DNA from: Branchiostoma floridae
Taxonomy: Eukaryota; Chordata; Leptocardii; Amphioxiformes; Branchiostomatidae
Length of the DNA stretch: 64,000 nt
Reading direction: 5' to 3'
Assembly: GCF_000003815.2 (NCBI RefSeq)
Contig: NC_049982.1
Coordinates: 20,696,985 to 20,760,984, forward strand
The notes beneath the pieces are model-generated. The model ran no database searches. It was not told the DNA's origin and was given only the letters and a program-made list of their open reading frames with translations. This document shows positions 1 through 64,000 of the stretch, piece by piece. The position numbers and the translations under genes were made by a program. Positions within the stretch are counted from its first letter, which is position 1; each line of letters begins with the position of its first letter.

Positions 1-1846
1 GAAAGGGGAACATTGGGTCAATTTTTCCAAAAAATACTGAGCAAAGGATTAACTATTTCTTATCAAGTTACATATATATTTTTAAACATGGACAGTTGTA
101 CAGTATTTGCACTGCACCAAAAGTTTCTATTCACAACAACTACAATGGTTTATTTAACATCAACCTGCGCTATTCTAATCTCAAAATGTAAAATAGACAA
201 AGGAATACTCTTGAAGTTAGGTGAACAAGTAGAAGTAAGCACAAGTAGCTGATGTTCTATCCTGAAATGCTTTGATTTTGTATGTAATTTTGGCAAGGTG
301 ACAATTTTATATAGGCAAACGTTTCTAAAACTTTGTTTGGCAAGGGTACAATTTTGGGAGAAAACCAAACTCTGGAAAATGCTAGTTACATTCTATTCTA
401 CAGTATTTTTGCTGTTTGGGTTTTTCTGCAGAAGCATGGACATTGTCAATTTTAGTCTCAGATTGGACGAGATTGTACATAACATGTTTCTTCATACTAA
501 GTTTTTGCTGGAGAAGTGTGCAGGGGTATCAACTTGTAAAATTACAGTAACACTTTTATATTGCACACAAAATTACTCACAAGCAGCTATAGTTAACCCT
601 CCCCTTGCTGATGTCCACTGTAATCAATGCAGATCTATATTTGATGCATGAATATGAATGCACTTACAGCTGGGAGCTGGTTAAACTTGAAGCTGGACTA
701 AAAAAGGATGTTTACAAAAACCTGCTGCAAATCAAATATTGATATTTTGTATATACATGATATAGATTGAATGAAGAATAAGCGCAAGAACTCTAACTGA
801 CATATAATAAACAGATTAAACACATAAGATACTAATAGAAAAAAAAAAGATAATGGCAAATCTCAATCAGATTGGCCCAACTACCTGTATTCCAACTAGT
901 CCATTCTTATGCATTTAACTGTTTTAAAATTTTTTGTACCATAATAACTATATACACAAAAAGACATGGCCTTAAATAATGTGGCATAAGGTTAATTTTG
1001 GAGTCAGACCATGCTAGGCCAGGTAGGTGTGTAGGTAGTACATAGCGTAATACCATGATACTCAAAACTCACACCTCGATCTTCAATGACACTGCTGACA
1101 CCTGACAGTTCTTTCAGACGTAACGTATGACAAATAGCCTGGTATGTCGGTATCATTATTGACATCAATAGGAATTCCCATGCATGATACTAAAAAGTAC
1201 TGACAGACTTTGTATGGATAGAAAATGAAATTCGCCAGACTAGCTCAAACTCTGAAAGAATGATTTAACTGAAAAATAGACTTCTTTAATATAAAATACT
1301 TGTGTCTGCCTGAGACTAAGGAAATATTTAGTGGTGTCAACACAGCATCAGTGCAGTAAGGTGCAAGAATTACCTTTGTCTTGAATTTTCATAATCATTC
1401 TTAAAACATTCTTTAGCCCTAGAAGTGCTGATGTATCCTACAGGGTTTTCACACCACCCAGTTTTCACTGCTTTCAGTCCTTTATCACTAGCACCATTAT
1501 TTTACGGGTCTATCGTGTTGAGAAAACTAAATGTAATGTTTTGAAAAATTGCATTTATCCAGAAACTGTCTCATGTCTCAAACAAATAGAAATGCCATCA
1601 CCTTATTTACTACTGTATCTGTTTCAATATACCGGTATGACCATGTTTTGGAATATTTTGAACAATTTATCACACCTAAGCCCTGCATATCTAACTTAAA
1701 ATTGTTGGTTAAAACTAAAAACGAGATGTACCGTTAGCTTCCAATGATATTACTATAACTGCTTTTTCCCCTCTTTTATTTCTTAAGACTACAGAGAAGT
1801 AAAAGAGGTGTGCAAAAAGTTGCAAACTTGAACTGCCCAGCTGAAA
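1..1846. other. No gene seen; 3' flank of FHIP2
   Basis: This AT-rich stretch has only short ORFs with no recognisable family, no convincing splice pairs and no RNA gene that I can see. Its right edge should contain the FHIP2 3' UTR, because that gene runs on the minus strand and stops at 1847. A short poly-A run lies near 840-850. Confidence 0.6.
1775..1780 (-). terminator. Possible poly(A) signal of FHIP2
   Basis: TTTATT on the plus strand reads AATAAA on the minus strand, about 67 nt past the FHIP2 stop codon. It is the first canonical hexamer downstream of the gene. A hexamer this close would give a short 3' UTR, and in AT-rich DNA it could be chance. Confidence 0.4.
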
Positions 1847-12886
<11,040 letters not shown>

Positions 12887-13672
12887 TTTTGGGACCCTAC
12901 GTCGTTGTTTAGCCCCTCCACTGCCCTGTCCCCCCGCCTGAGCCACCGTGGCGACTTCCACGGGCACTAAAAACAGTAAATTCCAGGCGGCTGCTTTCCT
13001 TGCTGCAGTGTTGGAAAGTTGGCAGCCCGGAAATACGCAACCTTTTCCTTCCCACTATGCACTGCGACAATAACCTTTGACATCCCCATGTGCTCTTGTC
13101 AAAATAAAGCCACATTTGCGTCAAATTTGACACATATTAGCAAGATAGCTAGAAATTTCAGTTCAAAAACCGTAGACAATCATATGTAGACCAACTTTAA
13201 GTAAGTTTTTGGCCATGTACTTTCCTGTAAAATAGTTAGATTCTCCCTCAAATTCAGACATCAAAGTTACTGTTTTGGATTATGCCACTCTAAGCGGGAT
13301 GGTTGCTCTTCATACAAAAAGTTCATACAACTGATGCATTTTGAGACACTTTCAAATTATGCATTAAAACTAAAATAATTAATACATCTGTATGATTTTA
13401 AGCATTGGGTGGACAATTGAATGGAGTTTCATGAAAATCATTCACAAATCTTGGCATAGTTTTCCTCAAAATAAGTAGAATGTCCTAATTTTCCCATGAT
13501 TCCAGGCGATATTTCTTGTAAACTTGCAGACGGCGGGAACAGAGGAGGCCTGCCTGGAGGGCTGTTTTTCTCTAAACTTGTTTTTCTTAGAAAGACGGAG
13601 AAATGATGCCGTGGAGATTATAGCTAAAGTAAAAGTCAGAAGAGAAAGAGAATCGGCTCTTATTGATTGAGG
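12887..13672. promoter_or_regulatory. Divergent promoter region between FHIP2 and the TOPAZ1-like gene
   Basis: The FHIP2 start codon (minus, ATG ending at 12886) and the TOPAZ1-like start codon (plus, 13673) are 786 bp apart, head to head. GC-rich patches lie next to both starts (about 12890-12970 and 13660-13750), while the middle is AT-rich. No TATA box is obvious at a plausible position. Shared regulatory DNA is inferred from the layout only. Confidence 0.5.
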
Positions 13673-13805
13673 ATGACGCGCAGAGGTGGAAGGTGGCGGG
13701 GGCGCGGTTCCAGCGGGGCACCGCGGCGGGGTGGCAGCAGGGGTAACTCTGCTGAGGCATGCCACAACTCCCGCAGGATCAGTTTCATCAAACAAGAGAA
13801 GCAAG
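13673..13805 (+). other. First coding exon, Arg/Gly-rich N-terminus
   Basis: The ATG at 13673 opens 44 codons rich in Arg, Gly and Ser ([19 protein letters not shown]), an RGG-like stretch typical of RNA-binding proteins. The exon ends in a consensus GTGAG donor with phase 1, matching the acceptor at 20358. An upstream in-frame codon is non-ATG, so this start is preferred. Confidence 0.65.
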
Positions 13806-16800
13806 GTGAGTTTTTGTCCATAGGCTTTCGCGATTTAACAAATTACTTAGAGTAAGTTGCTCTTTTCTCGTTTGAGTTAAAGATCACACGTTCTGACCGT
13901 TGGTTGACGAAAGTTTTGTTTTTGCATGCTCAATCACGTCAATATGCAAATTAGGGTACTAGTATTTCAACAGTTCAGAACGACATAACTGTTACAGGTT
14001 TTAGAGTTTGTGCATTATTGCATTTAACACTGCAAAGTTTGCACTTTGCAATTAACTTGTGAAAGTCAAACTTATGATGGCATCCAGGCCACCGACTCCC
14101 TAATTGGCATATCAATGAAGAAAATTATGCCTGCTGACTGTGAGTGTGAATGGCTCCAATGAGGTGAGAACAAGGACATCGTAAATCCTTGTTGAGAAAA
14201 CACAACTGCATTCCCAGGTGGTTGATAAAACCTTGTGCAGTCAGAATTATCTTACACTTTTACAGAATGTAGCTCATGCTTTAAATTTAATAACTTGGAT
14301 TACATAGTCTTGTAAAAAAAGAGTGTTCGGAAAAACCTGTCCAGTCCGGAATGCGGAAAACCCTGTCCAGTCTGAAAAGAGGGTCTGCATGGGGGTATAC
14401 GTTGTAAGCTACTAAGTACTATACAACAATATTTTTTATCTTTAATATGGCTAAGCACAGAAATAACATCAACTTGAAGTGTGACACAATGTCATACAAT
14501 AATTTAAGAATATTTAATTATAAATGTTCAACTAAGATGTGTTAGATATTAAAGATATATCAAAAGAAGTTTAGTTTAGCAAGAAAATCTTAAAATCCCA
14601 TTGTTTAAAAATTAAACCAAAATTAGTGATTTTTGTAAAATTTCCTTTCAGAAACCCGTTGCCATGGCAACACGAAAAATCATCAACTTACCCAATTTTT
14701 TTAAAATTTGTTGCCAACAATATTTTAGGAAAACTCACCAAGTTTGGTCGTTCTAGCTTCTAGCACAAGCCGTTTGGGAGCTATAAGAGGTCAAAGTTGG
14801 TGCGGGCACTTTTAGCCCCCACCCCCGTGTACACTATTTCACATGCAGTAGATATCTGGCGGTTTCTAGCGAGGACCAATCAGATGGCTGCTAGCAGGTC
14901 ACTGACCGCAGTCGACAATCAGCCAATGGCAGCCCAGTTACGGGCTAATCGCACCCCTTGTAGCGCCCCTAGTTTCATGTAAATGTCCTAAACTCAACCC
15001 AAGCACATTTGAGTTGCTATTTTGAGTTTCTTCCGTATGTCTAGATAGATCAGCTTGAAAATACTCAACTTTGAAAGTTTGATGATCAAAACGCCTCGGG
15101 ACTGTAGAAATGAAGTTTTACACTTTCAATGGTGCTACGCTCGCGCTAATGGAGCGGTCGCTACGTGAAGGAACGGATCCTGACGAAGGTGAGATTTGTC
15201 GAGTTGACCCAACATTTCCCAACAAGATCAAGCTCTCCAGGAAGGGCCGCGTACTAAAATGGAGGGAAATCAAATCTAAACTTGTCCTGGATGAGGATTT
15301 TATGGCGCATTGTGACGCCCCAAATTACAGACAATCAGCGAGAGAAGACATCGAACGCATTTTCCAGGACAGTCACCTAACAGCGCATCCCGAGTCTTTG
15401 GTTCACCGGTCATGGCGGGAGACATAGAAATCGGTAATAACAAGCAAAAAAACATATTTGTCAACGATCCTGTAAAAAAATCATGACTAGTCATTATACA
15501 AAAATCTTTGCTAAGCGCCAATAACACCTTTATAATTGTCACTGTCCAAACATAAACTATAAACGTTACATTTTTAAGTTACATCAAGGAGATTAAAAAA
15601 AACACCTCCTTGGTTACATATAGCCCGGCCGAAGACCTTGATACAACGTACTCAGTTTAGAACTGAGTGACTCATGTTGCGTATACTACACAAAGTTACA
15701 CCGTGATATGTTTTGCTGCATATGCTTCGTCATGTCAAAGAGGTTCTATCTTCGAAAATAAGATCCGTTCTGTTACATATAATACAGTCAGCGTAAATAT
15801 ACCTACCTACCTACCTATCACGCACCATATAATCGGTCATTCTGCTTCATTTGGTTTATTTCATTTGTTAATCTTCTTGTAATTATGCAAAAGTAGCTGA
15901 TAACACACTTGTAACTTTGACAAAGACGTTCACATGTTTGAAAGGTTGCTTCTATGTGATGCAAAACCACTTCCAGAATTTGAATACGTCCGTCACCTAG
16001 CTATGTAAACACGATAATTTATTCATGCTGTAGAAGAACCACAAACATCCCAGACAACCACAGTCGGTAACGACGATATTGAGTTTTGGGATAATGTGAC
16101 ATTATCCATCGTTGTTATTTTGTAAAACATAAAATAAAAACATCACGTAGTTCTACTGTACTTGTACAAGTCACTGTCACAACTTGAATCTTGTAACCGT
16201 AGTAGGTAAAAAGATCTCTGAATCTGATGACCCGTGCGCAACGGCTGCAGTAAATTGTCAAATATAACGCTATGTACTCAAGTCGTATTGTTTTTTTTTT
16301 TTTTCCAGTCCTTCCTTCTATTCTATATTACCGGCATTGAAAGGGACCAGCTCACAAAATACATGCTGTAAACTAAAGGAAGCCCTACAAAGATTTCCTT
16401 TGTAATGTATTGACGGTATTTAACAGCCAGTAATCGACGGACAATAGGTGTGAAATATTCCTCCCTGCCCCTCGCGTGCCACCAGTTTAGTGTTAATTAG
16501 TTACTCTGCATTTGAAAGAGCGGACTTCATGGGCGTTGCCCTCGCTAGAAATCTACTGAATGGGAATCAGAGCTAGGCCCCCACCCCCCGTCTGGATAGG
16601 GTTAACAAAAATCATCCATCATTGTTACTTCTGTGCATCATATAAAAAGCTTCTGCTCTTAAGTCTTTGAGACTGAACATGCTATTAGCCTTACGGCATA
16701 ATTTTGCAAATAAAACACATTATTTTTAAAAGGATACATAGTTCTATATAGCTCACAACTTGTACTAGGTCCTCGCACCTATAGTCTTCGTCGCTGTCAT

Positions 16801-19800
16801 CAACAGTGCAGCGAGCGACGCACGATCAGACCACTGGAAATTTGTGGATGATCTGAACATGATGGAAAGTAGACAGATTAGACAGCAATCAAACCTGCAA
16901 CAAGACCTAGATGCCCTTGACGTATGGACAAGTAAAAGTCACATGCAATTGCACCCAAAGAAATGTAAAGTAATGCATTTTTTCTTCAGACGAACACCTC
17001 CCCCTCTCCCTTCACTCCAACTAGCCGGCCACACCCTCCAGGAAGTAACTGTAGCAAGATTATTGGGAGTGTGGTTGCAAAGTAACTTGAAGTGGGACAG
17101 TCATGTAACCCACATGGTTAAACAAAGCGGCAAACGCCTATTCATCCTAAGACGGTTGAAGATGTTCAGAGTTCCCGAACTTGACCTAGTCACCATCTAC
17201 ACTTGCTACGTGCGCCCCATCTGCGAGTATGCTGTCCCAGTTTGGAATCCTGGACTTACTAAAAACCAATCATCCCGTCTAGAGACCATTCAACGCCGTG
17301 CTTGCCGCATCATTCTGGGTAAGAAGTACACTCACTACTCAGAAGCCCTCACTCAACTCGGACTACCCACCCTTGAATCCAGGAGGGAACAACTATGCAA
17401 GAAGTTCGGACTGAAACTCCTGAAATCGGCTTTCAGAGACTGGCTTCCCCAATCCCGGGGTGAAGCGAGTGGACGGCTAACGCGGACTAGCCACAAACTG
17501 AACACTATTTACTCACGAACTGAGCGCTACCGCAACAGTCCGATACCCTACATTACCACTGTATTGAATAAGGAATTGTGACCGTTAACACGAATATCTT
17601 GTTGTTGATTTTAATGTTGATATAGTATATTATATGATAGATTTTAAAGATTCCTTGCTAATTTTAATGATTTTTAACCGCAATAATTGTTATGTAAACT
17701 TACTACGATGGAGTGCCCTTGAAATATTATACTTTTAAAATGGTTGTAAAGTCCGGAATCAATTCAGCCGCAGCTGCCATTTCTTGACTTGTATTATGCA
17801 ATAAACCAGTATTATTATTATTAGGTCTAGGGTTTGAAAAATGCCATCTCGGCTTTATTGTAGGGCATTGTAAAATATATGTAATGTTATAACATTGCAT
17901 ACTAAAGTCGTGTTGATATTGAAACCTTTCGCAGTCATTCTATTAAACCAGGATTTAAGCAGACCAGCTCTCAAAATGAGTGCTGCACACTTATCATTTA
18001 AAGAAAACCTTTCAAAGCCTGTCTTTGTACGTATTGCCACTATTTTACAACCCGAAATTGACGGACACTCACTATCCATTGTTTGATGGACAACCAGATA
18101 AGTGTTGATTGGGTACTTTGCATTTGACAGAACTGACTTTGTGTGCATGCATATTGCACCTTTGGGTCACTCATTATGCTTCCGATTCTATAGTTATGTG
18201 AATCAGTTTAGTGTAAGTGCTGTCTGAAGTAATAGTTTTAAGCATTGCCAGGAACCCCTATGCTGACCCTCTTTTCAGACTGGACAGGGTTTTCCGCCCC
18301 ATTTCCCTGCCTGGACTGGACAGGGTTTTCCGAAAACCCGTAAAAAAAGCACAGCATTTTATGCTGTGCATTTGAAGACAGAGATCTGACATAATCCAGC
18401 TGTTTAAGATTACACACGGGCTTGACACAGTTAGAGTGAATAACCACTGCAACCTATGCGGGAGAGCCATGTTTACACCAAGCTTGGCATCAAACACACG
18501 AGGGCACCAGTATAAGTATCAGATCCAAAAAGCTACGGGCCCGAGGGCACACTTCTTTCCCACACGAGTTACCCCAGCATGGAATAAACTCTCACAGAGC
18601 ACAGTCAATAGCAAGTCAGTGAAAGAGTTCAAGACAAGACTGGGGCAGGAATGGGGACTGCACCCAGACAGACATGAGTACCACTTCTCATACTGACGCT
18701 ACCACCGCCACAACTAGGACAGCCTTATTACCCGCAAGGGTATCGACTGGCTGTGGTTCAAGGTAAAGATTCAAGGTAAAGATTTTATGGATGACAGACT
18801 CCTACAGACTCAAATTCAATTTGCGCAGACTCAAGAAAAGCAAGGTGGGCAAAAAAACCATGCACACATTTTCAAATTTGGAAACCATGGACTTGACTTA
18901 TAGGCAATGAAATATCGTAACACAACAAACAAGGCTTTTATTTTCTGTATTCAATATTATAATAATACAGTGAATTTGGTGTCAACATCACAATTGTTAA
19001 ATGGAATATGATGAGAAAACTACCAATACCAGGGAACATCTCCGTTTACAATTACATCTGTTTCTGTAAACTGGTAGCTATGTTTTATTCATAGGCTGCC
19101 CAAAAGTGGTCATTTGAAACTATCCTTTGAGATAGTGGTGTGATTTGAGCTGCATTCCAACACAGAGTTAACACTCACCTTGAATTTTCAGTTTGATTCA
19201 CTGCTCTGACTTTCCATAAATCGGAAGTGTGGTGACATCAGAAGTGAATCAAAAGTGGTTGGAAGACAGATGGTGCAAATATCTAAATGGTTTTATAGCC
19301 TAAAAATCTGAGAGCAAATGGTTTCAACCTTGCATCTTGCATTCCTGATGCAAACTTGCACCCATGGGCAAACTGTTTTGAAGTTCCTCGAAAAGGCATG
19401 GTAATGCATGGTAACATGAATTTTACGATTTACAGATGGCTGATGGGTTAAACATTTTACTTGTCTCTCTGACGCCACCAAATATGAGTGCAGATGCCTG
19501 GATGTAAGCCGTATCCATGCCACTTTTGCATTAATGACGAAAATTCGCAATTAATTAAAAACTTTTAGAGCCACCTTGTGAGGAGGTTTGGAGAAATTTG
19601 TTTGGAACCTGAAATGGAGCGTTCATGATGACAAATTTATCCATTTTGGCCTATCGAAACAGATAGAACCGTTTGCATTTTTGCATCATGAACGGGGCAA
19701 GAATCTTTACTACCATCGCATGGTTCAGACTGTAGACTGCCTCCTTCACACCCCTCACAAAGGACCAGTTCACACAAGGAAAATTTCTGCTTGTATGACA

Positions 19801-22800
19801 ATGACATACAGGCTTTTAGCTGTGAATTTTTGAGAGGGTGTACACCTGGCAGTTGTGCATTGTAGGGGGGTCCGGGGTATCCTCGTCCAGAGAATTTTTA
19901 TATTTTAAGTCTCTGAGATGCTTTCCCACATTTTAGGTAAAATTCAGCCAATTTTTTGTCTTTGCTACAATACTAATTTGTCTGGTAGAAGTATCGCAGG
20001 AGAAAGAAACAGGTGATGTATGCTCTTTTTAGCTCTGCAGATGATTCTGGGACATTCACTTATTTTTATGTCTTCTGCGGAAGATCGAGGGATCCTATGT
20101 TTGGAAAAGTAACTGCTTTTGGATGTATTTTCACATTTTTTCTTCTGTTGACCAGTACTGAAGGGCAACACAACATTTTTTTATCCAAATTCGGGCAAAA
20201 ATCAATGCATGTGAGTCAATGTTATTCATAAGATTTATTTGCATTAGGTAATAACATTATTACATCTGATTGGATCCAATTTAAGCAATTTAAGTACAGT
20301 GAGACAAGTTCAAGGGCCATCACTCTGAATTTTGACCTGTGACCTCTCACCCTGTAGATGACAGCTATGGCGATGTCAAAGTGAAGTCGTTTGAGGAGAT
20401 TATGGAAGAGAAGAGGCTGAGACGACTGGGCCAGCAGACAGCTGCGGGGAGCTCTGCAGCACCTGGTGCACCTGCAGACATCAGCGAGACTTGCAGCACA
20501 CCAGGTTATAGGGCCTTACTCTCTGATGGCTTATGACATGATTTCTAAACATAAACATTCCTGTACAATATATTTTGCATTTGATTGGACAGGTAGAAGT
20601 CTATTGGCTATGAAAATAATAGTAATTTAACACATTGAAAGATTGTGCTAATATAGGGCTTGAAATAGTTTTTGTCTGTTTTGTGCAATAGGTGGTTCAC
20701 TAGTAACCCTGTAGTCTTGTAGCCTGCCAAACCTCCAACTATTTTTCTGCAATCTCTCACATTTTTCTGCAGACTATAGGATGCCACTGAGTATGTCTGG
20801 CTCAGTAAAGAAGATGATCACAGATTTTAGAATAACTTGTTTGTTGTTTTGGTTTGTTGTTTTTTCGGCAACAATACAGGTCGACCAAAGGCCAGTCCTG
20901 TCCACAGTGTCCGCAGTGCTGTATCAGATCCTGGGGCAACGGCAGTGTTTCCAGGTGTCACCTGGTTCAACAACAATTCAGGTAAGTTGTTGGTGATGAC
21001 AATAAACTCCAAGAAAGAAATCTTGATTGACTTCTTGTATAGTCAATCAGGTCAGTAATTAGTATCAATATATCGATCTTATTTGTATTGATTAATTACC
21101 ATTTGTATTAATTCTGTTTATATACCTGCAATATATTTTGTCCTTTAGTTCGTCAGATATTCTATTTGTCAATCCAATTTGTTGATCTGAGCTTGTGTGG
21201 TCTTTCTGACAGTAGTAAGCTGTTACATCACCAAGGTTCAGTGGATTTCTCTGTTTTACTCCAGGCAACAACACAACACAGGAAACATGGACTAGCACTA
21301 GTGAGTCATCAACCCCAGTTCGACCACTTGCTTCCATACTGAAAAGTTCATCTCCTTCTCCACATGTACCTGGTGTTCAGTTTGGTACACCAATCATATA
21401 CCTGGACCGCTTGTCACGGTCACAGGAAGATGAGTTGTTGAGAGGTGGGATGATCAGGACACCCTCCAACTCACCTTCCCCAAGCAGGGGATCACCTTCT
21501 GCCAGAGAGAGAATGCCAAAAGGCAAGAAAAACAAGACAGGAGGAAAATCAGCAGAAACAAAAGCTGACGCAAAAGCCACAAGGGAAGCTTCTGCAGAGT
21601 CATCAGCTGTTGTGGGAAAGGTAGAAATAGATGGAGGCTCTCTTGACAGATTTGGCGACTCCAGTGGACTCCTTGGACTACGTAATCTGTTGAAGAGCAG
21701 CACAAATAAAAAAACAGTAGACAGTGTGACACTGCAAGGTGAAGTACCAACAGATACAGTTGGTGAACTCTTCTCTCCTTTTTCAAGTCACACTGTCTCA
21801 GAGGGAAGTCCATTCAGGTCACATCAGCAGCAAGAAGTGGTGGTTGTTGTTGATAGTTCTGGGGATGAAAGTGACACAAAGATGCATTCCAGTAAAGCCA
21901 GAAAGAAAACTAGAAGAAAAGCGAGTGAAGAACAACAGCTCTTTTCATTGAATCTTGCCTGTATAAAGAAGGAAGCAGAAGAAGATTCCAGTTATAAGTC
22001 AAACCCAGGCCTTTTTCTGCTTCAGGACTCTTTAACACAGCCTTACAGGAACAGCACAATGGACTTAGACATACCTGAGGTCATGAGAAATAGCCCCTTG
22101 ACTGCAGCTTCTTCTGAGACACACCAAGAAGCAGGACAGTCTTCTTCACCTGTTGAGGAGCAGCCTGAAACATCAGGTAGTAGCCGTAATGTCTGGGACA
22201 TCTTTGCTGATAATATTTCCAAACCTACTGAGCCGGAACAGTCTTTTGCTGAATTTGTAGATGTTCCCACGTCCACTCCCACAGTCCCAGCAGTTTCAGA
22301 CCATCCTAAACAAACCGTTTCTTCAGTTGACCATTTTGATGTGACCCAAATATCAAGGTCATCATCTCCGAACAGCGACACGTATTCCGTGCTTATGCAG
22401 AGCGTGCAGGAAATGTCCAAGTTAGACAGAGAACACCAAATGTCTACATGTTCACTGGAGGACGACATCTCCAATAGCAACTCCGTAGAAACCACGGGTA
22501 CAAACAACTGTCCCAGCCTGAATCAGCCTGAGCCTGAGAACAGCTGTAATGAACTGCTGAATGAACCACCCATGCTGTTCTTTCAACCACAGGATGAGAC
22601 CAGTCCCGAAGCTTCCAGTGTCCCTGGCTGCAGCATGTCTTCTGCTGTGCTCTGTCCTGCCACTCAGTTTGTACCATCAGATGTACAGAAGAACTTGGAC
22701 CTTTCCCCTCCCAACTTGTTGCCTTACTCCTTAGCTCTCACCCCAGCAGACACTGAACACATCTCAGAAATAAAGTTATTACAAGTAAGTCAAGGTGCAA

Positions 22801-25800
22801 GCAGAGAAGAGACATCCTTGGCTGAGGACTGCACAAAACAGGACCAAACAGACAATGAGAAAAACACCAATCCACCGGCTAAAAATCCTTCAGTTGTATC
22901 AACTTATTCAATGAACAAAGAGCCAGAAGAAGACATGTTATTGTTATCCTTTCAAAAACTGGAGACATTGGAGAAAGATAGGAAGACATGTCCCCTTTCC
23001 CAAAGTGCAAAAGATGAAGAGAACAAGAGTGCCAAAGATGAAGAGAATGAGTTGTTGCAAATAGTCCAAGAAATTCCTGCAATAAGAACTTCTCAACTCG
23101 ACATTTCTCCTGTAGAAAAAGAGTCTACAATTCCAGCTTTAACACCAGTGAAAACTGCAAGTGAGGGAGAGAAATCAAAACAGGTCAAACGGCAATCAGC
23201 AAGGCTGAAACAAAAGTCTGGAAGGAATGATCAAGTGGAACATAAGTCACCTACTAGTGTGGGACAAAACTCGCCACGCATTAGACAGAAGTCACCACGC
23301 ATCAGACAGAAGTCACCACGAGTTGGGAAAAAGACACCACCTGAGAAACAGACTGCATCACAGGTGGGGAAGAACTCAGGCGAGGTAGAACAAAACTCTC
23401 AACATCTTGGTATAAAGCCACCACAGAAGGACCAGGACTCACCCCGGCTTAAAAATAATCAGCAACAACTGGCACAGAACCTGCCAACGTCTACATATTC
23501 ACTGGAGGACAACATCTTCAATAGCAACTCTGTAGAAACCACAGGATCATACAACTGTGCCAGTCTGAATCAGCCTGTTTTTGTTGAGCCTGAGAACTGC
23601 TGTAATGAGCTGCTGAATGAACCACCCATGCTGAGCCTCCAACCACTGGACGGGACCATTCCAGAAGCTTCCACCGTCCCTGGCTGCGCCGCGTCTTCTA
23701 CTGTGCTCTGTCTTGCCACTCAGTCTGTACCATCAGAGGCAGGTGTACAAAAGAACTTGGACCTTGCCCCTCCCAACTTGTTGCCTTTGTCTCTAGCTCT
23801 TAACCCAGGGGATACTGAACACATCTCAGAAGCCAAGTTATTACTCTCAAGTCAAGGTGCAAGCAGAGAAGAGACATCCATGACTGATGACTGTACAAAT
23901 GAGAACCAAGCAGAGAATGAGAAGAACACCAATCCACCTGCTAAAAATCCTCCTGTTGTATCAAGTTATTCTTTGAACAAAGAGTCAGAAGAAGACATGT
24001 TATTGTCTTCCTTTCAAACATTGATGGTGCCTGTGCCTGCTGAACTGCAGAAGGAGACATTGGAGACAGAAGGGAAGACATGTCCCCCTTCCCAAAGTGC
24101 CAAAGATGAAGAGAATGAGTTGTTGCAAACTGTCCAAGAAATTCCTGCAAAAACAACTTCTCAACTTGACATTTCTGCTGTAGAAAAAGAGGCAACAATG
24201 CCAGGTTTAACACCGGTGAAAACTGCAAATGAGGGACAGAAACGTAAACAGGTCAACCGGAAATCGCCAAGGCTCAGACAACAGTCTGAAAGGAGCATGC
24301 AGTTGGAACACAAGTCACTAGGTATGGGACAAGAGTCATCAGGGGTAGGACTGGACTCGCCAAAGGTGAAAGCTAACCCCCCATGTGTGGAAAAAAACTC
24401 GCCACACTTGGAATCAAACTCACCACGCATCAGACAGAAGTCTCCACGCATTAGACAGAACTCACCACGAGTTGGGAAAAAGACACCATCCGAGATACAG
24501 ACTACATCACAAGTGGAGAAGAAATCAGGTGAGGCGGAACAAAACTCTAAGAAGCAACCACAGAAGCAACCACAGAAAGACCAGGACTCGCCCCGGCTGG
24601 AAAAGAGCCCTGGACAGCTGGGAGAGAACCCACCACAGCTGGGAAATAATGACAACCCACTGCAGCTGGGTCAGCATAGAAGTCCTGTTAGCATACAAAA
24701 GATTACAAGGACTGACAAGAGGAAAAGGAAGTCACCCCAAACACCACAGAAAGCACGGAAATCACACCCTGAAAAACCAGAAACGTCAACTCTCTTTCTG
24801 GCTCGATTCACCCCACTGTTAAGTAATTCCAGAGGAAATGATGATGACATAGCAGACAGTACCTCTGACAAAGATGTGCCTACATCAGATGGAGTTTATG
24901 GAAGTGTTGCAGGGAAGGAAGAGACTGCCACTGGTAGCCCTTGTGTTTACAGAAGTGATACAACCATTGGCTTAGCCACCAAGACAGAACACACAAGCAG
25001 CAGTCCAGATGTTCAATATTCCCCATTTGGAAATTTTGTGTTCAGGACCCCATCAACGCCTAGCAGACATGGAAGTCCGTCAGGAATCGACACCACGTCC
25101 ACTCCTGCATATTCCAAGGAAAACCAACTTGTCCCTCGTGATACTAGAGCACCCGCACTCAGTCCCATTGTATGCAGTTCATCACCATTTGCTCAAACAC
25201 TCAAACCAAAAGTCACTCATGGATTGAAGCCATGCAAGGACAGTAGTGTGAGACCAGTTTCTATTGCAGCATCACCAAGAAACAGTGCATTGAGTCTGTT
25301 AGCTTGTAGTCCATTTTCTAACAGGGCATTGCCACAGTCCACTCAGTTGAGAAGCCCTGATGCTGGTCTGGAAGTCCAGCATAACGTAGCTAGTAGCTCT
25401 TGGGACACAAGATACAGTGGTGAAAAGACAGGGTCATTCAGCCAGTCATACATCACCGTGGATACCACAACATGCATCACAGACCATTCCGACAGCAAGA
25501 GTGGAGAGGATGATGCTGCAGCAACTCCCGAGTCTACATGTGGAAGGAAGGTGCAGATGGGCATGCCAGATGATCTCCGTGTGAAGCTGAAGGGGATGAA
25601 GAGAGAGGTGAAAAGGACAAGGCCTGCACAGAAGTCATGGTTTTCCTTAGCAACTGCCGGTCCTGTACTGAAAAGTTCCAAAGGTAAGGGCTGTGCGAAT
25701 GGTCACATAAGGCTGTAGTATGTAGATTTAGAATATTTCTGTATGGTATGTATGTACCAGGAATATCCCAGGCGAACTTTTCTGGATGGAAAATCATGGA

Positions 25801-28800
25801 AAGTTGCAAAAATTGTTGTCATTATTCGGTGGGCTGACTTTTCTGTCTTTGCAGCCAGGGGCTGACTTGCAAAGAGCTCACAATTGGAGGGGCTAAATTG
25901 CAAGAGTCTGTAATGGCAGCCTGTACACAGGGCCTAGTGACCTCATTACGACAGTAATTTATCTGCAAATATTAGGCTGTAAGGATATCAACCATTTGAG
26001 AAGTCTTTTGATAACCTCTGATGTGCTTGAGGTGTGGCTCTCCTCAAACATGTCACAACCATTTGTTGTCCTATTCAAAGGATATCTTCCCAAAATTTTG
26101 AAAAGTAATGTAACTTGAAGGTTATTGGGGCTTCTAAAAGGTTAAGTTTCATGCAGTTTGTGTCTGTATAATGCAACAATCAAAGAAGCAAGTTAGGTGC
26201 CACTGCAGATGTAGTAACCATGATGTTGAATTTGACCCTCACATCTTGCAGGTTCCAGTGATGATGATGATGATGCCATCTCACTGTTTGCAAGACCAGA
26301 CGAGGTTTTTTCCCTTCTTGTTGATGATGACATTGACAGTGAAGTATCCAGGTGAGCCTGAGTTTGAATAACATTAGTCAAGAAGATAGTTAAAAGAGGG
26401 ATCGGGTTGCATAAGGGACTCATGATTCAGGAACAGTCAAGGGGTTTTATGATAAGAGAGCCAATCTGGTACCTTCAAGCACAATATAGCCACACTCCTG
26501 TCAGATACACTATCAAAGGTAAAGGGATACCCAGGGGGACAACAGCCCTGCAGCTAAGAGCTATCCCAGCACTGAGGAAGCCTATAGGCAGAAGCCATCT
26601 CCTGTCACCTATAAAGCAGTAGACATACCCAGTGACTCACTGGACCTGCAGGATGCAGAAGATGTCCAGATGCACCAAACAGGAAGGCTGATCGTCAAGC
26701 TGCCGGAGAAGATGACACTCAAGAGGAAGGTAATAGCCACGGACACTGAGGGTACTACTGATCAAGAGGAGACTGCAGGACCTTCTAGTCCCAAGCAACC
26801 CAGGACTGCTGTCAGGTAAGAAGTTTGGGATGTCTGGCAATGGACTGACATTAGTTGACTGTCCGAACTTGATTCTATATTTGACTTAAATCCTCAGTAT
26901 TCTGCGATACTAGTAAACGATTGAGGTGAGGGTTAACATGTATTTCTGTCTGGTATTTCCGTACTAGGGAAGGCGATAGACCTGTAGAGATGTGGAGAAA
27001 TACAGGCAGGGGAGATGAGCAGCAGACAGGACAGCAGGACAGGTGAGTTAACATTAACTGTGGCTACAAGCACTAGGATCAGGTGGTGAGGATGAAAAGA
27101 AGACAGTACAGCATGACAAGTGAACTCACTTAAAGTGTAATGGAGATTATCACAACATTTGACTAATCAGAAGGCTCCATTTTCCCCATAACCGTGGTCA
27201 TTAATGACCCATATACTATCCACATCTGTGGTAAAGATTTTGTTCTTAGGGTATTGGTAAATGTTTGTGAGTAGAGGATCGTGGTAAATGTTAGTGAGTA
27301 GAGGATCTTACAACACTGGGAATGAAAGCCACCCAAAGCAGTGCCACAAAATGAACAAAACCTAGGAATTGATCACAAACAGTGGCGTTACAGCAGGTGC
27401 AGGGAGTGATGTGGAGATTTTTTTGCCTACCACAAGGAGACTTGAGTTCACTCACTCACACACTCACTCACTCTCCGGTTTATGTTGGTGTGAGGAATCT
27501 GTTTTTCAACAGTGGCTTTTGTTTTTCCAGAAGACGTGTCAGGAGAAGTCTGCCACTGCCCAACAATTTCTGTCGGCAACATTTCCTGACAGAGCGAGGC
27601 TGCCAGTATCAGTTTGGGCATGTTGGCTGTAGGTATCAGCACAGGCTGTACAGTAAGGCGGTAAGTGCTGCAACAAGGCTGCTAGCAGGCGTTTGGCCAT
27701 CATTCTTTTGGACACTCTGTTCTAGAAATGACAAGAAATTGGACACAATGCAAGATGCCCTATTGAGGCCCTAATGTTTTTCATCTTTCCCATTTTAACA
27801 TTACAGAGGGTATGGATGCAAACTCTTGAATTTTATATCAGTCAGTTTGATTCCCCACCCCAACACACACACATTACAGTTGGATGTAGCTCCTCCCAGC
27901 CTCAGGAAAACGTATTGTTGTTACGGAGATAAAAAGAACTTGGCTGTATTCTACAAAATAGGCACCTATAGTGCTTCAGAGAGTTGAAAGTTTTCTGGGT
28001 GGGAAGGATGCCCCTGTCTGCCCTACAGTGCTTGCACCTGTGGCGCTTGCTGTGCTGGTCTTCTCTCGTTGAATAAGAAATTAGGACACCCTATAATGGA
28101 ATCTAACAGCCTGGCTGCCAGTATCTTTACTTGAGACTTATTCCACCAAAGGCTTCCAGCAGGCTGGTCATGGGTAAAGAGAGGTTGTTTGTAATGTAAT
28201 ACCCATATAATCTTGCAGATGGCGCTTGATTTGATAGATTACATATCAGCGGATGGGCGGCCTGTTCCCCTTACCGTGCTCAGTGACTGCATCCGTCTGC
28301 AGATCCAGGCTGGAGACACAGCAGAAGCTGTGGAAATGTTCAAGAAATTGAGTGAATATCCTCGAAGGTAAGACCAACACCGCAGTTTTGAACTGAAAAG
28401 AAAAAATGACTGATTGATTGATACCATCCACTTTCAGTTGATGTTGACAAAGTTTAGGCATAAAATACAAGCATTCTTAGAAGTCTATCTCGCTTCTATC
28501 TGGCAGTGATCTAATGAACAGGTTGTCAACTTAGTTACACTGCCTCATACCTTTGTCATTGATAATGTAAATAAGGTCATAAATTGTATAAATCTTATAA
28601 GTTGATCATTTTCTCATAACTGGTCTTAGAAAAGAAGACCGTTGAAACATTGCCCCACATATTATGTGAATGATCCTCATTTACACTAGAAGACTAGATA
28701 TCAGACCCAGAATTTTCACTGCAGTACAATAACAAGCTGCTTGGGGGCCCATCAAGACTTACCCACAGATCAAATACTGTAATTCACTTTGTCTTCTCGG

Positions 28801-31800
28801 TACCAAACTTTCACGGTCTGAAAAAATTTAACTTGTTCTCTGAACTAAATGTTCACGATAGCAGCAGGTGCACATAAAAAAAAGTCTGTGAATTATTTGT
28901 TATCTGTAATGATAAGTTCACTACAGTCGTCACAGTGAAAACCGTGAACATAAAAGTACAGTGAAAAAATCAGGAATTATAGTATTGAGACATCCCACCC
29001 AGTCTTTCTCGAGTTACCATGCTCACAGACAGACAGGTAGACCTACCGGCAGGCAGGCAGATGCACCCAAAAAACATAACCTTGGTGTGAAAGATAATGA
29101 AACACGGTCCTTTTTACCACCTTAGGAACTTGGGTGAGCTCAGTGTCATCGTGGATGAACTGACTGATAACCTGTTAAGCATGCAGTGCTGGGGTTATCT
29201 GCAAGAGGTCCTCCTTCTAGTTCTGCACTTGGGCATCACGGTAATCTCTGCTTACACTTGATAAAAACTCCTTGAAGTCTACAAAAAAGAAAAACGTAAA
29301 CAAACTTAGAAATAAAATATGTACTTTGTAATGTTTTCTACAGACTGTTGTATTGGTAAATGTCTCCTTCAAGTTCAATTTCAAAAAAACTTATTGTAAC
29401 CATTTTGTGACAACTTTGTTTTTGTTTGATTGACAGCCAAATGACAATGTGCTGTGTGAGCTGATCCAGCATCATTGGGACAAGAACAACTGTTTGGCCA
29501 TCAGGCAACTCAACCATCAGGTCAGTGAGGTCAAAGGGCATGGGGAGGTCACACTTGTTCAACCTGCAATGACAGATTTTACAAAGGGATGGGTTGAGCA
29601 ATTTTTATGTTGGTTTATTTCTCTTGTTGAGTGGGAACAAAGTCAATTTTACCTTTTAGAGTTTATTTTGTTTCCTTGCGCTGTAGTCTTGTTGTGCACA
29701 ACTAGCCATGTAGTATTGGTAAGCATCTATCACTGTAACCAAAGCTCTGTAAACAAAGCTTCATTTCTTGACCTTATCCAACTCTTCTGCAGTTTGATGA
29801 GAACGGCATACGGCCAGGAGATGCTGTCCTGGTACTGGTGAACAACTGTCTGACCCGGCCAGACCGCCCTCCTTCACGGGACAGTCTGACCAGTGAGGAG
29901 GACACGGACGAGCGGCACCACAGGCACTTCAGTCGCGTCCAGTCCGAGCGCATGGTCATCTCCTCGGATGACCCTCTGACTGGGATTCAGGACAAGCCCA
30001 GCCAATCACTGTGGCCCGAACCAAGTCGTTCTCAAACACCCCTGGGCATTGTGAACCCACAGCCACATTTTAACTTGGAGAGTTTTATACAGCATTCAAA
30101 GGTGAGTCCTGGCATACTTGAGTCAATAGAAAAACATTCAATTTTCAGTCTGTCTCCTTTACTTAGTACAAGCAGTTTGCGTTTAGAAGAACGTCCAAAA
30201 TTGTTGGAAATTGAAAACATAGAGAGTACCATACTCTTGATGTACTCCACACATCTGAAGCTGGTCAGTCTGAGACAAAAATATTCAGACTGAAAGTTGA
30301 AACCTGTGTATTGAGTTCAGGTCTATGTTGTATCCAGGATCTGTCCCTATGGGTCCCTACAGAGGATCTTGGCCAGGAGCTGGGGAAGTTGTACACGAGT
30401 CTGAAGAGCAGAATGGGTAGTGAGGGCACCTCGAATCTGAGGGTGTTACAGGCTCTGTGTGATGCAGTCAGCACACGAGAATGTTTTTCCGAGGTGTTTC
30501 ATGCCATGATAAAAACATTGGGTCACTCAGCAGGTAGGGATACCAGTTCCTCTCACATTCTGTATAGAATAAGGTGTGATAAATCTTGTAGCATTGAATG
30601 ACTGTAGTGATTATTTTTTTATTTTTAGTGTATTATGTCATACCTGGGCCATGAGATCATTTGAAATAGGTGTCCCGGATAGGTCCATATTTTATGAGAG
30701 CACATGGGCTTTTATTGAATAATTTGAGTATGTTAAATGTACGCTGCTTGTTTTGCTACAGATTAGACCATGTAGCATTCTTTTTTTTTGTATCCCGCAT
30801 GATGTACAATTTGTATACAACTGTTTTACAACATGGCAGCCAGTGTTAGGCTATGTTTTTGCTACTGTCATCTCCACAGGAGAGGATGGTGACATCACCT
30901 TATACCAAGAGGACGTTGTCCCACTCGGACGTGTAGCTGTGTCCTTGTTGCTGAAGGCGAAGCACAGGGAAGCATGGGAACAAGGTAGGGAAGATGACCC
31001 ACACACACTCACTATCCGGTTCAAAGTCCGTTTTTCCCAGTCTTACCCAGCAGCCATGTATATATGTTGTGTAAGATTGCCATCAGCAATTTTGCCTGTA
31101 TTTTGCCATATTAAAGCAATTTTGCCTGTATTTTCTTCTACTGCCAGTACCGTGGAAAAGGCTGTCGAGTCAAAGTTCTCTGTGAAAGTGAAATCTTTTC
31201 ATCTAGCCTTGAAGAAGGATCAAATGCTCAACATACTGTATATTTCTTAGCACCACAAACTACTGAAAAAGCAGAAGTCATTGTAAATGGATATTAAAGG
31301 ATGAACAGAATGCATGCTCAACAGATGTTATTTTCCACAGGTTTCTTCATGCTGTACCTCATGCACCAACATAGCATATTGTATGACGAGTTGCCCGGCC
31401 TTAGCGATGCATGGAGCCAGGAGGACCAATGGCAGGTGTCCAATGCAGCGCTGCTGATGTGCCTGAAGTCAGGCAACATTGAGCCAGCCCTGGAGGTGCT
31501 GAAGGGTAGAGGTACGTACAGCCTGTCTCCAGGTAGGAAAGGATATTATATTCAGAAAGAGATTTAGTAGACATTTTTGGACAACTGAAGTGAAGTATGA
31601 AAAGACTGATTCCACTCTTTCTGTGTTCAAGATGACAGCTGGCAATGTCCTCCTGAGTCCCTTGGACCAGTCTTTGAGGAACGACGTGACCTTCTCCAGG
31701 AGATTCTGGCTGCTGTGACACTTACACTGGAGAATGCGGCGGATTACTTTACCCTGATGGACACCGTTAAAGGTACAATTAGTGTCACCACAGTTCTGGA

Positions 31801-34800
31801 TTGGTGTGTGGACTGGATGGTTATATTGTTCGTGAATGTTCGGCTTATGTTATGGCCCGATGCTGTGCAAACAGGTGATGAGAATGTGGATAAAGAAATG
31901 CATTTCTGATCATATTGTATGTCCTTCAGGAAGGATCTGCCAGAGGGCACTTGTAGCACAAATTGTGTCAATACGTGGAGGGAAATAGGCTGCCTACAGT
32001 GTGCTATATTTAGTTCAATGATTTATCTATAGTACATGATTGTAGCCCTTTTATTATTTTTGTTTCAGAAAGATTTTGGTGATCCTAATTTTCTACCAAC
32101 AGATCAGTATGTTGTTCAGATTTGAATTTCTTTCTTGCATCCTTGCAGACATGGGAGTTGCTTTGGCCCAGCAGTGGATGGAAATCTTAAAACAGAATTT
32201 GTCTGACGAAACCGTGAACTTGGTGGCGCTAGTGTCAGAGCAGATGATGAGGAGAGGGTTGCTTGGTTTTGCAGTCAATAAAGAAGAGGACATGCCAGCG
32301 ATTATATCCTCGCTGGTTGATGTCCTTGGACGGAATGGGCTGGAGGATGAGGCACGGAAGATCTTCCTGCACGGCTGTCTGCAAGGGATGTATAAGATAC
32401 CCCGGTATCTTGATGAGGGGAAGCCTTGGGATCTGTATGTTCCATCCGACATGAAGACCACAGAGATACAGTTCTATGTGGAGCGTCACTTCCAGTTTCT
32501 TAGCCACGATCTGATGAAGGGGAAGTTTGAAGGAAACCACCTCACCTTATCACTCTGCCACAACACGGCCCAGCATATAGGGGGTACAGAAGGTCGCACT
32601 AGATTGAACCAGGCCCTGCAGGATGGATTTGGGTTTAAAGATGGTGTAGATTTCATTGGCCAAATGGTTCGGGGTTGCTTTACTGTGGTCATGTACTTCA
32701 GTGCCATCTTGGACTGGCTACAGAGTACAGATATTGTTGTTGACGAAAGTGTGTCTGCCCTGTCGGACTTTGAGCTGGAGGACGATTCCTCAGTGCAGCC
32801 TTCGCGTCCTCCCAGTCAATGTAGCATGGACTCACACTTCACGTCTCTAACCAATGTGGCCAACAGAAATGCAGGGAACAATGAGTATGAAGAAGATGAC
32901 AGCCCTGCAGCTGACTCATGCATATCTGGTGCACCAAACTTTCTGGATTCCGTGGAAACCCAGGAACAGCAGGTGGGTGCAGGTGACAGAGGCCAGGTGG
33001 CTAGCATGTCTTTCTACCTGGACACAAATGGTCAAGCAAATCCTACACCACAGAACAGGTTTCAGAGCAGTTTACCACAAGTCCAGCAGCGCAGCTCAAA
33101 TGCTGCAGTATATGTCGAAGCAGAGAACAGACAAATGCACAATAGAGACCAAGGCTCCCACCAGTCTCACAAACCTGCTCATAACAACATGCAGCAACTT
33201 GGCAGTCATGATAGGAGAGGTGCACCGCCCCTACCTGAACTCTGCAGGATCCCAGAATCATCCCAGTCTATACTTGGGGAGTACCATAATCCCAACCAGA
33301 ACTCCATACTCGGAGAGTATCGCAAACCTCTCCAAGGTCCCCAGCAGGACTTCCACAGAGAGAACCTACCTGGAGTACCACCACAGCATCCTCACCCACG
33401 GCCACCGCAGCACCCAGCTCCACGTCTACCTGTGGCAAGGGCCATGCCATTGCTGATGAGCCAGTCACAAATCAGTCGCAGGGACAATGTTAACAATGTA
33501 ACAGAATATTCCCAACTGCAGGGTCGCAGAAATGACATCCACAATCCAGGGTTTCACATGGGTCCTCAGCAGGGTCGCAGGAGTGACGTGAATAGCGCAG
33601 CAGGATTTCGTGTGGGTCCACAGCAGGGTCAGAGACATGACATATATAACACAGCAGGGTTTCGCATGGGTCTACAGCAGGGTCAGAGAAATGACATGAA
33701 TAAAGCAGCAGGAGTCCATATGGGTCCACAGCAGAACACAGCGGGGTTTCGCATGGGTCCACAGCAGGGTCAGAGAAATGACATAAATAACGTGGCAGGA
33801 TTTCGTGTGGGTCCACAGCAGGGTCGCAGGGGTGACACCAATGCAGCAGAATTTCACGCGGGTCCACCACATGGTCCCAGAAGTGACGGGAACAAAGCAG
33901 CAGGATTTCGCATGGGTCCACAGCAGGGTCGTAGAAGTGACATCACCAGTGCTACATGGCGTTGCATGGGTCCACAACAGGGCAGCAGGTACCTGGAGCC
34001 GACCCAGCGTAGTGAAACAAGAGGAGATGGCAGTAAAAGGAAAACATTTCGGGATATGCCTCCTCCCCCTCCCCCACCCCCTCCTCCTCCACCTTATCCT
34101 CCTCCATACATTCCTCCTCTCCTCCCCTCATATCAGGCATACTTACCAGGAATGGCATCACCCCCCAAGAGTTCCAAGACAGTGTCTCGTCCCCAGCAAG
34201 GGACGATCGACATTTTCATTCGCCGAATACGTGAGGAGATTGAGAGCCACGTGAGGAAATTCGGACAAGTCGAAGAGGTAAGGGCAAGAAAAAGAAACAA
34301 AAAGGAAAAAAGCTGGATCAGATACAGGTTTAAAGTTTAAGGGAGAGAAAAAGGAAATATGCTGGGTCTGATTCAGGTTATAAAGTTTAAGGGAGAGAAA
34401 AAAGGAAAAAAGCTGGATCAGATACAGGTTTAAAGTTTAAGAGGAAAAAAAGGAAATATTCTGGGTCAGATTCGGGTTATAAAGTTTAAGGGAGAAAAAA
34501 AGCTAGGTCAGATTCAGATTTTAAAGTGTTGCTGTCCTACTATAGATCATAAAGTGTTGCTTACCCTGGGGTCTTTTCAGGTCATTGACCTTTACCATAC
34601 TGCCATTTCATTTTTATGAATTCTTCAGGTGTCTTCATACTTGTCTTTGTTATATTGCTTCTATAGTAGAGGCTTGACTGTCAACAAAAGATTTTCTCTG
34701 GGTCTTTTTTTAATATAAAGCTCGACTATATTTTTCCAGAGTTTTCACAAATTTCAGTGTGCTAAGTTCAAAATTCTTGTATACAAATGTCTTAACTTTC

Positions 34801-35766
34801 AATCTGTCTCTGCTGTTAATCCTTCCTTCGATAACTTTGTAATTTCTATAAGCCTATTAATTCTCAAGATTGGTGATGCAGTGGAATTTCCCTGCATCTG
34901 CATACAGAGAATGCAACTTCTGCTTTATTGACTTTGGGCGACCTTCTTTCCATTGTTTCTTGAAAGTCTCTTCACATGCTATTTATTTTAAGTGTAAGCA
35001 GCAGAAGCCATGTTCTTGACATTACCTTCCTTGCAAATATTTTAACTTTTATCTTATATGAACTTTTATCTGAAGCGACTGAATGAGACTTGTGGTATCT
35101 TGATCAAACATTACAGGTACAACCAAGTTCTTTCCTATAGATACCACTTCTAGCATCTTTGAAAAGCTGCAAAGTTGTGGCAGGGTTATGCCCAAACCCT
35201 TGTTACTCCGATTTTTTGGTGCTGGTTTGTTGGTCTGTTGTTTTCTGACTTCACCTTGAGAAGTCTCTAATCTTTGGGTTTTGCACCTGATAAATTGTTG
35301 ATGTGTTGGGTTTGATAAAACATGAAACTTTTTACACGTCATTATGATCTCTTACCCCATTGGCTCTTGTTGCTGAAGTAACTGCTTTTATGTATGCACA
35401 AATGAAGACACATGACTGGGCTTTGACAGCCCTTACAAATAACCTTTTGGGACATAGATTGGCCAAAAGTGGCACAATGACTGATTCTGTGTTTGTTGCT
35501 CACTTGTGTATATATTCACCATCTGGGGAGAAACTCCACTGCTGTAAGCCCGGCCAGACTTTGGGCTCTGATATGAACATGTTGTTCCTATGTTGTTAAA
35601 GGAACATGTCTCGACTCTGGGAAGCCGCCTTTTGGAAGGGTTTCTTCAGGAAGAGGGGCACGCGTTGTACAGGAGGCTGCAGTTCAACGTGGAGTTGCAT
35701 CAGCGCATCTTGAAATTTGTGAACTGCAACTATCATCAGGAGTATGCACGCTTATGGAAGAAATAG
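13673..35766 (+). CDS. TOPAZ1: TOPAZ1-like germline protein with CCCH zinc finger
   Basis: Exons: 13673-13805, 20358-20504, 20880-20981, 21265-25683, 26252-26351, 26546-26815, 26968-27042, 27531-27660, 28219-28367, 29126-29240, 29437-29520, 29793-30101, 30338-30533, 30880-30984, 31341-31511, 31632-31772, 32149-34277, 35602-35766. They total 8,940 nt, exactly 2,979 codons plus stop, with consistent phases. Order: Arg/Gly-rich start; [12 protein letters not shown] motif; long disordered Ser/Pro/Lys region; CCCH finger (about residues 1763-1786); helical C-terminal half ([13 protein letters not shown] and following); 18-aa tandem repeats; poly-Pro (about 2853-2875); conserved end ([13 protein letters not shown]-like to YARLWKK). 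The finger plus helical part matches remembered vertebrate TOPAZ1, a germ-cell protein needed for male meiosis in mouse. It is far longer than human TOPAZ1 (about 1,700 aa), mostly from the disordered exon and repeats. The acceptor at 26546 is the least certain. The family call rests on memory. Confidence 0.72.
14324..14395 (+). repeat. Left copy of a 72-bp inverted module
   Basis: The segment holds two partial tandem units of CGGAAAACCCTGTCCAGTC followed by TGAAAAGAGGGTCTGCAT. A close inverted copy lies at 18247-18337. The pair brackets 3.9 kb of the first TOPAZ1-like intron. These could be the ends of one element or two solo copies of the same repeat in opposite orientation. Confidence 0.6.
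15110..15427 (+). CDS. Unrecognised 105-aa ORF in an intron
   Basis: This ATG-to-stop ORF is more GC-rich and codon-like than its surroundings. The protein is soluble-looking and charged, with a basic centre ([19 protein letters not shown]) and an acidic/polar end, without signal peptide or membrane segment. I do not recognise a family. It lies inside the 6.5-kb first intron of the TOPAZ1-like gene and between the inverted modules at 14.3 and 18.3 kb, so it may belong to a mobile element, be a nested or retroposed gene, or be chance. No obvious poly-A tail follows within 300 bp. Confidence 0.3.
   Translation: MKFYTFNGATLALMERSLREGTDPDEGEICRVDPTFPNKIKLSRKGRVLKWREIKSKLVLDEDFMAHCDAPNYRQSAREDIERIFQDSHLTAHPESLVHRSWRET
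15802..15818 (+). repeat. (ACCT)n microsatellite
   Basis: About four ACCT units in a row, in the first intron of the TOPAZ1-like gene. Confidence 0.7.
16769..17823 (+). mobile_element. 5'-truncated LINE (CR1/L2-like) with RT C-terminal half
   Basis: An open frame runs from [12 protein letters not shown] (the RT motif before the active site) through the catalytic box FVDDLN to a stop at 17579-17581. It includes the typical LINE features [39 protein letters not shown] and RRACRIILG. Everything upstream of the catalytic motif (endonuclease, RT fingers) is missing. A 3' UTR of about 230 bp ends in a short (ATT)n tail at 17811-17823, as in CR1/L2-type elements. The long intact frame suggests a fairly recent insertion that was dead on arrival. 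It has the same orientation as the host gene. Confidence 0.85.
18247..18337 (-). repeat. Right copy of the inverted module
   Basis: Read on the minus strand this is TTTTCGGAAAACCCTGTCC, a spacer, then CGGAAAACCCTGTCCAGTC and TGAAAAGAGGGTCAGCAT, closely matching 14324-14395 with about 10 to 15 extra bases between the two units. It directly abuts the second LINE fragment. Confidence 0.6.
18376..18784 (+). mobile_element. LINE 3' fragment (RT C-terminus and tail)
   Basis: The readable frame [15 protein letters not shown], then [14 protein letters not shown] and [10 protein letters not shown], ends at a stop at 18694-18696. This is the standard C-terminal end of CR1/L2-type RT proteins, with a Cys-containing segment ([11 protein letters not shown]) between. 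The 3' end has two direct copies of TCAAGGTAAAGAT, the usual short tail repeat. The family differs from the 16.8-kb fragment, whose C-terminus is different. Confidence 0.8.
18785..20357. other. Intron sequence, nothing recognised
   Basis: Last part of the first intron of the TOPAZ1-like gene, up to the exon 2 acceptor. Short ORFs only; no motif, repeat or RNA gene seen. Confidence 0.6.
21265..25683 (+). other. 4.4-kb exon coding the disordered region
   Basis: A single exon of 1,473 codons, phase 1 at both ends, starting GNNTTQETW and ending VLKSSKG. It is rich in Ser, Pro, Glu, Gln and Lys with no globular domain visible. It contains a 1,047-bp tandem duplication (22442-23488 repeated from 23489) and clusters of [16 protein letters not shown] motifs that could be proline-directed kinase sites. 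The last 130 codons are less repetitive. Very large central exons are also a feature of vertebrate TOPAZ1. Confidence 0.85.
22442..24640 (+). repeat. Intragenic tandem duplication, about 1.05-kb unit
   Basis: Two consecutive blocks share the order (S)[15 protein letters not shown], [14 protein letters not shown](S/T)VPGC, NLDL(S/A)[39 protein letters not shown](P/A)VEKE, then [11 protein letters not shown] and SPRVGKKTP. The offset from 22442 to 23489 is 1,047 bp, a multiple of three, so the frame is kept. Divergence is clear at both DNA and protein level, so the duplication is not very recent. Confidence 0.85.
27246..27308 (+). repeat. Two-copy ~30-bp tandem repeat
   Basis: The phrase GGTAAATGTT(T/A)GTGAGTAGAGG occurs twice back to back in the intron before the zinc-finger exon. 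Confidence 0.65.
27531..27660 (+). other. CCCH zinc-finger exon of the TOPAZ1-like gene
   Basis: This exon encodes [14 protein letters not shown] followed by C-x9-C-x8-C-x3-H ([20 protein letters not shown]). The spacing between the second and third Cys is longer than in standard C-x8-C-x5-C-x3-H fingers. Such fingers usually bind single-stranded RNA. A strong TTGTTTTTCCAG acceptor and GTAAG donor flank the exon. Confidence 0.75.
32149..34277 (+). other. Exon with helical core, 18-aa repeats and poly-proline
   Basis: 709 codons. The first ~210 continue the conserved helical part ([14 protein letters not shown] through [15 protein letters not shown]). A Gln/His/Asn/Pro-rich low-complexity stretch follows, then about nine 18-residue repeats of the type GPQQGRRxDxNxAAGFRM, an uninterrupted proline run, and a return to conserved sequence ([19 protein letters not shown]). 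The exon is phase 0 at its 3' end and joins the last exon at 35602. Confidence 0.8.
33520..33990 (+). repeat. Coding minisatellite, 54-bp unit
   Basis: About nine imperfect copies of a 54-nt unit (GGTCCACAGCAGGGTC...) code for GPQQG(R/Q)R(N/S)D..N.AAGFR(M/V). One copy is shortened to [11 protein letters not shown] and still keeps frame. Third-position and conservative changes between copies indicate selection on the protein. Several antisense ORFs here are shadows of the repeat. Confidence 0.85.
34303..34531 (+). repeat. ~50-bp intronic tandem repeat, about 5 copies
   Basis: Units of GGAAAAAAGCTGGATCAGAT followed by CAGGTTTAAAGTTTAAGGG are repeated with substitutions, starting about 25 bp after the splice donor at 34278. 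Alternate units are more alike, suggesting expansion of a dimer. Confidence 0.8.
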
Positions 35767-38700
35767 CAGTGCATCTGCCCATCAGCTTTGTTAAAGACCA
35801 CCAAAGTGTATTCTAGCCAGCATAGAAGGATTTTTTTTCAGTAATCAATGGACTTCATACATTGTATGAAGGTTTCTGTGAGATGAACAAGTTGATGTGA
35901 CATCCAAAGACTTTTCCTAGTTCTGATGAACAGTCTCTTTCAATGAACTCACATGGCACCCATTACAGTCATACTACTCTACTACTCTAATTATACTACT
36001 CTAAGGAATCTACCTAATACTGTGTCTGTCATGGCAGGCATTGGGAAGTTTTTTGATACATATAACAGTGACCTGTGTCATTTTGGTGGATGACTTCAAT
36101 GTACAAAAACAGCACCTTCACAGGCTTAAAGGGATCATGATCCAACCACAAGGAGCATGGTATACCAGGATGACTCATACCTGGTCCGACTTGTGTTTTT
36201 TGTCTAGAAGCAAAGTTGGTAGATGGAAAATATGATCATGTTAGAGCTATTAGGTTATTGTTGACAAGAAGTTGTCCTGTCTGGCATGTGGTAAGGAAGA
36301 TTTGGGAAGTGAGAAAGAAGAGATCAGACAGGTCAGAAAGGACACATCAATCATGCTGTTTGACAGGCTGTAGAATTGTTTTGAAAAGTTCATTTTGTTG
36401 TTTTGAACTCGATGTTAAAGGACCAACAGCCTACAAACTGTTATACTTTGAGTTATTCACGAGACCTTAGCAGAATGTCTTAAAATTTAAACACAGGATT
36501 GTGGAAACTTGGATAAGGAAATGGTGCTACAGAAAAGTTTCATGCTTGTTAGATAAAACTTTTTTTTTTTCATTATTTTTATAGTTGGCAGTTACTGTTA
36601 CATTCTAACTAATGTTTAATAGAAGAGCTCGTACATGACATTTTGTCACATTAAAGAGTCTTGATGGTTTGGGAATTGATTAAGTGATGAAAATCGTGTA
36701 GCAGTATTCAATATTTGAAACCAGAATCCAATTAGCCTAGGCTAGAGTAAATCAAGTTCAAATTAACATTTAAGCCATATTTTAAGACGAATGAAAAATG
36801 ACACAAAAAGGGATGATTTTCAATAGGTCGCCTGAACTTCATTTAAGAGCATAGTTACCGATACACCCTTATATAACTGGTTGACAATGCTACAAGTAAG
36901 CTCATGTTCTCGAAAGTGTAAAACTGTCACAATGCATGCTGAACTTTCGGGTGTTCAATGACGTCTTTCCTCGGCCTACAGTATGGATATGTTTCTTTTG
37001 TTGTATTCTTGTTATTTATATTCAAATATCAGAAGTATATCAAAGCCATTACATATAAAACTAAGCCATATCTAACTTGTAGGACATTATTAGAAAGTTC
37101 GTGGGATATCATATATTGCTCTATATTTTTGTTATTTATGATTTATAGATAGGTGTACTTTAAGTTCTCATTCAAGTCATGATTAAGGATTAAATATAAC
37201 GATTTGGACTCTTGGGCATTGGTGGTTTTCATTGAGTTTCTTATCAGGTTTGTTATAATGTTGTACCAGACTTTAGAGCAAGGAAAATAGTTAACCCGAT
37301 CATGATTTCAGACCAAACCATGGCCCGGTACGCCAACTCCTGTCTATGATTCCGTCTAGAGGATATCACCTGTTGGCCACGACGGACGTCACAATTTTTG
37401 ACCTCATGTTTTCTGAGTAAGGGTACATACGTGCGGACACTAAATAATTGGACAGCTTTCTTCCACCAGTTCAGGTAAATGTAAGGCATGAAACAGCGGT
37501 GATCATGAGGAACGTTTTGTTCAGCGAGCTAGATGGTTTACAGATGACGCCTTTTTTGTTGCTTACGAAAGCCAGAAAATTGTAAAACATAAAAACGGCA
37601 ATGTCATGTATATGTGCCTAATATAAATGTAATGACCATCTTATTGAGACTTATCTATCGACAACCATAAACTACCTTACACAGGATAGAGGAGCGATCT
37701 AACCTGATAGTTAGCCTGGCTAGCATGCCTCACCGGCCAAGCAACCACTCTGGGACTGAATTGTTAAGGTTAAGGCTGATACATTGTTAATATGTGATGT
37801 CTTCCCAGGCAGCAGTCTATAATTTGTTCTAAACCATCCAACATGGATGTACTAATGTTATGCAGTTTTCGTGAAACGCAAGTGCTGTGGGAAAATAAAG
37901 AAAGCGATAATGGTCGGTGTAATTTACCACATATCTAGTCGCAAAAAACGCAAAAAAAAAATTTTTCACATTATTTGAGTGAGCTCGAGAACAAACCTTA
38001 AGCTTGGTGCCACGCCACTAAAGTACACGGTATATACGTGCAGCACACATGAATGTTGCAAAGTGAAGCTCTTTTTGACATCAGAACTGCTCGGCAGTAG
38101 AATAACCTACAAAATCCATGGAAAATCTACTAATGATAAGGTGTCTTTTTTATCATATCTAACCAATGAAGATGATACCCTGCCTACTGAACATGGGAAG
38201 GTGGAGGATAATGTCAAATACAGTCAACATATATGTGCCTGTCTTAGTTACGATGATAATACAAGACGGATGGCAACTTCATTAACATAAAGATGATAAA
38301 CCAATGTAACGGGCCAGCAAAATCTTCCCAAAGTTACTAGTATTAGATGACACGGGTCAGTGGGAAACCCCTGGGAGCAAAAGCCAAGTACGTCATCGCC
38401 TCGCGAATTCTTATGTAAAGACATTCAGGTCCGTTTCTAGGCACGGAAAATGTCCACATATCTGTCTTGAATTAATCCGTGATTACACGGCACATTTCCC
38501 CCACTGCGTCTCCCTGTATGAGGAATGCCGGGTTTGACTACCGTGAAGTGCTGGGAACACACCGGCTGGACACGGTGTGGGGCGGGAACTTTGATAATTG
38601 CTCAGCATCCCAACGTTACTAGCCAACAAGAATCGGGTACACCAGCTCCTGAGGCTAGGGCATAGACATACACAAACCTCTACGACTGCTGATGCACATC

Positions 38701-39331
38701 AATCTTTATACGTACATATTTGAAATATAGTTCAATAAAGGTTGTATCAATTCCTTGAAAATACCAGATAAAGGTAGGAAATATGAAGAGTACATCTGTC
38801 CTGCATGGGCTTGTAGATGCGCGGCAGATTTCTTGCTATTGAGTTAAAAGGTTATATGGCTGCTAAGGTGTACTAAGGGTGTGGAGATGTAAGAGCGATG
38901 AGAACAGTTTTTGTCGTTTCCTATGGTTTATCGTGCTGGATATTCCCTAGAGGGATTGTTACCAGGCAACCTGTTTGCATCTGCATGATTTTACTACCAA
39001 ATTACCATTGACAGAGAAGAGCCAATCCTTCGACTTGTTTGTATGTGGTCATGCGCGCTGGTCACAGATTTACGTAAAGCTCAGGGTCACAACAGATCCG
39101 TCGTTACCACGTACGTGGTATGTGCCTGCTTTCTACCGCCTGTGGACAATAGTCTGTCAGCGACGAGTAGGAATTTTTCATCAAGCAACGATGACCGAGT
39201 AAGCATGGACAGGGAGTAGCCAGATCCTATAGACAGCACACCTAGGCAGAGAAGGACAGGGCTACAAAAGAAGGGTGAGGCAGTTCTGTTGATTAACGGT
39301 TCCTAAAACTGTACGGGAGAACCTCGCCAAC
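35767..39331. other. Intergenic, no gene seen
   Basis: It begins with the 3' flank of the TOPAZ1-like gene and ends with the 5' flank of the first guanylate cyclase gene. Short ORFs in both strands show no recognisable family and no consistent splice structure. I see no clear repeat beyond homopolymer runs. Confidence 0.55.
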
Positions 39332-42300
39332 ATGTATGGCTTACTTTTAGAAAATATCCACGACTTCTTCAAACGGGTCTATGGCGTGGACGTTTGGAAG
39401 CAGATCCGCAACCGCGGAGGCATCAAGGCGACCAGCTTTGTACTGAACCAGTCTTACCCCGAGACTTTCCTCCTGCGTCTATCCACGGCAGCATGCGAGT
39501 ACACGGGAGAAACGCAGGACGATCTTATGTATGACCTTGGCATATCTCTTATAAAGTTCTACTCTCGAAGTGGATACGACAAAGTATTGCGAGTACTCGG
39601 CCGAAACATTGCATCTTTTATAAATGGACTGGATAACCTCCATGAATACTACCGCTACAAATACCCGAAGATCAAGCCGCCTAGCTTCTCCTGCCAAGAA
39701 GAGTCCAGTACCGGCATCACAGTGCGCTACCGGAGCAAGCGGCCGGGCTTCCTACATATGGTGAGGGGTCTTCTCAAGCAGCTCAGCAAGCAGTTCTTCG
39801 AAAAAGATGTCAAAGTCGAAGTGATGTCAGAAGAACTCAAATTGGAATTGAACAAGGGTGTGACACTTGTACATTATCGCATGCACTTCGATAACACAGC
39901 GCGCATGATGCCCACCTACACAATCAAGCCAAAAAAGAGCCTGGACGACATCTTTCCTGTAGAGAGCCATCATTTCTTCAGCTTGTTTCCCTTCCACATT
40001 GCATTTGGCAGAGAGATGGTTATATTTAAGGTATGTGAACTATTTCTAGCTTCTATACTATTTAATGGGTAGATTGGCATACTGTGAGGCTTTGCGAAGG
40101 GCTATTTGTGTATAAAATGTGTTAAGCACACTTGTTACAGTAACAATGTATATTGGCAAAGATGTAGAAAACCATGAATGTGACATGCATACCTAGATTG
40201 GCCATATATGTAGATACAACCATCATGTGCTTCTTGAAAAGTGATAAGATACAATTTGGTCCTAAGCTAAGCCCAACGCAAATATTCATAGCGCATACAA
40301 GTCTAGTCCAAAGCCACATGAATATCAGAAAACGTTGTTACAAGTTTAAAAACCCTATATCCGCGCACAAAATAAAGCGTATGTATGGATAAAGGGTTTT
40401 TAACATTGTAACCTAATGTTCACTACCGTCACAGATGAACATACATTCAAGTGTCAGAAAACCTTGCTATGCTTTTCTTCATCTTGTAGTAACGGATCCA
40501 TAGGCTACGAATCGAAATCACATCCTGTATGTACTGATTTGATTTATTGAAAAAAGTGATTACAATAAAGACTAATATTGACTTTTAACGATGCATATAG
40601 ATGTGCTCGTGATGTCCGGTAAGAATTGCAGTATTGTAAATCAACGGGCTCCTTTCTCTGCTAGGTGGGGATGGCGTTACGAGAAATCCTGCCAGAACTG
40701 GTCGGCGAGCGTGTCAATGATGTTTTCTTTGTTGTTAGGCCACAGCACATCGAATTTACGTGGGACAATGTGAGTTTTCCTTCATCTGCATTTGGGGAGT
40801 AGATTTTGTTGTATTGAGGGAGGGGGGTCACGTGAATTCTAACATCAATGGTCTGTAATACGTAACCTCGGTGAAGATGGCATTTGAATACAGATGGTCA
40901 ATTAACAATAGAATTAGTTGAGGAAAGATTCTCGTACTCGTATCTGGTTTGGCTTCAGCCAACATGTAAGCCATATTTCATTCCCCTTTGAGACAGCATG
41001 TTCTGTCGTTTTCCGATGTAATCTCACCTTTAACGAAAATTCCGTTCTTGGCAGTCATAAGATAATACTGTACCATGTTCTGGATAGGTACGTGAAGGAA
41101 TGACACACAAAGCAAGATTTTGACAGCTGTCCGTTATATTCATGATAACCGTATGGAATATATAGCTGTCCGTCCTATTCATGATATCCGTATGGAATAT
41201 TGTATACATAATGTTGTATACATATTATCTGTACATGGTATCAACGGTGATATTTTATAGTACTAATGTTTCGGCATCATGTCACGGTTCCCTTAGTCTT
41301 GCCTTTAATCGATCGATTGAACGTAAGTTGGGAGGGTGTGTGTAACGTCCTATTGGTGATCCCGCCAGGTTCTGTTACATTCCAACAACGTGTTCGAGCT
41401 CATCTCGGACAGCCCAGTGGAGCGACGAAACCTGGCACTTCCTTGCAGAGGAAGCAAAGAACAAAGTCAGTCATTTCATATTTCATGTGCTCCGCACTAC
41501 TATAGTTGTGACGTATTGTTGAAAAGCCATTGTGAATGTAAACACGATAACACGAGGACATGTTTGCGACGAAGGTTTGATGCTACCACTATTGCTAGGC
41601 GAGATTTATCACTTGTAGAAAATATTTGCCAGGAAAATTAGAAATAAACTATTTCGTTCGATGAATATCAATCAATCGTAAGGTGGCGTACTTGGTAGTA
41701 TATGTCAAGTCTTCAGACTAACTACACTAGCTCAAAAATAGTTAGATTCAGCCAAATAGGGGGAATAATTTGCCAGGGGAGTTTGTCGACCTTAGGGTTA
41801 CATTTACAAGGGGAAATGATATCTTTCCCGCAGACCAACTCCCCGGGTCAATTATTCATCGTATTAGTGCAGAATCCCATTATCCATAACCCCCTAGGAA
41901 GCCCTGCTGGACGCTAGTTTCCTTCGAGGACTTAAAGTAGTATATTGAAATATGATTCATTGGGAAGAAAGAAGAAAGAAATATAAACTCAGTGTTTCAT
42001 ATCTGTTGAAGTAAAGTCTGTTTGCTGTATTTTATGCCCTGTTAACGATTTTAAAGGATGGAAAGTGTTTGTTATGTATGCCTTTGATCCCTACATGTAG
42101 TGTTCAGTAAGAGTAGCAAGCCCAGAGGGGTGCGCGTGGAGAATGTGGACCCCACCACGGTGAAGGTGAAGTGGGAGCCTCCCAAGTCCCTGACTCAGCA
42201 GCAGCAGATCCATGGCTACCAGGTGCGCTATCATTCTCTGCTGAGTTTACACCTTCAGCACCATAACTCGTAATACACAGTGCACGGCAGATCGTTATAT

Positions 42301-45300
42301 TTGTGAGGTTGATATACACATTTATTTGCTTGCACTGTGATTTTATACCAACAAGTACTTGCTTGCAGAAATGTTTATGGGTATCTTTTAACTGGTAAAT
42401 GTTCTATCTTAACACTTTCTAATCACAGATAAAGTGTCGTCTAAAACAGAACACTGGATGTTGTGGAAATAAAATGCAGCATTATCTATGTATATGTTTA
42501 TGTATATGTACATGTATATGTATTTGGATATAGGGCGACTGATTCCGAACTCAAGTTCCTCATCGACATCCGATGGACGAACATCATACATACTCTGCGT
42601 TTATCTCTTGGCAATCGCGACCGCTATACTTATGTTTTCTTGTTTCAATTGTTTTGTGTGTTCCTCGTAACATCACAGCCTCGTAACTCGCTCAGATAAA
42701 TTTCGGCAACCTCCAAAACTGTTGAATATTTTATCACTTAAAAAACACCGCAAATATTTGAATGTCTAAGTAACCAGAATGACTCAAACCATTGGTGAGA
42801 CATTGAAAGGTCATATTCGAGATGGCATCTGGAATATCCTATTTGGGTCGGCTCGATGCTAAAAGAGAGAAACATGTGTTGACTCACACAGGTGTACTAC
42901 CAGAAGGTGACGGAGGAAGGCGAGGCTGTGGGAGAGCCCATGAGGGCGGACGTCTGGAACGCCAAAACCACGGTAGCTGTACTGCTGTTGTAGAGACTGT
43001 CTCAAAATTTTGCAGCCTCGAAGCAAGCAAGAAAACGCAAACATGCATGGAAATCATTTGGGCCCTAAACATTCTGTGTAAACAAAGCGCTTTGCTCTAA
43101 TCTGTTTCTAATTCGATGAGAAAACAGGAGTATTGCGAGCTTCTGAGACATTCTGCTACAGGTCCTTGTCTTGTACCTGTCACCACCCAGCAAGCTTGAT
43201 ATCCGAGAAAAGCATCCACCCTTCCCTCCTAAAACACACGGATTTCCATTTTGTAACAGAAGAATCTTTGTTATCATTCTTGACTCGCAACCTGGCCGAG
43301 CCAAAAGCAGCCAACAACGCTGATGACTGGGTGAGTTCGAAGAGTGTGGACAGGACAAGACTTGTGCATAAGAACTCCCCAGTTCAGAGTAAAGCTGTGA
43401 GCCTTGCACACTTGACCGGCCACTATGAAAGTTTCCCAGTGAAATGCGACACCGCAGTGAAGTATTTTGCAGTGTCCCCGTTGATATAGATATTTGGGTG
43501 TTCGGCGCAACCCTAAAACATATCTGGCGTGTCTACATAACTTTTCATAAACTGCTAAGATGAGGCCTGCTTGGTTGGTCTGTAGTCTGAATATCCGCAG
43601 TGTCAGTAGATCCAGTAGTCTACGCATGTTGGTGGTTGAATAGACATAATTGATGGAAGTAAACAAAACAAGAATGGACGTATCATCTTGTAGAGTTATG
43701 TGACGTGGTATTGCCAATACGATTTATGTCTTTAATTTGCATTGATGTAGCTCAGTGATCTTCGTTATATGTGTGTCTCACATGATGCTGATGTGAAAGC
43801 CACCGCTTTATCAATCTGGCGTCTTCATCTTAAAACACACGAAGTGCTGAATGTGTAACCCTTGGGTGTACTAGAAAGAATAATGCATAGTCTGTGACTT
43901 TTTCTCCGCATATATTCATACTGAGATTTATTATGACGAATTCTTCTATCGTTGCCTAATATCTTCCACTTGACTCTTTGTCTTTCTATTACGCTACCTC
44001 AAGAGCATAGATCAGAAGAATGCGCGTAGATTGTCCAAAGTAGTCTACAGGCAAATAACTAAATGATAAGTTCGTCATGTTTGTCCACGTTGCCAAACGC
44101 GGGTGATTAATGTTGAACTGGCCTTTGCATGATACACCTCGACATGTGACGTGGACAATTATTTGTAGCGTGACAACTAGTTACCAACGCTGTGTTGGAT
44201 ATCCAGTGAGTCTCGTAACTGTTCCTCAGGAGGTGGCGGTAGGAGGCCTAGATCCAGACGCTAGCTACGCTGTACAAGTAGTCGGCTACACCAAGACAGG
44301 AGAAGGGGAGAGGAGTGAGGCTCAGGTTGCCTGCACCACCCTGAAAGCCCCAGCCAATATCGTACCCGAGGTGACCAAGCTGCCGGCTGAAAACCGCGCT
44401 GCGGCCCATAAAGAGGACGGAGGGAGGGCTGACGAGGTCCATGACGACATCGCGCGGCCTTTCCGTTCACCAGGTACCGTCTTTTCTTCATCCTCACATC
44501 TAGCTATCTTAAAACCATGTTACCATTGGCCACATATTGACTCTACAGGACATTTCAGTCATGTTTAAACAACCTATGTGGCTTGTTCCGTTACAGCCGA
44601 CGCCCACCCCCACGAAAGGCATCCGGTAGATGCCAAGCACTTACACCCAACTGCAGCCAACAAATCTGGTAAAAGTAAATACCTCAGCCTCAAAGGGCAG
44701 ATGAGGTACGTGTCGGAGTGGAACGCGGTTCTCTTCTTAGGGACGCCAGTGTAAGTCAGCTGCACTTCTTTGGAAGTACTCCATATCCTTATATAGACGC
44801 AACAAAGTATGTCATTGTAATGAGCTAAACATATTCTGTGTTCAAGCGTATGAAACGATCAATGATGCTGTAAGTTTCAATATGCAAAGTGTAGTTTGGG
44901 TTAAGGTTTGGTTTGCTGAGTGTTTCTGCCGTCATAGGATGGGCAACCTGGAGGACTTGTTCAACTACGGACTGTACCTGACTGACCTGTGTATGCACGA
45001 CTGCACAAGAGAGATGATCATCAACGGTACCCAGCCTTCAGTAGAGCTGAAGTTAGCAGTTAATAAGGTAACTGACAGGTGCTATCAGTCACAAAAGACA
45101 AGAAAACTGCCAGAAAACCTAAATATGACCGTTTATACGACCCTCTTCAAGACAGATGACCCACTTATTCTCTTTCGTGACGTTCTGGACACGTGGCTCC
45201 AATAAAAGCTCAGTTTGAGATGGGCTCAATCAGCATACTCTCCAAGCAGAGGTTAGGCTCCGGCTGTTTTTTAAACGTTTTTTTATGTCGTTTGTATCGG

Positions 45301-47630
45301 GCTTTCTGTTTTTTTTTATCTAAATCTTGCTGTGTAAAACCTAACTGGCGGCGTACTTCAAGAAAAATGACAAAATAGAAAGCCCGATAAAAACGACTAA
45401 AAAAAAAACGTTTCAAAAACAGCCGGAGCCTAACCTCTGCTTGGAGAGTACAATCAGCATGCTTATGTCGTGTAACGTTTAATCTGCTAATCGACAAACA
45501 GTCATGGTACATAAAGCAAATGAATCATGTTAACATGCTGGCGGGATAAGTATTCAATAAGCAATTAGATTTACAGTAAGAACAACGGAATGCTGCAAAC
45601 TATTTTTAACGTTATACATCATTCATCTTGATTACATTTTTCAGCAAGCTGAAACTAACGACGAATTGGGCGAACTCGTCCTAAGGATCGACAAAGAGAA
45701 GAGAAAGGCTGACGAACTTTTGTACAGTATGATCCCAAGACCCATTGCCGAAAGGCTCAGGAATGGAGAAGCTGCTCTCAATACATGTTCGGTAAGATCT
45801 GGCATCGACTCTTTCCTTCTAGTCCGGTAGATTCGTAGAATGACGTTCAGCTTGTTTTACATACTGGTGCAAATATTAGTTGTCCTCATATCACCTCTGA
45901 ATGAAGTATTTCCCTTATTTTTCTGGCTGCAGATATTCCACGAGGTAAGCGTTCTGTTTGCGGACATCGTGGGCTTCACGGACATCTGCCGTAAGGTCAG
46001 CCCCATGGAGCTGGTGACGCTGCTCAACGAATGTCACACGCTCTTCGATGACCTTGCTCAGCAACACAATGTCTTCAAGGTGGGTCATTTGAAGAGAGAT
46101 AATGGCAAAACCAATTGAACAGATTGAAAACTCAGAGTGTAGATAGGCGTAACGCAAACAACTAATGGTAATTCCTACCTGATATGTACTTCAACCTCGT
46201 AACAAAGGTGTCATTGAATGCAAGTGTATGGAGACAATCATAACAACTTAATATCATGGCAGACTTACCTTAACATATGACGACTGGATACCGTACAGAT
46301 GAAGACATGCAATATGTTTTCTTTCCCCAGGTTGAAACAGTGGGAGACGAGTACATGGTAGAGAGTGGTGCTCCTATCCCGAACGAGAGTCACGCATTTG
46401 AAGTAGCTGACTTTGGACTGGACATGCTCAAATCTCTCAGCACAACGAAGAACCCATCAACGGGAGACCCTATCAAAGTCAGAATAGGTCAGTGAGCGAA
46501 CATAGTCAATTTCTCTATAACGTGTCACTGTTATCAAACATTTGAGAGTTGTTGTTTTACTGCCGATGCTGCCAAATGTGTACCAAAATGTTAAATTTGT
46601 TGTTGGAATATCAGCCATACAACTGTCCAACACAGGTACCAGTTACTGACATGATCTTCTAATGTTCCGTTTTTCAGGCATGAATACTGGAACTGTAGTT
46701 GCCGGTGTGGTGGGGCTAAAAGTGCCCAAGTACTGCCTGTTTGGAGATGCAGTCAATACAGCATCACGGATGGAAAGTACAGGGTTGGTGAGTATGGTAT
46801 TCAGTATTTGTGTTTTTTTATGATAATTATTAACGATCAATAGGAAAGGCTTCATCACATCTAAGCTTTACACCTGCTATTGAGATGTCGGGTACGTGTT
46901 GATATTATCATTAAGTCACAAGATGTAACGGAAGGAATATGTTCTTTGGAAGAACGATTAACACGGGGAATAAACCAATTCATTTCCTATTACAGCCCAT
47001 GCACATTCACATTTCCGAGGATATGAAGAAGTGCCTGAAAAAGGCTTACATCATAAAAGAAAGAGGAGTTGTCACCATAAAGGTAAGGATTTAATATCGA
47101 TATCCACAACTATCAGGTTAACGTCATTACATAAGTATGTATTACATCTATTCATACCCTGTGATTGATCGTGCATGTAGATTCTGCATATTTCAACAAA
47201 GACAACTTTTAATGGTCTCCTTCCGTCATGACAATGGTCAATCTTGTATGTGAAATAGATTGTAAAAGTTGCTGTTATGACCTTTGTTTCAAGATATTTC
47301 TTGACATGCCTCAACAAGGAACACTTGACAACCTATCATCATAAATTTTATTGATTTGTCTCTTTCCAGGGTAAAGGCCGCATGAAGACATACTGGCTAG
47401 CCGGGAGGAAAGACGAAGAGTCGTCCTCAGATGACTCGGATAATACCACCAGTGGCAAGAAAAGCTCCAGGTTAATGGTACCCCGAGAGGCAGGCAGTTC
47501 CAGGAAGTTTGAAAGTAAAAAGGGCAGGGGCGGGGCATATTCGTCTGGTCAGCACTCGCCCGACAATAGTGACGAAGAGTGCCCAAGTCTAGACGGGGAA
47601 AAACAAAGTAAAGTTTGTGTCATACTTTAA
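39332..47630 (+). CDS. H-NOX/FN3 guanylate cyclase, paralogue 1
   Basis: Exons: 39332-40030, 40665-40769, 41369-41465, 42101-42222, 42892-42972, 44230-44473, 44597-44750, 44938-45067, 45645-45791, 45933-46079, 46331-46487, 46678-46787, 46996-47082, 47370-47630; 846 aa. Residues 1-185 are an H-NOX haem domain like insect Gyc88E (start MYGLLLEN), with proximal ligand His104 and Y133-x-S-x-R137. HNOBA/PAS follows from about 215 and is interrupted by an FN3 domain at about 304-409, resuming at [10 protein letters not shown] signalling helix (about 536-588, [15 protein letters not shown]) leads to the cyclase domain (594-760), with metal Asp604 and Asp648, guanine-selecting Glu644 and Cys714, and transition-state Asn721 and Arg725 all present. 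An acidic Ser-rich tail ends in CVIL, a CaaX box. Predicted role: haem-gas-controlled GTP to cGMP conversion at a membrane, as homodimer or with the downstream paralogue. The start is fixed by the conserved MYG. Confidence 0.92.
41124..41200 (+). repeat. Two-copy ~40-bp direct repeat
   Basis: AGCTGTCCGT(T/C).TATTCATGAT followed by A(A/T)CCGTATGGAATAT occurs twice in tandem in intron 2 of paralogue 1. Confidence 0.75.
42101..44473 (+). other. FN3 cassette of paralogue 1 (exons 4-6)
   Basis: Three exons (42101-42222, 42892-42972, 44230-44473) encode a full FN3 fold: [20 protein letters not shown] (strands A-B with core Trp), IHGYQVYYQKV (strand C with core Tyr), then [20 protein letters not shown] (E-F region with the LxPxxxY signature) and [13 protein letters not shown] (strand G). 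The intron before exon 4 and the one after exon 6 are both phase 1. After strand G comes about 40 residues of charged linker. The cassette splits the PAS-like HNOBA domain just before the strand that contains LKGQM. Confidence 0.9.
42488..42530 (+). repeat. (TATATG)-type microsatellite
   Basis: Imperfect ATGTATATG repeats in intron 4 of paralogue 1. They produce spurious Met/Tyr/Val-rich ORFs. Confidence 0.7.
45237..45450. mobile_element. 214-bp MITE with ~72-bp TIRs and 10-bp TSD
   Basis: The left arm starts ACTCTCCAAGCAGAGGTTAG and the right arm ends in its inverse (CCTCTGCTTGGAGAGTA); the arms stay complementary for about 72 bp with few mismatches, into GGGCTTTCT/AGAAAGCCC. A perfect direct repeat CAATCAGCAT flanks the element at 45227-45236 and 45451-45460. 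Long TIRs plus a 9-10-bp duplication are typical of Mutator-like (MULE) non-autonomous elements. It has no coding capacity and lies in intron 8 of paralogue 1. Confidence 0.8.
47370..47630 (+). other. Last exon of paralogue 1, acidic tail and CVIL CaaX box
   Basis: The exon begins with the end of the cyclase fold ([12 protein letters not shown]), continues with an acidic Ser/Asp stretch ([11 protein letters not shown]) and a basic patch ([11 protein letters not shown]), and ends KVCVIL then TAA. CVIL fits the CaaX consensus, and a Leu in the last position usually directs geranylgeranylation. Confidence 0.85.
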
Positions 47631-50600
47631 TCGACAAGAAAATGTGAACCGTGTTGCCAAAATCCAACAGTCATCTACTTTCACTGTATTATGGCGATTT
47701 TCTCTAGGCGGCCCAGCAGGTATTGCCATCGGCTAAACACATTCTCCAGTGGTATAGATCATAGTACGAATTGATGGTAATAGCAACAAACAGGAATGTC
47801 ATTGCCATTGACACTGGTAATTGCCGTTTACTTCCTACTGATTTGCTGGAGATATACATTGTTAGAGCAATGCTCATTGATCAAGTGAACGTTGACATAC
47901 TATGTATATCATTGTAGTGTATTCTATAAGACGTATAGGCGACAGATCACCACTTTTTACCTTATCCGTCATTCGCAGTTACTATTGTCTAAGCAAGGAA
48001 GAGGCATTTCTTTTCAGCTCAAGCGTTGCTGCATGGGCTTTGTTATTTGGTAGGTCAATAATTCTAATTGTTATCTAGATCCATGTTATACATTCCGCAA
48101 AATCATAGCCCTAAATTACTGGTAACAGAGGAGGATAACCTTAGGCATATTTGTTGCAAAACTGACCGCAATCAACTGGTGACAAATAAAATCAACAGGA
48201 AATGAAACATAGATCCATGCAAGGATGTTGCAACCTGACCCGATCGCCACTACTACATTTGGGTGCTAGCTCCTTCTAGTGGACGACGCTGTTTTAGCCA
48301 GCTGGTAATAGTATTACCGTTACTATATTCGTAATGTTCGTTTTCTTTTTGACGTGATGTGATGTGGCCATGTAATACTCAGAATAGAGTGGGTAGGTTA
48401 CACAAATGCTAGCTTGCGCCACGGTCGACAGTGAACTAATGCACATATACGTTACCTGGGAAGAGTATGGATTAGTAGACCTCATGACGCTTAATTGTAG
48501 CTTGAATTGCATAATGGCCAGGACGCAATGCACAAATAACGGATTATCGACTGGAAAAAATTGTAGTTACGGAATCAAAGAGATGACACAGACAGATTTG
48601 TATTCTCGATGGAATGTCACCTAAACGTTTCTGACAACACTTGCTGCTTTTAAAGATATATGTTCATTTTAGATTACGAAATCTTAAGTCCTGTGACAAG
48701 TTAGTCTTTACTTAAACATTCTAATGAAAGGGCTTGTATACTTACTGTACTGCCAAATGATACACCAACACCCCCAAATCAGATTTTGTTTGGTCATTGG
48801 CATAAATAAACTCTTTTCATATAGTCCTTATCTAACAAACTTAAACGTAAATTGAAATACTATATGTGAAATGTCACCACCATCGTGTAAAACTCCGTCC
48901 CATTCTGTACCACTGCCAAATAACCATACATATTCATCGGCTTACGTATTGCGTATCTAAATTTACGTTCTTGCCCGTTTTGCTGGTTTCAATGTGTTTC
49001 GTTCAAACCGCACTGTTAGGTCCTGCAGGGAGACGGTGTTCTGGTAGGTTGAACATGCAAATCTGGTTTCCAGGTGGCTAGAATTGTTTTACTGGAATAG
49101 TACCCAGTGGTGTAACCATAGATCTGCATAGACTGGTGACGACCCAAGATTTTGCCTCAGATTACATTAATTTTTTTTTATGCTATAAAGATTTGGCAAA
49201 CCTGATAGCTCTTATCTTTAAGTTGTAACATTTTACGTCGTCAAAGCATTTTTCAATCATCAGGGTCTCTAGGATAACTTCGTTGGAGTAGCGAACTATT
49301 GCAGAATGACTATGATGTTGACAGAGAGACTCGTGCTATTTTGAGATCAAGGTACTGAGAAATGGGTGGTTTTCCGGCAGACTCGCAAGGTGGTCGTACA
49401 CGACCAAATCGGACGAGTGGCACAAGCTGGGAATCGTTTGAATAGACCTTACTAACAGCAGACGAGTCAAATGAATTCAGCAGAAGCTGTTAGTAAAGGC
49501 TGCCATCGCAGCGTGCAACGTAGTAGCTATTAGTAAAGTCTATTTCTAAAGGGAACATTTTGTGGTGGTACATTTAGCAGTCCTTTAGCATATTTCCTAC
49601 TACTTCCCATAAAGTCCCCTGATGCCCCTCTAGTTCTCCTTAAGTCCTGGTGACATCCTTCTGTTCTGTCTGTTGTATCAGGTAGGGAAAAGATCTCATC
49701 CGCATCTCCGTGTGATTTTAGACCTTCTCCAGATCTAATGGCCGTTGTTTGTTTGCAGAGGCAGTGACTCAGGCCTTATGTAACTTGTGGCATATTCGCT
49801 GCATTTACAGAACTTGGGTTTACTAGCTATGATGTCATGAATGATGTCATAGAAAGTCAGGCGTTTCATTTATTCAACATGCGTGATGAATCAAAATGAA
49901 TCGAGCTATTCGTGCGCTGAGGTCAGTTATCGGATTTTGAATTTGGGGCTTAGAAGAATTTGGTACCTGTGTTGCCAAGGCTTGTCGTCATGATCACGAA
50001 CTTGTCTTTATTTCTACGTAGTTTTAGTCAATCCTGACCGAAAATTGCTATGCAGCACGCAACGTAGGTTCGTTCCTTGTCTCTCCCTGTGACGTCATAT
50101 TTAAAGAAGACCTAGATACAAATAATCAAAAAGCATGACTCACATCACTTCTTAATTCCTGTTCTGCGGAAGGGCTTTTTTCCATTAATTTTTACTGTGT
50201 GAATAAAGTGCGCAAAAGTGTATTCATGCTACACACTACACACTGGCAGGTTTGAGGGGCCTTGAGCCACGAAACAAAATCATGAAAGGGCAAAACTAAA
50301 AACTTTCACCATGAAATCTTTCGAAGGATGGCAGAAGACCGTCTACAAAAATATTGAGATCCGATCAACTCTGAGCCATTTTGTGATGTGCATATAACAT
50401 CTTATTAAGTGTACATTGTAAGACATGGTTCATGGTTCAAAAATGTATATACTGCGGAAAACGACGCGTTCCTAAGGGCTGTTTGAAGGAAAGGTATGAT
50501 GGGGAGTGATGCGGAAACGTCATGTTTTGAACTGTATAATGAAAGAAAACACATGGAATACTGCTACGCGCATGTATTATCATTCCCCTTCATTATACAT

Positions 50601-53600
50601 TCAAACTTCCTTTTTGCTCATCGCCCATGATTATCTTTTCTTGGACAGCACTGATATCTTCAGTTCTTAGGTACGTTGAACAATGGATTATTACTTAGGA
50701 TTAATGTGCAATCAGACATGATGTAATACATGTAATGCTGTTGGTGAACAAAATGAATTCGACTAAGTCTCCGAGGCACTAACATAAAGGAACATCATCT
50801 TTGATTACCACCCAAGTTTGTAGTTATGCCTGTGATGTTTAAGGGTAGGTCACCTAGGTGTTGGTTTTGTATTAGAAGTATGTGCAGGAATGCATTCTCT
50901 GTGTTCAGCTAGTATGTGGACATGTACATCTTCAGAAAACGTGGTAGTCATTACTTCGATGCTATGTATAAGTACCAACTCATGATGTTTGTGTCGTTGT
51001 ATCCTCCAATAAACTTTGACGTGAAAAATACACGTGTTGCGAGTTTTATTTCAAGGATACTGGTGAGGTGTAGTAATAACTACGTATGCAATACATAGGC
51101 TGCATTAGAAGTAATTGTGATATAAAACATTGAAAATTCTTGACTGTCAGATTGATGAATCACTTCTAGACAGAATGGTATACTAGTATCTCTGAGATTG
51201 TTCAATACCACTCAAGAAAAAAATATATAGCTACGGGTTTTGATTTAGACGTTGAGCGAAAAATCGAGAGCAAGAACTTCTTGATTCAACTTCAACTACA
51301 GTCAAACCTGCCCAAGACTACCACCCTCAAGGGGACCGGGCAAAAGCGGTCGAGTATCGACTCACAACATGCTCGATGCATAGTTTAAATGGTTTCCGTT
51401 GTGTTAAATGGCAAATAACAAGCACAAGCACGTGCATCCGCCGCCATCTTTATTTTGAACATAACATCGTAATGGTAGTCAAAATCCGACGAAAACTGGC
51501 CGAATTGGGCACAAAATTACGCTAGTTATCATTAAAAATAGATGACACCTCAAGATTTGAAAACGACACGGTCGTTTTCGGGATTTGGTCCCGATTTTTG
51601 GCCATATGGTCGTTGTGAAGAGGTCACTTAATGCTTACGTCAATGGGAAAAATTTTCGGGACAGCGAAAAAGCGGTCGTAATGGCCAGGTCGTTGTAAAG
51701 AAGAGGTGGTCGCTTGGGCAGGTTTGACTGTATATCCAGATAATCACCACACGTAGACATGTACGAACACATACGTGTAGCATGTGGAGCTAGCTGCACA
51801 CAGACAGACGTTAATTTGCTTGTGATGACCTATATAGATCTATATGTTTATTTCCAAAATACTCACTCAATAAGAACAAAATATTAAGGGTATCTGTGAC
51901 GCCTATTTTTGTAAAACGCATCTGTCCCAAAAAAGAGTACCATTGATCCAAGTAATTTATTTGTTTATCAAACTTTACCATCGCAATGGAGGGGGAGCCA
52001 AAACAGGTGATTGCTCACCTCTGCGTGTTGCCTCATTTTGCTCATTTATTACATATTTGGAGACATCTTGTTGGCATCTAGTACAATATTACTTATGTCT
52101 TCGGTTCAACGTCTGCATTCGGTCTCTCACACAGTAAAGTATACCAGGGCTTGAGTTTGAGAAAGCTTTGGAATAACAATGACTCAGTGATCTTTCCAAC
52201 TGAGTTTTAGAGATGGTCGGTAGTTTGTAGAAAAACAGAGGCTTTGGCGTTATACTATTGGTGCTAAGCTACATAGAAATAGTATCTACAGTGATATTCT
52301 TAGGTACATCAATGCCGGTCCATAGTGGAAGTCTTGAACCGTAGAATTCGATCTGTACGTCGCACAGTTATCATATTTACAATCATCATCGCCATTGTAG
52401 ACATTATCAGTCAGCATTCCGGCCCATCATTCAAAACTATTGTCACCATATAGTCATTGCTATTCGTCTTCGTTAACTATAAATACAGGGATGTCGTCTG
52501 TATGAGGTGCTATTCGGCTTCTTAAACACATACTTTTATCAGGTCAACCACAGCTTCCAACTAATGACCCTGTCGCACATTGCCAGCCAAGCAACGTCCT
52601 TGGATGGGAGCGTTCGGTTCGGGAGAAAAGTTGGAATGTGTGGCAGGGGCAATCAAGTTATTGGACTACCGTACAGAACACAGTGTATCATATCGTCATG
52701 TTATAATTCTTATCGGTTTCAATAAGACGAACTATTTCGTATAACGGTAGATGGCTATTCTACTAAACCGAAATTAACGGTTAATACTTATCAATTCAAC
52801 AGATGAATTTATTTTAACCAATAAAAAGGCTCATGAGATCTTTTGTACATGGCAGGAAATTCAAATAGCCTGAAGGATCCGGAAGTACAGCAATGTGGTT
52901 GGTTAGTGATCAACTTGATAGAGAGATGTTTATATCATGCGACAATCAGATGCGTGAAAAAAGTTATTTGATGTCTGATATTCGATGTCTGATAAAGGTA
53001 GTTTCTGCTTAACAAATAGCACTTCAACGCCGAGATGTCGTTGTTTGCCATTTTAGTTTTTTTTCCGAACTTGTTTGATTTCAATACGTAGCCGCACGCG
53101 TGCTCACCCCTTTAAAAGTGAATTGGGAACCCCAAAAACAGTAATTTTGGAAATATAGACGGTCAAATATGGGCCAGTGTAATGTGTAGGATTGCATATT
53201 GAAGGACAAAAATATTCAACAATATCGAGATGTCGTCATCACATGAATGGAGCGAACCAGTTCTGGTGTGCGAAAAAAACTTTGTTGACGTAAAAGCCTC
53301 TAAATTCTGCTCGAAATTACACCGCATCTGGATGGCAGATGTCACTTTTCCCAGTACCAATCAACCTTGCTGTCATCGCAGAGATGTATCTGATTGGATT
53401 CTCCCGAAGGGATGAAATTAGCATTCCACGTGCTGGGATTCCGCCGGTACACATCGTGCTGACCGTTTCGGGGGCCGTGGAATTCGTTTGCGCACGCGTC
53501 AGTATGCCAAACCTCGTCTAACAGACCCGAAAAAGGCATTCCTGATTCCAGGATACCACGTGGGTGACTAACAGCGGTAGACAACGGACGAGGCTGCTGT

Positions 53601-53787
53601 TGTTTACAGATCATCATGACGTCCGTTCAACCTTACAGACCACGTTATCCGCACCAGCCTGTGCGTTCCCAGCGACCCTAGTGATACCGTTCCATTAGAG
53701 TGGACGGCGGAGCAGAGAGGGAGTTGAGAGAGAGAAGACACGGGGTTGCGTTCTCGGTCGGTCAGTATCGTATACGAAGTATACGCC
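47631..53787. other. Spacer between the tandem cyclase genes
   Basis: It begins with the 3' flank of paralogue 1; an AATAAA at 48185-48190 is a candidate poly(A) signal. The rest has only short unrecognised ORFs, a 432-bp foldback element at 51299-51730, and the 5' flank of paralogue 2. I see no remnant of a further cyclase exon. Confidence 0.6.
51299..51730. mobile_element. 432-bp MITE-like element, TA flanks
   Basis: The ends are inverted copies: CAGTCAAACCTGCCCAAG at the left and CTTGGGCAGGTTTGACTG at the right, each bordered by TA (51297-51298 and 51731-51732), compatible with a TA target-site duplication. Inside, phrases with GGTCG and AAAGCGGTCG recur in both orientations. No ORF of transposase type is present, so it is non-autonomous. 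TA duplication suggests a Tc1/mariner-like mechanism, but the superfamily is not certain. Confidence 0.7.
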
Positions 53788-56700
53788 ATGTATGGACTTC
53801 TGCTTGAAAACATCCACGACTTCTTCAAGAGAGTGTATGGTGTGGACATATGGAGGAACATCAGAAAAAGGGCAGGTATCAGGGCTACCAGCTTCGTTCT
53901 CAACCATTCCTATCCAGAAACTTTCCTTCTGCGAATATCGACAGCAGCATGCGAATATACAGGAGAAACGCAGGGAGATCTCATGTACGACCTTGGCGTA
54001 TCTCTTCTGAACTTTTACATGCGAAGCGGGTACGAAAAGGTTCTCAAGGTATTAGGCCGTAACATTGCTTCCTTTATGAATGGCCTGGACAATGTTCATG
54101 AATACTACCGCTACAAATACCCGAAGATCAAGCCGCCCAGCTTCTCCTGCCAAGAAGAGTCCAGTACCGGCATCACAGTGCGCTACCGGAGCAAGCGGCC
54201 GGGCTTCCTACATATGGTGAGGGGTCTTCTCAAGCAGCTCAGCAAGCAGTTCTTCGAAAAAGACGTAAAAGTTGAAGTACTGTCTGAAGAGGTTAAGTTG
54301 GAAGAAAATGCAGGGGTTACTCTCGTCCACTTCAGAGTTCACTACGACAACACTTCTACAATATTGCCGGCGTTCAAACCACCCAAAAACTTCAACGAGG
54401 TCTATCCCGTGAAAAGCAAAACCTTCTTCAAGCTCTTTCCATTTCACATCGTATTCGGTCGGGACATGGTCATCTTCAAAGTGGGACTAGCACTGCAAGA
54501 GGTCCTTCCTGAGCTGCTAGGGGAGCGAGTAAATGACGTGTTCTTCGTCGTCCGACCACAACACATCGAGTTCACCTGGGATAACGTAAGTTCACAACTT
54601 GACTTTTATTTACCATTTTCGCTTGCTGCAATAGTTACAGACCTGATAGCTACATGAATATGATAAATCTAGTGTATATCCAAACGCCAAAGATTAATCC
54701 GGGACAGAAATGTATTCATGTGTGTTTCTGTCGGGGATTTAATGCTCTTCCTCATCTTTTGTCCTCCCCAAGATTTTGCTGCATTCCAACAATATATTCG
54801 AACTGATATCTGACAGCCCGGTAGAACGCAGGAATGTCGCATTGCCAAGCAAGGAAAAAGGTTGGTCCCCTCTGTGCTAACAGGTTATTGGTGTGATAGA
54901 CACGCGTTGTATGATGTACACTTTGCACTGAATAGATTCTGTAGGGACTTCATAGGACCTGCAGCAACACGGTAGGGTGTAGAATGCACTGTACTGAAAT
55001 CTCCGTGTAGAAGAATGATGGGTGTAACAATCTAAACAATATCCTATCCGGGGGCTTCGGCTGTAGTAAATTGCGCTGCTGTGTTTCCATACACAGTTCT
55101 AACCCATGGCCCCAACCATGTCGTAATGCCGGCGGTTTCCATTTTTCTTAGTTTTTAGTAAGAGCAACAAACCTCGTGGAGTGAAAATCGAAAACATCGA
55201 TTCAACGACTGTGAAGGTGAAATGGAACCCGCCCAAGTCTCTTACACAACAGCAGCAGATTCATGGTTATCAGGTATCGTAAATTTATATTCACAACTGT
55301 TGCGTTCAGGTGTGCATAAGTCTTTGGGCCTATCTGTTGGCTTAAAAGTTTCTTTACACTAATGTCTGATTTGACAACTGTCTCAAATGTTGTTTTATGT
55401 AGAGAGAGTAGTTGTTGGATAAGCTTTCTGCTAGTAAGAGCTTTCGACTGCTATGCAATCCAACTCTGACAACCACTCAACGATTTAAGAACGAAGAATT
55501 TGTTTATGTTTTAAGTTTTTGTTTTGGATTTCACAACATAGTTTCATATTGTGCTTTATATTCCAAAAATAAAATCAATGGTGACAAAAATCCAATTTTG
55601 TTCGCTGAGCGGCTGATGTGTGGATAGGATGTCGTGGTTATACCGTGCTGATGTCCGTAACTTTTATCTGCCTCAGGTCTACTACCAGAAAGTGACGCCC
55701 ACTGGCGAGGCCGTGGGTATACCGATGCGTGTAGATGTGTGGAATACCAAAACCACGGTACGGTTTTTATATGATACTAGTATATGTCCGTTTGTCCTGA
55801 CTATGAGCAGGTTATCATGATGCTTGCAGAATTGCTTTTCCGTGTTAGAGTTCACTTATCCACACAGTAATTATGAGACTACCATCAGCATTGCGAGGGC
55901 AGCTGCATTTCTTGAATACAATTACATAGAAGGATACATTCATGGACCTTCTAATTGATAAAGATGCAGCCAGCTACGTTATACATAAAGGAAGATGTGG
56001 TAATTCTCAGTTAAGACAGCAACTAGCCATTGTCTGCCTCCAGAAATCTTTTAATGTTCATCAAGGTTGTTAACGTCCAGCTCCTCATAAAAGCGCTGAA
56101 GCATGTTACAGACTCGTCTGCATTACTCTTGTGTGCACCACAGTAGACAATGCTGTCTCTAAACCCTCCAGGAAATCTCTGTAAGTAGTTTGGAGCCAGG
56201 TGCATCGTATGCTGTTCAAGTTGTCGGCTATACCAAGCTCGGAGAAGGGGAGCGCAGCGAAGCCCAAGTAGCAACAACACTCAAGGCACCCGAGATCGTG
56301 CCTGTTCCAGTTGACGCACCAGAACTGAAAGATGGATCAACGGATCCTCAGCTTCAAGCTTATCAGTTGACAAGTGGTTTGTGGAGATCTCAAACGTTTT
56401 AAAGTTTTAATTCGTGCGTATCAAGTTGTCTTGTTTGTCAGATCCCACGCCTCCCAATCAAATTTTAGATCTGACCATGTACCGGTGGCATGTTGATCAT
56501 GATGTCCTTTCTGGCTTCAGGTGACCAAGAGGACGACTCTGAGGATCTCAACAAACTACCATCTTCTCATCAAACTTCAAACCGAAACAAAAAAGCCGGT
56601 AAGGAGTTCTTTTCATTTCACGCATAGGTGACAATATGTGCTTTCTTATCAAAATTAGTACGATGACGTTTGCTATCTTACAATTGGTATCATTGATACA

Positions 56701-59700
56701 TACGATTTCAGCAATGCAAAAACTTGTCATGTAATCAACAGTGTAAAGTATAAACGAGAACACGAGTTTAGTCAATGAAACTTTAAGATACATGTTTATG
56801 AAGTATAAGGTAAAAGGATTGTAAAAATCCTAAAACTAATGTGGGTTGGTGATAGTGAAAAGTTTCCGTTCATTACGGTAAGGTCGAATTTTTGTCCATT
56901 CTGTAGAAAATAACTTGGACTATCGAGGTTTTATCATTGCTTTCAGGTTTCTCGACGGTCCTAGATTTACTAAAGTGGAGTGGAAATTCAAGTTAGTATG
57001 ATGGAATTACATGAGATTACATTCTATAACGTAAATGTGACGTGCGTTAACAACGTTGTCTGCGCTATGCTAAAGTAGCAAGGGAGTCTTGGAAAGCACT
57101 ATGGATAGTAAATAAGCTCGTGCAGAAACGGCGAGTAATGTGTTTGTCTTTTGCTTTTTTTGCAACTGATTCTCAAAAAGTTCAAACTGCGCCAGGCATT
57201 ACCAATATTATCAGTTGATGAGAATGACACACCTTTAATAGTAACAGTTACGTTGAACCTATGTAAGGAGTCAGGAAGACTGGGGGGGGTGGGGTGGTCA
57301 TGGATTGGAACCTCTGAACATTTAAGATTATAATTGGAAATTACCCACCACTGTAAAAAACACTTTCATTGCTCTTCTATGGATGAGTTAACATTGGAAT
57401 TAGGACCCTGTATACTGCCAAATAGTTGTGGACACTCATTCTGCCTTACCGAATCCAGACTATCACCAAAGACTCTCTTGCTACTGTGCGTGGGGGCCAT
57501 TGACCTGTAACGCTTCCATTCATGTGGCTGTCTACGTAGCACGGTGTCGTCTTATGCTACTAATGTATGCAATATGTATGTACAAGATACGGTCAATCGC
57601 ATCCATATGATCCAATTTTGTACATGCTATGCACCTGCGTGTTGCACACTTGAGTTTGTTCATTTTCTGACCGTATCTGCAATTTTTCATCCTCTATCTC
57701 TATATCTATTATATTTCTATATTTCCTTACAATGCCCCAATGATAGACTCAGCTTTGGGATGGTCAGGTAAGACAAGCACTCACAGATTCTTACGGTGCT
57801 TTGCTGCTAGCAGCATTCATACACTAACAATACTAGTACAAAAAGAAGATGCATTCAAGTGATGTACATATTCTTTATCAAGTCGCTTCTACACAGGTGA
57901 ACATTCAAATCATACAGTGACACTATTACCATAGCTTCTGAAGTTTCATCAAATGAATTTTATTGACGTCTTTTGCTGGCAATCTTGATCGCTTTTGTAT
58001 TTGGAATGTTTCCCCTTGGTCAAGAAATGAAAGGGTTTGTTCGTAACAGTTAGATGTTGATACCGAAAACACGATGTCTCTTTTTACAGACGATGCTATG
58101 ATGGGGCTGGTGGACAAAACAGACGATGTGGAGCCATCCAAACCGACCTCCAAGTATTTAGGCCTAAAAGGGCAGATGAAGTACATGCCTGAGTGGGACG
58201 CTGTGCTCTTTGTGGGCACACCAGTGTAAGATCATTCAGTGTTCCTTAAATTTCAGTGTACACAAGCTGCAACAGTGCAGTCGATGTTCATTAGAGCAAG
58301 ACATTTTCCTTCTCACGTGCATGTGTTGTCACCCCCCAAAAGGATGAAACTATTTTCCAAACTTTTCTTTACATGTTGACTTGTGTTCACCTAGTATGGA
58401 GAACCTGGAAGACCTGTTCAACTACGGACTGTACCTGACTGACTTGTGTATGCACGACTGCACAAGAGAAATGGTCATCAATGGTACCCAGCCATCTGTG
58501 GAGTTAAAGTTAGCTGTAAACAAGGTCTGTCTGACTATCATACAAAGCCAACGATTGATTTATATCTTACGCCGTTTGTTTGTTTGTCGGCAGTTATCTG
58601 AATGGTTCAGAGCGAAGTGGTATGACAGAATACTTAGAGCATTGAAAGTATGGTTTGGCTCAGGTACACTCTGTTGTCGTTAAAGGCCGGGGAGTGAATG
58701 CGCGCAAGTTGAACATATTATTCCTGACTCATGGCCCATTCATTGATGTCAGATAGTCAATGATAACAACAATACTCAAGCCATTTGCATGAGGCAGTTG
58801 TTATTTCACATAGCGTTGTAATGTAGGAGGCCATATAGAAGTGTAGTGTAGGACTTGGGCTTGGCATATAGTTTTCTGTTTCTATTCTATCGTATATATT
58901 ACCTTTGCTGATAAGAACAAAAATAGATGAATATATGCCTGATGGTGCTGGGTGTTGTGGTTGTCTAGGAAGCCGAGACAAATGACGAGCTGACGGAACT
59001 GGTCAGTAAAATTGAAAAAGAGAAGAAAAAGGCAGACGAGTTGCTGTACAGCATGATTCCCAAGGCTGTTGCGGACAGACTGAGGAACGGCGAACCGGCG
59101 GTCAATGATGTAAGTCGTTCTTTTGTATGTTTAGTTATATCAATGGGGCCGCTAATCATTTCGGTATACCGAGCGCATTCTTGCTTTTGCGGTAGATTTA
59201 TATCTGTTGTCTCACTGGAAGTGTGTTTATATTTCTTTTCACTAGGAATAAGTGCCATGTTTTGAAAGAATATAGATCCCTTTTACCTAATTACATGCTT
59301 ATCATATGTCTAATGTCGACTTTCAAACGTATTAATTTGTAACCTTATCTTTATAAAGAGCAAAGCAGCACATAGGTAGATAAGTTGTTATACAGAACTC
59401 TCTGTTTTCCCTTGTTGCTGTGCGTCACTTGTTTATGTGTACGTGCTGCTTGATATGCCAAAAATGTTTGGTACTGTTTCACAGATCTTCCAAGAGGTGA
59501 GCGTGTTGTTCTCCAACATTGTTGGCTTCACGGACATCTGCAGCCGGGTCAAACCTATGGAGCTGGTAACTCTTCTCAACGATGCCTACACCATCTTCGA
59601 CAATCTGACTGAACAGTATAATGTCTTCAAGGTATTTTCATATGAATCTAGTATCTCGCTATAAATTTTACATAAACTTTGCTTTTGAATTTGATATATT

Positions 59701-61053
59701 GGGCACAAGCAACATAGCATTGTGTTACAATTTAGCAAGTGTGTCTAGCTGTTGATGTATTACTTAATTTGAAGACGGCAAATTATAACTGTGACACCAG
59801 AAATGTATACATTCCATAGGTGGAAACTATCGGAGACGAATACATGATTGAGTCTGGAGCGCCCATCCCCACCCAAGCGCACGCCTTTGACGTTGCTGAC
59901 ATGGCACTGGCTATGCTCAACGCTATTGGGCAGCTGAGTGACCCATGCAACGGCGAAACCATCAAAATCAGGATAGGTATGGACAGCAGAGGCCTTTACA
60001 ACAGCTTTACCAAATGTTGACGCTGTGATTTGAAAGAAAATTTACGTAGCACAGCATTATTGTAAGTTGCTAAGTTCTGAAAATTTGTGTTGTCCTAGGA
60101 ATGAACTCTGGGCCTGTTGTTGCCGGTGTTGTGGGTCTGCGAGTGCCGCGGTACTGTCTGTTCGGTGACACGGTCAACACAGCGTCCAGAATGGAGAGTA
60201 CAGGAGCGGTCAGTATCTACTGTATATCCCACCATAATGACTTTACTTCATACTTATTACAGGCACTAAACTCCTCCCTAATAAACTTCGTGGGGCCGTC
60301 ATGTTATTGGAACCATGTTGTTCCTTTTTTGCTTTCTTTATCTTAGCTTTCCTAGCTTTGTACTTTCTATCTTGAAGCCCTGCTTTCACCAGTTCTTCCA
60401 AAATATAACGCAAAACATGCTAGGAATATGTCCATAATTCTTCACCATAACGACACTGGTAACTTACAATATTTGTACATCACTCAACAGCCAATGACTA
60501 TCCAGATAACCGGAGCAGCCAGGAGATACCTAAAGACATCCTACATTATTGAAGAGAGGGGACTGATTTCTGTTAAGGTATGTAACAGTCTAGCCATGTT
60601 ATTCTCTTACTTATTCCATGCATTGCATTGCTAGCTTTGCAATGAAATTTTAACAAAAGGCACAGAAAGAGAGTAGAGAAAGAGAGAGAGACAGCACATA
60701 GTATTCTATAAGGCCCTTACCAAATGTTGTTCCGCTCTTACGTGCAGGGAAAAGGGAAAATGAAGACCTATTGGCTGAAGATACGGCGAGAGAATGAGGA
60801 TGAGGACGCCGAGTTCGACTCAGACTCTTCCGACTCCACCATCATCCCAGCTCCTCAGGGTTTGGCGGCTCAGGAGCCTAAGACCAAAGACAAATGTAAG
60901 GATGCTTCAGAAGATAAGAAAAACAGGAAAGAAGGAAAGAGGGCCATGGTTGACAACGACATGTTCCTGGATGGAAGTGGCGAAGACGTTCTTCAACCTG
61001 AGACGAAACATGGTAGTCGTACCAAGTTGAGTCAGGTCTGTAGTCTGATGTGA
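53788..61053 (+). CDS. H-NOX/FN3 guanylate cyclase, paralogue 2
   Basis: Exons: 53788-54585, 54773-54860, 55152-55273, 55677-55757, 56172-56376, 56521-56598, 58090-58225, 58395-58524, 58969-59109, 59485-59631, 59820-59976, 60099-60208, 60491-60577, 60748-61053; 861 aa with consistent phases. Same architecture as paralogue 1: H-NOX with His104 and the YxSxR triad, HNOBA split by FN3, signalling helix ([18 protein letters not shown]), cyclase domain at 594-760, acidic tail, and terminal CSLM CaaX box. Differences: exons 1 and 2 of paralogue 1 are one uninterrupted exon here; an extra linker exon (56521-56598) follows FN3; and residue 604, the first metal-binding Asp (FADIVGF in paralogue 1), is Asn (FSNIVGF). 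Glu644, Asp648, Cys714, Asn721 and Arg725 are kept. With one metal ligand changed, it may act like the mammalian beta1 subunit and need a partner that supplies the Asp. The donors after exons 2 and 5 (GTTGGT, GTTTGT) are weak but forced by phase. Confidence 0.92.
55152..56376 (+). other. FN3 cassette of paralogue 2 (exons 3-5)
   Basis: Exons 55152-55273, 55677-55757 and 56172-56376 encode [51 protein letters not shown] and [12 protein letters not shown]. The first two exons have exactly the same lengths as in paralogue 1 (122 and 81 nt). Both outer introns are phase 1. The FN3 is about as conserved between paralogues as the catalytic domain, while the linker after it is not, which points to a functional fold. 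Confidence 0.9.
60748..61053 (+). other. Last exon of paralogue 2, acidic tail and CSLM CaaX box
   Basis: It starts [16 protein letters not shown], then a strongly acidic Asp/Glu/Ser segment ([13 protein letters not shown]) and a Lys-rich segment, and ends SQVCSLM then TGA. CSLM fits CaaX; Met in the last position usually directs farnesylation. The exon is complete, ending 17 bp before the assembly gap. Confidence 0.85.
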
Positions 61054-61070
61054 CAAGGACGTCCGTAAGA

Positions 61071-61263
61071 NNNNNNNNNNNNNNNNNNNNNNNNNNNNNN
61101 NNNNNNNNNNNNNNNNNNNNNNNNNNNNNNNNNNNNNNNNNNNNNNNNNNNNNNNNNNNNNNNNNNNNNNNNNNNNNNNNNNNNNNNNNNNNNNNNNNNN
61201 NNNNNNNNNNNNNNNNNNNNNNNNNNNNNNNNNNNNNNNNNNNNNNNNNNNNNNNNNNNNNNN
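61071..61263. other. Assembly gap (193 N)
   Basis: A run of N directly after the stop codon of paralogue 2. The 3' UTR start is therefore unknown; the coding sequence is not affected. Confidence 1.
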
Positions 61264-64000
61264 GCTACATTTACTTTATCCGACAAAGATGGACCTTATA
61301 AATCATTCTTTATTTTGATGTGAATGCATTTAAGGGTAAACAGCCCAGGGTATTGTTTTGTTCGTTTACGTGCATGAAAAAAACAACACGTTAAATTTGG
61401 TCTTTACCAGACAATGGTTGCTGTACAATTCCAAAATATGTTTTTCATTCACAACACACGATGTCATGACAATGTATGCATGGTGCAGTGGTTGTCTTAA
61501 AAATGATAGTAAGTGAGTAGAAAACGAATGTCACAATATTTTAATGCTGGATGACTAAACACACGCAGTAAGTGATAACGACTAAATGTTGCACTGCTAG
61601 ATAAATACAACATGTATAGGTATGTTCAATCTGATAGTTAACTGATGTAAAGGATGTAGGCTTGTAAATGAGCATATGGCTGGACCCCTTCACCGTTTTG
61701 TATGTACACACACAGAAAGTACTCGGAAGATGCTTTCAGGAGCAATTTGTTTAACTGAATTACAGGCAATCATCTCTGACTCTAGTACAAATATGCTCAG
61801 GCTACTCAGTGAGACACGTCTAGAACCAGTGGTATTCAAAAGTAAACTATAAAGGAGCACACCCTATCCTATAGTGTGTTTGTCTATGACGTAAGTAATG
61901 TCCACCATGCTGATTGGTTAAAGCTGGAACCTACCGGGCATAAACACATTTACATGTGGAGGTTTAACTCATTCAGGTGCAGCCAATCAGCATAGCAGCT
62001 CCGTACAAACACACTAGTGGAGTAGATCGGTGCATGTCGTACACTTAGTTACAACACGACATGAATAGCCTATACTTTTGATCTAACTGCACTCTCGTCT
62101 TAGGTAATAAAGACTACTATTCAAATTAGTAGTAGACATCTATAGACTACTATTCAAATTAGCCCTGGTTAAACTATCGAGAGCAATGTACAGCCTGAAG
62201 TTATGCACTAAATGGACGTATTGTAGTGACCGAGGTAGTGTGATGTTGCCAATTGAAATATTGCCCTGGACATGGAACCTTGACGTCTGTGCTCCATCTA
62301 CACTGATGCCAAGGATATTGCATTGACTTATCGCACCGAATACAAAAGAAAATGTTCGAAAGATAAGAATTACACCAAACTGTACAAGGGGACGCAGGTA
62401 ATACCCCGCTCTTTCTAAGGTTAGGATAATAGTGTAATCTATATGTTTATGACCTTTCTCTTGTTATTCTGCGTGATCCGATCACTTCTACCCAATGATT
62501 TTCCTTCATTGGTTTTGAGATACCTAAGTTTGAGATACCTAAGTTTCATCCGAGAACTTCTGATCCTAATAGGCAAAGACTTTGTTTTTTTTTCATTTCT
62601 CACAGGTATTCTCTGATTTTTCGACTACATAGAAATTTACATCATTCATTTGGAGGTCGCCACATGATTCCATGGTTCCTTAAGTGATATCTAACTCTTT
62701 ATTTTGTAGTTAACTTTGCTAACGTTCTAGCTGTGCCGCTGGTCATTGATAGACTGTTGTCGTCTGTATAACTGAACTAATTTTCTATACAGTAGAAAAT
62801 TAATGGATGACAAGGTTCTTCATTCACAACAAACACTTATACATACATACAATCACAGCCGACGTTTCAGTGACCGCCTGTCGAATTTTTTCATGGCAAT
62901 ACTGACTGGTTCATGTCGCACTGTAGCAAGGTGGCGCGATGCCAAACCTTAAGTATTGTCTTGTATCTATACAAGGTTGATATTGTCCAGCAATATTGAT
63001 AAAAACAATAGAAAATTATTGTCATATTTGCAAGATTAGATATTTCCCACCAGCAATAAAGCATTAAAGTAAATGTGCGTTACTTTCTTAGATGACAGTC
63101 CCAAACGTGACTGAATCTAGAGAACCTTGTTATCCAATGATTTTCAAACCTGATGAAATTATTCACGGGATAGAGAATTAACTTTAAACTGAACATGTTT
63201 CTGGTTACGTTATCATATGAATGATGATCATGACATCGTTCTCATTGTTCATCTACTTTTGACTCAAGCAGTGAATGATTTCTCTGCTCTTTATTGCATT
63301 GTGTATATGTATTCATGTGCGAATGATGGTCTTTAATAAACTCGAAAAGGGACTCATATTGTACGTAAAATATGTGGCCTCATACCTACTGTAACTCTTT
63401 TGAGATGACGTAATCTTGTACTTGTACTTGTTTGTAGACTAGTTATTTTTGAAATCGCGCAGACGTTAAGAGAGATAGAAAACGTGTTTGGTTTTGCGGG
63501 TAGTCCGCATTTCGACCCTCGCCAATCGAAACGTGTGAGGGAATGGAAACCACGCACGCATTTTTGTAGCCGGAGTGTCCCATTGGTCTGACATGTTTTA
63601 GTACTGGAAGACATTACTTACGCTACATTCGTTCTGTTCTAATGTAACGCGTTAACATTGCGGATTGAAATTACTAATTAGCTTTATGAGGACGAATTGC
63701 TCATGACCTTGACTTCCAGATGGCACGTCGCCGTCGATAAGCAAGTCTTTGGCCTTCACGTAACGATTATGTCACCTCTATCTAATGGGTTTTCGGATAA
63801 CTCTACCTTTATCAAATTAGAAGGCACTCGCGCGTGTAAATTGTGTTTTCATTGATCAAAACCGGTCCCAGACGGTAAGAGGTCGTACATTTTGATATCA
63901 TTGAAAATGCGTCAAGAGTTATCAAAAGCATATATATAAAACTAAAAATGTTGAATAAACATACGTTGCACAGTAGATACATTTTTCACATGAAGTCTAC
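61264..64000. other. 3' flank, no gene seen
   Basis: AT-rich sequence with scattered AATAAA motifs (near 62106, 63054 and 63335) that could end paralogue 2 transcripts. A direct repeat of AGACTACTATTCAAATTAG occurs at 62111 and 62144. No coding exon or RNA gene is recognised. Confidence 0.55.

What the first reader, a model, noticed from the sequence alone, without database searches (positions are those of the whole stretch)
39332..61053. Fibronectin III domain inserted inside the PAS domain of 'soluble' guanylate cyclases, in two tandem genes
Seen: both genes encode H-NOX, half of HNOBA, a full FN3 signature (core Trp, IHGYQVYY, LxPxxxYAVQV, TTLKAP), then the rest of HNOBA (LKGQM) and the cyclase. 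Known: H-NOX cyclases are cytosolic and normally consist of H-NOX, HNOBA, coiled coil and cyclase only; FN3 is usually extracellular or a cytoskeletal/scaffold module. I know of no H-NOX cyclase with FN3. Inference: the FN3 gives a protein-binding or spacing arm in the signal path between haem and catalytic domains.
Basis: partly seen in the sequence, partly recalled or inferred. Interest (0 to 1): 0.92.

Follow-up and report, generated by a model that had tools for sequence, protein, structure and literature searches.

The report
FN3 domain spliced into gas-sensing cyclases
Two neighbouring genes encode enzymes of a gas-sensing type that make the messenger cGMP, and each carries, inside its signal-relaying domain, a module that looks borrowed from a cell-surface adhesion receptor, so a known kind of enzyme gained an unexpected arm at the joint between sensor and catalyst.

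Summary
Two tandem + strand genes (39332-47630, 53788-61053) give open 846- and 835-residue proteins: H-NOX, a PAS/HNOBA domain interrupted by one fibronectin III (FN3) domain, coiled coil, cyclase. All four Pfam domains pass their cut-offs. The FN3 replaces the loop matching human GUCY1B1 281-301, beside known haem-to-PAS contacts. It is 83% identical between copies although silent sites are saturated. The genome (513 Mb, unnamed, probably a lancelet) has 11 H-NOX loci; my FN3 profiles found no FN3 at the other nine. The FN3 resembles one of the same genome's LAR-type receptor phosphatase: 43% identity over 98 residues without gaps, the same internal intron position and phase, phase-1 introns on both sides. 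An FN3-free paralogue has a phase 1-1 loop exon matching the tail behind gene 2's FN3. Best reading: exon shuffling of a receptor module into a cytosolic gas sensor of the atypical cyclase group. Both proteins keep haem-binding residues and end in CAAX boxes; gene 2 lost a catalytic Asp. Docking is inferred. Structure, transcripts and spread in animals could not be tested.

The parts
39332..40030 (+). Gene 1 exon 1: H-NOX (haem ligand His104, YRSKR) and start of PAS
   Evidence: model; Pfam HNOB 2-164, 156 bits; residues aligned to human GUCY1B1
40665..40769 (+). Gene 1 exon 2: PAS N-half (includes Arg258 equivalent)
41369..41465 (+). Gene 1 exon 3: PAS segment matching human residues up to 280, then conserved SDSPVERRN segment; ends in phase 1
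42101..42222 (+). Gene 1 exon 4: FN3 first part (core Trp, ends IHGYQ)
42892..42972 (+). Gene 1 exon 5: FN3 middle (VYYQKV...NAKTT)
44230..44473 (+). Gene 1 exon 6: FN3 last part plus start of return linker; ends in phase 1
   Evidence: FN3 taken as residues 305-409
44597..44750 (+). Gene 1 exon 7: linker, then PAS strand with LKGQM
44938..45067 (+). Gene 1 exon 8: PAS C-half and PAS-coil linker
45645..45791 (+). Gene 1 exon 9: coiled-coil region (by alignment)
45933..47082 (+). Gene 1 exons 10-13 (45933-46079, 46331-46487, 46678-46787, 46996-47082): cyclase; first metal Asp604 (codon at 45963)
47370..47630 (+). Gene 1 exon 14: end of cyclase, tail ending CVIL (CAAX)
53788..54585 (+). Gene 2 exon 1: H-NOX and PAS N-half
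   Evidence: Pfam HNOB 2-164, 152 bits
54773..54860 (+). Gene 2 exon 2: PAS segment before the FN3; ends in phase 1
55152..55273 (+). Gene 2 exon 3: FN3 first part
55677..55757 (+). Gene 2 exon 4: FN3 middle
56172..56376 (+). Gene 2 exon 5: FN3 last part and tail with DPQLQAYQL; ends in phase 1
58090..58225 (+). Gene 2 exon 6: linker, then PAS strand with LKGQM
58395..58524 (+). Gene 2 exon 7: PAS C-half
58969..59109 (+). Gene 2 exon 8: coiled-coil region (by alignment)
59485..60577 (+). Gene 2 exons 9-12 (59485-59631, 59820-59976, 60099-60208, 60491-60577): cyclase; first metal Asp replaced by Asn578 (codon AAC at 59515)
60748..61053 (+). Gene 2 exon 13: end of cyclase, tail ending CSLM (CAAX)

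Best explanation
These are two tandem, haem-type cytosolic guanylyl cyclases of the atypical (Gyc88E-like) group. In their common ancestor an FN3 module of a LAR-type receptor tyrosine phosphatase was carried by phase-1 introns into the intron before the PAS loop exon. The FN3 now projects from the PAS loop between the segment that touches the H-NOX domain and the strand carrying LKGQM. A short conserved segment holds it on one side and a long variable linker leads back on the other, so the PAS fold can still close. Inferred mechanism: the FN3 is an intracellular docking arm. A bound partner, or the arm itself, biases the H-NOX/PAS movement that straightens the coiled coils and opens the cyclase, while C-terminal prenyl groups hold the dimer at a membrane near that partner. 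Gene 1 keeps the catalytic residues checked and could work as a homodimer. Gene 2, without its first metal Asp, should need gene 1 as partner, giving one active site but two haems. Shown: architecture, constraint on the FN3, kinship to the LAR FN3, intron match, residue losses, no FN3 found at paralogues. Inferred: direction and timing of the shuffling, docking, coupling, prenylation, dimer make-up.
For: Domain order in both spliced proteins. FN3 constrained: identity 0.83, pN/pS 0.17, lower than the cyclase domain (0.27) and the linker behind it (0.64, identity 0.28). Human residues 281-301 are replaced by 173 residues in protein 2. Neighbouring positions: moth beta PAS 270-275 contacts H-NOX 82-126 (PMC6839917, passages); human Asp106 contacts Arg258 when inactive and Arg305/Lys307 when active (PMC8196705, passages). 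Kept here: haem His, Asp102, Arg258, Lys307, Asp374, YxSxR. Donor: C15:16.367 Mb FN3 is the best match outside the window, 98 residues ungapped at 43%, same phase-0 intron position, phase 1 on both sides, two sets of phosphatase exons downstream. Paralogue C's 150-nt phase 1-1 loop exon matches gene 2's tail. Group: an unrooted tree split with ultrafast bootstrap 100 puts the pair with A, B, C, E. Gyc88E works alone and 89Da/Db enhance it (PMC11344882, passages). CVIL is called a geranylgeranylation motif in a plant reporter study (PMC3886798, abstract start).
Against: No RNA evidence, no structure model, no partner. Some donor sites are weak (GTGCGC, GTAGCT, GTTGGT). Gene 1's tail does not match paralogue C's loop. 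The comparison that first showed the loop motif also gave a non-collinear match of similar strength (E 0.002 against 0.003); ranks the collinear one first of 45 ORFs. Arg305 is Ser/Gly and Asp106 is Glu here, so human contacts do not transfer fully. Asp-to-Asn need not abolish activity. FN3 termini lie at opposite ends (recalled), unusual for an inserted domain. The gene has an extra intron (GYQ|VYY) that the LAR FN3 lacks. LAR splice sites were read by eye. The tree uses partial paralogue rows projected on protein 2 and has no insect sequence.
Confidence: 0.6

Rival explanations
1. The FN3 is a tolerated passenger: it folds on its own, points away into the cytosol from a loop that was already long, and does nothing beyond adding bulk.
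For: Paralogue C has a long loop without FN3, so the site accepts inserts; the return linker is poorly conserved.
Against: FN3 protein sequence kept at 0.83 identity with saturated silent sites in two copies; folding constraint alone could explain part of this.
Confidence: 0.25
2. The FN3 is an optional cassette: alternative splicing makes cyclases with and without the arm, so the FN3 is a switchable module.
For: The FN3 exons together are flanked by phase-1 introns and measure 447 and 408 nt, both multiples of 3, so skipping keeps the frame.
Against: Multiples of 3 follow from the phase 1-1 origin and need no splicing choice; skipping would also delete part of the linker, in gene 2 with its loop motif; no transcript data.
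Confidence: 0.2
3. The architecture is old and common in some animals (for example across lancelets or other deuterostomes) and simply has not been written about.
For: The copies are anciently diverged (silent sites saturated), so the fusion is not recent; automated annotation may already list it.
Against: No FN3 found at the nine other H-NOX loci of this genome; none of the text searches bearing on it showed such a protein, though several listed papers were not opened.
Confidence: 0.3
4. Annotation artefact: the FN3 exons belong to another gene nested in cyclase introns.
For: No transcripts were available.
Against: Same strand, order and phases in both copies; in gene 2 one exon holds FN3 and a tail that matches a cyclase paralogue's loop.
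Confidence: 0.03

Closest known systems
Human soluble guanylate cyclase GUCY1B1 (PDB 6jt0 chain B) and GUCY1A1
   Same: H-NOX, HNOBA/PAS, coiled coil, cyclase; haem His105, YxSxR, Asp102, Arg258, Lys307, Glu473 and Cys541 matched in GUCY1B1
   Different: FN3 replaces the 281-301 loop; Ile145 is Met, Arg305 is Ser/Gly; CAAX tail; gene 1 has an Asp where beta1 has Gly
Drosophila atypical cyclases Gyc88E, Gyc89Da, Gyc89Db
   Same: One subunit active alone, partners that enhance it (PMC11344882, passages); the related paralogues A, B and E of this genome carry the distal Tyr linked to O2 binding (PMC1435932 section 9)
   Different: No FN3 is mentioned in the passages read; the window pair has Met where A, B and E have Tyr; Drosophila sequences were not compared here
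LAR-type receptor tyrosine phosphatase FN3 (PTPRF 6x39, PTPRD 6x3a; this genome's C15 gene)
   Same: Best FN3 match in the PDB and in the genome, with shared internal intron and flanking phases
   Different: There the FN3 is one of a series in a membrane receptor (extracellular side recalled); here it is single and inside a cytosolic enzyme domain
Intracellular FN3 proteins such as titin and twitchin
   Same: Class 1-1 FN3 modules used inside the cell (PMC8001218, passages)
   Different: Those are modular chains (recalled); here the module interrupts the fold of another domain

Membership tests
H-NOX (soluble-type) guanylyl cyclase | H-NOX domain with proximal His and YxSxR | tested here: met
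   HNOB 156/152 bits; His104, YRSKR in both
H-NOX (soluble-type) guanylyl cyclase | HNOBA/PAS domain | tested here: met
   One match over profile 2-216 of 216 in each protein, interrupted by the FN3
H-NOX (soluble-type) guanylyl cyclase | Class III cyclase with catalytic residues | tested here: met
   Gene 1: Asp604, Asp648, Glu644, Cys714, Asn721, Arg725. Gene 2: Asp622, Glu618, Cys688, Asn695, Arg699, but Asn578 for the first Asp, so met for gene 1 and only in part for gene 2
H-NOX (soluble-type) guanylyl cyclase | No membrane-spanning segment | tested here: met
   Highest 19-residue Kyte-Doolittle mean 1.42 and 1.36; a simple test only
H-NOX (soluble-type) guanylyl cyclase | Haem binding and gas-stimulated cGMP synthesis | not testable with these tools
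   Needs protein
Atypical (Gyc88E-like, O2-type) cyclase group | Groups with loci having the O2-type pocket | tested here: met
   Unrooted tree of 12 rows: split with support 100 between pair, A, B, C, E and human beta1, F, G, H, I, J; no insect sequence included
Atypical (Gyc88E-like, O2-type) cyclase group | Tyr at the human Ile145 position | tested here: not met
   Met143 in both proteins; Tyr in A, B and E; Leu in C
FN3 domain | Pfam fn3 over its cut-off | tested here: met
   55.0 and 52.2 bits, cut-off 25
LAR-type FN3 lineage | Best match and shared intron anatomy | tested here: met
   one further intron not shared
Prenylated (CAAX) protein | C-terminal Cys-a-a-X | tested here: met
   CVIL and CSLM at the ends of the models; in CSLM the second residue is Ser, not aliphatic; modification itself not testable

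The most novel reading that the evidence does not exclude
A coincidence detector made by exon shuffling: an atypical cyclase whose O2-stabilising Tyr became Met (a possible change of gas, or a His/Met haem) acquired an adhesion-receptor FN3 at the haem-to-PAS joint and a membrane anchor, so that cGMP is made only when the gas signal and contact with a membrane or cytoskeletal partner occur together.
Probability: 0.2. Interest if true: 0.88.

Novelty: new variant of a known kind. Interest (0 to 1): 0.62.

Why it matters
How gas binding is passed from H-NOX through the PAS domain to the cyclase is still unclear; a review read in passages says the PAS role in signalling 'remains ambiguous' (PMC8196705). 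A natural enzyme with a whole domain inserted next to known contact residues, with related loci in the same genome where no FN3 was found as controls, makes that question directly testable. It is also a case of a class 1-1 receptor module apparently entering a cytosolic enzyme, with a traceable likely donor and a paralogue that seems to keep the pre-insertion exon; exon shuffling is said to have contributed less to intracellular than to extracellular proteins (PMC8001218, passages).

Tried and rejected
Nested-gene artefact: rejected mainly because both copies share order, strand and phases, and in gene 2 one exon carries FN3 and a tail matching a cyclase paralogue's loop. Beta2 (GUCY1B2) assignment: first suspected from the CAAX tail (a recalled feature of beta2), dropped when the tree put the pair with A, B, C and E; no beta2 sequence was available for comparison. 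O2-sensor reading: not kept because the Tyr is Met. A non-collinear match of paralogue C to gene 2's FN3 exon (C 6908-7024) was set aside: that ORF scores 38 against 61 for the collinear loop exon.

Searches that led nowhere: viral contigs (44 pattern matches, none confirmed) and genome contigs of prokaryotes (112, none confirmed); these are not collections of animal genomes and say nothing about animals. Literature: ten searches. Bearing on FN3 with cyclases: 9 (2 papers, not opened), 23 (0 papers), 31 (236 papers with at least 5 of 6 terms; the 20 listed have 0 'fibronectin type III'), 42 (9 papers, not opened), 77 (17 papers; the 15 listed have 0 'guanylate cyclase'). PMC7400543 and PMC1435932 searched for 'fibronectin': 0 occurrences each. 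PMC3795502 is not held. Papers were seen as passages, except section 9 of PMC1435932 (read whole) and PMC3886798 (abstract start only).

Not done: a curated Pfam fn3 scan of the genome (requests 76, 79, 80 unanswered), so absence at paralogues rests on my own profiles. Structure prediction was not used: its stated rule admits only proteins read letter for letter from the DNA, and the spliced proteins are not, so nothing was sent.
Full report
What is there. Comparing the two halves of the region with each other and reading splice sites gave two gene models: gene 1, 14 exons, 846 residues, and gene 2, 13 exons, 835 residues. They begin and end exactly at the coordinates in the finding. No tblastn match of either protein at E 0.01 lies elsewhere in the window. 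Pfam on the spliced proteins gives HNOB, HNOBA, fn3 and Guanylate_cyc over their cut-offs in both, with fn3 inside one continuous HNOBA match.

Where the FN3 sits. In the phmmer alignment to human GUCY1B1 (6jt0 chain B) protein 2 aligns 1-279 to 1-280 and 453-759 to 302-618; human 281-301 is thus replaced by 173 residues: a short conserved segment, the FN3 and a linker. The linker is 65 residues in protein 1 and 48 in protein 2 and 28% identical over 43 aligned codons, while the FN3 is 83% identical over 103. From passages of published work: in moth sGC, beta PAS 270-275 touches H-NOX 82-126 (PMC6839917); in human sGC, Asp106 on the haem-bearing helix contacts Arg258 in the inactive and Arg305/Lys307 in the active state (PMC8196705). 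So the insertion lies within about ten residues of both contact groups in sequence. In both proteins the haem His, Asp102, Arg258, Lys307, Asp374 and YxSxR are kept, Asp106 is Glu, and Arg305 is Ser (protein 1) or Gly (protein 2). Of five PAS dimer residues, Phe213, Phe217 and Leu320 are identical in both, Ile208 is Val in both, and Leu322 is Leu in protein 1 and Val in protein 2.

Selection. Counts by region (plain pN/pS recomputed): FN3 0.17 (pS 0.82, pN 0.14), PAS N-half 0.07, PAS C-half 0.13, H-NOX 0.15, coiled coil 0.16, cyclase 0.27, linker behind the FN3 0.64, C-terminal tail 0.41. Silent differences are near or beyond saturation in most regions (pS up to 1.03, a sign that the simple method fails there), and H-NOX holds a converted tract, so the ratios are rough. 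The FN3 has been constrained about as strongly as the H-NOX and coiled coil since an old duplication.

Who else has it. The window's genome (513,431,437 bases, 431 contigs, unnamed by the tool; lancelet is my inference from size and content) has 35 HNOBA matches and H-NOX matches at 11 loci including this pair. Nine other loci plus one HNOBA-tail locus without an H-NOX match (D) were fetched and scanned on the coding strand, ORFs of 18 or more residues. A profile built from FN3s of other genes, without the window FN3, found 4 of the 6 window FN3 exons at E below 1e-5, missed the two small middle exons (one at E 4.7, one not listed), and found nothing in the other loci better than E 0.32; the profile of the window FN3 itself found nothing there better than E 3.1. 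In loci F and H the loop is in one exon with no FN3. A diverged or finely split FN3 elsewhere could be missed, and the curated Pfam scan of the genome did not complete.

Origin. Of 30 FN3 matches listed at E 0.001, 6 are the window exons and 24 lie outside; the best outside match is C15:16367274-16367459, the only one of the 24 that stops at query residue 65, the others running to 94 or beyond. That gene has FN3 exons and, about 13-20 kb downstream on the same strand, two sets of tyrosine phosphatase exons, and its FN3 matches PTPRD and PTPRF best in the PDB: a LAR-type receptor phosphatase. Joined, the LAR FN3 aligns with the window FN3 over 98 residues without a gap at 43% identity. Its intron falls after residue 65, which aligns with residue 64 of the window FN3, where the window gene is also split, in phase 0 in both; both are entered through a phase-1 intron and left through one (LAR sites read by eye). 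The window gene has one more intron inside the FN3. Paralogue C, without FN3, has a 150-nt phase 1-1 loop exon that matches the tail behind gene 2's FN3 (EVPNDPQLMAYQL against [12 protein letters not shown]): local score 61, best of 45 ORFs in that gap, 0 of 1000 shuffles as high. Gene 1's tail shows no such match (528 of 1000 shuffles as high). The simplest history: FN3 exons entered the phase-1 intron before the loop exon, their last exon became fused to it, and gene 1's tail later diverged. [quoted passage not shown]

Group and chemistry. An unrooted tree of 12 partial sequences separates the pair, C, A, B and E from human beta1, F, G, H, I and J with ultrafast bootstrap 100 (LG+G4, rows projected on protein 2, no insect sequence). 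A, B and E have Tyr at the position of human Ile145; the pair has Met, C has Leu and J has Met. A Tyr in this pocket is linked to O2 binding, its absence to NO binding (PMC1435932, section 9). So the pair groups with O2-type loci but lacks their mark; the ligand is open. Protein 1 has both metal Asp residues and the purine-site residues; protein 2 has Asn578 for the first Asp, where human beta1 has Gly and paralogue E has Tyr. By analogy with Gyc88E and its partners (PMC11344882, passages) I expect protein 1 to work alone or with protein 2, and protein 2 not alone. Both models end in CAAX boxes, CVIL and CSLM; by the rule quoted in PMC5650666 (passages) a final Leu points to geranylgeranylation and a final Met to farnesylation. 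No transmembrane stretch was seen.

How it most likely works. Shown: a haem-type sensor and a cyclase with an extra, constrained, receptor-like domain at the joint between them. Inferred: the arm docks on a partner and tunes the H-NOX/PAS movement, with the prenyl anchor placing the dimer. A purely passive arm, or an optional cassette, is not excluded; the cassette idea is favoured only by divisibility by 3, which follows from the 1-1 anatomy anyway.

Verdict. Real, well supported as anatomy and history, unproven as function; a new variant of a known enzyme family rather than a new kind. Interest 0.62: specialists would be surprised, and the natural with/without comparison is useful, but spread in animals and function are untested.

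Noticed in passing
39683-39807 and 54139-54263: A 125-base stretch of the H-NOX exon, including the YxSxR segment, is identical in the two genes, while third-position identity in most other 15-codon windows is 13-73%: a recent local gene conversion of the haem pocket. A second short stretch (gene 1 codons 511-525) is 98% identical.
   Followed up: partly
40031-40664: Gene 1 has an intron (IFK|VGM) that gene 2 lacks, one intron gained or lost since the duplication.
   Followed up: no
L009/L010 (C4:7.63 Mb, paralogue A): Two successive versions of a catalytic exon, one of which lacks the purine-site Cys (RYTVFGKDV instead of RWCLFGDTV): possible mutually exclusive exons.
   Followed up: no
L026/L027 (C12:18.5 Mb, paralogue J): Several tandem near-copies of the PAS exon (QMIWMPSIQCMIYMCSP-like) within about 1 kb, some with stops.
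   Followed up: no
L017-L020 (C7:4.2 Mb, paralogue E): An H-NOX cyclase with Tyr for the first metal Asp (FSYLVGF) and the O2-type Tyr.
   Followed up: no
L030-L032 (C8:14259001-14285000): A long run of single-exon FN3 repeats, probably a large FN3-array gene.
   Followed up: no
16769-17578: ORF with a sub-threshold reverse transcriptase match (RVT_1, E 2.1e-6, 28.0 bits against a cut-off of 29.6): probably a transposable-element remnant.
   Followed up: no
21219-25715 and 32046-34337, +: Long open frames (1499 and 764 aa) without a Pfam match at E 0.01; a neighbouring ORF 31298-31564 has only a weak Asp_Glu_race_2 match (E 0.11, below cut-off).
   Followed up: partly
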